From assembly GCF_014236855.1 (NCBI RefSeq), contig NZ_CP051261.1, positions 3,596,001 to 3,660,000 on the forward strand: a stretch of DNA of 64,000 nt, in the 5' to 3' direction. Within the stretch, counting starts at the first letter, position 1; every line of letters starts with the position of its first letter. Below the pieces are notes generated by a model. It made no database searches and was not told where the DNA came from. It saw nothing but the letters and a program-made list of their open reading frames with translations. Positions 1 to 64,000 of the stretch are shown one piece after another. Origin of the DNA: Xanthomonas sp. SI. Lineage in GTDB: Bacteria > Pseudomonadota > Gammaproteobacteria > Xanthomonadales > Xanthomonadaceae. The position numbers were made by a program, and so were the translations under genes.

Positions 1-352
1 TCCGCTCAGCGGCGTGACCCTGCGCGGCGCCGAGCGCCTGGATAACGTCGGCGTGATCCTGGACACCGGCAAGCTGCTCGCGCACGGCGGCACTGGCGGA
101 CAGGCGACCACTCTGTCGCTGGGCGCCAACGAGACGCTGACCTCGGCCACCGTCAGCGTCGGCAAGTACAACGACACGACCCGCGTGTTCTCGCTGAGCC
201 TGCGCACCAGCATCGGCCGCAGCGTGCAGGTGGGCAAGCAGACCAGCGAGACCTACACGCTGACCGCGCCCAGCGGCTGGCACATCGCCGGCTTCACCGG
301 CCGCGCCGGCGACGCGATCGACAAGCTCGGCGTGGTGTACCGGAAGAACTGA
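1..352 (+). CDS. Jacalin-like lectin domain protein, C-terminal part (5' truncated by window edge)
   Basis: Only the last ~116 residues are present. The frame is open to the window edge, so the GTG at 14 is probably internal and the gene starts upstream. The visible part looks like the second half of a jacalin-type beta-prism lectin: a Gly-rich strand turn (GGTGG), a middle strand with SLSLRTSIGR, and the typical closing block GFTGRAGDAIDKLGVVY. Such domains bind carbohydrate and often form the tail of secreted enzymes. What precedes the lectin domain here cannot be seen. A short hairpin follows the stop. Confidence 0.7.
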   Translation, partial: PLSGVTLRGAERLDNVGVILDTGKLLAHGGTGGQATTLSLGANETLTSATVSVGKYNDTTRVFSLSLRTSIGRSVQVGKQTSETYTLTAPSGWHIAGFTGRAGDAIDKLGVVYRKN

Positions 353-394
353 CAGGGACGGCGGGACGCCACACGCCCGCGCGCAAACGGCAAT

Positions 395-416
395 GGCGCT
401 CGTTACGGCGAGCGCC
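395..416 (+). terminator. Possible terminator hairpin after the lectin gene
   Basis: An 8-bp perfect stem (GGCGCTCG / CGAGCGCC) with a 6-nt loop lies about 40 nt after the lectin stop. It has only a weak T tail, so it may be a Rho-dependent pause or simply a spacer hairpin between convergent genes. Confidence 0.35.
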
Positions 417-512
417 GTTCGCCAGGCCGCGGGGTTTGCCGCTGCGCATCCGACAGGGCGCCAACGCCAGCACGCCGGTAGCGGACAGGTCGCGACAGCG
501 CGTGCGACCGGA

Positions 513-1130
513 TCATGGCGTCTCGGCGCGCAGTTTCAGCGCCGGCACCGGCATCGCCGCCAACGCCTCGATGTCGCGCGCACGCGCGGCCTTGAGCTGC
601 GCGAACAACGCACGGATCTCGGTATCGCCGTAAGCGCGGCGGCTCAGGCCGATCATCAACACGCCGTGGCCGGCGGGGCTGGGCACGTAGCGATACGCAT
701 TCCATTCGACGATCGTGTTGCCCTCGGCATCGGTGGCCGACAGCACGAAGTCGAGCAGCGCCTGGTCCTTGGATTCGCTGAGCAGCGGGGTGTAGTGCAC
801 CACCGGATCGGTCGCCTTGCGCCGCTCCAGTTCGGCCACCTTGATTCCCATCAGTTGCTCGGGCGTGGCCGACCGATCGTCCAGCAGATCCAGCATCAGC
901 ATCGACTGGTAGCGCTCGACGTTCTGCCCCTGCGGCACGTATTCGTGCTTGTAGAAATCCGGGCGCGGATGGCTGCTCCAGGCCAGATGGTAGGCGGCGC
1001 CTGCCAACTGCAACGGGCCGGGCACCGTCAGATAATCCTTCGTCTGCTGCCCTGCGGCGGCGGCCGCAGCGGTCACGCACAACAGGGCGTACAGGCCCAT
1101 CCGCAGCAGCGGTCGCACGATCATGCGCAT
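513..1130 (-). CDS. Conserved secreted protein of unknown function
   Basis: 205 residues. The N-terminus is a Sec-type signal peptide (basic start, hydrophobic core around residues 11-22, then an Ala-rich stretch and possible cleavage near AAAAG-QQ). The mature part has no cysteines and no motif I recognise. It contains a beta-rich central section (FVLSATDAEGNTIVEWNAYRYV) and ends in an Ala/Arg-rich helix. I assign no function. The gene stands alone between the convergent lectin gene and the DUF805 gene upstream, with 182 nt of spacer on that side. Confidence 0.75.
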   Translation of the reverse strand: MRMIVRPLLRMGLYALLCVTAAAAAAGQQTKDYLTVPGPLQLAGAAYHLAWSSHPRPDFYKHEYVPQGQNVERYQSMLMLDLLDDRSATPEQLMGIKVAELERRKATDPVVHYTPLLSESKDQALLDFVLSATDAEGNTIVEWNAYRYVPSPAGHGVLMIGLSRRAYGDTEIRALFAQLKAARARDIEALAAMPVPALKLRAETP

Positions 1131-1312
1131 CGTTCCAGTCCTTTAGAGAGTGTTGCAATCGAAATGCCGGCAGCGCCGGGCGCCGCGGCAAGCAGGCGTG
1201 GCAGCTGCCGCAGCGGGATGCAGGGCCGACCATGGCACGCGCGCCGCATGCGCGCCAATCCGGCAGCAGCGACCGGGCCGCAGGACCCGGCCGCTGCAGG
1301 ATCGGACGCGGC

Positions 1313-1699
1313 TCAGGCCTGCTTCGGATCCGGGCCGTAGGCGTTGGCGCCCTTGACCCCTTCCATGAACATGAAGACCAGGATCACCACGCCGCCCAGC
1401 CAGGGAATCAGGCCCAGCAGCACGTACCAGCCGGACTTGCCCTGATCGTGGAAACGGCGCACCTGCACCGCGATCGACGGCACCAGCACGGCGAGCGAAT
1501 ACAGGCCCAGCAACACGACCGCCACCAGCGACAGCATGCTGGTGCCGTTCTGGCCGCCGACGCCGCCGCCGATTCCCATCAACACCATCAGCACGGTGAT
1601 CACCACGATGTTCAACAGCGTGAACATCCAGTACTCCTTGCGCCGCGAACGCCCGGAAAAATCCGCGTAGCGCTTGAGCGGCATCAACATCCATTCCAT
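1313..1699 (-). CDS. DUF805 family inner-membrane protein
   Basis: 128 residues. DUF805 proteins are small multi-span membrane proteins of unknown role. The sequence shows the family pattern: N-terminal MEWMLMPLKRYADFSGRSRR (an amphipathic start with the FSGRSRRKEYW motif), then hydrophobic segments near residues 27-48, 55-76 and 95-112, and the conserved RRFHDQGKSGW before the last span. The ATG at 1697-1699 is chosen because it gives the usual family N-terminus and has AGGGA about 9 nt upstream. The reading frame stays open far upstream through radA, but that is antisense-like shadow. radA lies 83 nt upstream in the same direction, so the two may be co-transcribed. Confidence 0.85.
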   Translation of the reverse strand: MEWMLMPLKRYADFSGRSRRKEYWMFTLLNIVVITVLMVLMGIGGGVGGQNGTSMLSLVAVVLLGLYSLAVLVPSIAVQVRRFHDQGKSGWYVLLGLIPWLGGVVILVFMFMEGVKGANAYGPDPKQA

Positions 1700-1782
1700 T
1701 GTGTTTCCCTTTTTTCGAACCGCTGCCTCACTGCAGCGGGCGGCATGGTGGCATAAACGCCGCCGCAGGGAAACGCTTGCGG

Positions 1783-3168
1783 CTACTCGCTCGCCGCCTC
1801 CAGCGCCTGCGACAGGCGCTCCACCGCGATCACTTCCATGCCCTTGACCACGCCGGTCTTGGGCGCATTGGCCTTGGGCACGATGGCGCGCTTGAAACCG
1901 TGCGTGGCCGCTTCGCGCAGCCGGTCCTCGCCGTTGGGCACCGGGCGGATCTCGCCGGACAGGCCGACCTCGCCGAAGGCGATGGTCTTCTCCGCCAGCG
2001 GCTTGTCGCGCAGCGAGGACAGCACCGCCAACAGCACCGGCAGATCGGCCGCGGTCTCCTGCACGCGGATGCCGCCGACCACGTTGACGAACACGTCCTG
2101 GTCGCCGACCAGGATGCCGCCGTGCCGATGCAGCACCGCCAGCAGCATCGCCAGGCGGTTCTGCTCCAGGCCCACCGCCACCCGCCGCGGATTGGACAGC
2201 GGCGAGGCATCGACCAGCGCCTGCACTTCCACCATCAGCGGCCGCGTGCCTTCGCGCGTCACCATCACGCAGCTGCCGGGCTGGTTGGTGCTGCTGCCGG
2301 ACAGGAAGATCGCCGACGGATTGGACACTTCCTTCAGTCCCTTCTCGCCCATCGCGAACACGCCCAGTTCGTTGACCGCGCCGAAGCGGTTCTTGAACGC
2401 GCGCAGCAGGCGGAAACGGCTGCCGCTCTCGCCCTCGAAATACAGCACCGCATCGACCATGTGCTCGAGCACGCGCGGCCCGGCGATGCCGCCTTCCTTG
2501 GTCACGTGGCCGACCAGGAACACCGCGGTGCCGGTCTCCTTGGCATAGCGCACCAGCCGCGCCGCGCTCTCGCGCACCTGGCTGACCGAGCCGGGCGCGG
2601 CGGTCAACGATTCGGTCCACAGGGTCTGCACCGAGTCGGCCACGATCAGCTTGGGCTGGGCCGCGCTGGCCTGCTGTAAGATCTGTTCGATGCCGGTCTC
2701 GGCCAGCGCGTTGAGGCCGTCCAGCGGCAGGTCCAGGCGCACCGCGCGGCCGGCGACCTGGGCGAGCGATTCCTCGCCGGTCACGTACAGCACCGGCAGC
2801 GTGCTGGCCATCTTGGCCAGCGCCTGCAGCAGCAGGGTCGACTTGCCGATGCCCGGGTCGCCGCCGATCAGCACCACCGCGCCTTCGACCAGGCCGCCGC
2901 CAAGCACCCGGTCGAACTCGCCGATGCCGGTGGACACGCGCGCCTGGTCGCGATGCTCCACGTCCTTGAGCGCGGTGATCTTCGGCGCCTCGGTCTTGCC
3001 GGCCCAGCCGCTGCGCCGCGCCGCGGCCGGCGCCTTCGCCGCCGACGCGCTTTCCAGCACGATCTCGCTCAGCGAATTCCACGCCCCGCACTCGGTGCAC
3101 TGGCCTTGCCATTTGGTGTACTCGGCGCCGCAGTCGCCGCACACATAGGCCGTTTTCGCTTTTGCCAT
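1783..3168 (-). CDS. radA: DNA repair protein RadA (Sms)
   Basis: 461 residues, normal for RadA. RadA is a RecA-like, DnaB-like branch-migration helicase that processes recombination intermediates in the cytoplasm. Visible signatures in order: a four-cysteine zinc finger at the N-terminus (CGDCGAEYTKWQGQCTECG), Walker A GGDPGIGKST near residue 92, Walker B region LIVADSVQT, the RadA-specific KNRFG motif (AFKNRFGAVNELG), and a C-terminal Lon-like domain (GGIRVQETAADLP onward). All hallmark residues are intact. A DUF805 gene follows on the same strand. Confidence 0.97.
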   Translation of the reverse strand: MAKAKTAYVCGDCGAEYTKWQGQCTECGAWNSLSEIVLESASAAKAPAAARRSGWAGKTEAPKITALKDVEHRDQARVSTGIGEFDRVLGGGLVEGAVVLIGGDPGIGKSTLLLQALAKMASTLPVLYVTGEESLAQVAGRAVRLDLPLDGLNALAETGIEQILQQASAAQPKLIVADSVQTLWTESLTAAPGSVSQVRESAARLVRYAKETGTAVFLVGHVTKEGGIAGPRVLEHMVDAVLYFEGESGSRFRLLRAFKNRFGAVNELGVFAMGEKGLKEVSNPSAIFLSGSSTNQPGSCVMVTREGTRPLMVEVQALVDASPLSNPRRVAVGLEQNRLAMLLAVLHRHGGILVGDQDVFVNVVGGIRVQETAADLPVLLAVLSSLRDKPLAEKTIAFGEVGLSGEIRPVPNGEDRLREAATHGFKRAIVPKANAPKTGVVKGMEVIAVERLSQALEAASE

Positions 3169-3468
3169 CTCGCTCTTGTCCGCTGCCAGGAGGCACCAGC
3201 ATAGGCGCTGGCGGTCTCAGGTTGCGCGACTGGGCACATGGACCGCCGCCGATGCCCGCGACGGCGCCGCGTCTATCGATGGCGGCGGCAAGCTAATCGG
3301 CCACAAACCGTGCGTATCGGCGGCAAAACATCGGCGAACTGCAACTGTAGCCACGCACACATCACGTACGTAACGAACCCAATGGCGCTGCGCAGTTGGC
3401 AGCGCCGCTTGACTGGCGGGTGTCGCTGCGGCTCTGGCAGCTTGAAAGGCCGTCACGACGTCGGTGCC
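3169..3468. other. Spacer between radA and an exported hypothetical gene
   Basis: Three hundred bases without a convincing gene. It must hold the radA promoter (reading left) and the 3' end of the minus-strand gene at 3469. The only structure seen is a perfect 8-bp stem (GGCGCTGC / GCAGCGCC) at 3384-3406 with a 7-nt loop and no T-run, which could be a weak terminator for the gene at 3469. Open frames across it have no family resemblance and no ribosome site. Confidence 0.4.
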
Positions 3469-4140
3469 TCAGGCGCCAGTGTCCTCGGGCTTAAGGCCCA
3501 TCGAGTATTCCTCGATATCCTTGCCATCGACCCAACCGCTGGCGCAGTCGCCAGCGTAGTGACCATCCGGCTTGCGTGTGCAGGCGATGCCCGTTGTCGG
3601 GCGTTTCCATTCGGTCGGCGCGTCGGCGCCCTTGCACATCGCGTTGCCCTTGCAGAGCTTCACGGTACGGGTTGGAATCGCCATGACCAGGGCACGCACC
3701 AAAACCCCGTCCTTGCGTTGCGCCGCCCGCAGGCACAGCAGCTGGTTCACTCCGACATGGGCGACGGCCTTGCCTGCGGCTGGTTTGAAACTGTCCTTGA
3801 GCGTGACGCCGTTTTCTGCTCCAACAGCGCCGAACGACAGGTTCGAGGTGCAGTCGTCACCGGCGTCGATCGCCGTGCCGTCAATGGTGCAGGCAGTGTT
3901 GCCGTGCGTGTCACGGGTGCAGGCCACGGCAGAGCCAGGCGACGACGCCTGTAACATCACCTGCAAGGCGTGCGCATCGCCTGGCGCGGCTGACGCCGCT
4001 GAGGCTGCTACCAGAACAATCAGGCTCAGCGCCCATCCACAAGAATTGATGCTCTGACTCCTACTGAGAAGGCCCCTCACGCTGCCTTTGACGGAGCCGG
4101 CGATGGCCTTGTGGCTGGAATTAACGAACATGGTTGTCAC
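3469..4140 (-). CDS. Exported, cysteine-rich hypothetical protein
   Basis: About 223 residues. A basic N-terminal stretch (SHKAIAGSVKGSVRGLLSRSQ) precedes a hydrophobic segment (WALSLIVLVAASAASAA), which looks like a long signal peptide with cleavage after ASA-A. The mature region carries about eight cysteines, many likely paired, and no recognised domain. Start choice: a GTG at 4138-4140 has GGAGA about 5 nt upstream and is preferred; the ATG three codons later (4129-4131) is also possible but sits too far from that ribosome site. It stands alone between radA and the M61 peptidase. Function unknown. Confidence 0.6.
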   Translation of the reverse strand: MTTMFVNSSHKAIAGSVKGSVRGLLSRSQSINSCGWALSLIVLVAASAASAAPGDAHALQVMLQASSPGSAVACTRDTHGNTACTIDGTAIDAGDDCTSNLSFGAVGAENGVTLKDSFKPAAGKAVAHVGVNQLLCLRAAQRKDGVLVRALVMAIPTRTVKLCKGNAMCKGADAPTEWKRPTTGIACTRKPDGHYAGDCASGWVDGKDIEEYSMGLKPEDTGA

Positions 4141-4358
4141 GGGCTTCTCCTGAGCGATCTTTTGCACAATGCATACATCCGGGCAATCGCCGGCAACTGT
4201 GGTGCCGGCATGATCTGGACCCTGGCGTTCGGCGGCCAGACGAAATCATCGACTGGGGCGCTCAGCGTGATTCGAGACCGCCCCTTGCCGCTGCGCGCTT
4301 TCATGTGCATTCGCTCTCCACATCATTCAACGTCGGCGTCATTGAATGCACGCAGCGC

Positions 4359-6248
4359 TCAGCGCGCCTTGTACAGCTCGCTCAACCGATCCGGCTTGCC
4401 GGCGATACGCTCCAGGTGCGGATACTGCAGGCCGCCGTGGTAGGCGATGCGCAGCGTGTCGTAGCGGTTGCCGCGCTTGACCAGCAGTTCGATCGGCGCG
4501 GTGCCGCCCTTGGCCGCGGTGATCGCCTCCTTGATCGTGTCGGCGCTGAACTCGCGGCCGTTGACCGCGACCACGCTGTTGCCGGCGATGATGCCGGCAT
4601 CGAACGCCGGGCCGTCCCACAGCACGTCCTGCACGCTGCCCTTGTCGTCCAGGCTCAGGCCCAGCGAATAGGTCAGACCGACGCCCTTCTTGGTCGCTTC
4701 GTAGGTCTTGATCGCCTCGTTCGGCTGATCGCTGTAGACCAGCTTCCAGCCGCTGGCCTCGATGCCGCCGACCAGCGAACCGTGGCCATCGACGCGGCTG
4801 CGCAGGAACGTCGCCCAGTCGTACTTGGCCACGCCGTCGAGCGTGGCGACGATGTCCTCGAAGGTATACGGACTCACGTCCCAGGCGCCGTCGTGCATGC
4901 CGAAGAAGGCCTTGGCGAAGTCGTCGATCGAGCGCTTGTTGCCGCTGAGCTCGCGCAGCTTGGCATCGGTTTCCAGCCACAGCATCTGCCCGCCGGAATA
5001 GTAGTCCTCGCTCATCTGGTAACTGCGGTAGGCGCGCGGCCGGCGCAGCGACATGGTCGGATCGTTGGTGGTGTCCTGCAGCGCGCGCCAGGCCAGGCCG
5101 GGGCGGCCGCGCTGGTAGGTGGCGGCGACGTCGGCGAGCGCGTCGCGCGCCTGGCTCTGCGTCCACAGGCCGGAACGCGCGGACAGCACTTCGCCCCAGA
5201 ACTGGGTCTGGCCTTCGTACAGCCACAGCAGGCTGTCGCCCATCGGCACGTTGAAGTTCGGCGTGGCCAGATCGACGCCGCGGCGGTACTTGCCGTTCCA
5301 GGAATGGTTGAACTCGTGCGGAAGCAGGTCGCGCCGGTCCCAGCTCTTGTCCCACTCGGTGAAGTAGTTGAGCGGGCCGCTGTTCTCGCTGGAGCGGTGA
5401 TGCTCCAGGCCGATGCCGCCGAGCTTTTCGGTCAGGGCCAGCAGGAATTCGTAGTGGTCGAAATGACGCGCGCCGTACAGCTTGTCCATCTGCTGCACCA
5501 GCGCCGCGTGCGCCTTGATCTGCTCGGGCTTGGCCTCCAGCGACTTGGCCTCGTCGGCGAACACGTTCAGGTACACCGGCGCCTTGCCGCCGGCGTCCAG
5601 CGCGATGCGCTTGTAGTACTTGCCGGCGAACATCGGCGAATCGACCAGGTCGTCGAAGTCGATCGGCTTGAACGTCACCGTGTCGCCGACGCGGGTGGCG
5701 GTCTCCAGCGCGGTGGCGTAGCTCCAGCCCGGTGGCAGGGTCACGCTGGCCTGGGCCTTGATGTTGCGCGCGTAGTAGCCGGCCGGGTACAGCGCGGTGG
5801 TGTTCCACTGCAGGTTGAGCAGCTCCGGGGTCATCATCACCCGGCCCTGGCCGTCGCCCTGCGAGGACAGGAACTGGTACTCGGCGACGATCTCGCTGGC
5901 GCCCTGCGGCACCTCGACCTTGAACGCGTACACGTCGAACTGGTCGCGCTTCCACGGCAGCACCTGGCCGTTGGCCTTGATCACCAACCCGGCCAGCTTG
6001 TCGATCGGCCCGGTCGGCGAGTGGTTGCCCGGGATCCACTGCGGATACAGCAGGGTCATCGGACCCGGCGTGGCCGGCATCGTGGTGCGCACGCGGAAGA
6101 TGCGGTGCGCCAGGTCGGTGGCGTCGACGTCGATCTTCAGGGTGCCGGCGAACGGCACGTCCTGCGGCGGCGCGGTCTGCGCCGAGGCCTGGAAGGCGGC
6201 GGTGGCGGCCAGCAGCAGCGGCGCCATCCAGGCGGTGGACTTGGTCAT
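4359..6248 (-). CDS. M61 family metallopeptidase (glycyl aminopeptidase type) with PDZ domain
   Basis: 629 residues. M61 enzymes are zinc gluzincin aminopeptidases that prefer N-terminal glycine or alanine. The order is: signal peptide (WMAPLLLAATAAFQASAQ), an N-terminal beta domain, the catalytic HEFNHSWNGKYRRG (HExxH) in the middle, then WLYEGQTQFWG with the third zinc ligand Glu, and a C-terminal PDZ domain (DGPAFDAGIIAGNSVVAVNGREF). All metal ligands are present. Probably periplasmic. It lies after the cyo operon on the same strand but a strong terminator at 6381-6430 separates them. Two diverged HExxH relatives end the operon at 23-26.6 kb. Confidence 0.93.
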   Translation of the reverse strand: MTKSTAWMAPLLLAATAAFQASAQTAPPQDVPFAGTLKIDVDATDLAHRIFRVRTTMPATPGPMTLLYPQWIPGNHSPTGPIDKLAGLVIKANGQVLPWKRDQFDVYAFKVEVPQGASEIVAEYQFLSSQGDGQGRVMMTPELLNLQWNTTALYPAGYYARNIKAQASVTLPPGWSYATALETATRVGDTVTFKPIDFDDLVDSPMFAGKYYKRIALDAGGKAPVYLNVFADEAKSLEAKPEQIKAHAALVQQMDKLYGARHFDHYEFLLALTEKLGGIGLEHHRSSENSGPLNYFTEWDKSWDRRDLLPHEFNHSWNGKYRRGVDLATPNFNVPMGDSLLWLYEGQTQFWGEVLSARSGLWTQSQARDALADVAATYQRGRPGLAWRALQDTTNDPTMSLRRPRAYRSYQMSEDYYSGGQMLWLETDAKLRELSGNKRSIDDFAKAFFGMHDGAWDVSPYTFEDIVATLDGVAKYDWATFLRSRVDGHGSLVGGIEASGWKLVYSDQPNEAIKTYEATKKGVGLTYSLGLSLDDKGSVQDVLWDGPAFDAGIIAGNSVVAVNGREFSADTIKEAITAAKGGTAPIELLVKRGNRYDTLRIAYHGGLQYPHLERIAGKPDRLSELYKAR

Positions 6249-6380
6249 GGGGTCTCCAGTGGGGTGCGGCGAACGGACAACCCGTCGATGCTATGCCGCC
6301 TGCGCCGCGGCGTTCCATGCCATTGGTCATGGATCGGCGCCATTGCCGGCAACGCCGGGCCAATATTCGCGCCGAGGCGA

Positions 6381-6430
6381 GCGCCACAACGCAAAAGGCC
6401 GCCCGGAGGCGGCCTTTTGCGTTGTGGCGC
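6381..6430 (-). terminator. Strong terminator of the cyo operon
   Basis: A perfect inverted repeat: two 23-nt arms around a 4-nt loop (CGGA), with an A-run in one arm and a T-run in the other (GGCGGCCTTTTGCGTTG). It starts 10 nt after the cyoD stop. The fold is symmetric, so it could stop transcription from either side. Confidence 0.9.
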
Positions 6431-6440
6431 TTGCGCGCCC

Positions 6441-6776
6441 TCAATGCATCATGTTGACGTTGAGATTGTGCATGACCCACAGCGAGCCGATCACCACGAT
6501 GCCGATGATCAGCAGCGAGAACAGGCCCACGTGCACGTTGGAGCGCTGCTCGGCGGAGCGGTCCATGTGCAGGAAGTAGATCAGGTGCACCAGCATCTGC
6601 ACCGCGGCCAGCACCGCGATGACGATGACGGTCACGCCCTTGGGGAACGCGCCGCTCATCACCATGCCGAACGGGATCACGGTGAGCACCACCGCCATCA
6701 CGAAGCCGATCAGGTAGGACTTCAGGCCGCTGCCGTGCGACTCGGCGTGTGCGTCGGAAGAAGAGTGGTTGGCCAT
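6441..6776 (-). CDS. cyoD: Cytochrome bo3 ubiquinol oxidase subunit IV
   Basis: 111 residues, the usual size. CyoD is a small three-span subunit that helps assemble the CuB site of subunit I. Its N-terminus is His/Ser-rich and cytoplasmic ([17 protein letters not shown]), followed by spans near residues 18-40, 45-65 and 80-100. The ATG shares its A with the cyoC stop (TAATG overlap), which indicates translational coupling and fixes the start. It is the last gene of the operon; no cyoE (heme O synthase) follows. Confidence 0.95.
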   Translation of the reverse strand: MANHSSSDAHAESHGSGLKSYLIGFVMAVVLTVIPFGMVMSGAFPKGVTVIVIAVLAAVQMLVHLIYFLHMDRSAEQRSNVHVGLFSLLIIGIVVIGSLWVMHNLNVNMMH

Positions 6777-7399
6777 TACAGCGCTCCCAGCAGGTAGACG
6801 ATGGTGAACACGCCGATCCAGATCACGTCCAGGAAGTGCCAGAACAGGCTCAGGCACGCCAGGCGGGTGGTGTTGCGCGGGGTCAGGCCGTTCTTGGCGA
6901 CCTGGATCACCAGCACCGCCATCCACAGCAGGCCCGAGGCCACGTGCAGACCGTGGGTGCCGACCAGGGTGAAGAACGCGGACAGGAACGCACTGCGGCC
7001 GGGGCCGGCGCCCTCTTCGATCAGGTGATGGAACTCGTAGATTTCCATGCCCAGGAAGCCCAGGCCCAGCGCCGCGGTGACCGCCAGCCAGCCGTACAGG
7101 CCGCCCAGGCTGCGCTTGTGCGCGGAGATCATCGCCAGACCGAAGCTCAGGCTACTGAACAGCAGCAGGAAGGTTTCCACCAGCACGAACTTCAGGTCGA
7201 ACAGTTCCTTGGCGGTGGGGCCGTCCACCGTCGCGCCGGCCAGCACCGCGTAGGTCGCGAACAGGCCGGCGAAGAGCAGGCAGTCGCTCATCAGGTAGAC
7301 CCAGAACCCGAACACGGTGTTGCCGCCGCTGTCGTGGTGGGCGTGGTCGTCGTGGCCGTCTGCGTGCACGGCGTGGTGGTTGTCGAGCGTCGTGGACAT
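6776..7399 (-). CDS. cyoC: Cytochrome bo3 ubiquinol oxidase subunit III
   Basis: 207 residues. This is the heme-copper oxidase subunit III family, five-span CyoC type. The N-terminus is rich in His and Asp ([21 protein letters not shown]). The first span follows [26 protein letters not shown], and the last segment [19 protein letters not shown] is characteristic of the family. It starts 3 nt after the cyoB stop and overlaps cyoD by one base. Confidence 0.97.
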
Positions 7400-7402
7400 G
7401 GT

Positions 7403-9403
7403 TCAGACCGCCTTTGCGGCATGTGCCGCCTGTTGCTGTTCCAGCAGGGCGAAACGCGCGTTCTCGATGCGCTCCACTTCCTCTGCCGGCACCCAGTAAT
7501 CGACGTCGTCGTCGAACGTGCGCGCGATGAAGCTGCCGATCATGCCGACCAGGCCGATGATCGCCATCCACCAGATGTGCCAGATCAAACCGAAGCCCAG
7601 CACCACGCTGAAGGCCCCGATCCAGACCCCGGCCGCGGTGTTGCGCGGCATGTGGATCGGTTCGTACTTGTCAGGACGCGTCCAGGCCTTGCCCTTGACC
7701 TTGTCTTCCCAGAACTGGTCGCGGTCGTCGATGTGCGGCAGCACGGCGAAGTTGTAGAACGGCGGCGGCGAGGACGTGGCCCACTCCAGCGTGCGGCCGC
7801 CCCACGGGTCGCCGGTCAGGTCCAGGTTGTCCTTGCGCTTCCAGACGCTGTAGCCGATCTGCACCAGGTTCAGGAAGATGCCGATGCCGATGATCGCCGC
7901 GCCGGCCGCGGCCACCATCAGCCACGGCGCCCACTCCGGGTGGTTGTAGCTGTTCATGCGCCGGGTCATGCCCATGAAGCCGAGCACGTACAGCGGCATG
8001 AAGGCGACGAAGAAGCCGACGATCCAGCACCAGAACGAAGCCTTGCCCAGCGTCTCGTTGAGCTTGAAGCCGAACGCCTTCGGGAACCAGTAGGTCAGGC
8101 CGGCCAGGTAGCCGAACACCACGCCGCCGATGATCACGTTATGGAAGTGCGCGATCAGGAACAGGCTGTTGTGCAGCACGAAGTCCACGGCCGGGATCGC
8201 CAGCATCACCCCGGTCATGCCGCCGATGGTGAAGGTGATGATGAAGCCGATCGTCCACAGCACCGGCGCGGTCATGCGCACCCGGCCGCGGAACATGGTG
8301 AACAGCCAGTTGAAGATCTTCACCCCGGTGGGGATGGAGATGATCATCGTGGTGATGCCGAAGAAGGCGTTGACGTTGGCGCCCGAGCCCATCGTGAAGA
8401 AGTGATGCAGCCACACGATGAACGACAGCACGCCGATCGCCGAGGTCGCGTAGACCATCGAGGTGTAGCCGAACAGGCGCTTGCTGCTGAAGGTGGCGAT
8501 CAGCTCGGAGAAGATGCCGAACGCCGGCAGGATCAGGATATAGACTTCCGGGTGGCCCCAGATCCAGATCAGGTTGACGTACATCATGGCGTTGCCGCCA
8601 CCGTCGTTGGTGAAGAAGTGCGTGCCCAGGTAGCGGTCGGCACCCAGCAGCGCCAGCGCCACGGTCAGGATCGGGAACGCGGCGATGATCAGGATGTTGG
8701 TGATCAGCGCGGTCCAGGTGAAGATCGGCATGCGCATCAGGGTCATGCCCGGCGTGCGCATGCGCATGATCGTCACGAAGAAGTTGATGCCGGTCAGCAA
8801 TGTGCCTAGACCCGATATCTGCAAGGCCCAGATGTAGTAGTCGACGCCGACCCCTGGACTGTATTCCAGCCCCGACAGCGGCGGATACGCCAGCCAGCCG
8901 GTCTGGGCGAATTCGCCCACGCCCAGCGAGATGTTGACCAGCGCCGCGCCGGCTACGAACAGCCAGAAGCTCAGCGAGTTCAGGAACGGGAACGCCACGT
9001 CGCGCGCGCCGATCTGCAGCGGCACGATCAGGTTCAGCAGGCCGGTCATGAACGGCATGGCCATGAAGAAGATCATGATCACGCCGTGCGCGGTGAAGAT
9101 CTGGTCGTAGTGGTGCGGCGGAAAGATGCCCTCGTTGCCGCCGTGCGCGATCGCCTGCTGGGTGCGCATCATCGCCGCATCGGCGAAGCCGCGCAGCAGC
9201 ATGACCAGCGCCACCAGGATGTACATCACGCCGATGCGCTTGTGGTCGACCGAGGTGAACCACTCCTTCCAGAGATAGCCCCACAGCTTGTACTTGGTGA
9301 CCGCTGCGACCACCAGCAGGCCGAGCAGGCCGGCGCCGCCGAGGGCGGCCATGATGATCGGCTCGTGGTACGGAACCGCCTCGAGCGTGAGTTTGCCTAG
9401 CAT
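7403..9403 (-). CDS. cyoB: Cytochrome bo3 ubiquinol oxidase subunit I
   Basis: 666 residues, matching the family (about 660). This is the catalytic subunit, which oxidises ubiquinol and reduces O2 at a heme o3-CuB site while pumping protons. Ligand motifs are all present: [10 protein letters not shown] (low-spin heme His), [10 protein letters not shown] (CuB His with the cross-linked Tyr), WLHHFF (two CuB His) and [10 protein letters not shown] (the two heme His). The start is the ATG at 9401-9403 because it gives [15 protein letters not shown], has GGAG 8 nt upstream, and shares one base with the cyoA stop (TGATG). An upstream ATG at 9424 would add an unlikely tail. Confidence 0.98.
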
Positions 9404-10344
9404 CACTTGTCTCCAGAAGTGCACATGGCGACCGGCTCAGCAGCCGATGCCGGATGGTCGTCGTGGCCTTCCATGTGGTGGCCCTTGCCCATCATGTATT
9501 TGTCGAGCAACGACTTGAACATGCCGTCCTGCACCGACGAGTAGTAGGTCACCGGGTACTGCGCCTTGTCGTTGCGGTTGGCCGCAAGGATCTGGAACTC
9601 GGCCTGGTCCAGCGCCTTCGGCGCGGCCTTGACCTTGGCCACCCAGGCGTCGAACCCGGCCCGATCGGTGGCGTGCGCGGTGAAGCCCATCTTCGAGAAG
9701 CCGTGGCCGCTGTAGTTCGCCGACAGGCCGAAATAGTCGCCCGGCTCGTTGGCGATCAGGTGCAGCTTGGTCTCCATGCCGGCCATCGCGTAGATCTGCG
9801 TGCCCAGGTGCGGGATGAAGAACGAGTTCATCACCGTATCTGAGGTGATCTTGAAGTTCAGCGGCGTATCCACCGGGAACGCGATCTCGTTGACCGTGGC
9901 GATGCCCTGCTCCGGATAGATGAACATCCACTTCCAGTCCAGCGCCACCGCCTCGATGACGATCGGCTTGACCTTGGAGTCCAGCGGCTTGTACGGATCC
10001 AGCTCGTGCGAGGAGCGCCAGGTCAGCACCGCCAGCACCAGGATGATCATGCACGGGATCGACCACACCACCACCTCGATCGCGGTGGAATGCGACCAGT
10101 TCGGCTCGTAGCGGGCCTTGGTATTGGACGCGCGGTAGCGCCAGGCGAAGGCCAGGGTCATCACGATGACCGGGACCACCACCAGCAGCATCAACACCAC
10201 CGAGGTGATCAGCAACGTCTTTTCGTCGTGGCCGATCTGCCCCTTGGGGTTGAGAATGGCCGCGTCGCACCCGGCCAGCAGCAGCGCGGGCAGGAGCAAC
10301 AGACCGGAGCGCAGCGAGCGCCGGAGTTGTTTCAACGGAATCAT
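9403..10344 (-). CDS. cyoA: Cytochrome bo3 ubiquinol oxidase subunit II
   Basis: 313 residues. Subunit II anchors the periplasmic cupredoxin-like domain. The N-terminus is a lipoprotein signal with lipobox LLAGC. Two membrane spans follow ([23 protein letters not shown] and a second near [14 protein letters not shown]). The soluble domain has [17 protein letters not shown] and lacks the CuA cysteines, as expected for a quinol rather than cytochrome c oxidase. Start: the ATG at 10342-10344 gives the basic [14 protein letters not shown] leader; the frame is open further upstream but without signal-like sequence. Confidence 0.96.
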
Positions 10345-10732
10345 CGAACGATCCAATTGCGTAGGGGATGCGGAACGCGCAACGGCAAACGGGAGCGGCC
10401 CGGACGGGCGTTTCCGCGTTTCCTGCGGCATCCTGGCCGGCATGCGCGATCGACCACGCATTTTATGCTGCCGTGCGGCATCTCCGAAAGCCATTGACAA
10501 GGCCGAGCGTGCGCACAGGCGTGTTTTTGCGTGCGACACATTGCCGCACCTGCGTGCGACGGATCGCCGCAGCCCGCCCGCGACGCGCAGCCGGCGACTC
10601 CGATCTCGTCACATTTGAGATGACATCGGGCGCGGCCGGCGCCGCTTCGGCACGGCGTTTCTTCGTTCAACGAGGGTCGGCATCCCGACCGGCCACGGCG
10701 TGAGCGGCGCCGCGTCCCTGCCCGCTCCGGCG
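10345..10732. other. Spacer upstream of cyoA
   Basis: 388 bases between the cyoA start and the 3' end of the regulator gene, both on the minus strand. It must contain the cyo promoter. One weak minus-strand candidate -10 (TAAAAT at 10460-10465) was found without a good -35. No perfect FNR, Clp or ArcA-like box was recognised. No gene is seen. Confidence 0.4.
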
Positions 10733-11536
10733 CTACGGCCGCGCCGCCGCCTTCTTCTGCTTGATCTGCTCGATGTAGTTGTAGATGGTGAAGCGGCTGA
10801 CCCCCAACGCCGCCGCCACCTGCTCCACGCTGTTGCGGATCAGGAACAGGCCGCGATGCATCATCGCCTCCACCGCGTACATCTTCTCTTCCTTGTTCAT
10901 CAGCGCCGGCGGCTTCATGAAGCGCTTGACCGCGTCGTCGATGATCTCCTGCATCATCGCCTCCAGCCCGACCTCGCCGGCGGGCGCCTCGCTGCGCGGC
11001 GGCTTGGCCTTCCGGTGCAGCATCTGCTCCAGCCAGCCATGGGCCATCTCGAACACGGTCATGTCGGCGTTGAGGCACAGCGCGGCCACCGGCTGGCCGG
11101 CGCCGTCGCGGAACAGCAGCGTGGCCGAACGCAGATGGCGGCCGGCGGCATTGGTGGTCTGGTACTCGTCGACGATCGCCCAGCTGATCGTGCCGGTGCC
11201 CGCCACATCGCGGTAGAGCTCGCTGAAACCGGCGTCCTCGCGCGGGCCGCTGAGGATCGGGTCGCCGAGGTTGCGCCCGGACACATGGCCGTTGGCGATC
11301 GCCAGCACTGAGGCCCCGGGCACGGACAGGTCGTGCAGCACCACTTCGATGTTCTCGCCGATCACCCCGCCGAGCAGGGCCACCACCGGCTTGAGCAGTT
11401 CGAACAGGTCGCGCACCTGCACCCCCGCGCCCAGCCCTTGCGCAGGTGCGGGAGCAGGTAGCGCCTTGCCAGGCTTGCGCTTGGCGGCGGGTGCCCCGCC
11501 CTTGTGCGGCGCCCCGCCCTTTTTCGCTGTTGCCAT
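10733..11536 (-). CDS. YheO/DauR-like transcriptional regulator (PAS-like domain plus HTH)
   Basis: About 267 residues. After a Lys/Ala/Pro-rich tail, residues ~40-160 match the YheO PAS-like ligand domain (LLKPVVALLGGVIGENIEVVLHDLS, then ATLLFRDGAGQPVAALCLNADM). The C-terminus carries the family helix-turn-helix (EQVAAALGVSRFTIYNYIEQIKQ). Characterised relatives such as DauR control D-amino acid use. The gene is divergent from the ten-gene peptidase operon, and the shared 272-bp region holds a promoter with an embedded palindrome, so it is the obvious candidate regulator. Start: ATG at 11534-11536; an in-frame ATG 16 codons upstream is an alternative. Confidence 0.85.
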   Translation of the reverse strand: MATAKKGGAPHKGGAPAAKRKPGKALPAPAPAQGLGAGVQVRDLFELLKPVVALLGGVIGENIEVVLHDLSVPGASVLAIANGHVSGRNLGDPILSGPREDAGFSELYRDVAGTGTISWAIVDEYQTTNAAGRHLRSATLLFRDGAGQPVAALCLNADMTVFEMAHGWLEQMLHRKAKPPRSEAPAGEVGLEAMMQEIIDDAVKRFMKPPALMNKEEKMYAVEAMMHRGLFLIRNSVEQVAAALGVSRFTIYNYIEQIKQKKAAARP

Positions 11537-11660
11537 CGAATCGTTCCGTCCCAGAGGAGTGCCCGGCGCATGCGCACCGGCCATCTTGCCGGCTGCGCCG
11601 GCGGGCGTCGAGACGGCAGCGCAACGGCACAGCTCCGCACAGGAACGATGTGACGCGGTC

Positions 11661-11689
11661 TTGACATACAAATTATTTTTGTATATCAA
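11661..11689 (+). promoter_or_regulatory. Candidate sigma-70 promoter of the S10/RidA operon
   Basis: A perfect -35 TTGACA (11661-11666), a 17-nt spacer and a fair -10 TATCAA (11684-11689) lie ~120 nt before the first S10 gene. The segment is a conspicuous AT-rich island in otherwise GC-rich DNA. The predicted start site near 11696 would give a leader of about 112 nt. Confidence 0.6.
11666..11684. promoter_or_regulatory. Palindromic operator candidate between regulator and S10 operon
   Basis: A perfect inverted repeat, ATACAAA - 5 nt - TTTGTAT, fills the spacer between the -35 and -10. A dimeric HTH protein bound here would cover the promoter. The likely binder is the divergent YheO/DauR-like regulator; this is inference from position. 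Confidence 0.55.
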
Positions 11690-11808
11690 CAAACTGTTGA
11701 AGCAACACCGAGCTCGCGGCGCCAGGGGGTGACGCGGGCCAGCCAACCACAGTCGCGCCCTCGCATCGGGCGCCGCGCCACGCTGCACCGGGGACAACCA
11801 AGCAGACC

Positions 11809-13410
11809 ATGTCGACGTCCATGCCGTCCGCCAGATCGTGCTGTCGCGCCACTGCCTGGCTGCGTCCGTTCGCAGTTGCGGCGGCGCTGTGGCTGGCCGG
11901 CTTGGCCAGCGCCGCGGCGGTGGTGCCGGCGCATGCCGACGTGCAGGTGCGTTCGGCCGGCAGCGTCGCCGTCGAGGGCCATGGCACGCTGCGCTACGCC
12001 GCCGAGGCCGGGTTGCTGCCGATCCACGACGATCCGACCGGGCGGCTGCTGGCGTCGGTGTTCTTCGTCGGCTACAGCGTCCCGGCCAGTGCCGGCGCAA
12101 CGCGGCCGCTCACCTTCCTGTGGAACGGCGGCCCCGGCTCCAATGCCGCGCAGCTGCACATGGGCGCGGGTCCGCGGCGCCTGGATACCGCAGATCGCCT
12201 GCCGGACTGGGCACCGGCGCAGAGCGAGCGGCCGCTGGTCGAAAACGCCGACAGCTGGCTGGGCGCGAGCGATCTGGTATTCGTCGATCCGCTGGGTACC
12301 GGCTACAGCCGCGCGGTCGACGCCAAGGACCTGCCGACGCTGTACACCTCGCATGGCGATGCCGAAACCATCGCCGAAGCGATCCGGGTCTATCTCACCC
12401 GCCACGACGCCTGGGACCGCCCGCTGTACCTGGCCGGCGAAAGCTATGGCGTGACCCGCGCAATGCTGGTCGCCGCAGCGTTGCAGCGACGCGGCATGCC
12501 GGTACGCGGCGTGGTGCTGGTGTCCTACAACTTCGACCTGGGTACGCCGCCGGCAGCCTACCCGGAAGACGCGTTGAACGTGCCGCAGTTCACCGCCGCG
12601 GCGCACTACCACCATCGCCTCGACGCCATGCTGCAGGCGCTGGACGAAACGGCCGCGGTCGCCCAGGCGCAGGCGTGGATGCAGCAGGACTACCTGCCGT
12701 TCCTGTCCGCGCCGGCGGCGCAGACGCTGGAATCGCGGCGCCGGATTCTGGCTGCACTGGCGCGCTTCAGCGGCCTGCGCGCGCAGGACATCGATGCCAA
12801 GCAACTGACCATCTCCACCGCCGATTTCGCCGACCGCCTGCTCGCCGACCAGGGCCTCGAGCTGGGCCGCTACGACCTGCGCATGACCGCGCTGCGGCGC
12901 GCCAAGGACGCCCCGTGGATGCCGGGCATCGACCCGAGCCTGCTGCCGATGGCCGGCCTGATGAACGGCACCTCGCGCGTGTTCAACCGCTATCTGCGCC
13001 AGCAGCTCGGCTTCGAGAGCGACCTGCTGTATCGCGGCCCGTTCGGTAATGCGTTCCACCCGCTGCCGCGCTACACCGACCCGAAGTCCGGCATGCCGGA
13101 CGACTGGATGGCGCAACTGTGGGATTTCTCGCAGAAGCTTCCCGAAGGCGCCGACGCGCCGCTGCGCAAGGCGATGGACCAGGACCCGCAGCTGCGCGTG
13201 CTGAGCCTGCGCGGCCGCTACGACGGCTGGCCCTGCGAAAGCTCGGTGGAGACCGCCCGCGCCGCCGGCCCGCGCTACGCCGCGCGGGTGACCAACCTGT
13301 GCCTGCAGGGCGGACACATGTGGTACTCCGAACGCGCCAGCCGTGCCCAGGGCCGCCGCGCGTTCGAGGCCTTCCTCGACGCCTCTCCCTCGCTTCCCAG
13401 CACGGACTAG
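11809..13410 (+). CDS. Peptidase S10 (serine carboxypeptidase-like), first of three
   Basis: 533 residues. S10 enzymes remove C-terminal amino acids from peptides with a Ser-Asp-His triad and work at acidic pH. Seen here: a signal peptide (LRPFAVAAALWLAGLASAAA), the oxyanion/substrate motif LWNGGPGSNAAQ (~105-114), nucleophile Ser212 in GESYG, Asp in LRGRYDGWPCE and His in QGGHMWYSE near the end. All three catalytic residues are in place, so the enzyme is probably active in the periplasm. It is the first gene of the operon and is 3 nt from the next S10 gene. The ribosome site before the ATG is weak (GGGGA 14 nt away); an in-frame ATG 4 codons later is possible. Confidence 0.9.
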   Translation: MSTSMPSARSCCRATAWLRPFAVAAALWLAGLASAAAVVPAHADVQVRSAGSVAVEGHGTLRYAAEAGLLPIHDDPTGRLLASVFFVGYSVPASAGATRPLTFLWNGGPGSNAAQLHMGAGPRRLDTADRLPDWAPAQSERPLVENADSWLGASDLVFVDPLGTGYSRAVDAKDLPTLYTSHGDAETIAEAIRVYLTRHDAWDRPLYLAGESYGVTRAMLVAAALQRRGMPVRGVVLVSYNFDLGTPPAAYPEDALNVPQFTAAAHYHHRLDAMLQALDETAAVAQAQAWMQQDYLPFLSAPAAQTLESRRRILAALARFSGLRAQDIDAKQLTISTADFADRLLADQGLELGRYDLRMTALRRAKDAPWMPGIDPSLLPMAGLMNGTSRVFNRYLRQQLGFESDLLYRGPFGNAFHPLPRYTDPKSGMPDDWMAQLWDFSQKLPEGADAPLRKAMDQDPQLRVLSLRGRYDGWPCESSVETARAAGPRYAARVTNLCLQGGHMWYSERASRAQGRRAFEAFLDASPSLPSTD

Positions 13411-13413
13411 CCC

Positions 13414-14928
13414 ATGCGCTCCACGACCGCACGCCCCGGCCCTGTGCCGCCGAAGACCCGATTGCTGCAGCCGCTGCTGGCGCTGGCCCTGGCGCTGGCC
13501 TCGCCTGCCGGCAACGTGCACGCCGCCGAGCTGGGCTTCGTCGATCCAACCACGCTGGACCAGGTGTCGTTGCCCACGCCGGTCACCACCCAGCACCGCG
13601 GCGTGTTCAACGGCCAGCGCATCGCCTACGCCGCGACGGTGGAAACCTATGCCACTACTGACGCCGAGGGGCACCCGGCGGCACGCCTGGTCTCCACCGC
13701 CTACGTCGCAAAGTCCGCCGCCGGCGCGCGGCCGCTGATCTTCGCCTTCAACGGCGGCCCGATCGCCGCCAGCACGCCGCTGCATTTCGGCCTGCTCGGT
13801 CCGCAGCGGTTGGCCGTGCCCGACGACCTGCAGGCCAACGCCGCCGGCTTCAAGCTGGTGGACAACCGCTATTCGCCGCTGGACGTTGCCGACATCGTCA
13901 TCTTCGATCCGGCCAGCACCGGCTACAGCCGCGTCGCCAAGGGCGTGGCGCCGGCCAGCCAGTTCTCCACCCGCGCCGACGCGCGCCAGCTCGCGCAACT
14001 GGTGGCGGCGTGGCTGGACCGGCACGGCCGGCGCGGCTCGCCGGTGTACCTGCTGGGCGAAAGCTACGGCACGCTGCGCGCGCCGGAAGCGGCCACGCAA
14101 CTGCAGGTCGCCGGCATCGGCGTGGACGGCATCGTCCTGCTCGGTCAGGCCGCCAACATCCTGGAATACGCGCAGCGGCGCGACAACATCGTCAGCTACG
14201 CGGTGTCGCTGCCGACCCTGGCCGCGCTCGGCTGGTACCACGGCAAGGTCGATCGCAAAGGCCGCAGCCTCGCCCAGTTCGTCGATGAAGCCGCCGCCTA
14301 CGGCCGCGAGCGCTACCTGAGTACCTTGTTCCTCGGCAACCGCGCCAGCGCGCAGCAACGCGAAGAGGTGGCGCAGGCGTTGCAGTCCTTCACCGGCCTG
14401 TCGGCGGACGCATGGCTCAAGGCCGACCTGAAGCTGTCCAAGGTCGCCTACGCGCGCCAGCTGTTCCCGGGCCGGATCCTGGCGTCCAGCGATGGTCGCT
14501 ACCTGCTCGACGCGCAGGGCAATTCCGGCAGCGTGCCCGACTACAACGCCGTCGCCGAACGCTACTACCGGCAAGTACTGAACGTCCCCGCGCAGGCGGG
14601 CCACTACTCCACCGCGCTGCCGACCTCCAGCGACTTCAACGCCTGGGACTGGGACGCCAACAAATCGCCGTTCGGCGACTACCCGTGGGTCGGACAACTG
14701 CGCCAGCTGCTGGTAGCCAATCCGAAGTGCCGGCTGCTGGTCGGCAATGGCTACTACGACAGCCAGACCACGATCGGCGCGATGGATTATCTCGCCGCGC
14801 AGTCGGGCTTTCCGATGCAGCAGGTGCGCACTCGCTACTACGAGGGCGGACACATGATGTACACGGTCGAGCACACCGCCGCCGGCCTCGCCGACGACAT
14901 CCGGCAGATGGTCCGCCGCACCTGGTGA
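13414..14928 (+). CDS. Peptidase S10-like protein, second of three
   Basis: 504 residues with a signal peptide (LLQPLLALALALASPAGNVHA). The triad is present: Ser217 in LGESYGT, Asp in VGNGYYDSQT and His in EGGHMMYT. The usual NGGPGSS loop, which shapes the oxyanion hole and binds the substrate carboxylate, is altered to NGGPIAAST (~113-121). This suggests different specificity from the first S10 protein. It is separated from the upstream gene by 3 nt and from the TonB receptor by 81 nt. It is clearly a diverged paralogue, not a recent duplicate. Confidence 0.88.
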   Translation: MRSTTARPGPVPPKTRLLQPLLALALALASPAGNVHAAELGFVDPTTLDQVSLPTPVTTQHRGVFNGQRIAYAATVETYATTDAEGHPAARLVSTAYVAKSAAGARPLIFAFNGGPIAASTPLHFGLLGPQRLAVPDDLQANAAGFKLVDNRYSPLDVADIVIFDPASTGYSRVAKGVAPASQFSTRADARQLAQLVAAWLDRHGRRGSPVYLLGESYGTLRAPEAATQLQVAGIGVDGIVLLGQAANILEYAQRRDNIVSYAVSLPTLAALGWYHGKVDRKGRSLAQFVDEAAAYGRERYLSTLFLGNRASAQQREEVAQALQSFTGLSADAWLKADLKLSKVAYARQLFPGRILASSDGRYLLDAQGNSGSVPDYNAVAERYYRQVLNVPAQAGHYSTALPTSSDFNAWDWDANKSPFGDYPWVGQLRQLLVANPKCRLLVGNGYYDSQTTIGAMDYLAAQSGFPMQQVRTRYYEGGHMMYTVEHTAAGLADDIRQMVRRTW

Positions 14929-15009
14929 CATGACATTCCGCAGTCCCCGCAGCACCCGTGGTTCGCGCTCCACCCATCCCGCCCACCGCCCGCCAGACGA
15001 GTCCCGCCC

Positions 15010-17253
15010 ATGTCATCCGTAGCCCGCCGCAACCGTCTCTCCCAGTTCATTTCGCGCGCCCTGTGCTGCCCGGCCAGCGCGCTCCTGCTGCTGCCGTCCA
15101 TCGCGCTCGCCCAAGACGACGGCGCCACAGCGGCCAAGCAGCTGGACACCATCACCGTGACCGCGCAGAAGCGCAGCGAGCGGCTGCAGGACGTGCCGAT
15201 GTCGATCCAGGTACTCAACACCGAGAAGATGAGCAGCGAAGGCAGCTACAAGCTGGCCGACTATTTCGCGCAGTTGCCCGGCCTGTCCTACATCCAGTCG
15301 CCGATGAGCAGCAACATCGTGCTGCGCGGCATCGCCACCGATTCCGGCCTCGGTAGCCGTCCGACCTCGGGCATCGTCATCGACGACGTGCCTTACGGGT
15401 CGGCGCTCAGCACCGGCGCGATCCCCGATCTCGATCCGTCCGACCTGCAGCAGATCGAAGTGCTGCGCGGCCCGCAGGGCACGCTGTACGGCGCCAGCAG
15501 CATGGGCGGGCTGATCAAGTACGTGATGACCGATCCGGACACCAGCGCGACCTTCGGCCGGGTCGAGGCCGGCGGCTCCACGGCCGCGCACGGCGGTTCC
15601 GGCTACAACGCGCGCACCTCGGTGAACCTGCCGTTCTCCGACCGCTTCGCGCTGCGGGTCAGCCTGTTCCAGCGCCAGGACCCGGCCTTCGTGCACAACA
15701 CCAACAGCGGCGACGAGAACGACAGCCAGGTGCGCGGCGGCCGCGTCTCGGCGCTGTGGAACGTCAGCGACACGGTGACCGTGCGTTCCTCGGCGCTGTT
15801 CCAGGACACCGAGACCGGCTCCAGCTCGGTGGTCGACACCGATCCCGACCTGCATCCGCTGTACGGCCAGTACGGCCACGACCGCATCAGCGGCGGCGAC
15901 ACCTTCAAGGGCCAGGTGCGCTTCTACACCACCAAGGTCAGCTGGGATCTGGGCTGGGCGATGCTGGACAGCATCAGCGGCTACGCCCAGCACCGCAGCC
16001 GCGCCTACCAGGACGTGGGCTACACCACCATCGGCCGGCTCGCGCCGGTGTTCGCCGGCATCTTCGGCCTGGACAGCGACAACCCCAGTTCGCTGATCGA
16101 CAACCGCTACAACACCGACCGCACCACCCAGGAAGTGCGCCTGGTCTCGCAGGGCGAGCATGCGCTGGACTGGCAGGTCGGCGCGTTCTACAGCGACGAG
16201 GAAGCCAAGAGCACGCAGAACTTCTACATCGCCGACAAGACCAGCGGCACCATCTACCGCGACTTCCCGCTGCTGGTCTCGCTGGGCGACAGCAGCTACC
16301 GCGAGAAGGCGGTGTACGCCGACGGCACCTACCATTTCACCCCGCAGTTCGATGTCCAGTTCGGCGCCCGCTATGCGCGCAACAGCCTGCGCGAGAACAG
16401 CGATACCGGCGGCCTGCTGCAGGATCCGAACCAGAGCTTCGACAGCAACAAGGACAGCGCCACCACCTACCTGTTCTCGCCGCGCTACCGCTTCAACGAC
16501 GAGCTGATGACCTACCTGCGTGTGGCCTCCGGCTACCGTGCCGGCGGCAGCAACGGCACCCTGGTGGCCAACGTCCCGTTCTCCTACGACTCCGACAGCC
16601 TGTGGAGCTACGAGCTGGGCCTGAAGACCCAGTTGCTGGACCACTCGCTGAGCCTGGATGCGGCGCTGTTCTACATCGACTGGAGCGACCTGCAGATCTC
16701 GCAGGTGGAGCCGACCCTGGGCAGCAGCTATACCACCAATGCCGGCAAGGCCAGCAGCCAGGGCCTGGAGCTGTCGGTCAACTGGGTGCCGTCGGCCGAC
16801 TGGAAGGTCACCGCCAGCTACGCCTACACCGACGCCACCCTGGCGCAGGACATCCCCGGCTACACCGAGGGTTCCTCCGCCTACGGCAAGGACGGCAATC
16901 GCCTGCCGTACTCGGCGCGCAACAGCGCCTCGGCCTCGCTCAAGCGCTATTTCCCGCTGGGCAGCAACCTGGAAGGCTTCGCCGGCGCCGACGTGGCCTA
17001 CATGGGCGATCGCGACATGGAGTTCACCACCTCGGCCAGCATCCCGCGTATCCACCTGCCCAGCTACACCACCGTCGGCCTCAACGCCGGCGTACAGGGC
17101 CAGGCCTGGAGCGCCACGCTGTACGTGCGCAACCTCACCGACGAGGTCGGCTACATCAACGCCAACCGCCGCGGCTCGCTGGCCAGCTCGCCGCTCGGCG
17201 CGACGCTGATCCAGCCGCGCACGGTCGGCCTGACCCTGGCCTGGGATTATTGA
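15010..17253 (+). CDS. TonB-dependent outer membrane receptor
   Basis: 747 residues. These are gated beta-barrels that import scarce or large solutes across the outer membrane using TonB energy. Seen: a signal peptide (ISRALCCPASALLLLPSIALAQ), a TonB box (DTITVTAQKR, ~46-55), a plug domain with VLRGIATDSG and IEVLRGPQGTLYGASSMGGLIKY, then a long barrel rich in alternating aromatic strands, ending in TVGLTLAWDY with a terminal aromatic residue. The substrate is unknown. Its place among carboxypeptidases suggests a peptide or peptide-like ligand rather than iron, although receptors with this plug are often labelled siderophore receptors. Confidence 0.93.
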   Translation: MSSVARRNRLSQFISRALCCPASALLLLPSIALAQDDGATAAKQLDTITVTAQKRSERLQDVPMSIQVLNTEKMSSEGSYKLADYFAQLPGLSYIQSPMSSNIVLRGIATDSGLGSRPTSGIVIDDVPYGSALSTGAIPDLDPSDLQQIEVLRGPQGTLYGASSMGGLIKYVMTDPDTSATFGRVEAGGSTAAHGGSGYNARTSVNLPFSDRFALRVSLFQRQDPAFVHNTNSGDENDSQVRGGRVSALWNVSDTVTVRSSALFQDTETGSSSVVDTDPDLHPLYGQYGHDRISGGDTFKGQVRFYTTKVSWDLGWAMLDSISGYAQHRSRAYQDVGYTTIGRLAPVFAGIFGLDSDNPSSLIDNRYNTDRTTQEVRLVSQGEHALDWQVGAFYSDEEAKSTQNFYIADKTSGTIYRDFPLLVSLGDSSYREKAVYADGTYHFTPQFDVQFGARYARNSLRENSDTGGLLQDPNQSFDSNKDSATTYLFSPRYRFNDELMTYLRVASGYRAGGSNGTLVANVPFSYDSDSLWSYELGLKTQLLDHSLSLDAALFYIDWSDLQISQVEPTLGSSYTTNAGKASSQGLELSVNWVPSADWKVTASYAYTDATLAQDIPGYTEGSSAYGKDGNRLPYSARNSASASLKRYFPLGSNLEGFAGADVAYMGDRDMEFTTSASIPRIHLPSYTTVGLNAGVQGQAWSATLYVRNLTDEVGYINANRRGSLASSPLGATLIQPRTVGLTLAWDY

Positions 17254-17261
17254 TGCGCATC

Positions 17262-17285
17262 GCCGGCCGCCGCACGGCGGCCGGC
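17262..17285 (+). terminator. Intercistronic hairpin after the TonB receptor gene
   Basis: A perfect 11-bp stem (GCCGGCCGCCG / CGGCGGCCGGC) with a 2-nt apex lies 8 nt after the receptor stop, followed by a C/T tract with no real T-run. It may attenuate or stabilise the 3' end, so that the receptor gene and the downstream enzymes are made in different amounts. It is not a full terminator by sequence. Confidence 0.4.
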
Positions 17286-17311
17286 CCTTCTTCCAGTTGC
17301 GGAATTCCTCG

Positions 17312-18796
17312 ATGAAATGGATCCACGGCCTGGCCCTGCTGCTGTGCGCGGCGCTGCCGTTCGCCGCAGCCGCCGACGACGCGGCGCCGCTGCCGAAACC
17401 GACTCTGCTGTCCAGCCCGCAGCAGGCCCGCCTCGGCGAGCAGCGGCTGCGTTATCGGGTCAGCTTCGACCAACTAGATTTCGCCGGCGCCGACGGCGCC
17501 CGCGTCGCCTCGATCAGCGCCATCGGCTATCTGGCCGAGCGTACCGATGACGACACGCGGCCGGTGCTGTTCGCCTTCAACGGCGGGCCGGGCGCATCGT
17601 CGGTGCTGCAGGTCGAAGGCCTCGGCCCGCGGCTGCGCGTGCGCGACGGCAAACGGCAGCGCCTGATCGCCAATTCGCACAGCATTCTCGACGTCGCCGA
17701 CCTGGTGTTCATCGATCCGCCCGGCACCGGCTTCAGCCAGGCCCCTACCGATGCCGCCGCACGCGCGCGCTACTGGTCCGACCACGGCGACGCCAAGGCG
17801 GTGGAGGCGATGATTCGGCACTGGCTGAAGACGCACGGACGCGAACGCGCGCCGCTATACATCGCCGGCGAAAGCTACGGCGGCTACCGGCTCGCCCTGC
17901 TCGCCGCGGACATCGCCGACCTGCGTCCGGCCGGCGTGCTGCTGGTCTCGCCGCTGCTCGATGCCAGCAGCGGCGACGACAGCCCCGGCAACGACCTGCG
18001 CGCTGTGTTCGACCTTCCCTCGCTGATCGTCGCCGCCGCCGCCCACGGCAAGGGCGAGCTGGCCGGACAACCGGTGGAAAGCGTCTATGCGCAGGCGCGT
18101 ACGTTCGCGCTCGGCGATTACGCGCAGGCCCTGCTGCAGGGCAGCGCCCTGCCGGCCGACGCACGCAGCCGCATCGCTGCGCGCCTGGCCGCGCTGCTGG
18201 GCCTGCCGGCGCAAACGCTGCTGGCGGCGGACCTGCGCCCGGACGTGGAAAGCTTCCGGCTCGGCGTGCTCGCCGCCGACGGCCGGCAGATCGGCCGGCT
18301 CGACAGCCGCGTCGCCGCGCCGCTGCCGGCGCCGCAAGCGGCGGACAACGGCCGGCCCTCGGCCGCCAACGATCCGGCGCTCGGCCTGGGCCGCAGCAAC
18401 CAGATCACCTCCGCGCTGATGGCCGACTACCTGCACGGCCTGTTCGGCGCTGGTTTGCCGCGCGACTATGTCAGCCTGGACATCGACATCGCCATGGCCT
18501 GGCGCTTCAGCGCCGACGATGGCGCCGGCCCGCGCCCGTTCGGCAGCGCGCTGCGCTTCAATCCCACACCGAACTTGGCCCGCCTGGCGCAGGCCAATCC
18601 CGGCTTCCATGTGCTGGCGCTCAACGGCTATTACGACCTGGCCGTGCCCGCGCTCGGCCCCTGGTACGCGCTGCACCACAGCGCCCTGGATCCGGCGCGC
18701 ATCGATTTCCGCCTGCTGCCCGGCGGCCATGCGGTGTTCGCGGAAGACGCATTGCGCCCGCAATTGCACGGCCTGCTGAAGGACTTCCTACAATGA
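17312..18796 (+). CDS. Peptidase S10 (serine carboxypeptidase-like), third of three
   Basis: 494 residues with a short signal peptide (IHGLALLLCAALPFAAAA). The canonical loop FNGGPGASSVLQ is present, with nucleophile Ser188 in GESYGG, Asp in ALNGYYDLAVPA and His in LPGGHAVF. It is the most canonical of the three S10 proteins here. ATG at 17312 is chosen over an upstream TTG because it begins the basic-hydrophobic signal. Its stop overlaps the next start (ATGA), so it is translationally coupled to the amidohydrolase. Confidence 0.9.
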   Translation: MKWIHGLALLLCAALPFAAAADDAAPLPKPTLLSSPQQARLGEQRLRYRVSFDQLDFAGADGARVASISAIGYLAERTDDDTRPVLFAFNGGPGASSVLQVEGLGPRLRVRDGKRQRLIANSHSILDVADLVFIDPPGTGFSQAPTDAAARARYWSDHGDAKAVEAMIRHWLKTHGRERAPLYIAGESYGGYRLALLAADIADLRPAGVLLVSPLLDASSGDDSPGNDLRAVFDLPSLIVAAAAHGKGELAGQPVESVYAQARTFALGDYAQALLQGSALPADARSRIAARLAALLGLPAQTLLAADLRPDVESFRLGVLAADGRQIGRLDSRVAAPLPAPQAADNGRPSAANDPALGLGRSNQITSALMADYLHGLFGAGLPRDYVSLDIDIAMAWRFSADDGAGPRPFGSALRFNPTPNLARLAQANPGFHVLALNGYYDLAVPALGPWYALHHSALDPARIDFRLLPGGHAVFAEDALRPQLHGLLKDFLQ

Positions 18797-20826
18797 GCCG
18801 CACGCTGCCGCTGTCCATCGCCCTCGCCATCGCCTGCACGTTCGCCGGCCACGCCGCGCGCGCCGCCACCGCGCCGCAATCGCTGGTGCTGATCGCCAAC
18901 GGCGAGAACGTCGGCTACCTGAAGGCCACGGCCGACGGCGACACCTACGAGGTCGATTACCACGTCGACAACAACGGCCGCGGCCCCAAGCACCACGAGA
19001 CCATCGTGCTCGGCGCGCATGCGCTGCCGCTGGCGTGGTCGATCGCCGGCACCTCGCTGATGGGCGGCAAGGTCGCCGAGCGTTATCAATGGCGCGACGG
19101 CATCGCCGAATGGAGCAGCCAGGCCGACAGCGGCCGCAAGCAGCAGCCGCAACCGAAGCTATACATCGCCAACGACAGCAGCCCCTGGGCGATGTGGACC
19201 TACGCCAAGGCCTTGCTGGCCGCACCCGACCATGCCCTGGACGTGCTGCCCAGCGGCCGCATGCAGCTGGAACTGGTCGGCACGCTGGCGCTGCAGGGCC
19301 AGGCCGGGGCGCCGCCGCTGCAGGCGCGGCTGCTGCGGCTGTCCGGCCTGGACCTGGAACCACACTACCTCGCCGTCGATGCCGACGACGCGCTGCTGGC
19401 CGACATCGACGACGACGCCGTGGCGATCCGCGACGGCTACCAGGCGCAGGTGGCGACCATCGCCGATGCGGTGAAGGCGCAGCAGTTCGCGCATGCGCAG
19501 GCCTTGCAGCGCCAGCTCGCGCATCCGCTGACGCGCGATCTGTGGCTGCGCAACGTGCATGTGTTCGATCCGGTCAACGGACTGCGCAGCGACGCGGTGA
19601 ACCTGCACGTCGCCGACGGGCACATCGTCTCGATGGACGCGCGCTGGCAGCCGGCGCCCGGCGACAGCGTCTACGACGGCAACGGCGGCACGGTGATCCC
19701 CGGCCTGCACGACATGCATTCGCACAGCACCCTGTCCTCCGGGCTGTGGTACCTCGCCGCGGGCGTCACCAACACCCGCGACATGGGCAACGACAACGCC
19801 TTCCTGCTCGACCTGACCGCGCGCATCGAACGCGGCGAGATCGCCGGCCCGCGCATCGTGCGCAATGGCTTCCTGGAAGGCCGCAGCCCGTATTCGGCGC
19901 GCAACGGCTTCGTCGTCGATACGCTGGACGACGCGCTGAAGGACGTCGCCTGGTACAAGGCCCACGGCTACTGGCAGATCAAGCTCTACAACTCGATGAA
20001 CCCGGCCTGGGTGGCGCCGATCGCCGAACGCGCGCATGCGCTGGGCATGGGCGTCACCGGCCACATCCCGGCCTTCACCAACGCCGACGCGATGATCGCC
20101 GCCGGCTACGACGAGATCACCCACATCAACCAGCTGATGCTCGGCTGGGTGCTCTCGCCCGAAGAAGACACGCGCACGCCGCTGCGGCTGACCGCGATGC
20201 GGCGCGTGGCCGACCTCGACCTCGACGCGCCGAACGTGCGCCACACGCTGGAGCTGATGCGCCAGCGCGACATCGCCCTGGACACCACCGAGGTGATCGT
20301 GGAACGGTTGATGCTGAGCCGTGCCGGCAGCGTGCTGCCCGCCGATGCGCCGTACCTGTCGCACATGCCGATCGCCTACCAGCGCTACCGCCAGCGCACC
20401 TTCGTCCCCGATCTCGATGCGCAGGCCGACGCGCAGTACCGCCGCGCGCTGGACAAGACCCTGCAACTGATCGGCCGCCTGCATCGCCAGGGCACCGTGC
20501 TGCTGCCCGGCACCGACGACAGCACCGGCTTCACCGTGCACCGCGAACTGGAACTGTACGTCGCCGCCGGGCTGACCCCGCAGCAGGCGCTGCGCGCCGG
20601 CACCTGGCAGAGCGAGCTGCATTTCGGCCGCACCGACCGGCTCGGCAGCGTGCATCCGGGCAAGCAGGCCGACTTCGTGCTGCTGCCCGGCGATCCGACC
20701 ACCGACATCTCCGCGATCCGCCAGCCCGCGCTGGTGGTGAAGGACCAGACCCTGTACCTGCCCGCCGAGATCTACCGCGCCCTGGGCGTGGCCCCGTTCG
20801 CGCCGGCCCCGAAGACACTTCAATGA
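18793..20826 (+). CDS. Exported amidohydrolase family enzyme
   Basis: 677 residues. This is the metal-dependent amidohydrolase superfamily (imidazolonepropionase/Xaa-Pro dipeptidase branch). A signal peptide (LPLSIALAIACTFAGHAARA) is followed by ~220 residues of extra N-terminal domain. Then comes the hydrolase barrel: GLHDMHSH (HxH metal pair), IKLYNS (bridging Lys), VTGHIPAF and EITHIN (two further His) and LLPGTDDST (catalytic Asp). All ligands are present. Relatives cleave cyclic amides or dipeptides with imide-like bonds. The start overlaps the S10 stop, and the stop overlaps the RidA start, both as ATGA, so it is tightly coupled within the operon. Confidence 0.87.
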   Translation: MSRTLPLSIALAIACTFAGHAARAATAPQSLVLIANGENVGYLKATADGDTYEVDYHVDNNGRGPKHHETIVLGAHALPLAWSIAGTSLMGGKVAERYQWRDGIAEWSSQADSGRKQQPQPKLYIANDSSPWAMWTYAKALLAAPDHALDVLPSGRMQLELVGTLALQGQAGAPPLQARLLRLSGLDLEPHYLAVDADDALLADIDDDAVAIRDGYQAQVATIADAVKAQQFAHAQALQRQLAHPLTRDLWLRNVHVFDPVNGLRSDAVNLHVADGHIVSMDARWQPAPGDSVYDGNGGTVIPGLHDMHSHSTLSSGLWYLAAGVTNTRDMGNDNAFLLDLTARIERGEIAGPRIVRNGFLEGRSPYSARNGFVVDTLDDALKDVAWYKAHGYWQIKLYNSMNPAWVAPIAERAHALGMGVTGHIPAFTNADAMIAAGYDEITHINQLMLGWVLSPEEDTRTPLRLTAMRRVADLDLDAPNVRHTLELMRQRDIALDTTEVIVERLMLSRAGSVLPADAPYLSHMPIAYQRYRQRTFVPDLDAQADAQYRRALDKTLQLIGRLHRQGTVLLPGTDDSTGFTVHRELELYVAAGLTPQQALRAGTWQSELHFGRTDRLGSVHPGKQADFVLLPGDPTTDISAIRQPALVVKDQTLYLPAEIYRALGVAPFAPAPKTLQ

Positions 20827-21350
20827 ACCCGATCCCGCATCCCATGCAGACCCCGCACGTCCTCCCCTCCGACACCGTGAGCGCGCGCCTGCGTGCGCTC
20901 GGCATGATCTTGCCGCCACCGCTGCGCGTATCCGACGGAGTGATCCTGCCGTTCGCGCCGGTGCACGTGATCGGCACCCGCGTGCTGATCTCCGGCCACG
21001 GCCCGCAACACGTCGACGGCAGCATGGCCGGCGGCGTCGGCCGCGTCGGCGACGAACTGGACGAAGCCCAGGGCTATGCCGCCGCGCGCGCCACCGCCCT
21101 GTCGATGCTGGCCAGCCTGGAACGCAGCCTGGGTAGCCTGGACCGCGTCAAGCGCTGGGTGCGCGTGTTCGGCATGGTCCGCTGCGCGCCCGGCTTCCAG
21201 CGCCTGCCGAACGTGATCAACGGCTGCTCGGACCTGCTGCTGGCGCTGTGGGGGCCGGAACTGGGCCAACATGCGCGCAGCGCGGTCGGCATGGCCGAGC
21301 TTCCGTTCGGCATCCCGGTCGAGATCGAAGCCGAAGCCGAACTGCATTGA
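20823..21350 (+). CDS. RidA/YjgF-family protein, cytoplasmic type
   Basis: 175 residues, longer than classic RidA (~128) owing to an N-terminal extension, and with no signal peptide. RidA proteins hydrolyse reactive enamine/imine intermediates (such as 2-aminoacrylate) released by PLP enzymes. The C-terminal signature HARSAVGMAELPFGIPVEIE keeps the arginine that binds the substrate carboxylate in the archetype. The first ~40 residues are Pro-rich. It lies directly before a PLP-dependent enzyme, and a second, exported RidA follows that gene. Start overlaps the amidohydrolase stop (ATGA). Confidence 0.88.
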   Translation: MNPIPHPMQTPHVLPSDTVSARLRALGMILPPPLRVSDGVILPFAPVHVIGTRVLISGHGPQHVDGSMAGGVGRVGDELDEAQGYAAARATALSMLASLERSLGSLDRVKRWVRVFGMVRCAPGFQRLPNVINGCSDLLLALWGPELGQHARSAVGMAELPFGIPVEIEAEAELH

Positions 21351-21378
21351 ACTGACCCTCGCCTGCCGGAACGCCACC

Positions 21379-22665
21379 ATGGACACGCGCTCGCCCCGTT
21401 TCGATCCCACCCGCCGGCACTTGCTGGCGGCCGCCGGCGCGCTGCCGCTGTCCGCCGCGCTGTCCGGCCTCGCCGGCACCAGCAACGCGACAACCGCCGC
21501 TGCGGCCACCGCGCCCACGCCCGCACGCGGCCTGCAAGGCCTCGGCAATGCCTTCGAGATCGCCGGCTGCTATCTCAACGGCGCCTACATGCACCCGGTC
21601 AGCCGCGCCGCCGCGCAGGCGCAACGCGGCTTCCTCGATGCGCGGCTGATGAACGCCAATGCCGACAAGGTCGACATGGGCGGCGACCGCGAGCGCGCGA
21701 TGGCCGCGCTGGGCCGGCTGCTGCATGCCGACCGCGACGAACTGGCGTGGATTCCCAGCACCATGGTCGGCGAGAACCTGGTGTTGAACGGCCTCGGCAT
21801 TCCGCACAGCCGCCAGCGCGTGGTCACCGACGCCTACCACTTCAACGGCTCGCTGTTCATGTACATGGAACTGGCCAAGCGCGGCCTCGACGTGCAGGTG
21901 GTGCGCCCGCACGACAACCGCATCCGCCTGGAGGATCTGGACAAGGCGATCACCCCGGGCACGCGCCTGGTCGCGCTGACCCTGGTGTCCAGTGTCAACG
22001 GCTTCCAGCACGACCTCAAGGCGGTCTGCGACCTGGCCCACAGCCGCGGCGCGCTGGTCTACGCCGACCTGATCCAGGCCGCCGGCAACACCCCGATCGA
22101 TCTGCACGGCAGCGGCGTGGACTTCGCCGCCAGCTCCACCTACAAGTGGCTGATGGGCGACTTCGGCCTGGGCGTGATGTATGCGCGCCGCGCCAGCCAG
22201 GACGCCTTGCGGCAGATCGTCTGGGGCTACCGCCAGGAGGGCGAGACGGTCTCGCACCTCCTGCCGTTCGACCCGCCCGGCGAGCCGCCGCTGGAAACGC
22301 AGGCGATCGGCGGCCTGGCCGGCAAGATCGAAGTCGGCACGCTCAACAATTCCGCCGCCGCCGCGCTGGCGACCTCGCTGGAACTGATCGAGCGCATCGG
22401 CGTGGACAGCATCCGCCAATGGCGGCAACCGCTGCTGGCGCGCCTGCACGCCGCGATCCCGCGGCTGGGCTTCGACCCGATGACCCCGCCGGATTCCAGC
22501 TCTGCGCTGGTGTCCTTCGCCCAGCGCGACGTCGGCAAGCGGCTGGCGCCGAAGCTGAAGGCGGCCGGCGTCGAAGTCACCCTGTACCGCAATTACTTCC
22601 GTGTGTCGCCGTCGTTCTACAACGGCAGCGACGATGTCGAACGCCTGATCGAGGCCCTGTCATGA
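21379..22665 (+). CDS. Tat-exported PLP-dependent enzyme, aminotransferase class V fold
   Basis: 428 residues. The class V fold includes cysteine desulfurases, isopenicillin N epimerase and C-S lyases. The N-terminus has a twin-arginine signal (DPTRRHLLAAAGALPLSAALSG), so it probably folds with PLP in the cytoplasm and is exported. Seen: NLVLNGLGIP (phosphate-binding region), YADLIQAAGNTPIDL (Asp/Gln contacts to the pyridine ring), and the Schiff-base Lys in AASSTYKWLMGDFGLG. The best guess is a beta-lyase or epimerase rather than a simple aminotransferase, but the reaction cannot be read from sequence. The stop overlaps the next RidA start. Confidence 0.87.
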   Translation: MDTRSPRFDPTRRHLLAAAGALPLSAALSGLAGTSNATTAAAATAPTPARGLQGLGNAFEIAGCYLNGAYMHPVSRAAAQAQRGFLDARLMNANADKVDMGGDRERAMAALGRLLHADRDELAWIPSTMVGENLVLNGLGIPHSRQRVVTDAYHFNGSLFMYMELAKRGLDVQVVRPHDNRIRLEDLDKAITPGTRLVALTLVSSVNGFQHDLKAVCDLAHSRGALVYADLIQAAGNTPIDLHGSGVDFAASSTYKWLMGDFGLGVMYARRASQDALRQIVWGYRQEGETVSHLLPFDPPGEPPLETQAIGGLAGKIEVGTLNNSAAAALATSLELIERIGVDSIRQWRQPLLARLHAAIPRLGFDPMTPPDSSSALVSFAQRDVGKRLAPKLKAAGVEVTLYRNYFRVSPSFYNGSDDVERLIEALS

Positions 22666-23105
22666 AGCGACTCCCGTTGCTACTGCTGTGCACGCTGCTG
22701 CCATGGACCGCACAGGCCGCGCCGGCAGCGCTGCACCACTACGGCACCGCGCCCGGCGCGCCGTTCTCGGCCGCGGTGCGTGCCGGCGACACGCTCTACG
22801 TCTCCGGCCAGATCGGCAGCGCCGCGCAGGGCGGATTGCCCGAGGAGTTCAGCGCCCAGGCCAACAACGCGCTGGACAACGTCGCCAGCGCCCTGGCCCT
22901 GGCCGGCGCCGGCATGGACGACATCGCCAAGTGCACGGTGATGCTGACCGACATGGCGCAATGGCCCGCGTTCAACGCCCTGTACGTGCGCCGCTTCAAA
23001 CCCGGCCACCTGCCCGCACGCAGCGCCATCGGCGCCAACGCCCTGGCGCTGGGCGCCAAGGTGGAAATCGAATGCATCGCCTACCTGCCCCAGGCCAAAC
23101 CATGA
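22662..23105 (+). CDS. Exported RidA-family enamine/imine deaminase
   Basis: 147 residues with a clear Sec signal (MKRLPLLLLCTLLPWTAQA). The mature 128-residue part is close to archetypal RidA in length and pattern: GDTLYVSGQIG, ALALAGAGMDDIAKCTVMLTD and the signature PARSAIGANALALGAKVEIE with the substrate-binding Arg. RidA is normally cytoplasmic, so an exported copy is unusual. It is coupled by ATGA overlaps to the Tat-exported PLP enzyme before it and to the metallopeptidase after it. The probable role is to clear enamine/imine products formed by that PLP enzyme in the periplasm. Confidence 0.9.
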   Translation: MKRLPLLLLCTLLPWTAQAAPAALHHYGTAPGAPFSAAVRAGDTLYVSGQIGSAAQGGLPEEFSAQANNALDNVASALALAGAGMDDIAKCTVMLTDMAQWPAFNALYVRRFKPGHLPARSAIGANALALGAKVEIECIAYLPQAKP

Positions 23106-24805
23106 CCGCACGCACCTCCCGCTGGCTCCCCCTCGCCCTGCTGCTGGCGCCGGCCTGCGCCGCGCTTGCCGCCGAACCACCGGCCGCCCCAGTTCCGCTG
23201 GACGTGGTGCTAACGCCCAAGGCCGACGCCGGCCAGATCGGCGCGCTGCAGGTGCACCTGCACCTGCCCACGCCCAAGGTCGCCGCGGGCGCGCCATTGC
23301 TGCGCATGCCGGTGGAGCTGGTGTCCACGCCGACCGCCGCCTACAGCGCCGAACAGATCCAGGTGCGCGACGCGCGCGGCGCCCTGCCGCTGCGCGCCGT
23401 CGACGAAGCGCCGGACCCGTCCGGCAAGTACCGCAACTACCTCGCCACCCGCGCCAGCGTCGGCGACGTCGACGTGGACTACGCCACGCCGCCGCGCAAG
23501 GTCGATGCCGACACCCGCAACGGCCCGCTGTTCGACCTGCGCGCGCAGGACGGCGGCCTGATGGGCGCCGGCGTCTACTTCATGGCGCTGCCGCCGGGCG
23601 AGGCGCCGCGCCAGATCCACCTGCGCTGGGACCTGAGCGCACTGCCGGCCGGCGCGCGCGGCGTGTGGAGCGTCGGCGAAGGCGAGCAACGCACGACCGG
23701 GCCGACCGACCTGCTGCGCTTCTCCTACTACGCCGTCGGCGCGATGCACCGGGTACCGGAAAACGACGACGACGTCTTCCACTTCTACTGGATGGACACC
23801 CCGCCGTTCGACGCGCAGCTGCTGGCCAAGCAGACCGGCCAGCTGTACCGCTACATGGCGCGCTTCTTCGGCGACGACGGCTCGGCCTATCGCGCCTTCG
23901 CCCGCCGCAACCCGTACCCGGCCGGCGGCGGCACCGGCCTGGCGCACTCCTTCATGTTCGGCTACGGGCCGCAGGGCCAGACCATCGCCGAGGGCCCGCA
24001 GGCGCTGCTGGCGCACGAAATGGCCCACACCTGGCCCAAGCTCGACGGCGAGGAACACGCGCTCACCGCCTGGTACACCGAAGGCACCGCCGAGTTCTAC
24101 TCGCTGCTGCTGTCGCTGCGCGCCGGCGTGTACGCCAAGGACGCCTTCCTGCAGGCGATCAACCACCGCGCCGACGGCTACTACGACAACCCGTTCCGCG
24201 CGCTCGACAACAGCGCCGCCGGCGAACGCTTCTGGAAGGACGCGCGCGCCCAGCGCGTGCCGTACGGCCGCGGCTTCATGTACCTGGTGAGCGTCGATGC
24301 GCAGTTGCGCCAGCACGGCCGGCAGGCGCATTCGGTGGACGACCTGGTGCTGGAAGTGCTCAAGCGCCAGCGCGCCGGCGACACCATCGGCGTGCGCGAA
24401 TGGCGCGCGATGGTGGTGCGCGAACTCGGCGCCGGCGCCGGCAGCGACTTCGACGCGATGGTCGCCGGCAAGCTGATCGTGCCGCCCGCGCCGGTGTTCG
24501 GCTGCTATCGCGTGGTGCCGGCGCCGCACCAGCCGTTCGAACTCGGCTTCGACCGCATGCGCATGGGCGTGGTCAAGAACCTGCTGCCCGAGTCTGCCGC
24601 GGCCCGTGCCGGCGTGCAGGAAAACGACCGCATCGTCGAATACACCCCGCTGGAACAGGCGATGGCCGACGAGCACATGCATATGCAGCTGAAACTGGAG
24701 CGCGACGGCAAGCCGCTGCAGGTGGACTACCTGCCGCGCAGCGCGCGCGTGGACGCCTGGCGCTTCGCCGTCGATCCGGCGCTGGCCGCCCGTTGTTCGC
24801 CCTGA
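23102..24805 (+). CDS. Exported HExxH metallopeptidase, M61-like with degenerate PDZ, first of two
   Basis: 567 residues with a signal peptide (WLPLALLLAPACAALAA). The catalytic block is LLAHEMAHTW (HExxH) and the third zinc ligand is the Glu of WYTEGTAEFYS. The C-terminus carries a short PDZ-like module (MGVVKNLLPESAAARAGVQENDRIVEYTP). Overall order resembles M61, but sequence around the active site differs from the standard M61 gene at 4.4 kb. Two cysteines near the ends of the last domain may pair. Start overlaps the RidA stop (ATGA). Confidence 0.83.
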   Translation: MTARTSRWLPLALLLAPACAALAAEPPAAPVPLDVVLTPKADAGQIGALQVHLHLPTPKVAAGAPLLRMPVELVSTPTAAYSAEQIQVRDARGALPLRAVDEAPDPSGKYRNYLATRASVGDVDVDYATPPRKVDADTRNGPLFDLRAQDGGLMGAGVYFMALPPGEAPRQIHLRWDLSALPAGARGVWSVGEGEQRTTGPTDLLRFSYYAVGAMHRVPENDDDVFHFYWMDTPPFDAQLLAKQTGQLYRYMARFFGDDGSAYRAFARRNPYPAGGGTGLAHSFMFGYGPQGQTIAEGPQALLAHEMAHTWPKLDGEEHALTAWYTEGTAEFYSLLLSLRAGVYAKDAFLQAINHRADGYYDNPFRALDNSAAGERFWKDARAQRVPYGRGFMYLVSVDAQLRQHGRQAHSVDDLVLEVLKRQRAGDTIGVREWRAMVVRELGAGAGSDFDAMVAGKLIVPPAPVFGCYRVVPAPHQPFELGFDRMRMGVVKNLLPESAAARAGVQENDRIVEYTPLEQAMADEHMHMQLKLERDGKPLQVDYLPRSARVDAWRFAVDPALAARCSP

Positions 24806-24830
24806 TCCCCACCTGCTGCGATCCTTGCCG

Positions 24831-26570
24831 ATGAAGATGCCACGCCACCGCTACCTGTTCCTGGCCCTCGCCGCGGCCGCGTCTCCGGCCATGGCCGCGA
24901 CCGATGCGCCGTACGCGATCACCATCCACGCGCAAGCGGACACCGCCGGCAGCAGGATCGAAGCACTGCTGGTGGACGAAGCCATCCCGCTGCCGGCCAC
25001 CCCGGCCGGCACCACCGTGCTGGCGATGCCGCACGTGACCAGCAACGTGCCCACCATCGCTGCCAGCGTTGGCGAACTGGCCGCGCGCGACGACCGCGGC
25101 GCGTTGCAGCTGCGCTATCGCGACCAGGGCGAAGGCCCAGCCCGGCAGCGCGAGTGGTACGCCAATCGCGCTGTCGCCGGCATCCTGCGTTTCTCTTATC
25201 GCGCGGCGATGACCGAAGCGCTGGCCGCGCGCGGCGCCGCACCGCCGATCGAACTGCGCAGCGAGGAAGGCGCGTTCTCCGGCGCCGGCGCCACCTTCCT
25301 GCTGCATCCGACCAGCGGCCGGCACGACATCGACCTGCACTGGGACCTGTCGGCACTTGGCGCAGGCGCGCACGCCGTCAGCAGCCTGCAGGACCGCAAC
25401 GCCCACGACGTCGGCATGGAAGCGCTGGACAGCAGCTACTTCATGGCCGGCAGGATCGGCCTGTACCCGCAGGCGCCCGACGCCACCGGCTTCTTCTCCG
25501 CCTGGCAGGGCAACACCCCGTTCGACGCGGAAAAACTGCTGACCTGGACCCAACGGCTGCGCCAGCACTACCAGGCGTTCTTCGCCGTGCCGGCCACGCC
25601 CTACGGCGTGTTCCTGCGCCGCAATCGGGTCAACCCCGGCGGCGGCATGGGCATGTACAACTCCTTCGTCGTCACCTACGACGACGACCGCGGCAACGAC
25701 CCGCAACAGCTGGAACTGACCCTCGCCCACGAGATGTTCCACACCTTCCAGCCGCACATGAGTTCGCAGTACGACGGCGAAAGCCTCGCCGATGCCTGGT
25801 TCAACGAAGGCACGGCGGTGTTCTACCAGGCGCGCCTGCCGTTCCGCTACGGCATGATCGACGCCGACGCGTTCCTGAAGGACCTCAACTACACCGCCGC
25901 CCGCTACTACACCAACCTTCTCGGCAGCGCCCCCAACAGCGACGTGGCGACGAAGTTCTGGCAGGACACCCGCATCCGCACCCTGCCCTACGACCGCGGC
26001 TTCCTGTACTTCGTCACCGTCGACGACGCCCTGCGCAAGGCCAGCGGCGGCCGCAAATCCCTGGACGACCTGATCCTGGCGATGCTGCATCGCCGGCAAG
26101 GCGACAAGCCGCTCGGCATCGCCGACTGGGAAGCACTGCTGCGCGACAACCTCGGCGAAACAGCGGTCCGCCAACTGCACGCCATGCTCGACGGCGCCGC
26201 ACCGCTACCGGCCAGCGACGCCTTCGGCCCCTGCTTCGAACGCATCTCCCAACCCATGCGCCGCTACGAACTAGGCTTCGCCCCCGCGGTGCTGACCGAA
26301 TCCCCACGCATCGTCCGCGACCTGATCCCCGGCTCGGCCGCTGCCAAGGCCGGCGTGCGCAACGGCGACGAAATCACCCGCCCGGTCGGCCAGGATCAGT
26401 TGCAGGGCGAACAGGACGGCATCCTCACTTTGCAGTTGCTGCGGGATGGCAAGCCGTTGACGGTCTCGTACAAGCCACGCGGCGAAACCGTGGCGACGTG
26501 GCAGTGGAAGCGCAAGCAGGGCCCTGGGGAAACCACTTGCTCGCTGCCTGCTACTACCCAGGCGCAATGA
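24831..26570 (+). CDS. Exported HExxH metallopeptidase, M61-like with degenerate PDZ, second of two
   Basis: 579 residues, a paralogue of the preceding gene with the same architecture: signal peptide (YLFLALAAAASPAMA), beta-rich N-terminal half, LAHEMFHTFQPHMSS (HExxH), WFNEGTAVFY (third ligand Glu, 21 residues after the second His against 17 in its neighbour) and a C-terminal PDZ-like block (IVRDLIPGSAAAKAGVRNGDEI). The different spacing suggests a changed pocket. It starts 25 nt after the upstream stop and is the last gene of the operon. A GACGAC/GTCGTC hairpin without T-run lies just after the stop. Confidence 0.83.
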   Translation: MKMPRHRYLFLALAAAASPAMAATDAPYAITIHAQADTAGSRIEALLVDEAIPLPATPAGTTVLAMPHVTSNVPTIAASVGELAARDDRGALQLRYRDQGEGPARQREWYANRAVAGILRFSYRAAMTEALAARGAAPPIELRSEEGAFSGAGATFLLHPTSGRHDIDLHWDLSALGAGAHAVSSLQDRNAHDVGMEALDSSYFMAGRIGLYPQAPDATGFFSAWQGNTPFDAEKLLTWTQRLRQHYQAFFAVPATPYGVFLRRNRVNPGGGMGMYNSFVVTYDDDRGNDPQQLELTLAHEMFHTFQPHMSSQYDGESLADAWFNEGTAVFYQARLPFRYGMIDADAFLKDLNYTAARYYTNLLGSAPNSDVATKFWQDTRIRTLPYDRGFLYFVTVDDALRKASGGRKSLDDLILAMLHRRQGDKPLGIADWEALLRDNLGETAVRQLHAMLDGAAPLPASDAFGPCFERISQPMRRYELGFAPAVLTESPRIVRDLIPGSAAAKAGVRNGDEITRPVGQDQLQGEQDGILTLQLLRDGKPLTVSYKPRGETVATWQWKRKQGPGETTCSLPATTQAQ

Positions 26571-26885
26571 TCGATCGACGACTGCCCCGGTCGTCAGTTC
26601 GACGGCAGTTCTTTGTCTTGTTACGACCCGGCATGGATTGCCCCGGGGCAGCATAGGCCTCGACGGGAAGAAGCGTCGCAGAACAGAAAATCAACGCCAT
26701 CCGCTGATGCCCAACATCTGACCGACAGCGACATCGTCAATCCCGGACTCCAAACACCAAGGCTCGAACAGCTATCGGGATGTTCTCCGATGCCACAGTA
26801 AGGAAAATCCTACACCGAACAAGTGGAACCGGGGTCAATCTCTGACTAGACTGCCCTCCACAGGACATCAAGATGGAGGCTCCCC
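26571..26885. other. Spacer between the S10/RidA operon and the effector-immunity pair
   Basis: 315 bases with visibly lower GC than the operon before it. No gene or repeat is convincing. It holds the operon end and the promoter for the immunity gene; a poor -10 candidate (TAGACT at 26847-26852) is the best seen. A good ribosome site (GGAGG, 6 nt spacing) precedes the ATG at 26886. Confidence 0.4.
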
Positions 26886-27350
26886 ATGGCAACCGGAATC
26901 TGCTCAAAAAGAACAGCCGGTGCAGTCGCAGGTATGTTCCTGGCGATGTGTTCTGGGTTGGTTGCATGCGCCACCCACCAATCCACGATTATGGAGGAGC
27001 TCTCCAGCCGCAGCCGAATCCCCCCAACAGAACTGCAGCAGCTACTAAATGACTGTGATCGAACACAGCTCAGCATGAACATCTGCGCTTTTCGAGACTT
27101 TGTCGCATCAGACCTCGACCTCGATGCTGCACTCAAGGCCAAGCGGGAATCCTTGCCACAATGTCGAGTCCAGATAGATGGTGCTCAAGCCGCTTGGGAA
27201 GCTGAGCGTGACAAAGCATGTAACGAAGAGACGGAAGCAGAAGAAGGGGGCTCGATGCGCCCCATGCTTATCAGCGCTTGCAAAACCACAGCTACCAGAG
27301 CGCGAGTAGTATTTGTGAAGGAAATGAAATCGTGCCCGGGAGGGCAATAG
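26886..27350 (+). CDS. LprI-like (DUF1311) lipoprotein, predicted immunity protein
   Basis: 154 residues. A lipoprotein signal ends in the lipobox LVAC (residue ~28), so the protein is anchored facing the periplasm. The C-terminal ~75 residues match the LprI/DUF1311 lysozyme-inhibitor pattern: QIDGAQAAWEAERDKAC, a GGS turn, then SACKTTATRARVVF, with spaced cysteines likely forming disulfides. It sits 66 nt before a lysozyme-type effector gene on the same strand, and lysozyme inhibition is the known role of LprI. It is therefore the expected self-protection protein. Codon use is noticeably less GC-rich than the neighbourhood. Confidence 0.85.
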   Translation: MATGICSKRTAGAVAGMFLAMCSGLVACATHQSTIMEELSSRSRIPPTELQQLLNDCDRTQLSMNICAFRDFVASDLDLDAALKAKRESLPQCRVQIDGAQAAWEAERDKACNEETEAEEGGSMRPMLISACKTTATRARVVFVKEMKSCPGGQ

Positions 27351-27416
27351 AGAGAAAATCTTCGTTACCCTAATAATTGCACGGATATCAGTTAAACAGG
27401 CCAAAGGAGAGGCACA

Positions 27417-29317
27417 TGCCAATCAACTACCAGGAGCGGACAGAAGAAGAGTATCGCCGCCGCGCCAGCGTGATGATCCAGAACTTTGAAGGCTACCGCG
27501 CTGGGCCATACGACGCAGGCGATAACATGGCCACGATTGGATTCGGCTATACATTCAACCGTAGCAACAATTTAGAGCTATGGGATCGAGCAGGCGTACA
27601 GCTGTCCCAAGCAGAACGCCAGCAATTGAGAGCTATTGACGCAGCGCCAGCCGGCCAAAAAACTGCGATGGGACTCGCATTTGGCGTCCAAATTACTCAA
27701 GAAGAAGCTAGGAGCTTGTTGGAGAATGCCAGCCTCTCAAGATACGAAGGGCATGCAACCAATCTAAACATGCCCTTTTCGGATGAGCGGGCGGCGGTGG
27801 TGTCAATCACATATAACCGCGGAACCGGGCGCATGGCAACCCACATGCAAGGGTTCAACGATGCGATCAGTGATGGCGACCGCGCGGAAGCATGGTATCA
27901 GGTGCGATACAACAGCTTCGGCACAGCCGCAATTGGCACCAACAACGAATTTGGTATTCGCGCGCGCCGCAACATGGAGTCCCAGATTTTCGGCCTCTAC
28001 GATGACCCGCTAAATGTCACCCCTGAGGAGGCCCGCAACGTCTATAGGATGTTCCAGCTTCATCGCGACGACATTTTGGAGAACGAACGAAATTGGGGAG
28101 TTGACCTGGATGGTAATCAGGCCAGAAGAAGCGCCATTGCGCAGGCCGACGCCAACTACCCTGACCTAATACAAGAGTATGGGCATGTTCAGACCCTCGC
28201 TTCCGCCCTAGAGCCTGCCAGAAACAAACTACTGGAAGAACTTAGAACAGAAAATCCTGAGTTGGCGGATCGGTTACGAAATGAAGATTTCGCCACCACT
28301 GCAATCTATCTTGATCCAGGAAGAGAACTTCGTACCGGCAATCTTCGCCCAGACCAGCGCAACAATACCTCTCAAGCAGTCGACGAAAATCATGCCACGA
28401 CCATAGATTCCAAAAGGATGCGTGGCAATACAGAAGTCGAAAGCAACGACTTGCTGATTGGCGGAGGCGGTGACGACACCCTGCGCTCCCACCGTGGTAA
28501 CGACATCCTGATCGGCGGGCAGGGCCGCGACCGGATGGAAGGTGGCGAAGGCCACGACACATACGTGATCGGCGCCGGCGACACCGTGAAGGACAGCGAC
28601 GGCCTGGGCGAAGTGCGCTGGGGCGGGCAGGAGCTGACGGGTGGCAGACGCTCGGAATCCGATCCCGCCAATACCTACCGCAGCGAAGATGGGCGCTTCA
28701 TCTACACCCTGGAACACGACAACCTCTCGATCACCGACACGCAGGCCTCCGATCAGGCGCCACGGGAACGGGCGGTCATCGAGAATTTCCAGAGCGGTCA
28801 GCTTGGGATCACCCTGAGCGGACCGGGCGGTGGCGACGCACGCCCTCAGGCAGCCCCGCAAAAACATAGCGGCGGGCCCGACCCGTCCGGCCCAAGGCCC
28901 GAAGATGCCGCGATGGTGGAGCAATTACGTTCATCTGTCGCCGGACTCGATGAAAAGGCCAACAAGCCTTGGAACGAGCTCAGTGACCGGATGGTCGCCA
29001 GCGCATACAAGATGGCGGTGGAGGCGGGATTCAAACCCGATGACAAAGTGGCGGTTGCGTTGAACCTGCCTACAGCCACGCAATCGGCAGGCGAAACCAT
29101 GTTCGTCATGCGTTCCGGCCCTGGAGCATCGCCCGATCCCTACGCCAACCGAGCTCAAATGCCGACGAGCGAGGCGCTGGCCGCATCGGCGCAACAACAA
29201 TACCTGGCTGCCAATCAGACTCGCGATATGCAGGAGCAGTCCCGTTTGCAAGAACTCGCGCAAGCGCATGATCGCGGTCCGGATGATCCAAGCAAGAGCG
29301 GGCCGAAAATGGCGTGA
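27417..29317 (+). CDS. Predicted X-T4SS antibacterial effector: GH24-like lysozyme, RTX-like repeats, XVIPCD tail
   Basis: 633 residues. Residues ~15-190 are a phage-type lysozyme (GH24): Glu25 in FEGYRAGPYD, with Asp33 and Thr40 in NMATIGFGYTF, then SDERAAVVSITYNRGTG. Residues ~340-395 have Gly/Asp nonapeptide repeats (GGGGDDTL, GNDILIGGQGRD, GGEGHDTY) that should bind calcium. The last ~120 residues (LNLPTATQSAGETMFVM, SPDPYANRAQMPTSEALA, then a Gln-rich tail) look like the Xanthomonadales VirD4-interacting domain that directs effectors into the bacterial-killing type IV system. No signal peptide. AGGAGA precedes the ATG by 6 nt. Neighbour of an LprI-like immunity gene. The secretion machinery itself is not in this window. 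Confidence 0.87.
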
Positions 29318-29415
29318 ACAGACTCAGGCAATGTGAAAAATGTGAGCACACTCAGCAGCAGCCAACTCGCTCCCGACTCATCAATTCTTGAAACCAAACT
29401 CGAACAATGCCAACA

Positions 29416-29443
29416 AAAAACCCCGACCAAGGCCAGGGTTTTT
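29416..29443 (-). terminator. Terminator after tRNA-Thr
   Basis: A-run plus CCCC pairs with GGG plus T-run around a short interior, giving a Rho-independent terminator just beyond the tRNA 3' end on the minus strand. It is nearly symmetric and may also stop transcription from the effector gene. Confidence 0.7.
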
Positions 29444-29452
29444 CGCTGCATC

Positions 29453-29528
29453 TGGTGCCGGAAATAGGAATCGAACCTACGACCTACGCATTACGAATGC
29501 GCCGCTCTACCAACTGAGCTATTCCGGC
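29453..29528 (-). tRNA. tRNA-Thr (anticodon CGU)
   Basis: 76 nt including an encoded CCA end. On the minus strand the acceptor stem is GCCGGAA/TTCCGGC, the D arm is GCTCAGTTGGTAGAGC, the anticodon stem is GCGCA/TGCGT with loop TTCGTAA (anticodon CGT, reading ACG), and the T arm contains GTTCGATT. All arms pair. It follows ispH by 35 nt and may be processed from that operon transcript or have its own promoter inside ispH. Confidence 0.97.
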
Positions 29529-29563
29529 TGAACCGCCAATTCTAGGGGGGCGCCGGCCGCCGG

Positions 29564-30514
29564 TCAATTGACCAGGCGCAGGCGCAGTTCCTTGGGCAGG
29601 GCGAACACCATCGACTCCGGTTCGCCCGCCAGTTCGCCGACGCCGTCGGCTCCCAGCTCGCGCAGCCGCGCGATGACCCCATCCACCAGCACCTGTGGGG
29701 CGGAGGCGCCGGCGGTCAGGCCGATGCGGTGTTTGCCGGCGACCCAGGCCGGGTCGATCTCCTCGGCGCCGTCGATCAGGTAGGACTCCACCCCGTCGCG
29801 TCGCGCCAGCTCGCTGAGCCGGTTGGAATTGGAGCTGTTCGGCGAGCCGACCACCAGCACCAGGTCGCATTGCCTGGCCAGGTCGCGCACCGCGTCCTGG
29901 CGGTTCTGGGTGGCGTAGCAGATGTCGTCGTTCTTCGGTCCCTGCATCGCCGGGTAGCGCTCGCGCAGCGCGTCGATGATGCCGCGGGTGTCGTCCACCG
30001 ACAGCGTGGTCTGGGTGGTGTAGGCCAGGTTCTCCGGCTGCTGGATGTCCAGCGTGGCGACCTGTTCGATGTCCTCGACCAGGTAGATGCGCCCGGCGCC
30101 GCGTTCGCGGTTCCACTGGCCCATCGTGCCCTCCACTTCCGGGTGGCCGGCGTGGCCGATCAGCACCACGTCGCGGCCGGCGCGGCAGTGCCGGGCCACT
30201 TCGAAATGGACCTTGGTGACCAGCGGGCAGGTCGCGTCGAACACTTTCAGCCCGCGCCGCTCGGCCTCCTGGCGCACCGCCTGGGACACGCCGTGGGCGC
30301 TGAAGATGACCGTGTTGCCGTCGGGCACCTCGTCCAGTTCCTCGACGAAGATCGCGCCGCGCTGCTTCAGGTCGTCGACCACGAAGCGGTTGTGCACCAC
30401 CTCGTGGCGCACGTAGATCGGCGCGCCCAGGGTCTCGATGGCGCGTTTGACGATCTCGATCGCACGGTCGACGCCGGCGCAGAAACCACGGGGATTGGCG
30501 AGCAGGACGTCCAT
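29564..30514 (-). CDS. ispH: 4-hydroxy-3-methylbut-2-enyl diphosphate reductase
   Basis: 316 residues, the normal length. IspH is the iron-sulfur enzyme that makes IPP and DMAPP in the last step of the MEP isoprenoid pathway. The three cluster cysteines are visible in [25 protein letters not shown] and [11 protein letters not shown], with [10 protein letters not shown] and [15 protein letters not shown] also as in the family. It follows lspA by 8 nt in the murJ-ribF-ileS-lspA-ispH series. Confidence 0.98.
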
Positions 30515-30522
30515 GGCTCCAA

Positions 30523-31026
30523 TTATCCCGCTTTTCGCTTCGACTTGCCGTCGAACACGCCGAACAGGGCGATGCCCACGGCACCGGCGACGATCGCCGA
30601 GTCGGCGATGTTGAACGAGGGCCAGTAGTGCTCGCCCACGTACCACTGGATGAAATCGACCACATGGCCGTGCATCAGCCGGTCGATGACGTTGCCGATC
30701 GCGCCGCCGATGACCAGGGCGTAAGGCATGGCGCTGCGCCAGTCGCCGCGCGGGGTGCGCGCCAGCCACCAGGCCAGCAGGCCGCTGATGCCCACCGCCA
30801 GCGCGGTGAAGAACCACAGCTGCCAGCCGCCGGCCTGGCTCAGGAAACTGAACGCGGCGCCGGTGTTGTAGGTGCGGTACCAGTTCCAGAAGCCGTCGAT
30901 CACCGGCACCGCGGTGAACTCGGGCAGGCTGGACAGCACCCAGGCCTTGCTCCACTGGTCCAGGCCGATCACCAGCGCGGACAGCAGCAGCCAGATCAGC
31001 GCGGAGGGTTTGGGTCGTACGGTCAT
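30523..31026 (-). CDS. lspA: Lipoprotein signal peptidase (signal peptidase II)
   Basis: 167 residues. LspA is the inner-membrane aspartyl protease that removes lipoprotein signal peptides. Four spans are visible, and the two catalytic Asp lie in [20 protein letters not shown] and [21 protein letters not shown] is also conserved. Start ATG at 31024-31026 gives the typical short basic N-terminus. It lies 103 nt after ileS and 8 nt before ispH, a classic arrangement. Confidence 0.97.
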
Positions 31027-31129
31027 GCGCGGGGTCCGCCTTGGGCGAAGGATGGGTATGAAAGACAACGACGCGGCGTAAGTCACGACGGCGACGGCGA
31101 AGGCACCGCCGCCGCCGCGCAGGAACGGA

Positions 31130-33961
31130 TCAGAACCAGGTGCGCTCCTCGCCCGGTCCGTCGATGTTGCCGACGCAGCGGCCGCACAGTTCCGGGTGCG
31201 CCGGATCCACGCCCACATCGGCGCGGTGGTGCCAGCAGCGCACGCACTTCTGCTTGCCGGTGGCCTGGGCGCTGACGAAGATCTCGTCGGTACTGGCTTC
31301 GCGCACCACCACGTCGCCGCTGATGAACAGGAAGCGCAATTCCTCCTGCAGCGGCTGCAGCTTGGCGGCCGTGGCCGCGTCGGCGGCGACGGTGATCTCC
31401 GCCTCCAGCGCCGCGCCGATCACGCCGTTGCCGCGCATCGGCTCCAGCACCTTGGCCACCTGCTCGCGCAGCGCCAGCAGTTGATCGAAATCGGCCGCGC
31501 TCAGCGGCGCATCCTCCGGCAGCGGCGCCAGGCCTTCGTACCAGGTCGCGAACAGCACGTTGCCGACGTGCGCGCCGGGCAGGTAGCCCCACAGTTCGTC
31601 GGCGGTGAAGCTCATGATCGGCGCGATCCAGCGCACGAACGCTTCGGCGACATGGAACATCGCGCTCTGCGCCGAACGCCGGCCGTGCGAGTCCTCCGGC
31701 ATCGTGTACAGCCGGTCCTTGGTCACGTCCAGGTACAACGAACCCAGGTCCACGCTGCAGAAGTTCAGCAGCGCCTGCACGATCGCGGCGAAGTCGTAGC
31801 GCGCGTAGGCGGCCTTGATCTGCTCCTGCACCTCGTAGGCGCGATGCACGATCCAGCGGTCCAGCGCCACCAGTTCCGGCAGGGTGCGCAGGTGCGCGGC
31901 CGGATTGAAGCCGTGCAGATTGCCGAGCAGGAAGCGCGCGGTGTTGCGCAGGCGCCGGTAGGCGTCGGAGTTGCGCTTGAGGATCTCCTGCGACAGCGAC
32001 ATCTCGTTGCTGTAGTCGCTGGAGGCGATCCACAGGCGCAGGATGTCCGCGCCCAGGGTCTTCATGATGTCCTGCGGCTCGATGCCGTTGCCCAGCGACT
32101 TGGACATCTTGCGGCCGTGCTCGTCCACGGTGAAGCCGTGGGTCAGGCACTGCCGGTACGGCGCCGCCTGGTCCAGCGCCACGCCGGTCAACAGCGAGGA
32201 CTGGAACCAGCCGCGGTGCTGGTCCGAACCTTCCAGGTACAGGTCGGCCGGCTTGGGAATGCCGCGCTCGGCCAGCACCGCCTCGTGGGTCACGCCCGAA
32301 TCGAACCACACGTCGAGGATGTCGGTGATTTTGTCGTAGTCGGCGGCTTCGTCGCCGAGCAGTTCGGCGGCGTCGAGCGTGTACCACACGTCCACCCCGC
32401 TCTCCTCGACGCGGTCGGCGACCTGGCGCATCAGTTCGGTGCTGCGCGGATGCGGCTCGCCGGTCTCGCGGTGCACGAACAGCGCGATCGGCACGCCCCA
32501 GGTGCGCTGCCGGGAGATGGTCCAGTCCGGACGCCCGGCGACCATGCCGGCGATACGCGCCTGGCCCCAGGACGGATACCAGTGCACGCCCTCGATCGCC
32601 TTCAGCGCGTCGGCGCGCAGGTTGGCCTGCTCCATCGAGATGAACCACTGCGGGGTGGCGCGGAACGCGATCGGGGTCTTGTGCCGCCAGCAATGCGGGT
32701 AGCTGTGGACCATGCTCGCGTGCGCCAGCAGCGCGCCGCGCGCGGCGAGCACCTCGGCGATGGTGTCGTTGGCCTTCCAGATGTGCAGCCCGGCCAGCAC
32801 CACGCCGTCGGCCGGCGGGGTCGAAGGCAGATACACGCCGCGGCCGTCGATCGGATTGATCTGCGCGGCGGTATAGCGCTCGATCAGCCCGTACTGCTTG
32901 GCCGCCACGTAGTCTTCCTGGCCGTGTCCGGGTGCGGTGTGCACCGCGCCGGTACCGTCCTCGTCGGAGACGTGGTCGCCCAGGATCAGCGGAATGTCGC
33001 GCTCGTCGTAGAACGGATGCGCCAGCAGTTGGTTTTCCAGCGCTGCGCCAGCGACACGACCATGCACCACCACCTCGGCCACGCCGTAGCGCTGCAGCGC
33101 GCGCTCGGCCAGCGCATCGGCCAGCACCAGCCAGCGGCGGCGGCCGTCGTGCGCCGGGCCTTCGACCAGGGCGTAGCTCAGGTCCGGCCCCAGCGACACC
33201 GCCAGCGAGGCCGGCAGCGTCCATGGCGTGGTGGTCCAGATCGGCACCGCGACTTCGACACCTTCCGGCAGCGCGACGCCGAACGCGGCGGCCAGCGCCG
33301 CGCCATCGCGCGCGGTGTAGGCCACGTCCACGGTCGGCGACTGCTTGTCGGCGTATTCGATCTCCGCCTCGGCCAGCGCCGAGCCGCAATCGAAGCACCA
33401 GTGCACCGGCTTCACGCCGCGGGTCAGGTGGCCGTTGTCGACGATCCGGGCCAGCGCGCGCATCTCGTTGGCTTCGAAATGGAAGTCGAGCGTGCGGTAC
33501 GGGTTTTCCCAGTCGCCGATCACGCCCAGGCGCTTGAAATCGCGGCGCTGGATGTCGATCTGCTCGTTGGCGTACTCGCGGCATTTCTGCCGGAACTGCG
33601 CCGCATCCAGCTTGACCCCGACCTTGCCGAACTTCTTCTCGATCGCGATCTCGATCGGCAGGCCATGGCAGTCCCAGCCCGGGATGTACGGCGCATCGAA
33701 GCCGGCCAGGTACTTGGACTTGACGATGATGTCCTTGAGGATCTTGTTGACCGCGTGGCCGAGATGGATCGCGCCGTTGGCGTACGGCGGGCCGTCGTGC
33801 AGCACGAACAGCGGCCGGCCCTGGGCGTTGTCGCGCAGCTGCGCGTACAGCCCCTCGCTCTCCCAGCGGGCCAGCGTGTCCGGCTCGCGCTTGGGCAGAT
33901 CGCCGCGCATCGGGAAGTCCGTCGCCGGCAGATTGAGGGTGGCTTTGTAGTCCTGGGTCAC
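31130..33961 (-). CDS. ileS: Isoleucyl-tRNA synthetase
   Basis: 943 residues, full length for a bacterial class I IleRS. Seen: [20 protein letters not shown] (HIGH motif), the editing domain in the middle, [23 protein letters not shown] (KMSKS loop) and the C-terminal zinc finger [12 protein letters not shown] / [10 protein letters not shown]. No T-box leader was found upstream, where ribF sits only 6 nt away, so transcription comes from the operon. Confidence 0.99.
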
Positions 33962-33967
33962 GGGGAT

Positions 33968-34966
33968 TTACCGGTTGTCTTCATTGGAGAGTCCGCGTAT
34001 GGAGGCGCGGGCTTGTGCGAGCGGCAGCGTGGTCCGCTGCGCGGACGCGAGCAGGCGCCGGGCCAGTGCGGCGTCGCGGTGCATCTGTTCGGTCAGCGCC
34101 GGCAGATCGGAAAATTTTTCTTCGTCGCGCAACTTGGCGACGAATTCCACAGAAATGTGGCGCCCGTACAGGTCGCCGTGGAAATCGAACAGGTGCGCTT
34201 CCAGCAGCGGCTCCACACCCTGCACCGTCGGCCGCGTACCGAAGCTGGACACCGACGGCCACGGCTGCTCAGTCACTCCATGCACCCAGGTCGCGTAGAT
34301 CCCCGACAGCGCCGGCGTGCGCGGGAAGCGCAGGTTGGCGGTGGGATAGCCGAGGGTGCGCCCGAGCTGCTTGCCGCGCACCACGCGGCCGTCGATCGCG
34401 TACGGGCGGCCGAGCAGATCGGCGGCGTGGGCGAATTCGCCGGCCACCAGCAGTTCGCGGATGCGGGTGCTGGAGATGCGTTCTTCGCGCAGGTGCACCG
34501 GCTCGATCTCGCCGGCGGAAAAGCCCAGTTGCGCGCCCATCTCGCGCAGCAGCGCGATGTCGCCGCCGCGCTTGTGGCCGAAACGGAACGCCGGCCCGAT
34601 CCACACTTCGCGCGCCTGCAGCCGATCGACCAGGGTGCGTTGCACGAAATCCTGCGCGCTCATCGACGACAGCCGCCGGTCGAAGCGCAGCAGGCCCACG
34701 CTGTCCACGCCGAGCTGCTGCAGGCCTTCGACCTTGGCCCGCGCCAGGGTCAGCCGCGGCGGCGGCGCGGCCGGCGCGAAGAACTCGCGCGGCAGCGGCT
34801 CGAAGCTCAACGCCACCGCCGGCACGCCCAGCGCGCGGGCACGCGCCAGCGCATGGCGCACCAGCGCACGGTGGCCCAGATGCAGGCCATCGAAGGCGCC
34901 GATGCAGACCACGCTTCCCTGCGGGAACAAAGTCCCGCCCTCGACGTCTCTAAACAGCCTGCTCAT
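33968..34966 (-). CDS. ribF: Bifunctional riboflavin kinase / FAD synthetase
   Basis: 332 residues. RibF makes FMN and then FAD. The N-terminal nucleotidyltransferase domain has CIGAFDGLHLGHRALV and FRFGHKRGGD, with ISSTRIRELL; the C-terminal kinase domain has GRTLGYPTANLRF and GIYATWV. The start ATG at 34964-34966 gives MSRLFRDVEGG; the open frame further upstream runs into a REP element and is not used. It ends 6 nt before ileS. Confidence 0.97.
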   Translation of the reverse strand: MSRLFRDVEGGTLFPQGSVVCIGAFDGLHLGHRALVRHALARARALGVPAVALSFEPLPREFFAPAAPPPRLTLARAKVEGLQQLGVDSVGLLRFDRRLSSMSAQDFVQRTLVDRLQAREVWIGPAFRFGHKRGGDIALLREMGAQLGFSAGEIEPVHLREERISSTRIRELLVAGEFAHAADLLGRPYAIDGRVVRGKQLGRTLGYPTANLRFPRTPALSGIYATWVHGVTEQPWPSVSSFGTRPTVQGVEPLLEAHLFDFHGDLYGRHISVEFVAKLRDEEKFSDLPALTEQMHRDAALARRLLASAQRTTLPLAQARASIRGLSNEDNR

Positions 34967-35114
34967 TCCTCGGTCCGAAGCGCCGGCGCTGGAGTGCGCC
35001 AGCCGATGATGCGTAACCGTCGAGTATAGCGGGGAGTGGCAAGACCCGGGACAGCAGGGCCGCCGGAGGAACCCCCGCCAAACGATCGGTCCGGGGCGGG
35101 CAAGCACCGCTCTT

Positions 35115-35180
35115 CTGTAGGAGGGGCTTCAGCCCCGACGCCTTACCGGCAGAGCGTCGGGGCCTGAAGCCCTCCCACAG
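35115..35180. repeat. REP-like palindromic element 1 (paired, inverted)
   Basis: CTGTAGGAGGGGCTTCAGC reads inwards from one end and its imperfect complement reads inwards from the other, around a 13-nt middle. This is one of five copies in the window with the same core. It sits between murJ and ribF and can fold into a large hairpin in the operon transcript. Confidence 0.85.
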
Positions 35181-35202
35181 AAAGCGCAAATGCCGCACTT
35201 GC

Positions 35203-35230
35203 GAATCCCCAATCCCGAATCCCCAATCCC
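35203..35230. repeat. Degenerate heptad repeat (GGGATTN type), copy 1
   Basis: Four 7-bp units, GGGATTG/GGGATTC alternating, when read on the minus strand. The units match a canonical G-quadruplex pattern (four runs of three or more G with 3-4 nt loops) in the sense strand of the murJ-ribF transcript. Confidence 0.8.
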
Positions 35231-35235
35231 GGCCC

Positions 35236-36843
35236 CTAATGCTCGCGCAGATCCCGCGGCCGGAACCCCAGCGCCAGCAACGCCAGCAGATACACCAGCC
35301 CACCACCACATACCAGCGCCAGCAGGCTGCCGATGCGGTGCCACTTGTCCATCGTGGTGAACCCCGGCAACCAGTGCAGGCCCAGCCCCAGCACCGCGGC
35401 CATCGCCGCGCAGGCCACGCCCAACCGCAGCAGATAGCCGGCCCAGCCCGGCCGCGGCCGGTACACCTCGGCACGGCGCAGCCAGCGCCACAGCAGCGAC
35501 AGGTTGATGTAGCTGGCCACCGCGCTGGCCAGGCCCAGCGCCAGGTGCAGGCCCGGCACCGCCGCCAGCGCCGCGCGCACGCCCTGCGCGCGCAGCTCGG
35601 CCGGCACCCACAGGTGGTACAGGATCGCCAGGAACAGCAGGTTCAGCACCATGTTGGCGACCAGCGCGACCACGCCGGCGCGCACCGGGGTGCGCGTGTC
35701 CTGGCGCGAGTAGAACGCCGGCAGCAGCACCTTCAGCAACGCGAACGCGGGCAGGCCGAAGCTCAGCCCGAACACCGACATCGCCGCCATGCGCGTGTCG
35801 AACGCGGTGAACTTGCCGTACTGGAACAGCGTGGCCACCAGCGGCTGGCTCAGCAGCATCAGCCCCAGCATCGCCGGCACCGCGATCAGCAGCGTGGTGC
35901 GCAGGCCCCAGTCCAGCGCGTTGGAGAAGCCGACATGGTCGGTCTTGACGTGGTGCCGCGACAGCGCCGGCAGGATCACCGTGCCCAGCGCCACGCCGAA
36001 CACGCCCAGCGGCAGTTCCAGGAAGCGGTCGGCCTGCGACAGCCAGCTCTGCGAGCCGGCGAACAGGAACGAGGCGATCACCGTGTCCAGCAGCAGGTTG
36101 ATCTGCGCGATCGAGGAGCCGAACAGGGTCGGCACCATCAGCGTCAGCACCCGGCGCACGTCCGGATGGCTCCAGCCCCAGCGCGGCAGGGTCAGCAGGT
36201 CGATGCCGCGCAGCGCCGGCAACTGGAACAGCAGCTGCAGCAGCCCGGCGACCAGCACCGCCCAGCCCATCGCCAGGATCGGCACCTCCAGCTTCGGCGC
36301 CAGCCACAGCGCGCCGGCGATCATGCACAGGTTGAGGATCACCGGCGTCAGCGCCGGCAGGCCGAAGCGGTTGAAACTGTTCAAGGCACCGCCGGCCAGC
36401 GCGGTCAGCGACACGAACAGCAGGAACGGGAAGGTCAGCCGCAGCAGATCGACGATCAGCCCGAACTTGGCCGGATCGTCGCTGGAGCCGGGATTGAACA
36501 GCAGCGCCACCTGCGGGGTGAAGATCAGCCCCAGCGCGGTGACCAGCAGCAGGATCCCGCCCAGGGTGCCGGACACCCGCGACATCAGCGCGCGCAGGTC
36601 GGCGTGCGGCCGGGTTTCCTTGACTTCGGTGAACACCGGCACGAAGGCGGTGGCGAACGAGCCTTCCGCGAACAGCCGGCGCAGGAAGTTCGGAATGCGG
36701 AACGCGACCCAGAAAGCGTCGGTGGTTGCGTTGGCGCCGAACGAAATGGTGATAGCCTGATCGCGTACCAGCCCCAGCACGCGCGAGACCATGGTCATGC
36801 TGCTGAACGAGAGTAGCCCGCGGAGCATGCGCGGCGTGCTCAT
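35236..36843 (-). CDS. murJ: Lipid II flippase MurJ (MviN)
   Basis: 535 residues with about 14 membrane spans. MurJ moves lipid II across the inner membrane for peptidoglycan synthesis. The N-terminus MLRGLLSFSSMTMVSRVLGLVRDQAI and the motif FAEGSFATAFVPVFTE are characteristic of the family. It heads the series running through ribF to ispH, although a REP element and a heptad repeat separate it from ribF. It is divergent from rpsT across a 101-bp promoter region. Confidence 0.97.
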   Translation of the reverse strand: MSTPRMLRGLLSFSSMTMVSRVLGLVRDQAITISFGANATTDAFWVAFRIPNFLRRLFAEGSFATAFVPVFTEVKETRPHADLRALMSRVSGTLGGILLLVTALGLIFTPQVALLFNPGSSDDPAKFGLIVDLLRLTFPFLLFVSLTALAGGALNSFNRFGLPALTPVILNLCMIAGALWLAPKLEVPILAMGWAVLVAGLLQLLFQLPALRGIDLLTLPRWGWSHPDVRRVLTLMVPTLFGSSIAQINLLLDTVIASFLFAGSQSWLSQADRFLELPLGVFGVALGTVILPALSRHHVKTDHVGFSNALDWGLRTTLLIAVPAMLGLMLLSQPLVATLFQYGKFTAFDTRMAAMSVFGLSFGLPAFALLKVLLPAFYSRQDTRTPVRAGVVALVANMVLNLLFLAILYHLWVPAELRAQGVRAALAAVPGLHLALGLASAVASYINLSLLWRWLRRAEVYRPRPGWAGYLLRLGVACAAMAAVLGLGLHWLPGFTTMDKWHRIGSLLALVCGGGLVYLLALLALGFRPRDLREH

Positions 36844-36867
36844 GCAGCGACCCTCTTGACAATTGGC

Positions 36868-36896
36868 TTGACGCAGTTGTTTAGAACCTTCATACT
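36868..36896 (+). promoter_or_regulatory. Candidate rpsT promoter
   Basis: TTGACG (36868-36873), 17-nt spacer, CATACT (36891-36896) lie about 50 nt before the rpsT start. A second TTGACA occurs at 36856-36861. The region is shared with murJ, which reads the other way. Confidence 0.5.
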
Positions 36897-36944
36897 CTCC
36901 CGCTTGTTTTTATCCACCACACAGCTTTCCAGGAAACCACCACC

Positions 36945-37217
36945 GTGGCCAATATCAAGTCCGCCAAGAAGCGCGCCAAGCAGACCGTCGTGCGCAACGC
37001 GCGCAACACGGCTCAGCGTTCGATGCTGCGCACCGCCGTCAAGAAGGTCATCAAGGCCCTGGACGCCAACGACGCCGCCGGCGCCGAAGCCGCTTTCGCC
37101 GTTGCCCAGCCGATCCTCGACCGTTTCAGCTCGCGCGGTCTGATCCACAAGAACAAGGCTGCGCGCCACAAGAGCCGCCTGACCGCCCGCATCAAGGCGA
37201 TCAAGACCGCCGCCTAA
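36945..37217 (+). CDS. rpsT: 30S ribosomal protein S20
   Basis: 90 residues, starting [21 protein letters not shown] as in all S20 proteins, and very basic throughout. The start codon is GTG, with AGGAAA about 8 nt upstream. E. coli rpsT also uses a non-AUG start (UUG), which helps autoregulation by S20, so the GTG here may serve the same end. A hairpin and a terminator follow. Confidence 0.98.
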
Positions 37218-37232
37218 CCGGCTGCGGTCGTT

Positions 37233-37256
37233 GCCGGAAGCGCTCGCGCTTCCGGC
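37233..37256. other. Perfect hairpin after rpsT
   Basis: A 24-bp palindrome (GCCGGAAGCG, loop CTCG, then the complement) begins 16 nt after the rpsT stop and precedes the T-run terminator. It may protect the mRNA 3' end or act as a second stop signal. Confidence 0.6.
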
Positions 37257-37261
37257 ACTAC

Positions 37262-37290
37262 GAAAAAGCCCGGCCTCGGCCGGGTTTTTC
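37262..37290. terminator. Bidirectional terminator between rpsT and obgE
   Basis: AAAAA, a CCCGGC/GCCGGG stem and TTTTT form a symmetric Rho-independent terminator that suits both converging genes. Confidence 0.85.
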
Positions 37291-37341
37291 GTGTGCGTGC
37301 GATCCGCTGGCGACAACCGCGCGCCGGGCCGGTCGCCGCGC

Positions 37342-38596
<1,255 letters not shown>

Positions 38597-38638
38597 CAGC
38601 AAGCCCGCGCCGTGGCGCAGGCCCTGGAGGCGAAACGC

Positions 38639-38914
38639 TTACGCCTCGGCGGTAGCCGCTTCGGTCACCACGCTCACGGTGCGACGCTTCTTGGCGCCCT
38701 TCACCGAGAACTCGACCTTGCCGTTCACCAGCGCGAACAGGGTGTGGTCGCGGCCCAGGCCGACGCCCGAACCCGGGTGGAACTGGGTGCCGCGCTGACG
38801 CACGATGATGTTGCCCGCCTCGATCGCCTGGCCGCCGAAGATCTTCACGCCCAGGTATTTCGGGTTGGAGTCGCGGCCGTTGCGCGAGGAACCTACGCCT
38901 TTTTTATGTGCCAT
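38639..38914 (-). CDS. rpmA: 50S ribosomal protein L27
   Basis: 91 residues, [22 protein letters not shown] with the family core [26 protein letters not shown]. The C-terminal ATAEA tail is slightly longer than average. It lies 12 nt after rplU, the universal pair. Confidence 0.98.
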
Positions 38915-38926
38915 GACTGCTGCTCC

Positions 38927-39247
38927 TTACTTCTTTTCGCCACCGGCAATGCCGGTGATCTCGATTTCGGTGTAATGCTGACGATGTCCCTGACGCTTCA
39001 TGTGGTGCTTGCGGCGGCGGAACTTGATGATGCGCACCTTGTCGGCACGGCCATGGGCCACGACCTTCGCGGTGACGGTGGCGCCGTTCAGCGCGTCACC
39101 GAGCTTGATGCCGTCGCTGTCGCCCAGCATCAGGATGTTGTCGAACTTGATCTCGTTGCCGGCTTCGACTTCGAGCTTTTCCACGCGGAGCGTTTCGCCC
39201 TGCGCGACGCGGTATTGCTTACCGCCGGTTACCAGTACTGCGTACAT
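38927..39247 (-). CDS. rplU: 50S ribosomal protein L21
   Basis: 106 residues: [20 protein letters not shown] at the N-terminus and the signature KIRRRKHH-like [19 protein letters not shown] near the C-terminus. It is transcribed from the strong promoter at 39314-39343. Confidence 0.98.
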
Positions 39248-39313
39248 GACCAGACTTCCTCTGTAGTTATTGTGGTCGCCCCTGCCGTGCCTCTTCGGGC
39301 AGACAGGAGCGGA

Positions 39314-39343
39314 ATTGTAATGGCTTCAGCGGGTTAGGGTCAA
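39314..39343 (-). promoter_or_regulatory. rplU-rpmA promoter
   Basis: On the minus strand TTGACC (39338-39343), an 18-nt spacer and TACAAT (39314-39319) form a near-consensus promoter with a leader of about 60 nt. This is typical of ribosomal protein operons. Confidence 0.7.
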
Positions 39344-39438
39344 GTCCCCACCCCGGCGCGGGCGCGGTCCCGGCGCCACGTCACGATTGGCTGAACCGGC
39401 CAGCCGCGGCAGCCCCCGAATCCTGGCAAATCCGGCAA

Positions 39439-39467
39439 TTGCCCCCACCTGACAAGCTGGGTACGCT
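39439..39467 (+). promoter_or_regulatory. Weak candidate uvrA promoter
   Basis: TTGCCC (39439-39444), 17-nt spacer, TACGCT (39462-39467), about 75 nt before the uvrA ATG. No SOS-type LexA box was recognised nearby. Confidence 0.3.
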
Positions 39468-39540
39468 GATCGATTGCCGTCCCCTCTCCGCCCCCACGCT
39501 GGCCCTGGCTGACGCCCGGCCGGTACAACACGGACCCCTC

Positions 39541-42503
<2,963 letters not shown>

Positions 42504-42507
<4 letters not shown>

Positions 42508-42932
42508 GCGCATCCCCCGCCGATTCCTCCCCCTCGTACAAGCCGCTGGCGCGCGTGCCGATCAGCGTGCGCTGGCGCGACATGGACAGCATGGGCCACG
42601 TCAACAACGCCAAGTACATCTCCTACCTGGAAGAAGCGCGCGTGCGCTGGCTGCTGCAGGTGGAAGGCTTCTCGATGCGCAACCGCATCGCCCCGGTGGT
42701 GGCCGCGACCAACGTCAACTACCGGCGCCCGATCGTGTGGCCGAACGACATCGTGGTGGAGCTGTTCGTCGAGCGCATGGGCAGCAGCAGCATCACCGTC
42801 GGCCACCGCATCGTCGACCAGAAGGACGACAGCGTGCTGCATTCGGACGGCAACGTGGTGGTGGTGTGGATCGACACCGAAACCGGCAAGAGCGCACCGC
42901 TGCCGGACGAGATCCGCGCGGCCTGCGGCTGA
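42504..42932 (+). CDS. Acyl-CoA thioesterase, hotdog fold (YbgC/4HBT type)
   Basis: 142 residues. The pattern [25 protein letters not shown] is the 4-hydroxybenzoyl-CoA thioesterase-type hotdog signature, with the catalytic Asp in [11 protein letters not shown]. Likely substrates are acyl-CoAs. It is translationally coupled to uvrA by a 4-nt overlap; the functional link is not obvious. Confidence 0.88.
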
Positions 42933-42942
42933 TTGAAACGCC

Positions 42943-43043
42943 GGGATTGGGGATGACCAGCCGTTCGGCTGTGGAAAGCCGGAATTCGGGATTGGCAGAC
43001 CCACGCAAGATCGCTTTTGCGAATCCCAAATCCCCAATCCCCG
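42943..43043. repeat. Degenerate heptad repeats (GGGATTN type), copy 4, dispersed
   Basis: Three short arrays at about 42943-42955, 42981-42995 and 43021-43043. The last, read on the minus strand with its GGGC neighbour, has four G-runs. They lie between the thioesterase and REP element 2. Confidence 0.7.
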
Positions 43044-43047
43044 CCCT

Positions 43048-43126
43048 TGTAGGAGCGGCTTCAGCCGCGACAGGCACCATCCGAAATCCTGGCACCGAAC
43101 CGGTCGCGGCTGAAGCCGCTCCTACA
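43048..43126. repeat. REP-like palindromic element 2 (paired, inverted)
   Basis: TGTAGGAGCGGCTTCAGCC at the left and its complement at the right, with a 30-odd nt middle. It lies between the hotdog thioesterase and the PCu(A)C gene, which converge. Confidence 0.88.
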
Positions 43127-43157
43127 GGAAAGCCAGGATGCAGCGCACTCGGGACCA

Positions 43158-43192
43158 TCCCCCGGGTCCCCGGTCCCGAGTCCCGAGTCCCG
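43158..43192. repeat. Degenerate heptad repeat, GGGACYN type
   Basis: On the minus strand GGGACTC, GGGACTC, GGGACCG, GGGACCC are consecutive 7-bp units. It is a second unit type of the same kind of array, just downstream of the PCu(A)C stop. Confidence 0.65.
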
Positions 43193-43199
43193 CCAAAAG

Positions 43200-43685
43200 C
43201 TACGGCTTGCTCGCACTCACCTTCAACGCGCCCTGCACTTCGCGCCCATCCTCCAGCACGAAGCTGATCGGCAGACTCGCCCCCTCGCGCAGCGGCTGCG
43301 CCGGCTGCATCAGCATCAGGTGCAGGCCGCCGGGCTGCAGCACCGCGTCGGCGCCGGCGGCCAGCGGCAGGCGCTCGAGCTCGCGCATCTTGCTGACCCC
43401 GTCCACCTGCGTGCTCTGGTGCAGGCTCACGTCGGCGAACGCCGGGCTGCGCACCGCCACCACCGCCAGCGCCTGCTTGCACGGGTTGTGCAGGCGGCCG
43501 AAACCGGCGGCCATCGGCATCGCCGCGTTCGGCGGCAGCCGCACCCAGCCCGCCTGCAATTGCGGCAGACAGCCAGCGGCCTTGGATGCGGCCGGCGCCG
43601 CCAAGGCGGCCCCCGGCGCCGAAACGGCCAAACACGCCAGCCCGATGGCCAGCCCCCGTACGCATGCGGATGGTTTGAGCTTCAT
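43200..43685 (-). CDS. PCu(A)C family periplasmic copper chaperone
   Basis: 161 residues with a signal peptide (RGLAIGLACLAVSAPGAALA). The copper-binding signature H-x10-M-x21-H-x-M is met in VSLHQSTQVDGVSKM and HLMLM. These proteins hold Cu(I) and deliver it to the CuA or CuB site of oxidases. No oxidase gene is adjacent. It is divergent from an enoyl-CoA hydratase over only 48 nt. Confidence 0.92.
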   Translation of the reverse strand: MKLKPSACVRGLAIGLACLAVSAPGAALAAPAASKAAGCLPQLQAGWVRLPPNAAMPMAAGFGRLHNPCKQALAVVAVRSPAFADVSLHQSTQVDGVSKMRELERLPLAAGADAVLQPGGLHLMLMQPAQPLREGASLPISFVLEDGREVQGALKVSASKP

Positions 43686-43733
43686 GGCTCTATGATAGCG
43701 GTCCCGCCCCGCGCCGCCTTCGGAAGCTTTCGC

Positions 43734-44513
43734 ATGACCTCGCTGATCCAGGTTCTCGACCACGGCCCCATCCGCCAGCTGCGCCTGGCACGCGCGCCGG
43801 TCAACGCGCTCGACACCGCCCTGTGCGCCGAACTGGCCGCGGCGATCGCGCAGGCGCAGGCCGACGCGGTGCACGCGCTGGTGCTGTCCGGCAGCGAACG
43901 CATCTTCTCCGCCGGCATGGACGTGCCGCACCTGCTCGGGCACGGCGACGACCGCGCCAAGCTGCTCGACAGCTGGCAAGCCTTCTTCGGCGCGGCGCGC
44001 GCACTGGCCAACAGCGCGATCCCGGTGGTGGCTGCGCTGACCGGGCACGCCCCGGCCGGCGGCTGCGTGCTGGCGCTGTGCTGCGACTACCGGGTGATGG
44101 CGCGCAGTCCCGAGCCGGCGCATCCGCTCAGCATCGGCCTCAACGAGACCCAGGTCGGCCTGGTCGCGCCGGAAGGCATCCAGCACCTGCTGCGGCGCGT
44201 GGTCGGCGCCCACCGCGCCGAGCGGCTGCTGGTCGGCGGCGATCTGGTCAGCGCCGAGCGCGCGCTGGAGATCGGCCTGGTCGACGAACTGGTGGACGCC
44301 GAACTGGTCGTCGCGCGTGCGGTGGCCTGGCTGCAGGAACTGCTGCAGCGGCCGCGGCAGCCGATGCTGCAGACCCGCGCGATCGCCCGCGCCGACCTGC
44401 ACGCCGCGCTGGCCGACGAGCACATCCAGCTCGAGCGCTTCGTCGACAGTTGGCAGGCGCCGGACACCCAGGCCGCACTGCACGCACTGGTGGCCAGGCT
44501 GGGCAAGCGCTGA
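43734..44513 (+). CDS. Enoyl-CoA hydratase/isomerase family protein
   Basis: 259 residues, crotonase superfamily. The oxyanion-hole motifs are FSAGMDV and HAPAGGCVLALCCDYRVMA. NETQVGLVAPEG follows where catalytic Glu residues usually lie. The substrate is not readable. A good ribosome site (GGAAG, 8 nt) precedes the ATG. tesB lies downstream, so fatty-acid or acyl-CoA metabolism is a fair guess. Confidence 0.88.
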   Translation: MTSLIQVLDHGPIRQLRLARAPVNALDTALCAELAAAIAQAQADAVHALVLSGSERIFSAGMDVPHLLGHGDDRAKLLDSWQAFFGAARALANSAIPVVAALTGHAPAGGCVLALCCDYRVMARSPEPAHPLSIGLNETQVGLVAPEGIQHLLRRVVGAHRAERLLVGGDLVSAERALEIGLVDELVDAELVVARAVAWLQELLQRPRQPMLQTRAIARADLHAALADEHIQLERFVDSWQAPDTQAALHALVARLGKR

Positions 44514-44549
44514 GCCGCGCCTGCACGCAGGCGGGCGCGGACGGCCCGG

Positions 44550-44555
44550 TATAAT
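44550..44555 (+). promoter_or_regulatory. Perfect -10 hexamer in front of tesB
   Basis: TATAAT sits 12 nt before the TTG at 44568. No good -35 is found at the normal distance. Start of transcription would be near 44562, so the message would be leaderless or nearly so. Confidence 0.5.
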
Positions 44556-44567
44556 CGTCGACACTCA

Positions 44568-45497
44568 TTGCCCAGGCCCCGCCTCTTGTCCGCCAAGCCG
44601 CCCGCTCCCGTCGTCTCCGAACTGATCGAACTGCTGTCGCTGGAACGGCTGGAGGACAACCTGTTCCGCGGCCAGAGCCGCGACATCGGCACCAAGTACG
44701 TGTTCGGCGGGCAGGTGCTGGGGCAGGCGTTGTCGGCGGCGCAGGCGACGGTGGACAACGGCCGCCGCGCGCATTCGCTGCACGCCTATTTCCTGCGCGC
44801 CGGCGACATCGACCATCCCATCGTCTACGACGTGGACCGCACCCGCGACGGCGGCAGTTTCTCGGTGCGCCGGGTCACCGCGGTCCAGCACGGCAAGGTG
44901 ATCTTCTTCTGCGCCGCCTCGTTCCAGGAGCAGGAAGACGGCGCCACGCATCAGCTGAAGATGCCGGAAGTGCCGCAGCCGGAAGACATCGAACCGACCC
45001 AGGCGGCGCGCCCGGACGTGCTGGCGACGCTGCCGACCAAGGTGCAGCGCTGGCTCTCGCGCGGCGGCCCGTTCGAGTTCCGCCACGTCTACCCGCGCGA
45101 TGAACTCAACCCGCCCAAGCGCCCGCCGTTCCAGCAGATGTGGTTGCGCCTGAGCGAGCCGGTCGGCGACGCGCCGGAACTGCACCAGGCGCTGCTGGCC
45201 TACGCCTCGGATTTCCACCTGCTCGGCACCGCGACCTTTCCGCACGGCATCAGCTACTACACGCCGAACGTGCAGATGGCCTCGCTCGACCACGCGCTGT
45301 GGTTCCACCGCCCGTTCCGCGCCGACGACTGGCTGCTGTACTCGCTGGACAGCCCCAGCGCGCAGGGGTCGCGCGGGCTGGCGCGCGGCCAGTTCTTCAC
45401 CCGCGACGGGGTGCTGGTCGCCAGCACCGCGCAGGAAGGCCTGATCCGCGTGGTGCCCGAAGCCGGCGCCGCGGCGCAGGTTCCGGCCAAGGACTGA
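44568..45497 (+). CDS. tesB: Acyl-CoA thioesterase II
   Basis: 309 residues, the usual size for the double-hotdog TesB, which hydrolyses medium- and long-chain acyl-CoAs. Seen: FGGQVLGQALSAAQATV, HSLHAYFLRAGD, and the second hotdog with ASDFHLLGTA and SLDHALWFHRPFRADDWLLY. There is no ATG at the start. TTG at 44568 is annotated; TTG at 44586 (MSAKPPAPVVSEL) is an alternative. The next gene follows after 10 nt. Confidence 0.93.
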   Translation: MPRPRLLSAKPPAPVVSELIELLSLERLEDNLFRGQSRDIGTKYVFGGQVLGQALSAAQATVDNGRRAHSLHAYFLRAGDIDHPIVYDVDRTRDGGSFSVRRVTAVQHGKVIFFCAASFQEQEDGATHQLKMPEVPQPEDIEPTQAARPDVLATLPTKVQRWLSRGGPFEFRHVYPRDELNPPKRPPFQQMWLRLSEPVGDAPELHQALLAYASDFHLLGTATFPHGISYYTPNVQMASLDHALWFHRPFRADDWLLYSLDSPSAQGSRGLARGQFFTRDGVLVASTAQEGLIRVVPEAGAAAQVPAKD

Positions 45498-45507
45498 GGC
45501 GACGACG

Positions 45508-46020
45508 ATGCGGCAGATCTTCAGCAGTCAACGCGTGGAAACCGCCGAAGGCGTGGCCAAGCTGTTGCGCGAGCAAGGCATCGAGGTGCGGCTGAGCAAC
45601 GGCCGTTCCTATCGCAGCCGGCGCAGCGGCCAGTTCAGCTACATCGACCCGGTGGCGACCCAGGTGCAGCCGACGGTGTGGGTGGTGCACGCCGACGACC
45701 AGCCGCGCGCGCGCGCCTTGCTGCGCGAGTCCGGCCTGATCGACAGCACCCGCCAGGACCCGGCGCAGACGCTGCCGTACCTGAGCGAATTCCGCTCGCA
45801 GGCGGTACCGGACAACGGCAAGCGCTGGGCGTGGCGGCTGCGCGTCGCGCTGCTGCTGGCGATCGGCGCGGTGGCGCTGGTGACGGTGCTGCGTCATCGC
45901 GGCAACCAGACCCCCGCCCCCGCTCCGGCCGCAGCGCCAGCCGCCGCACCGCCGTCGCAACCGGCGCAAGACAGCGACGAAGTGCGCGTGCGGGTGCAAC
46001 CGGCGCAGCGCGGCAACTGA
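45508..46020 (+). CDS. Single-span membrane protein with DUF2007-like N-terminus
   Basis: 170 residues. Residues 1-95 resemble the DUF2007-type domain (RQIFSSQRVETAEGVAKLLREQGIEVRL; then WVVHADDQPRARALLRESGL), which is common in proteins labelled 'pathogenicity-like' in Xanthomonas. A single span (RVALLLAIGAVALVTVL) is followed by a Pro/Ala-rich linker. No catalytic motif. Likely co-transcribed with tesB. Confidence 0.75.
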   Translation: MRQIFSSQRVETAEGVAKLLREQGIEVRLSNGRSYRSRRSGQFSYIDPVATQVQPTVWVVHADDQPRARALLRESGLIDSTRQDPAQTLPYLSEFRSQAVPDNGKRWAWRLRVALLLAIGAVALVTVLRHRGNQTPAPAPAAAPAAAPPSQPAQDSDEVRVRVQPAQRGN

Positions 46021-46147
46021 GCCGTCAGCAGCAGCGAAGGCATGCTGTTTTTGCAGGGTTTGGAGTGGCCGCTGACGATCGACGGCCGCCGAAGCCGGCG
46101 ATTGAAACCGCTCGCGATCGCCTGGCTGCACTGCTGGCTGGCTGCAC

Positions 46148-46230
46148 TGTAGGAGGGGCTTCAGCCCCGACAGGCTGCCGAAGTTCTCCACTTCGCCAAG
46201 GTGCCTGTCGCGGTTGAAACCGCTCCTACA
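46148..46230. repeat. REP-like palindromic element 3 (paired, inverted)
   Basis: TGTAGGAGGGGCTTCAGCC and its inverted partner (CGGTTGAAACCGCTCCTACA), 80-odd bp in all. The two arms differ at a few positions, as in the other copies. Confidence 0.85.
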
Positions 46231-46285
46231 GGAGCATGGCGTTTGGCCCGGTGTGCCGCGAGTCCGCTGCGTGGACAAATAAAAA

Positions 46286-46313
46286 CGCCCCTGCGCATCG
46301 CTGCGCAGGGGCG
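46286..46313 (-). terminator. Terminator after the EF-hand gene
   Basis: A perfect 12-bp stem (CGCCCCTGCGCA / TGCGCAGGGGCG) with a TCGC loop, followed on the minus strand by TTTTTATTT. It lies about 75 nt past the stop, beyond the GCAACA array. Confidence 0.85.
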
Positions 46314-46321
46314 GTTGTCGA

Positions 46322-46379
46322 TCGGCGCCTTGTTGCTGTTGCTTGTTGCTTATTGCCTGTTGCGGATTGTCTGTTGCGT
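46322..46379. repeat. Degenerate heptad repeat, GCAACAR type
   Basis: On the minus strand GCAACAG, GCAATAA, GCAACAA and similar 7-bp units form an array immediately after the EF-hand stop and before its terminator. Confidence 0.65.
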
Positions 46380-46389
46380 GGTGGAACGA

Positions 46390-46995
46390 TCAGTTCGCGT
46401 CGGGTGCGGCCGGCATCGGCTTCGCGCCATGCTTCTGACCGGGCTTCTGGCCGGGCTTGTGCATCCACATCGACTGCGCCGCATCGAACTCGGCGCGGCT
46501 GAGCATGCCGTCCTTGTTGGTATCGGCCTTGGCGAACCATGCGTCGCGATGCTGCTTGGCGCGCAGCTCGAAATCGGCGCGATCGACGAAGCCGTCCTTG
46601 TTCGCGTCCATCTTGTCGAAGCGCTCGGCGAACTTCGGATCGGCCTTGGCCTCGTCGCGGCTGATGCGGCCGTCCTTGTTGGTATCCAGCTTGGCCCACA
46701 TCGCGCCGTGGTCGCCGCGTCCGCCGCGCTCGCCGTGACGGCCATGGCGCGGGAACTCGTCGGGGCTCAGCTTGCCGTCGTGGTTCTTGTCCATCGCGTC
46801 GAAGTGCTCGGCCAGGCGCGGGTTGGCCGCAGCCTCGCTGCGATCGACGACGCCGTCGCCGTTCTTGTCCAGCTTGGCGAACCAACCGGCGTCGGCCGGC
46901 GCGGCGGAATCGGCCGGGGGCGGATTGGCGGCATAGGCACCGCCGGACAGCACGGCGAGCATGGCCAGGGCGAGCAGCGGATTGCGGTAATTCAT
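46390..46995 (-). CDS. Secreted protein with five EF-hand motifs
   Basis: 201 residues with a signal peptide ([17 protein letters not shown]). Five EF-hand-type calcium loops are seen: [48 protein letters not shown] and [12 protein letters not shown], each with the D-x-[ND]-x-DG pattern. A His/Gly-rich linker separates the second and third. The tail is Lys/Pro/Gly-rich. Probably a calcium-binding periplasmic or secreted protein; the partner is unknown. The ribosome site AGGGAG lies 7 nt before the ATG. Confidence 0.9.
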
Positions 46996-47209
46996 GGAAA
47001 ACTCCCTGAGGGAAAGGAAGACACCTGCCGGCGCGGAAAGCGCGTGCGGCAGTCACCAGCGCAGCAGCGACGGACCGCAAAGCGGGCCGGCGCAGCGGCG
47101 CCTTCACTGCAATCAACGCCCCGTTGCAGGCGCGGTTGACCCGCGCCGGGGCGCATTCATGCGGCGGACAGTCGCGGCCGCTGCGATCGCGAAGCGCTAT
47201 GCTCGGTGC

Positions 47210-47971
47210 ATGGCCATCCACACCGACGCCAGCGACGACCTGCGCCTGTTCCAGACCGGCCAGCACGCGTGCGGCTATTGGCCCGAGCGGCAGGCGCGCG
47301 ATCTGGTGCTGGACCCGCACGACCCGCGCCTGGGCGCGCTGTATCCGCTGGCGCTGAGCTGGGGGTTCCGCCGTTCCGGCGACCTGGTCTACCGGCCGCA
47401 TTGCGACCACTGCCGCGCCTGCGTGGCGGTGCGCATCCCGATCGCCGAGTTCGTGCCCGATCGCAGCCAGCGCCGCTGCCTGGCGCGCAATGCCGACATC
47501 GACACGCGCATCGTCGCCGCCGAACGCAACGAGGAACAGTTGGCGCTGTACCAGCGCTACCTGCGCATGCGCCATCCGGGCGGCGGCATGGATGCGCACG
47601 GCGCGCACGAGTTCGACCAGTTCCTGATCGGCCGCTGGTCGCATGGGCGCTTCCTGGAGATGCGCCAGAAGACCGCGGACGGACAGCGCGGGCCGCTGCT
47701 GGGGGTGGCGGTCACCGACATCGCCGAGCAGGCCCTGTCGGCGGTCTACACCTTCTACGATCCCGACGTCGCCGCGCGCGGGCTGGGCACGCTGGCGATC
47801 CTGCAACAGATCGCCTGGGCCAAGCGCGAAGGCCTGAGCCATCTGTACCTGGGCTACTGGATCCGCGGCCACCAGAAGATGGACTACAAGCGCCGCTTCC
47901 GGCCGCTGCAGGCCTACGACGGGCGCACCTGGCGCGACTTCGACGACAGCGCCGGCCGCCTCGGCGACTGA
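47210..47971 (+). CDS. bpt: Aspartate/glutamate leucyltransferase (N-end rule)
   Basis: 253 residues. Bpt adds Leu to proteins with N-terminal Asp or Glu so that ClpS/ClpAP can degrade them. Seen: the Cys-rich N-terminal block ([30 protein letters not shown]) and the C-terminal GNAT-like part ([48 protein letters not shown]). Length is normal for this family. ATG at 47210 is chosen because it gives MAIHTD ahead of the conserved block. Confidence 0.95.
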
Positions 47972-48032
47972 TCCTGCCGCCAGTCGAGCGCGCTGCGCGC
48001 AACACATGCGCCGACCCGCCCCGCTGCAACAC

Positions 48033-48056
48033 TGCAGGAGGGGCTTCAGCCCCGAC
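48033..48056. repeat. REP-like element 4 (single half)
   Basis: TGCAGGAGGGGCTTCAGCC, one arm only, with no inverted partner nearby. It is a solitary REP copy between bpt and the next gene. Confidence 0.75.
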
Positions 48057-48170
48057 CCGACCCCATCCGAAGCCGCGAACAACCGCGGGCACCGCATCAC
48101 CGCGCAGTGCCGACCCGCGCACCGCCACCGCGCCATCGTTCCGCCATGCGCCGCATGCGAACATGCGCGC

Positions 48171-49394
48171 ATGAACCCACGCGCCCTGTTGCTCGCCCTG
48201 ACCCTGCTGTGCGGCGCCTGCTCGCACACCGGCTCCGCCCCGACCGCCACCACGCCCGCGCCGCCCGCCGCCGCGGCGCTGCGCCTGGCCACCTTCAACA
48301 CCTCGCTGAATTCGGACGAGGACGGCGGCCTGATCGCCGCGCTGCAGGGCGACAGCGCGCAGGCGCGCAAGATCGCTGCGGTGCTGCAGCAGGTGCGCCC
48401 GGACCTGGTGCTGCTCAACGAATTCGACTACGACGATGCGCACCGCGCCGCCGACCTGTTCCAGCAGCGCTACCTGGAAGTCGCCCAGCCGCTCGGCGGC
48501 GCCGCGTTGCACTACCCGTACCGCTACCTGGCGCCGGTCAACACCGGCGTGCCCAGCGGGCTGGACCTGGACAACGACGGCAGCGTCGGCGGCGACGGCC
48601 GCGCGCGCGGCAACGACGCGTGGGGCTACGGCCTGCATCCCGGCCAGTACGGCATGCTGCTGCTGTCCAGGTATCCGATCGACGCCGCGGCGGTGCGCAG
48701 CTTCCGCCTGTTCAAGTGGAGCGCGATGCCCGGCGCGTTGCGCCCGACCGTTCCGCCCGACGGCCGCCCGTTCTACAGCGATGCGGTGTGGGCGCAACTG
48801 CGGCTGTCGTCGAAATCGCATTGGGACGTGCCGGTGCGCACGCCGCTGGGCTTGGTCCACGCCCTGGTCGCGCATCCCACGCCGCCGGTGTTCGACGGCG
48901 CCGAGAAGCGCAACGCCGCGCGCAACCACGACGAACTGCGGCTGTGGCGCGAGTATCTGGACAACAACGCCAGCGCGACATGGCTGTGCGACGACGCCGG
49001 CCGTTGCGGCGGCCTGGCCGCCGATGCGCGCTTCGTGATCCTGGGCGATCTCAACAACGACGTCATCGACGGCGAAGGCCGCCACGATGCGATCCGCGCG
49101 CTGGTCGAGCACCCGCGCGTGCTGCGCTACCCGACTCCGCACAGCGCCGGCGGCGAAGAAGCCGCGCGCGCCTATGCCGCGCACGGCATCGCCCACCGCG
49201 GCCCGCCGCAACAGGTCACCGGCGATTTCGGGCCGAAGGCCGGCGCGATGCGGCTGGACTACGTGCTGCCGTCCAACGGCTTCCGCTACCTGGACAGCGG
49301 CGTGTTCTGGCCGGCCTCCAGCGTCCGGGCCGCGGCGATCGCCGACGGCAGCGACCATCACCTGGTGTGGGTGGATGTGGCTGGGGAGCCGTGA
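48171..49394 (+). CDS. Endonuclease/exonuclease/phosphatase family lipoprotein
   Basis: 407 residues. The N-terminus (NPRALLLALTLLCGAC) is a probable lipoprotein signal, though the lipobox is imperfect. The EEP (DNase I-like) fold is visible: LATFNTSLNSDEDGG, LLNEFDYDD (metal-binding Glu), LGDLNNDVIDGEG and GSDHHLVWVD near the end (catalytic Asp/His). The substrate may be nucleic acid, phosphoesters or lipids. It stands alone between bpt and the roadblock operon. Confidence 0.85.
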   Translation: MNPRALLLALTLLCGACSHTGSAPTATTPAPPAAAALRLATFNTSLNSDEDGGLIAALQGDSAQARKIAAVLQQVRPDLVLLNEFDYDDAHRAADLFQQRYLEVAQPLGGAALHYPYRYLAPVNTGVPSGLDLDNDGSVGGDGRARGNDAWGYGLHPGQYGMLLLSRYPIDAAAVRSFRLFKWSAMPGALRPTVPPDGRPFYSDAVWAQLRLSSKSHWDVPVRTPLGLVHALVAHPTPPVFDGAEKRNAARNHDELRLWREYLDNNASATWLCDDAGRCGGLAADARFVILGDLNNDVIDGEGRHDAIRALVEHPRVLRYPTPHSAGGEEAARAYAAHGIAHRGPPQQVTGDFGPKAGAMRLDYVLPSNGFRYLDSGVFWPASSVRAAAIADGSDHHLVWVDVAGEP

Positions 49395-49419
49395 TTGGGG
49401 AGTCGGGATTAGGGATTGG
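49391..49419. repeat. Degenerate heptad repeat (GGGATTN type), copy 5
   Basis: Units of the same kind (GGGAGTC, GGGATTA, GGGATTG) begin at the stop codon of the EEP gene. Confidence 0.75.
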
Positions 49420-49482
49420 TGGCGCCGGCGGGCGGCCGGCAACTGAGCTGATCCGGACTTTGGGGGTCGCCGCACCCCGGCC

Positions 49483-49496
49483 TTGATCCAGATCAA
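49483..49496. promoter_or_regulatory. Perfect FNR-type box
   Basis: TTGAT-CCAG-ATCAA is an exact match to the FNR/Anr consensus. A -10 candidate (TATCCA, 49517-49522) places the centre of the box about 40 bp before the start site, the class II activator position. It precedes the roadblock operon. Confidence 0.75.
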
Positions 49497-49565
49497 GGGC
49501 AAGACCGCGCAAACGCTATCCAATGCATCCCGCACCCCGTCGGGATGCGTCATCGGATAGCGAGC

Positions 49566-49928
49566 ATGCGAACGCAACAGCTGCAACAGGCGCTGGAGGG
49601 ACTCAACGGCGCCACCGCCGACATCGAGGCCTCGGCGCTGATCTCCCTGGATGGCCTGATGATCGCCTCGGCGATGCCGCAGGGCATGGACGAGGACCGC
49701 GTCGGCGCGATGTCGGCAGCGCTGCTGGCGCTGGGCGAGCGCAGCGCGCGCGAACTGGCGCGCGGGCCGCTGGAGCGGGTGCTGATCCAGGGCGAACTCG
49801 GCTACGTGATCATGAGCGCGGCCGGACGCGAAGCGGTGCTGACCGTGCTGGCCAAGCCCAGCGCCAAGCTCGGCCTGGTGTTCCTGGACATCAAGCGCGC
49901 CGCCCACGCGCTGCAGCAGATCCTCTAG
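49566..49928 (+). CDS. Roadblock/LC7 domain protein
   Basis: 120 residues, essentially one roadblock domain: GATADIEASALISLDGLMIASAMPQGMDEDRVGAMSAALL and the second half VLIQGELGYVIMSAAGREAVLTVLA. Bacterial roadblock proteins (MglB-like) act as small-GTPase regulators or scaffolds. No MglA-type GTPase is nearby. First gene of a five-gene operon with 10 nt to the next. Confidence 0.88.
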   Translation: MRTQQLQQALEGLNGATADIEASALISLDGLMIASAMPQGMDEDRVGAMSAALLALGERSARELARGPLERVLIQGELGYVIMSAAGREAVLTVLAKPSAKLGLVFLDIKRAAHALQQIL

Positions 49929-49938
49929 GAGCTCCGCC

Positions 49939-50439
49939 ATGCCGCTGCCGCCGATGGATCCGCCGCACGAACCGCACCGCAGCGCCGAGCTGCGCTACCA
50001 CGACGGCAGCCGTCGCCTGGTGTACTGGAGCGAACGTGAAGTGGCCTATCCGGACGGGCGCCTGATCGTCTCGCGCACCGACCTGGACGGCGTCATCACC
50101 CACGCCAACGACGCCTTCGTCGAACTCAGCGGCTGGCCGCGGGCGACGCTGACCGGCGCGCCGCACTGCATCCTGCGCCATCCGGACATGCCCAGGCGCG
50201 CGTTCGCCGACCTGTGGGACACAGTGCTGGGCGGCGAAAAGTGGCACGGCTACGTCAAGAACCTGCGCCGCGACGGCGCCTGTTACTGGGTCTACGCCAC
50301 CGCGCTGCCGAACGTGCGCAACGGCCAGGTGGTCGGCTTCACTTCGGTGCGGCGCAAGCCCTCGCGGCGGCGCATCGACGCGCTGCAACCGCTGTACGCG
50401 CAGTGGCTGCAGAACGAACGCGCGGAGGCCCCGGCATGA
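49939..50439 (+). CDS. PAS domain protein, Aer-like
   Basis: 166 residues. One PAS domain close to that of the aerotaxis sensor Aer: DGVITHANDAFVELSGWPRATLTGAPHCILRHPDMP, then FADLWDTVLGGEKWHGYVKN and YWVYATALPNV. In Aer this domain carries FAD and senses redox state. Here there is no output domain, so it must signal by contact with partners. The stop overlaps the next start (ATGA). Confidence 0.88.
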   Translation: MPLPPMDPPHEPHRSAELRYHDGSRRLVYWSEREVAYPDGRLIVSRTDLDGVITHANDAFVELSGWPRATLTGAPHCILRHPDMPRRAFADLWDTVLGGEKWHGYVKNLRRDGACYWVYATALPNVRNGQVVGFTSVRRKPSRRRIDALQPLYAQWLQNERAEAPA

Positions 50440-51191
50440 GCCTCGATTTCCTGGTCGCGCCGGATTTCGCGCCGGAGAACTTCGGCGGCTGGTACCTGCT
50501 CAGCACCGTGCTGCAACGCCGCGCCGGGGTCGGCCTGCACCTGCTGATGCCGGCCGATGCCGCCGAGCAGAAGCAGTTGCTCGACCGCAGCGTGGTCGAT
50601 CTGGTGTACGCCAGTCCGTTCGACGCCAGCGCCTTGATCCGCACGCGCGGCTATCTGCCGGTCGCCCGCCCGCGCGGGCATGCCGACGAAGTGGTGATCG
50701 CCGCCGCCACGGACACGCCGGCACGCTGCGTCGAAGACCTGGCCTACGGCTGCCGCATCGCGCTGACCGACAACCACGACGTGCGCCTGATCGCGCTGCG
50801 CCTGCTGGAGCCGGCCGATCTCGATCCCGACCGCATCGCCTGGCGCCCGGCCAGCAGCTATGCCGCGGTGGCGCGGCTGCTGCTGGAAGGCGAGGCCGAT
50901 GCCGGCCTGTTCCTGGCCGACGCCTATCACCGCCTGTCGCGACTCACCCGGGAACGGTTGCGGCCGCTGGTGCAGAGCGCGCTGTGCGACATCGGCCATG
51001 TGCTGCTGGCGCACCCGCGGATCGCCGCGCAGGTGCCCGCGCTGCAGGCGCAACTGCTGGCGCTGGGCGATGCCGTGCACCGCGAGGACCAGGGCGTCCT
51101 CGATGCGCTCGGCCTGGAGCAGGGCTTCGAGGCGATGGCGATGGAAGACGCGGAATTCATGATCGACCTGATCGACACCTTGCTGGACTGA
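50436..51191 (+). CDS. PhnD-like substrate-binding domain protein, cytoplasmic
   Basis: 251 residues. Resembles the phosphate/phosphonate (PhnD) periplasmic binding protein fold: MSLDFLVAPDFAPENFGGWYLLSTVLQRR, LVYASPFDASALIRTRGY and GEADAGLFLADAYHRLSRLT. There is no signal peptide or lipobox, so it is probably an intracellular sensor rather than a transporter part, and no permease gene follows. Coupled to the PAS gene. Confidence 0.75.
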   Translation: MSLDFLVAPDFAPENFGGWYLLSTVLQRRAGVGLHLLMPADAAEQKQLLDRSVVDLVYASPFDASALIRTRGYLPVARPRGHADEVVIAAATDTPARCVEDLAYGCRIALTDNHDVRLIALRLLEPADLDPDRIAWRPASSYAAVARLLLEGEADAGLFLADAYHRLSRLTRERLRPLVQSALCDIGHVLLAHPRIAAQVPALQAQLLALGDAVHREDQGVLDALGLEQGFEAMAMEDAEFMIDLIDTLLD

Positions 51192-51196
51192 GCGCC

Positions 51197-51841
51197 ATGG
51201 CCCAACGCCCCGCCCCAGATCCGGCCCGCTTGCTGATGCGCACCCATGCGCGCGCGCTGCTGCGCGATCCGCGCGACGCCGGCGCGCACCTGGCGCGGCT
51301 GCATGCGGCGCTGCAGCTGGCCGACGACGAACCGGTGCAAGGCGTGCTCGCCGACCTGTTCGTCGGCCTGCCGCGCCACGACAGCGCGCTGCGCCATGCC
51401 GCGCTGCAGATGGCCGAGCAGCGCCTGCCGCCGCACATCGCCGCGGCGTTCCTGCGCCACAGCCAGGGCCATGCGCTGCTGCCGATCACCGCGCTGGCCA
51501 CGCGCTGGAGCGTGCTGGCGCGGCCGTCGGCCGACGTGCCGGCGCGCATGCGCCGGGCCAACCCGGATCATTCGCGGCGGCTGGCGCGCGAGGTGGTGGA
51601 GGCGCTGTGCGATGGCGAGCCGCTGGCGGCCGCGCGCAGCGAGCGCGAATTCCTCGACTACTGCGTCAGTTGCCAGGACAAGCTCGCCTTCATGCTCGCC
51701 AGCCGCGACCTGCGCCGCCACGCGCTGGCGCTGGACGACCGCTGGGACCGCGCCGCGCGCTGGTTGCAGCAACGCGACCTGCTCGGCGGCCGCAGCGTTT
51801 CCGCCACCCTCCCGCTTCCCACCGCAAGCCACTGGCCATGA
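51197..51841 (+). CDS. Hypothetical protein, fourth gene of the roadblock operon
   Basis: 214 residues, largely helical and rich in Arg, Ala and Leu. A short CVSCQDK (CxxC) in the second half (DYCVSCQDKLAFML) is the only notable motif, a possible metal or redox site. No domain recognised. It begins 5 nt after the PhnD-like gene and overlaps the next gene by 4 nt (ATGA). Confidence 0.7.
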   Translation: MAQRPAPDPARLLMRTHARALLRDPRDAGAHLARLHAALQLADDEPVQGVLADLFVGLPRHDSALRHAALQMAEQRLPPHIAAAFLRHSQGHALLPITALATRWSVLARPSADVPARMRRANPDHSRRLAREVVEALCDGEPLAAARSEREFLDYCVSCQDKLAFMLASRDLRRHALALDDRWDRAARWLQQRDLLGGRSVSATLPLPTASHWP

Positions 51842-52473
51842 ACGATCGAGACCCCACCTGGCTGATGCCGACGCCGCACGGCGTGCTGCACGGTTTCGCC
51901 AGCGCCGCACCGGACCGCATGCAGCGCGCCTTGCAACTGCTGCTCAGCGCGCACGGCGCGCTGTCGCTGCCGGAATGGCGCATGCGCGTGGACGGCGACG
52001 TGCAGCGCCTGCTGCACGAGGCGCGCGAGCGGCAGTGGATCCAGTTGCTGCGGCGCCCGGTGCCCGGCCCGGAGATCCGGCTGGACGATTTCGCCCAGCA
52101 CGTGATCGCGCCGCTGTCGGCCGAACGCCGCGCGGTGCTCGCCTCCGACGGCGGCTTCCGCCTCGGCCATGCCGGGCTGAGCCAGGACGAGGCCGACACG
52201 CTGAGCGTGGCCGCGGCCGATTTCTCCGGCTTCGCGCAACGGCAGAGCGCACGCGGCTGGAACGGGGCGCAGGGCTATGTGTCGTTCTACAGCGAGCAGC
52301 AGCTGTTGCTGCCGGACTGGTCGTTCGTCCCGTTCTGGGTGGACGGCAGCGGCTACTGGCTGATCCTCGGCGGCGAAGCGCTGCTCAACAACCTGGCGAT
52401 GGTGGAACTGGTGTGGAGCATCCGCCTGGCGGCGGCGCGGTTTGAGAGGCCGGGAATGGGGAATCGGGAATAG
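51838..52473 (+). CDS. Hypothetical protein, last gene of the roadblock operon
   Basis: 211 residues. No domain recognised. It begins with a helical part and has a beta-rich C-terminal half (GFRLGHAGLSQDEADTLSV, FYSEQQLLLPDWSFVPFWVDGSGYWLILGGEALL). The last six or so codons (PGMGNRE) and the stop come from a heptad repeat array, so the true ancestral end may be upstream. Confidence 0.7.
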   Translation: MNDRDPTWLMPTPHGVLHGFASAAPDRMQRALQLLLSAHGALSLPEWRMRVDGDVQRLLHEARERQWIQLLRRPVPGPEIRLDDFAQHVIAPLSAERRAVLASDGGFRLGHAGLSQDEADTLSVAAADFSGFAQRQSARGWNGAQGYVSFYSEQQLLLPDWSFVPFWVDGSGYWLILGGEALLNNLAMVELVWSIRLAAARFERPGMGNRE

Positions 52474-52484
52474 AGAATGGGGAG
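52452..52484. repeat. Degenerate heptad repeat (GGGAATN type), copy 6
   Basis: GGGAAT-like 7-bp units run through the end of the open reading frame; one unit gives the TAG stop at 52471-52473. Four G-runs are present on the coding strand. Confidence 0.8.
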
Positions 52485-52524
52485 AGCAATCCTCCCTTCT
52501 GCCCTACCCGCTGTTCTCAAGTGT

Positions 52525-53712
52525 TCAAGCCTTGAGTTCGATGGTCAGGGCCGCGGCAGCATCGCGGGCGGTCTGGCGCGCTTCGTCGATGCTGGCGCCG
52601 CGCGCCAGAGTCACGCCGACGCGGCGGTGGCCGTGCACGCTGGGCTTGCCGAACAGGCGCAGTGCGGTGTCCGGGGCCTGCAGCGCGGCGGCGACGTTGC
52701 CGAACAGCGGCACGCCTTCGCCGTGCGCCAGCAGCGCGCACGAGGCCGACGGCCCGCTCTGGCGGATGACCGGGATCGGCAGGCCCAGGATCGCGCGCGC
52801 ATGCAGCGCGAACTCGCTCAGTTCCTGCGAGACCAGGGTGACCAGGCCGGTGTCGTGCGGTCGCGGCGACACTTCGCTGAACCAGACCTCGTCGCCCTTG
52901 ACGAACAGTTCCACGCCGAACAGGCCCCAGCCGCCGAGGTCGTCGGTCACAGCGCGCGCGATCTCCTGCGCCCGCTGCAGCGCCAGCGCCGACATAGGCT
53001 GCGGCTGCCAGCTCTCGCGGTAGTCGCCGTCCTTCTGCCAGTGCCCGATCGGATCGCAGAACGAGGTGCCGGCGGCATGGCGCACGGTCAGCAGGGTGAT
53101 CTCGTAGTCGAAGTCGATGAAGCCTTCGACGATGCAGCGGCCGGCGCCGGCGCGGCCGCCGGTCTGCGCGTATTCCCAGGCGGCGTCGATCTCGGCTTCG
53201 CTGCGCAACGTGCTCTGGCCCTTGCCCGAGGACGACATCACCGGCTTGACCACGCACGGCAGGCCGACCGCGGCGATCGCCGCGCGGTACTCCTCCGGCG
53301 TATCGACGAAGCGGTACGGCGAGGTCGGCAGGCCCAGCGTCTCGGCGGCCAGACGGCGGATGCCCTCGCGGTCCATGGTCAGTCGCGCCGCGCGCGCGGT
53401 CGGGATCACCCGCTGGCCGTGCTCGCGTTCCAGCGCCACCAGCGTCTCGGTGTGGATCGCCTCGATCTCCGGCACGATCAGGTGCGGCTGCTCGCGAGCG
53501 ATCAACTCGCGCAGCGCCATCGCATCGAGCATGTCCAGCACGTGCGAACGGTGCGCCACCTGCATCGCCGGCGCGTCGGCATAGCGGTCGGCGGCGATCA
53601 CCTCCACGCCGAAGCGCTGCAGCTCGATCGCCACTTCCTTGCCCAGTTCGCCCGAGCCCAGCAGCAGCACGCGGGTGGCGGAAGCGGACAGCGGGGTTCC
53701 CAGGGTGGTCAT
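52525..53712 (-). CDS. purT: Formate-dependent phosphoribosylglycinamide formyltransferase
   Basis: 395 residues. PurT makes formyl-GAR from formate and ATP in purine synthesis, independently of folate. ATP-grasp family: N-terminal [20 protein letters not shown], central [12 protein letters not shown] (ATP loop), [30 protein letters not shown] (metal/ATP residues). Length and order are normal. It converges with the roadblock operon and is divergent from the Rieske gene. Confidence 0.97.
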
Positions 53713-53937
53713 GGCGGCGGTGCCTGCGCGAAAGGAGAGAGGACGCCATTCTACCGGCCACGCGCCGCCGCCGATGCCGCCGGCTACCCCGCTGGCAAGC
53801 GCGTAGCGGGATGCTATCTTCCTCGTACCAGCCTGGGACGCCGCCATGAACGAACGCACCGCCGCGTGCACACGCCGATCGGCACGCACCGCGTGGCGCC
53901 GCCGGCATCCACTTGCGTGCGTACGAGAGCGCCGCCG

Positions 53938-55089
53938 ATGCACTCGCTGATCCCGGCCGAGGGCTACATCGACGAGGCCTGGTTCGCCCGCGAGCGCGAG
54001 CGCCTGATGCGGCCGCTGTGGCAGTTCGTCGCCCCGCGCATGCTGCTGGAGAAGCACAACGCCTTCGTGCGCCGCTCGGTGTGCGGGGTGGACGTGGTGG
54101 TGCAGAACTTCGACGGCGAACTGCGCGCGTTCCACAACCTGTGCCTGCATCGGCAGAACCCGCTGCAGCAACAGCCGCAGGGCGTGCGGCCGCTGGTCTG
54201 CAGCTACCACGGCTGGCGCTATGGCGCCGAAGGCGGCGTGGACAACATCCCGTTCCACGACGACGCCTATCGCCTGCCGCCGCCGCAGCGCGAATGCCTG
54301 CGGCTGCAGCGCTTCGCCGTGGCCTGCATCGGCAATCTGGTGTTCGTAAATCTTTCCGCAAATCCGCTCCCGCTGGAAGCGCAGTTTTCGCTGCCGGCGC
54401 TGGACATGTTGCGGCGGGCATCCGAACAGTTCGACAGCGAGGTGCTGGTCGCGACCTTCGAGGCGAACTTCAACTGGAAGCTGGCCTACGAGAACTTGCG
54501 CGATGCGCTGCACCCGCGCTTCGTGCATCCGCGCACTTTGTCCCAGCAGGTGAAATTCCAGGTGCAGATGGGCGACGCCGAGATCGCCGATGCGCACCGT
54601 TATCACGCGCAAGGCAGCGCCTCGCAGGCCGAACACCTGGCCAGGCTGCGCGGTTTCAGCGGCGGCGGACTCGACCAACCCTTGCTGTCGCTTCCGCACT
54701 ACGCCTGGCACGACAAGGTCGAGCGCTTCGGCAACGACGACTGGTACCTGAACTGGCTGCTGTACCCCAACCTGCATATCGCATCGGGGTCGGGCGGCTA
54801 TTCCTTCATCATCGAGCACCACCAGCCGCTGTCCGCGCAGCGCACCGATCTCACGGTGTATTACGTCACCGCGCGCAAGAAGCACCGCTACGCGACCTCC
54901 GATGCGGTGCTGCTGGCGCATCTGCAAGGCGCGGAGAAAGTGCTGCGCGAGGACATCGAGATCATGGAAAGCGTGCAATCGGGCCTGCACTCCGGCGCGC
55001 CGCGCGCGGTGCTGGGCAATTACGAGCATGGCAACATGCAGGTCGAGCGCTGGTACATGGATGTCATGGAGGGCCGCCATGTCCTCTGA
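53938..55089 (+). CDS. Rieske [2Fe-2S] non-heme iron oxygenase, alpha-subunit type
   Basis: 383 residues. The Rieske cluster site is complete: C69-x-H71 and C88-x2-H91 (CLH ... CSYHGW). The mononuclear iron site follows at residues 186-197 ([12 protein letters not shown]), giving the 2-His-1-carboxylate triad with Asp189 as the likely bridge. The family hydroxylates aromatic or alicyclic substrates, or demethylates them. No reductase or ferredoxin gene is adjacent. The stop overlaps an acyltransferase gene by 11 nt. Confidence 0.92.
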
Positions 55090-55705
55090 GAAATACCTGA
55101 TCGGCTCCGGCGCGCTGTTGCAGTGGGCGCTGGCCGCCTGGGCCGAAGCGGCGCCGGAGACCGTGCTGCATCCGGTGGACGTCGGCCAGGACCAGGACTA
55201 CCGCTTCGACCTGGGCGCGCTGCCTGCGCTGGCCGGCGCCGATACGACCGCTTTCGTCGCCTGGGGACCGCAATTCCTCAATTTCCGCCGCCTGGAGCTG
55301 ATGGGCGAACTGAAATCGCGCGGGATCAAGCTGCCGCCGCTGATCTGCCGTGGCGCCACGGTCGCGCCCACCGCGAAGGTGGGCGAGAACTGCATGGTCG
55401 GCGCTGGCGCGATCGTCGGCGCGCATTGCGACATCGCCTACAACGCCTGGATCGGGACCGCGGCCGTGCTGGAACACGGCGCGAAGATCGGCGCGTCTGC
55501 ATGGATCGACGCCGGAGTTTTCGTCGGTGCGCAAGCCGTGATCGGCAGCCACGCGACGCTGGGCCGGCGCGTGGACATCGCCGCAGGCGTGCGCGTCGGC
55601 AAACGCTGCACCGTCGAGGTTCCCGGTTGCTACCGCAGCGACATCGCCGTCGGCACCCATCACCTGGCCACGCTGCGTACGCCCGTGGTCATCCTCGGCG
55701 GCTGA
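55079..55705 (+). CDS. Hexapeptide-repeat acyltransferase (NeuD/PglD type)
   Basis: 208 residues. The N-terminal third is a Rossmann-like domain, and the rest is a left-handed beta-helix ([64 protein letters not shown]). PglD/NeuD enzymes acylate amino sugars; the acceptor here is unknown. It overlaps the Rieske gene by 11 nt, so the two are translated together. Confidence 0.85.
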
Positions 55706-55889
55706 TCGCCGAAGCTGCCGCACCGCACGCACTGTCCGCGCCCACGCCAGCGCCGTGCGCGAGGGATGCATCGTGCCTGCGGCAGCAGCCGCCAGCGGTG
55801 CACTCCTCCCAGACGGTCATGACCGCAATGCCTTCACGACGGCCGCCGCTCGATCTGCGCCACAGCGGCATGACGCCCCTCTTGCAAAG

Positions 55890-55908
55890 AGATATCAAAG
55901 TGATATCT
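55890..55908. promoter_or_regulatory. AT-rich palindromic operator candidate upstream of the SPFH operon
   Basis: AGATATCA - 3 nt - TGATATCT, a perfect inverted repeat and a striking AT-rich patch in this GC-rich region, lies 28 nt before the SPFH start. TTGCAA upstream could be a -35. It is a likely repressor site; the RHH protein of the operon is one candidate binder. Confidence 0.6.
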
Positions 55909-55935
55909 TTTCGCAACACACCTGGGGAAACCGCC

Positions 55936-56820
55936 ATGAAAGAACGCACGCTTCGCTCACTGCCCGGCATTCCGCTTCTGCTCGGCGTCCTGGCGCTGTC
56001 CGCGCTGGCGCTGTGGCTGTTCGTGATGGGCGTCATCAAGGACCCGGTCAGCGGCGGGCCGAGCTCGCTGCCGCTGGTGCTGCTGTCGCTGCTGCTGGGC
56101 GCGGTCGCCCTGTTCAGCCTGTGCGGCCTGTACACGGTGCAGCCGAACCAGGCCGCGGTGCTGAGCCTGTTCGGCAAGTACGTGGGCACGGTCAAGGACA
56201 ACGGCCTGCGCTGGAACAACCCCTTCTATTCGAAGAAGAAGGTCAGCCAGCGCGTGCGCAACTTCGAGAGCGGCCGGCTCAAGGTCAACGAACTGGACGG
56301 CAGCCCGATCGAGATCGCCGCGGTGATCGTGTGGCAGGTGATCGACGCGTCCGAGGCGGTGTACAACGTCGACGACTACGAGAGCTTCGTGCACATCCAG
56401 TCCGAATCGGCGCTGCGCGCGATGGCCACCAGCTATCCCTACGACCAGCACGAGGACAACCAGATCTCGCTGCGCAGCCACCCCGCCGAGATCAGCGAGC
56501 AGCTCAAGCGCCACCTCGACGAGCGCCTGACCCAGGCCGGCGTGGACGTGATCGAGGCGCGCATCAGCCACCTCGCCTATGCGCCGGAAATCGCTCAGGC
56601 GATGCTGCAGCGGCAACAGGCCAACGCGGTGATCGCCGCGCGCACGCGCATCGTCGCCGGTGCGGTGGGCATGGTCGAAATGGCGCTGGCCGAACTGGAG
56701 AAGAACGGCACCGTGCAGTTGGACGAGGAGCGCAAGGCGCACATGGTCAGCAACCTGTTGACCGTGCTGTGCTCGGACCGCGGCGCGCAACCGATCGTCA
56801 ACGCCGGCTCGCTGTACTGA
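55936..56820 (+). CDS. SPFH/Band-7 domain membrane protein
   Basis: 294 residues. Two N-terminal spans ([20 protein letters not shown] and [18 protein letters not shown]) are followed by the SPFH domain ([19 protein letters not shown] ... [21 protein letters not shown]) and a helical tail ([18 protein letters not shown]). SPFH proteins form membrane microdomain scaffolds or complexes with proteases. It is the first gene of an eight-gene operon. Confidence 0.92.
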
Positions 56821-56881
56821 TGCGCGAGCCCCGCCACCTCCGTGCGGCAGCAGCCGCACGGATGCACAGGAGCCATCGCGC

Positions 56882-57061
56882 ATGAGCGAGAAGAAGGCCT
56901 ATCCGCTGCGCATCAACGCCGACGTGCTGGCGGCGGTGCAGCGCTGGGCCGACGACGAGTTGCGCAGCCTCAACGCGCAGATCGAATACGTGTTGCGCGA
57001 CGCGCTGCGCAAGGCCGGCCGGCTGCCCAAGCCGCAGGACGACAAGGAACCTGAAGCATGA
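56882..57061 (+). CDS. Small ribbon-helix-helix (Arc-like) protein
   Basis: 59 residues: [20 protein letters not shown], then [26 protein letters not shown]. The short beta strand (PLRINADV) followed by two helices is the RHH DNA-binding fold (Arc/MetJ type). Possible autoregulator through the palindrome upstream. It overlaps the DUF4177 gene by 4 nt. Confidence 0.8.
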
Positions 57062-57234
57062 GCAAGCGCTGGGAATACCTCACCCTCGAAACCAAGACCA
57101 ATCTGCTGATGGGTCTGAAGATGGAGGAACTGCAGGCCGAGCTGAGCAAGCAAGGCAAGCTGGGCTGGGAACTGATCAACGTCCTCACCCTGCCGGGCAC
57201 CAAGCCGCTGCTGATGTTCAAGCGGGAACTCTGA
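57058..57234 (+). CDS. DUF4177 small protein
   Basis: 58 residues: [20 protein letters not shown], then [19 protein letters not shown] and LLMFKREL. This matches the DUF4177 pattern (KWEYKVV...LNELGKEGWELVN...). Function unknown. Coupled to the RHH gene before it and 1 nt from the hydrolase after it. Confidence 0.8.
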
Positions 57235-57235
57235 C

Positions 57236-58552
57236 ATGCGCCTGCGCTGCGCGCCGCGGCTCGCGCTGCCGTTGCTGCTGGCGTGCTCCTGCGCGCTGGC
57301 GGCCACGCCGCAACAGACTGCCGACACGCTGCTGGACCGCCTGCAGGCCGGCGACATCGCCGCGGCCGAACGCGACTTCACGCCGGCGATGGCGCAAGCG
57401 GTGCCGGCCGAGAAACTAGCCGAGGCCTGGCACATGGTGTCCGCGCAGATGGGTGCGTTGCAGCAGCGCGGCACGGCCAGCGAACGCCAGCAGCAAGGGC
57501 TCAGCCTGATCGAGCGACGCCTGCAGTTCGAACGCGGGGCGATGCTGTTGCATGTCACGGTGAACGCCGAAGGCAAGATCGCCGGCCTGCTGCTGACCCC
57601 GGCGGCGCCACCGGCCCCGCCGCCGCCCGCTGCCGATGCCGGCTTCGCCGAACAGGCGTTCGCGGTCGGTCCGCTGCCCGGCACCCTGGCCTTGCCGGCC
57701 GGCAAGGGACCGTTCCCGGCCGTGGTGCTGGTGCAGGGCTCCGGCCCGCTCGACCGCGACGAGACCATCGGCCCGAACCGGCCGTTCCTCGATGTCGCGC
57801 GTGGCCTCGCCGCGCAAGGCATCGCGGTGCTGCGCTACGACAAGCGCACCTTCGCCCTGCCGGAAAGCTTCGCCGGGCGCATGCAGGACGGCTTCACCAT
57901 GGACGACGAAACCACCGACGATGCCGTCGCCGCGGTCGCGGCGCTGGCGCACACGCCGGGTATCGACCCCAGGCGCATCTTCGTGATGGGCCACAGCCAG
58001 GGCGGCATGCTCGCCGCGCGCATCGCGCGCATGTCCGGCAAGACCGCCGGCATCGTCCTGTGGGCGGCACCGGCGCGCTCGCTGCTGGACCTGCTGCTCG
58101 ACCAGAACCGCTATCTGCTCGGCCTGCAGGGCACGCCGTCCGCCGAGGGCAAGGCGCGCGTGGCCGAGATCGAGCGGCGCGTGGCCAAGGTCCGCGGCGA
58201 CGGTGCGGTGGCGCGGACCGATTCGCCGCAGGACCTGCCGGCCGCGTACTGGCGCGCGTTCGACGAGGTTGATCCGGTGGCCGACGTCCTCGCCCTGCGC
58301 CAGCCGGTGCTATGGCTGCAGGGCGAGCGCGACTTCCAGGTCACCGCGCCGGACTGGCAGCGCTGGCAGCAGGCGCTGGGCGGGGATCCTCGCGCGACCC
58401 TGCACCGCTATGCGCAGCTCAACCATCTCGGCATCGCCGGCAGCGGCGCGCCCGGGCCGGCCGAGTACGGGCAACCCGGACATGTCGACCCGCAGCTGAT
58501 CGCCGATACCGCGCAGTGGATCCGCGCACAACGACTCCGCACACAACAATGA
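57236..58552 (+). CDS. Exported alpha/beta hydrolase with DUF3887 N-terminal domain
   Basis: 438 residues with a signal peptide (RLALPLLLACSCALAA). Residues ~30-120 are a DUF3887-type domain (QTADTLLDRLQAGDIAAAERDF). The hydrolase domain has VLVQGSGPLDRDE (oxyanion loop) and MGHSQGG (nucleophile Ser); WLQGERDFQV gives Asp and YAQLNHLG the His. An intact triad, so a periplasmic esterase or peptidase. The stop overlaps the next start. Confidence 0.88.
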   Translation: MRLRCAPRLALPLLLACSCALAATPQQTADTLLDRLQAGDIAAAERDFTPAMAQAVPAEKLAEAWHMVSAQMGALQQRGTASERQQQGLSLIERRLQFERGAMLLHVTVNAEGKIAGLLLTPAAPPAPPPPAADAGFAEQAFAVGPLPGTLALPAGKGPFPAVVLVQGSGPLDRDETIGPNRPFLDVARGLAAQGIAVLRYDKRTFALPESFAGRMQDGFTMDDETTDDAVAAVAALAHTPGIDPRRIFVMGHSQGGMLAARIARMSGKTAGIVLWAAPARSLLDLLLDQNRYLLGLQGTPSAEGKARVAEIERRVAKVRGDGAVARTDSPQDLPAAYWRAFDEVDPVADVLALRQPVLWLQGERDFQVTAPDWQRWQQALGGDPRATLHRYAQLNHLGIAGSGAPGPAEYGQPGHVDPQLIADTAQWIRAQRLRTQQ

Positions 58553-59115
58553 CCGCCATGCACAGCCATTCCCGCGCCGCACCGGCCTCCCGCGACTACC
58601 GTGTGGCCACGCCCGGGCGCCTGCCGCTGCTGGGCCTGTGGCTGCCGCTGCTGCTCGCCGCCGGCCTGGTCGCCGCCGTGGGCCTGTCCAGCCCGGATCG
58701 CGGCCATCGCCTGCACTGGGCCACCCTGGTGCTGCTGTCGGCGACCGGTACGGTGCTGAGCCTGTTCTACCTGCGGCGCGGCATCCGCCTGCAGGAACGG
58801 ACGCTGCTGATCCGCTCCAGCATGTTCGCCGCGCGCACCGACATCGCCCAGATCGATCTGGCGCAGGCACGCGTGGTGGACCTGGCCGAGCACGGCGAAT
58901 TCGCGCCGACCCGCAAGACCATCGCCTACGCGTTGCCCGGCTTCAAATCCGGCTATTTCCGCATGCGCAACGGCCAGCGCGCGTTCTGCCTGGTCACCGA
59001 TGCCAGCCGCGTGCTGGCGCTGCCGCTGCGCGACGGGCGCTGGCTGCTGCTGAGCCCCGAACAGCCGCGGCAGTTGCTGCAGGACCTGCAACGGCTGGCC
59101 GCGCACCGCGCTTAG
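58549..59115 (+). CDS. Membrane protein with PH-like domain
   Basis: 188 residues. Two spans (RLPLLGLWLPLLLAAGLVAAVGL and WATLVLLSATGTVLSLFYL) and a C-terminal bacterial PH-like section (ERTLLIRSSMFAARTDIAQIDLAQARVVDL). ATG at 58549 overlaps the upstream stop; a second ATG three codons on is equally possible. Role unknown. Confidence 0.75.
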   Translation: MTAMHSHSRAAPASRDYRVATPGRLPLLGLWLPLLLAAGLVAAVGLSSPDRGHRLHWATLVLLSATGTVLSLFYLRRGIRLQERTLLIRSSMFAARTDIAQIDLAQARVVDLAEHGEFAPTRKTIAYALPGFKSGYFRMRNGQRAFCLVTDASRVLALPLRDGRWLLLSPEQPRQLLQDLQRLAAHRA

Positions 59116-59130
59116 CCCTACCCTGTGCGG

Positions 59131-59937
59131 ATGCGCCCCGCTCCCGCCCTGCTGCTCAATACCGAATGCATCGAACTGCTGCCGGCCGGGTTGCTGCGCG
59201 CGCGCGGCAACGTCGACGCGCGCCTGCTCGCGCAGGCGACCTGGCTGTTGCGGCGCAAGTGCGACGGCCGCTACCTGGCGGCCGCCTCCGCGCACGGCCT
59301 GCACGCGCTGCTGCCGCGGCTGATGCACGAACCCGGCATCGATGCGGCACTGGATCGCCTCGACGCCCTGCCCCTGCGCCGGCAACCCGGCGACGCCGGG
59401 CTGCTGCCGCTGAGCGCCTTGCACGAACGCCTGACCGGCCTTGGCCTGGACGCCGAGGACTATGCGCGCAGCACCGGCCTGCCGCTGCAGGCCGAACCCG
59501 CCACCCTGCATGGCGCCGGCCGCGACCGCTACCGGCGCCCGCTGTGGCTGAGCGCCGGCGCCGCGCGCGCCTGGCCGGCGCTGCAGCGCGCCGCCGCGCG
59601 CGACGGCGTGGTGCTGGAAGCGATCTCCGGCTACCGCAGCCACGACTACCAACTGGGCATCTTCGCGCGCAAGTTCGCGCGCGGGCAAAGCTTGCAGCAG
59701 ATCCTGCAGGTCAATGCCGCGCCCGGCTACAGCGAACACCACAGCGGCGATGCGCTGGACATCGGCACGCCCGGCGAGCCGCCGGCCGAGGAGAGCTTCG
59801 AGCGCACCGCGGCCTTCGCCTGGCTGCGCGCGCATGCCGCCGGCTTCGGCTACCGGATGAGCTATCCGCGCGACAATCCGCACGGCATCGTCTACGAACC
59901 CTGGCATTGGCGCTGGCATGCGGGAGCGTCGGCATGA
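59131..59937 (+). CDS. M15 family D-Ala-D-Ala carboxypeptidase (VanY type)
   Basis: 268 residues. The zinc site is SEHHSGDALDI (the family SxHxxGxAxD motif) with a final His in EPWHWRW. Ahead of it lie ~130 residues of an extra N-terminal domain. There is no signal peptide (RPAPALLLNTECIELL), which is unusual for a cell-wall enzyme. ATG at 59131 is preferred to the GTG two codons upstream. The stop overlaps the next start (ATGA). Confidence 0.88.
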   Translation: MRPAPALLLNTECIELLPAGLLRARGNVDARLLAQATWLLRRKCDGRYLAAASAHGLHALLPRLMHEPGIDAALDRLDALPLRRQPGDAGLLPLSALHERLTGLGLDAEDYARSTGLPLQAEPATLHGAGRDRYRRPLWLSAGAARAWPALQRAAARDGVVLEAISGYRSHDYQLGIFARKFARGQSLQQILQVNAAPGYSEHHSGDALDIGTPGEPPAEESFERTAAFAWLRAHAAGFGYRMSYPRDNPHGIVYEPWHWRWHAGASA

Positions 59938-60530
59938 AGGTCGGCATGGAGCATCGTGTAGAGCGTCAATGGCGCGGCGGCCTGGCGTGTTGCGCCCTCG
60001 GACTGCTGCTCCTGTCGTTCGACGCCTCCGCGCAGTGGCACGACCGCCAGGGCAAACCCGTCGCCGACAGCGCCGAGCGCGCGCACGACAAGAACTTCGC
60101 GGCGACGGTCCACGTCGCCGACGAAGCCGCATTCGCGCGTTTCGGGAAAGAGTGGACCGAGACCGACAGCAGCCACGGCCCGCAACTGCGCACGGCCACC
60201 CGCGTGCGCCGCGGCGAACCGCTGCGCGTGGTCGTGCTGTATTCGGGCTGCGCGCCCAGCCCCAACAACGACGGCGCCTGCGACGCGCGACTGAGCCTGC
60301 GCATGCTCGGGCCGGACGGCCAGGTCGCGCTGCAGGAACCTGCGCGACCGCTGACCACCGGCGGCAAACCGGCCGCGCCCGGCATGCTGGAACTGGCACC
60401 GCTGTCGCTGCAGCTGCGCTTCGAACCGGCGGATCCGCTCGGCACCTATACGCTGCACGCCACGCTCAACGATCCCAGCCAGGATGCCTGGGTGCGCGTG
60501 CAGACGCAGGTGGAACTGGTCGCCGATTGA
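59934..60530 (+). CDS. Secreted hypothetical protein
   Basis: 198 residues. A signal peptide (GGLACCALGLLLLSFDASAQ) leads into a beta-rich domain with two Cys (SGCAPSPNNDGACDARLS) likely joined. No domain recognised. It is translated with the M15 gene and followed by an oxidoreductase gene. Confidence 0.7.
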   Translation: MKVGMEHRVERQWRGGLACCALGLLLLSFDASAQWHDRQGKPVADSAERAHDKNFAATVHVADEAAFARFGKEWTETDSSHGPQLRTATRVRRGEPLRVVVLYSGCAPSPNNDGACDARLSLRMLGPDGQVALQEPARPLTTGGKPAAPGMLELAPLSLQLRFEPADPLGTYTLHATLNDPSQDAWVRVQTQVELVAD

Positions 60531-60572
60531 CTGACGTACACCCCTGCCAATCCCACTGAGAACACCTTGCTT

Positions 60573-62006
60573 ATGGACGAGCACATCGACAAACAGCGCC
60601 GTGCGACCACCGCCGCCCTGCTAGGCGCCGGCGCCGCACTGGCGATGCCGGGCTGCCGGCGCGAGACCGCCGCCGCGGCGCAGGTCACCGATATCGCAGG
60701 CATCGACCGCACCGCGGTCGCGTGCATCGCCACGCCGCGCAGCGTGGCCGAAGTCGCCGCGCTGTTGCGCGACAGCCGCGGCGCGGTCTCGATCGGCGGC
60801 GCGCGCTACAGCATGGGCGGGCAGATCGGCGCCGCCGGCTCGCTGCATCTGGATCTGCGCGAACTGGTCGGGCTGGTGCGTCTGGACCCGGCCGCGCAGC
60901 GCATCCGCGTGCGCAGCGGCATGCGCTGGCGCGACGTGCAGGACCTGATCGACCCGCACGACCTGGCGGTCGCGGTGATGCAGAGCTACAGCAATTTCAG
61001 CGTCGGCGGCTCGGTCGCGGTCAACTGCCATGGCCGCTACCTGCATGCCGGGCCGATCGCGCATACGGTGCAGGCACTGCAACTGGTGGATGCGCAGGGC
61101 GAGGTGCACGAGCTCGACCGCGAGCGCGATGCCGAGCTGTTTTCCGCGGCGATCGGCGGCTACGGCGGCCTCGGCGTGGTCACCGAAGTGGAACTGTCGC
61201 TGGCCCGCAACGACATGCTGGAACGGCATGCGCAGCGCGTGGCGCTGGCGGACTATCCGGCCTTCTTCGCCGAACGCATCGCCGCCGACCCGCGCGCGGT
61301 GATGCACAACGCCGACCTGATGCCGCCGCACTTCGATCGCCCGCTGGCGGTGACCTGGCTGCGCAGCGACGCGACGCCCACCGACACGCGCCGGCTGGTG
61401 CCGCGCGGGCAGGACTACGCGCGCGATCAGAACCTGATCTGGGCCGCCTCCGAACTGCCGCTGGGCGAGTCGTTGCGCGAGCGCTACCAGACCGAACCGC
61501 TGCTGCACACGCCGGCGGTGATGCGCCGCAATTGCCAGGCCAGCCTGGACGCGCGCTCGCTGGAACCGCGCACCCGGCGCATGTCCACCTACCTGCTGCA
61601 GGAATACTTCCTGCCGCTGCCGGCGTTCGCCGCATTCGCGCGCGAGATGGGCGCGATCCTGCGCCGCCACGAGGTCAACGCGCTCAACGTCTCGATCCGC
61701 CACTCGCCTGTCGACACGGTGTCGCTGCTGCGCTGGGCGCCGCAGCCGGTGTTCTCCTTCGTGCTGTACTACAAGCAGCGCAGCGGCGCCGCCCCGGACC
61801 GGGCCGCGGCGGTGTGGACCCGGCAGTTGATCGATGCGGCACTGGCGCACGGCGGCCGCTACTACCTGCCGTACCGGCTGCATGCCACCCCGCGCCAGTT
61901 CGCCGCGGCCTACCCCGAAGCCGAGGCGTTCGCGCAGATCAAGCGCCGCATCGATCCGCAGCACCGCTTCCGCAATCGGCTGTGGGACAAGTATTTGCCG
62001 GCATGA
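60573..62006 (+). CDS. FAD-linked oxidoreductase (VAO/PCMH family), exported
   Basis: 477 residues. The N-terminus (DKQRRATTAALLGAGAALAMPGC) combines a double-Arg motif and a lipobox, so it is likely a Tat or Sec lipoprotein. The FAD-binding PCMH domain has SIGGARYSMGGQIG, QSYSNFSVGGSVAVNCHG and AIGGYGGLGVVTEV. The C-terminal half resembles sugar-lactone oxidases. It is the last gene of the SPFH operon, after a 42-nt gap. Confidence 0.85.
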   Translation: MDEHIDKQRRATTAALLGAGAALAMPGCRRETAAAAQVTDIAGIDRTAVACIATPRSVAEVAALLRDSRGAVSIGGARYSMGGQIGAAGSLHLDLRELVGLVRLDPAAQRIRVRSGMRWRDVQDLIDPHDLAVAVMQSYSNFSVGGSVAVNCHGRYLHAGPIAHTVQALQLVDAQGEVHELDRERDAELFSAAIGGYGGLGVVTEVELSLARNDMLERHAQRVALADYPAFFAERIAADPRAVMHNADLMPPHFDRPLAVTWLRSDATPTDTRRLVPRGQDYARDQNLIWAASELPLGESLRERYQTEPLLHTPAVMRRNCQASLDARSLEPRTRRMSTYLLQEYFLPLPAFAAFAREMGAILRRHEVNALNVSIRHSPVDTVSLLRWAPQPVFSFVLYYKQRSGAAPDRAAAVWTRQLIDAALAHGGRYYLPYRLHATPRQFAAAYPEAEAFAQIKRRIDPQHRFRNRLWDKYLPA

Positions 62007-62073
62007 AGCCGGAGGCGATGGCGCGCGCGGCGCAGGACGTGCTGCCGAGCACCGCCGCAGCCTGCGACCAAAC

Positions 62074-62150
62074 CTGTAGGAGCGGCTTCAGCCGCGACCG
62101 GGACCTTCCTCCCCGGTAACGCCCGGTCGCGGCTGAAGCCGCTCCTACAG
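62074..62150. repeat. REP-like palindromic element 5 (paired, inverted)
   Basis: CTGTAGGAGCGGCTTCAGCC and its perfect complement frame a short middle with a second inner match (CGACCGGG / CCCGGTCG). It is the best-conserved copy and lies between two converging genes. Confidence 0.9.
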
Positions 62151-62175
62151 AGGAGCATCACGATGCCGCGCGACC

Positions 62176-62850
62176 CTACTCCTGCGAACGCGGCGTGGGC
62201 AGCTTGGTGGCGTCGCTGAAGTCGGCGATCTTCCACAGGTAGAAACTGGCATAGCTGCGATACGGACCCCAGCGTTCGCCGCGCGCGTCCAGCGACTGCG
62301 GCGTGGGCATCTGCTCCAGCGTGTCCACCCGCTGCGCGCCCTTGCGCACGCCCAGGTCGTCCACCGGCAGCAGGTCGGGACGGCCCAGGCGGAACAGCAG
62401 CATCATCTCCACCGTCCAGCGGCCGATGCCGCGGACCGGCAGCAGCGCCTGCACGATCGCCTCGTCGTCCATGAAGGCGAGTTTGCGCAACGAAGGAATC
62501 TCGCCGGCCGCCTCGCGCTGCGCCAGATCGCGCAGCGCCAGCGCCTTGTTGCCGGACACGCCGCAGGCGCGCAGGCCGGGATCGTCGATCCGCGCCAGCG
62601 TGTCGGCATGCAGCCGGGGGCTGCCGATCGCCGCCTCGACGCGGCCGACGATGGTCGCCGCGGCCTTGCCGCTGAGCTGCTGGAACAGGATCGCGCGCGC
62701 CAGCGCATCGACCGGATCGAACGGCTTGGCCCAGCCCGGCTGCGGCGCGATCGGGCCGATCCGGCGCATCCACGCGCCGAGCTTGCGGTCGCGCCGGCTC
62801 AGATAGTCGTAGGCGGCCTGGGTGTCGAATCCGCGCGCGTGACGGGGCAT
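62176..62850 (-). CDS. DNA-3-methyladenine glycosylase, AlkA/HhH-GPD type
   Basis: 224 residues. The helix-hairpin-helix and catalytic region is LLPVRGIGRWTVEMMLLFRLGRPDLLPVDDLGVRKG, where the Asp in DDLG is the expected catalytic residue. ILFQQLSGKAAATI is also typical. It removes alkylated bases in base excision repair. It lies 1 nt downstream of the DUF423 gene. Confidence 0.92.
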   Translation of the reverse strand: MPRHARGFDTQAAYDYLSRRDRKLGAWMRRIGPIAPQPGWAKPFDPVDALARAILFQQLSGKAAATIVGRVEAAIGSPRLHADTLARIDDPGLRACGVSGNKALALRDLAQREAAGEIPSLRKLAFMDDEAIVQALLPVRGIGRWTVEMMLLFRLGRPDLLPVDDLGVRKGAQRVDTLEQMPTPQSLDARGERWGPYRSYASFYLWKIADFSDATKLPTPRSQE

Positions 62851-62851
62851 C

Positions 62852-63223
62852 TCAACGCCTCAGCGCATCCAGCGCGTACAGCGCCCAGCCCAGCATCAGC
62901 GTCGTCCCGCCGACCGGGGCCAGCCGGGTCGGCCACTGCGCCAGCGCGTTGCCGGCCAGGCTGCCGGAGAACAGCAGCGTGCCGAGCAGCAACAGCACCA
63001 AGGCGGCGCGGCCGAGCAGGCGTTCGCTGCTGCGAGCCAGTGCCGCCAGCGCCAGGCCATGGCCGAACGCGTACAGGGCCGCAGTCTGCAGATGCGATTG
63101 CGCCAGCGGCTCGGCGACGCCGTGCGAGGCATAGGCGGACAGGCCGATCGCGGCGGCTGCCAACAGGCCGCCGGCGCAGGCCAGCCAGGAACGTTTGCGC
63201 GAACGCCGATCGAGATTCAGCAT
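62852..63223 (-). CDS. DUF423 membrane protein
   Basis: 123 residues, with the DUF423 pattern of four spans (YASHGV..., TAALYAFGHGLALAAL, LLLLGTLLFSGSLAGNAL, LAPVGGTTLMLGWALYAL). Function unknown. The ATG at 63221-63223 is preferred because it precedes the first basic stretch (DRRSRKRSW). Likely co-transcribed with the glycosylase. Confidence 0.88.
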   Translation of the reverse strand: MLNLDRRSRKRSWLACAGGLLAAAAIGLSAYASHGVAEPLAQSHLQTAALYAFGHGLALAALARSSERLLGRAALVLLLLGTLLFSGSLAGNALAQWPTRLAPVGGTTLMLGWALYALDALRR

Positions 63224-63261
63224 GACGGTGCTCCGTTGCGGCCGGTTTCCGGCCCCACAAA

Positions 63262-63292
63262 CGAAACGCGCCGCAAGAAGCGGCGCGTTTCG
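63262..63292 (-). terminator. Terminator of the gene at the window end
   Basis: A perfect 13-bp stem (CGAAACGCGCCGC and complement) around AAGAA. It lies 27 nt after the stop at 63319 and before the DUF423 gene. On the minus strand TTTCGTTTG follows the stem. Confidence 0.8.
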
Positions 63293-63318
63293 GGTCACTC
63301 ATCCATCCAGGCGACGGC

Positions 63319-64000
63319 TTACTTGATCGCCCAGTAGATGTCGTACGTGCCTTCCGGCGTGAACGCCTTGTCCACGCCGCCCTTCCAGGCTTCGTACGGA
63401 CGGTCGGTCACGTCGTAGCCGCTGGTGGCGGCCCAGGCGCGGACCGCATTGCGCGCCGCATCCAGGCCCGCCATGTGGCCGGTGTAGCTGGCGAACGCGG
63501 AACGGTGCGCTTCGGTACGCAGGTAGGTGACCGGCGCGCCCTGCGGGATGGTCAGCTTCATCGGATCGCCGCTGGCGGCAACCGGGGTCGCATCGACCGG
63601 AGCTGCAGGAGCAGCCGCATCGTCCTTCTTCTCTTCCGGCTTGGCCGCTGCGTCCGGCTTCGGCGCGCCACCGGCACGCTTGCGCACCGGCTGGGTCACG
63701 TCGAAGGCGTACTTGTCGGAACCGAAATCGGTGGTAACGATGCGCACCGGACCGGCCGCTTCCAGGCCGTTGGCGTCCATCACCCGCTTGATCCACTCCT
63801 GGTTGTCCTTGATGGACTTCTTGATGGAGTCGTTGTCGCGGTCGATGTTGCCGGCGTTGACCACCAGCAGATCCTCGGACGGGACGTCGACGACCTTCAG
63901 GTCGGTCAGCGGGGTTTCCTCGGCGCGGTAGTCGACGTTCGGCACGGTGGCCAGCACGTTGCTCAGCCGCGACAGGCCCAGCTTGATGTCGTCGCCGACA
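63319..64000 (-). CDS. GyrI-like/effector-binding domain protein (5' part outside the window)
   Basis: The last ~227 codons. The frame stays open to the window end, so the start lies beyond 64000. The C-terminal ~75 residues resemble the GyrI-like effector-binding fold (YLRTEAHRSAFASYTGHMAGLDAARNAVRAWAATSGYDVTDRPYEAWKGGVD ... EGTYDIYWAIK). A Lys/Ala/Pro-rich linker (PDAAAKPEEKKDDAAAPAAP) precedes it. The N-terminal domain is out of view. Low certainty on the family. Confidence 0.6.
   Translation of the reverse strand, partial: VGDDIKLGLSRLSNVLATVPNVDYRAEETPLTDLKVVDVPSEDLLVVNAGNIDRDNDSIKKSIKDNQEWIKRVMDANGLEAAGPVRIVTTDFGSDKYAFDVTQPVRKRAGGAPKPDAAAKPEEKKDDAAAPAAPVDATPVAASGDPMKLTIPQGAPVTYLRTEAHRSAFASYTGHMAGLDAARNAVRAWAATSGYDVTDRPYEAWKGGVDKAFTPEGTYDIYWAIK

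Follow-up and report, generated by a model that had tools for sequence, protein, structure and literature searches.

The window, a 64,000-nucleotide stretch of the Xanthomonas sp. SI genome (contig NZ_CP051261.1, positions 3,596,001 to 3,660,000), contains ten genes, A to J (Table 1), that probably form a catabolic operon, one spread by horizontal transfer, whose substrate is a peptide or peptide-like amide; its steps would be uptake of the compound, periplasmic trimming, PLP chemistry and clearance of the product by RidA. The reading starts from what is present in the DNA itself, namely the gene set, predicted export signals, linkage, catalytic motifs and a conserved operator-like palindrome. 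As an earlier, sequence-only reading of the window had stated, the genes run in one direction (11809-26570, + strand) beside a divergent YheO-type gene and belong to the families it had named; its count of junctions overlapping by 4 nt had to be lowered from five to four of the nine (D/E, E/F, G/H and H/I), the other five being gaps of 3, 81, 58, 28 and 25 nt. These four overlaps were seen again in all five relatives measured (L007 and L017-L020), and, judged from its sequence, the set is a genuine operon in the Xanthomonas genome. Inspection by eye and a hydropathy script also bore out the predicted export signals on the three S10 proteins, the amidohydrolase, the PLP enzyme (Tat) and both HExxH proteins, and placed one on the second RidA protein (H); by eye, the first (F) has none.

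Table 1. Features of the operon and its control region (positions in the window)
Feature	Description	Position	Strand	Basis
R	YheO-type regulator (PAS_6 + HTH_22), divergent	10733..11536	-	Pfam 94.8 and 76.2 bits
Control region	Promoter-like TTGACA (11661-11666) and putative palindromic operator TCAACAAACTGTTGA (11686-11700)	11661..11700	+	Conservation, shuffles
A	Exported S10 serine carboxypeptidase-like	11809..13410	+	PF00450 45.7 bits; GESYG, GGH
B	Exported S10 serine carboxypeptidase-like	13414..14928	+	PF00450 40.7 bits; GESYG, GGH
C	TonB-dependent receptor, 747 aa	15010..17253	+	Plug and beta-barrel domains
D	Exported S10 serine carboxypeptidase-like	17312..18796	+	PF00450 67 bits; GESYG, GGH
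E	Exported amidohydrolase, prolidase/carboxypeptidase/ochratoxinase-like C-terminal domain	18793..20826	+	PF01979 51.1 bits
F	RidA-family protein without signal peptide (YjgF_endoribonc)	20823..21350	+	PF14588 45.1 bits
G	Tat-exported class V PLP enzyme	21379..22665	+	PF00266 114.6 bits; twin-arginine RRHLL
H	Exported RidA	22662..23105	+	PF01042 103.3 bits; signal peptide by hydropathy
I	Exported M61-like metallopeptidase, HEMAH	23102..24805	+	PF05299 26.4 bits
J	Exported M61-like metallopeptidase, HEMFH	24831..26570	+	PF05299 23.5 bits

All eight YheO-linked Xanthomonadaceae loci (the window included) have TTGACA with an operator-like palindrome behind it, and the putative promoter region stands out by its conservation. 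A plain consensus scan did not pick the TTGACA promoter of the operon on the + strand, and over positions 10500-27500 neither promoter-like sites (2 vs 1.2 expected) nor terminator-like sites (7 vs 7.5 expected) are commoner than chance. Shuffles of the window gave 0.00 expected matches to the palindrome, and a genome-wide search returned a single perfect site, the operon's own, together with 13 one-mismatch sites vs 2 in a reversed control. The likely operator, TCAACAnnnTGTTGA, is common to the operon and to a Variovorax locus that holds only the regulator, the PLP enzyme and the exported RidA of the kit; the operator-like palindrome crosses a bacterial class boundary. R itself adjoins the operon in seven of the eight other Xanthomonadaceae loci and is present in the Variovorax and Streptomyces loci too.

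R has the PAS_6 and HTH_22 domains of a YheO-type regulator, a pair that does not by itself mean that R is DauR. In the dauBAR operon for D-arginine, DauR is a YheO-type regulator and DauB belongs to the OCD family; the likeness here lies in R and in OCD genes of the sphingomonad loci, and the difference in the peptidases and receptor that the present operon holds. The FAD-dependent D-arginine dehydrogenase domain of that system is absent from the ten genes. We regard it as very unlikely that the operon serves the use of D-amino-acid peptides through a racemase-like PLP enzyme and a relative of DauR: the regulator type and the OCD-family genes would fit, but the matches of the ten genes include no D-amino-acid dehydrogenase or racemase family, and the two OCDs scanned fall below the cut-off of every model listed. 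The suggestion of D- or modified residues in the sequence-only reading thus found no direct support, with none of the ten genes matching an FAD D-amino-acid dehydrogenase.

The proposal that the genes form a conserved and so far undescribed pathway centered on one regulator held when other genomes were searched for the gene set, which recurs and is linked, although the gene order expected to be conserved is, in the loci read, kept only within Xanthomonas, the kit being shuffled and incomplete elsewhere. The exported PLP gene was found in 8 of 297 Xanthomonadaceae genomes, our own included, always within 20 kb of a TonB receptor, an amidohydrolase and an M61-like gene, and C, E, G and J all lie within 20 kb in each of the eight relatives read (seven others and X. 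bonasiae, L007). One locus (L021) has the operator, C, E, F, G and J and lacks the S10 genes, H and I within 20 kb. Among 398 phylum-wide genomes G occurs in three, again including our own, and the other two are those with the best E matches, where E lies 8 and 14 kb from G. In the sphingomonad family (219 genomes searched; as with the other co-occurrence figures, uncorrected for kinship), E is present in 33 of the 36 G-positive genomes; the two genes are at most 22 kb apart in all 27 genomes that have them on one contig, and the kit is present in all 20 of these same-contig loci that were read. The sphingomonad islands have a reshuffled order, with an amino-acid permease, an imine reductase, Lrp regulators and aminotransferase genes; for the aminotransferase at L006 the top models, GntC and capreomycidine synthase, lie far below cut-off, and its matches among solved structures are general aminotransferases; an arginine-derived substrate was considered here as a possibility. 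A Sphingobium locus holds only the PLP and exported RidA genes of the kit, with two distantly matching TonB receptors in 29 kb. In Streptomyces the kit is on a plasmid, where oligopeptide-type ABC importer genes replace the TonB receptor and an amino-acid permease is also present, an arrangement in keeping with the peptide-like import first proposed; the S10, PLP, RidA and E proteins there have no signal-peptide-like stretch, and the PLP enzyme is only 26% identical to G over part of its length. Some kit loci sit on megaplasmids, and this, together with the patchy occurrence, suggests horizontal spread. No paper on the gene kit was found in the literature covered, most subscription journals being outside its scope.

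The three S10 proteins score above the family cut-off of 21.9 bits and show the GESYG motif of the catalytic serine together with a histidine late in the sequence, each PF00450 match spanning only ∼130 residues. In the tree A, B and D belong to three different old S10 clades: the A clade takes in proteins of the Novosphingobium and Sphingomonas loci (support 100/99), B joins L076_1 (98/98) and the D clade includes three sphingomonad proteins (99/99). In two genomes (G902 and G951) the three S10 genes present are all inside the locus, and six Xanthomonas genomes that lack G have zero or one S10 gene. General scavenging, with mixed peptides as food and the PLP enzyme and RidA handling common amino acids such as serine and cysteine, is in our view a somewhat unlikely account; the breadth of the peptidase families, the amino-acid permeases of the sphingomonad and Streptomyces versions and the sphingomonad Lrp regulators would suit it, but the kit is rare and patchy in both the family-wide and the phylum-wide genomes. 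Moreover, because separate S10 clades are kept together alongside a dedicated receptor and operator, a defined substrate is suggested instead. A TonB receptor and an exported peptidase for a peptide also occur together in the lasso-peptide isopeptidase clusters of sphingomonads, which comprise a TonB receptor, an exported S9-type isopeptidase and precursor genes, whereas the matches of the present ten genes are to S10, with none to S9. I and J have HExxH motifs and only just exceed the M61 cut-off of 22 bits, both being weak matches, and neither matches the M61 N-terminal domain; for J, an M61 aminopeptidase (7xyo) is the sole solved chain at an E-value ≤ 0.01.

E, which we take to be a COG1228-type amidohydrolase, has the amidohydrolase barrel with its HxH, K, H, H and D residues (H309, H311, K397, H424, H444 and D575, unchanged across the 33 rows of the alignment). 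Fold matches cover residues 247-671, so that an extra N-terminal beta-rich domain of ∼220 residues lies outside the matches to Cc2672, prolidase and ochratoxinase amidohydrolases. A search of the phylum with E listed 22 places; in addition to the operon we read the 20 kb surroundings of 14 of them, and the kit was present only at L050 and L051. E alone does not mark the system: at L052-L063 it is 32%-42% identical, and ten of these 12 loci have no other kit member, with one S10 gene at L057 and weak TonB pieces at L055. The closest folds to E include ochratoxin-cleaving amidases and bottromycin amidohydrolase, which, with the megaplasmid loci and the patchy occurrence, would agree with a detoxification operon that destroys a peptide-like antibiotic or toxin imported by the receptor, for protection and not for food. 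We nevertheless consider detoxification improbable, since the sphingomonad permease, aminotransferase and imine-reductase-family genes point to amino-acid use and there is no efflux gene among the ten.

In the G family K256, D230 and R408 are unchanged in the 39 rows aligned. G does not qualify as a SufS/CsdA cysteine desulfurase: it scores 94.2 of 475.1 bits, and the cysteine loop of SufS is missing. In the five alignments shown, that loop is inserted with respect to the G profile; three of the five are of a single B. subtilis enzyme in different versions, among them a C361A variant. The cystine lyase C-DES is a tied structural match of G, which is no proof of function. PvdN, CcbF and LmbF are class V PLP enzymes like G, with peptides or cysteine conjugates as substrates, and PvdN is periplasmic, as predicted for G; the three serve biosynthesis, whereas G adjoins peptidase and RidA genes. 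In the parts of the sources available, LmbF is described as catalyzing beta-elimination and CcbF oxidative deamination (PMC11794154, PMC7497351), and it is by these descriptions, not by sequence, that we liken G to them; the titles PvdN, LmbF and CcbF are absent among the 50 VIA-align matches listed for G, which excludes nothing. A role in tailoring or recycling some siderophore-like peptide in the periplasm, as PvdN has in pyoverdine maturation, would account for a Tat-exported class V PLP enzyme and for TonB-siderophor being the best model for the receptor, but G reaches only 43.2 of the 650 bits of the PvdN equivalog in NCBIfam, C falls short of its subfamily (162.8 vs the NCBIfam cut-off of 223.5 bits), and the ten genes include many hydrolases and no synthetase, making this a highly improbable reading.

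Both RidA proteins have the arginine before the final strand (HARSAVG in F, PARSAIG in H) that has a role in RidA activity; in NCBIfam, H scores 90.4 of 106.25 bits for a Rid subfamily and F matches no model. RidA, to which the sequence-only reading gave a place, is lacking in most sphingomonad loci read, which have an OCD gene of the imine-reductase family instead. Counted within the locus only, 35 PLP loci comprise 12 with RidA, 21 with OCD and two with both, and none is without either; this count was made by hand, with 20 of the 27 same-contig sphingomonad loci chosen by the analyst, and omits L127 (G1242; two PLP genes and an OCD), which would be a 22nd OCD-only locus. We dropped a Fisher value of 1e-7 as a statistic of complementarity, since the PLP tree requires only about three changes and the split therefore represents few independent events. 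RidA-like genes (38%-45% identity) are present in all six G-negative Xanthomonas genomes searched, so RidA is not specific to the system. The OCDs read have no export signal by eye, unlike the PLP enzymes, and the closest solved chains to OCD1 are pyrroline-2-carboxylate reductase and thiomorpholine-carboxylate dehydrogenase/mu-crystallin. A Gluconacetobacter cluster of L-amino-acid oxidase, cytochrome c and RidA similarly places a predicted exported amino-acid-deaminating enzyme in one operon with RidA, but the enzyme is an oxidase and not a PLP enzyme, and the part of the source available mentions no peptidase set (PMC5053998).

For the catabolic operon that we favor, we infer a substrate class, an order of steps and a type of reaction as follows. 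The peptide or peptide-like amide would enter through the TonB receptor and be shortened in the periplasm, mainly from its C-terminal end, by the three S10 carboxypeptidase-like enzymes and the prolidase/ochratoxinase-type metallo-amidase, with the M61-like metallopeptidases trimming the opposite end. The Tat-exported class V PLP enzyme would then act on an amino acid that has been freed or on the residue at the N terminus of the trimmed peptide, with beta-elimination or oxidative deamination as the most likely reaction, and the reactive enamine or imine so formed would be hydrolyzed in place by the neighboring exported RidA; this last step may instead fall, after uptake, to an OCD/mu-crystallin imine reductase in most of the sphingomonad loci. 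The YheO-type protein would repress from the likely operator over the promoter until a ligand derived from the substrate frees the operon. More tentatively, and with some doubt, we suggest that this may be an undescribed catabolic route in which PLP-dependent residue breakdown is extracytoplasmic and an exported RidA clears the imine, with lineages either hydrolyzing (RidA) or reducing (OCD) and with a switch of compartment between periplasmic, TonB-fed versions in Gram-negatives and a cytoplasmic version in Streptomyces that an oligopeptide-type ABC importer supplies.

Through induction screening, the regulator and operator linked to the genes offer a direct way to the substrate. If the proposed pathway is right, several environmental bacterial groups would share a mobile set of genes devoted to a specific peptide-like nutrient, and exported RidA and exported PLP enzymes, both mostly considered cytoplasmic, would have a role in vivo.

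The ten co-directional genes and the divergent YheO-type regulator described in the sequence-only reading are present in the window (68% GC), which comes from a genome of one 5.25 Mb contig. Overlaps of 4 nt were counted at four gene junctions rather than the five reported in that reading, and the identical four overlap in all five relatives measured.

Features of the operon and its surroundings (window positions)
Feature	Position	Description
Genes beside the operon	4359-10539	- strand; complete classical M61 peptidase (M61_N, M61, TPR); COX3, COX1 and COX2 domain genes
R, YheO-type regulator	10733-11536	pointing away from the operon
TTGACA	11661	upstream of A
Second inverted repeat	11661-11689	TTGACATACAAA / TTTGTATATCAA; found by eye; covers the -35 to -10 region
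Palindrome	11686-11700	TCAACAAACTGTTGA; upstream of A, at the expected -10 position
Ten-gene operon	11809-26570	all one direction; in order A to J: S10s (A, B, D), TonB receptor (C), amidohydrolase (E), RidA-1 (F), Tat-exported class V PLP enzyme (G), RidA-2, exported (H), M61-like (I, J)
Genes beyond the operon	26886-29317	LprI-type lysozyme inhibitor, then phage-lysozyme + RTX repeat + XVIPCD protein

The last pair resembles an antibacterial effector of type IV secretion and the matching immunity protein, the secretion system being taken from the family name.

G was found in 8 of 297 Xanthomonadaceae genomes (E <= 1e-60, source genome counted) and, in a sample of 369 genomes from the class, in none beyond the source genome (1e-70). 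We read eight Xanthomonadaceae loci: those of the seven other G-positive genomes and that of the near relative Xanthomonas bonasiae (L007), which may be conspecific with one of the seven and whose counterparts are 93-98% identical to R and the operon proteins. C, E, G and J lie within 20 kb of each other in all eight; R, F and H are each present in seven, I, B and D each in five, and A is complete in four. The core in this family is therefore R-C-E-F-G-J, the S10s, I and in places H being variable. At L017 (3856-4047), an internal deletion leaves A with only 27 residues from its start and 37 from its end; R and the nine remaining genes match at full or nearly full length. An E paralog (39% identical) lies elsewhere in the source genome (L061, G000:C1:2221710-2223698), with no further kit match within 20 kb.

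The window and seven relatives (L007, L017-L022) share TTGACA together with the perfect TCAACAnnnTGTTGA. The palindrome is absent from shuffled versions of the window, and its only perfect copy in the source genome is the operon site; one-mismatch sites number 13 there, versus 2 with a reversed control. Variovorax paradoxus carries the identical perfect 15-mer between its YheO and PLP genes, along with another copy that has one mismatch (2 matches at the locus versus 0.01 expected), and a Streptomyces locus has two imperfect copies (1 and 2 mismatches) adjoining its YheO gene (5 matches with <=2 mismatches versus 0.25 expected). From where the palindrome sits, we infer that R is a repressor of the operon. 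The second inverted repeat, which is not conserved in L022, is possibly a site for a different regulator. A general consensus scan gave promoters and terminators not above chance expectation.

The sequence-only reading had proposed looking in other genomes for the gene set in the same order; linkage of the kit extends to sphingomonads. Among 398 phylum-wide genomes, E occurs in 19 (source genome counted) and G in the source genome and two others (1e-60), which are those with the best E matches and carry both genes on one contig. Across 219 genomes of the family of those two, G occurs in 36 (1e-70), E in 39 (1e-170) and both in 33, leaving three with G only and six with E only (Fisher 1.4e-29, ignoring kinship). 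The two genes share a contig in 27 of the 33, <=22 kb apart (median 11.7 kb), and lie on separate contigs in six. In the 20 of these 27 loci that were read (16-20 kb each), gene order and strand differ, and every locus has a PLP gene, an imine-reductase family gene (OCD), a TonB receptor, an Lrp regulator and between one and four S10s, the S10 counts being minimum values because adjacent same-family matches were merged as one. E is present in 19, the 20th having it in an adjoining stretch (L125); M61-like genes and an amino-acid permease are each present in 18, a class I/II aminotransferase in 16 and RidA in two. In the two genomes examined for this (G902 and G951), all S10 genes (3/3) lie inside the island. 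Further afield, at least seven contigs, paired by equal length, are apparently common to the G and E lists (best 120 matches each), and one of the seven is named as a Shewanella contig in both. Two islands (L105 in G1236, L127 in G1242) carry two distinct G-family PLP genes. For the aminotransferase of one island (L006, 21981-23192), with relatives of 40-48% identity in 16 of the 20 islands L102-L121, the best models are guanitoxin GntC and capreomycidine synthase, far under cut-off, a weak hint of arginine-like substrates.

The PLP enzyme and RidA also occur as a pair apart from most of the kit: with R they are the only kit members in Variovorax, and in Sphingobium TomTYG65 they are accompanied only by two TonB receptors (27-28% identity) in the same 29 kb, with a predicted Tat signal on the PLP enzyme and an export signal on RidA in both. 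No clear export signal was found on the Sphingomonas formosensis RidA. Over 35 PLP loci (a count omitting L127, with PLP and OCD), RidA accompanies the enzyme in 12, OCD in 21, both in two and neither in none; because this distribution requires about three changes on the PLP protein tree, the alternation is suggestive only. RidA-like genes (38-45% identity) also occur in all six G-negative Xanthomonas genomes searched.

In a tree of 19 S10 proteins, A clusters with a protein from Novosphingobium and another from Sphingomonas (support 100/99). D joins three sphingomonad proteins (99/99), and B pairs with L076_1 (98/98); the three S10s are thus different genes rather than copies of a single amplified one. 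The Novosphingobium PP1Y locus combines an A-clade S10, a D-clade S10 and one on the B side that the tree does not settle, which speaks for the S10s having distinct jobs on a common substrate.

The Streptomyces locus (L049) belongs to a linear plasmid carried by Streptomyces sp. NBC_01445. It comprises an S10 and YheO. Divergent from these are genes for an ABC permease (another was recognised by eye), an ATPase carrying oligopeptide-transporter domains and a family 5 binding protein, together with genes for an amino-acid permease, a PLP enzyme, RidA, E, an S10 and an M61-like protein of uncertain start. No signal-peptide-like stretch was found in its S10s, PLP enzyme, RidA or E; one S10 has a twin arginine with no hydrophobic stretch behind it. 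Because the PLP enzyme, of the same Pfam family as G, is only 26% identical to it, a substitution is possible. The locus suggests a change of compartment: an ABC importer stands where the TonB receptor would be and the enzymes are apparently inside, as a peptide pathway in a Gram-positive cell would require.

Searches of an open-access library listed no description of the kit, and the D-residues envisaged in the sequence-only reading are unsupported. The operon stands as a conserved gene kit, and its substrate is likely peptide-like.
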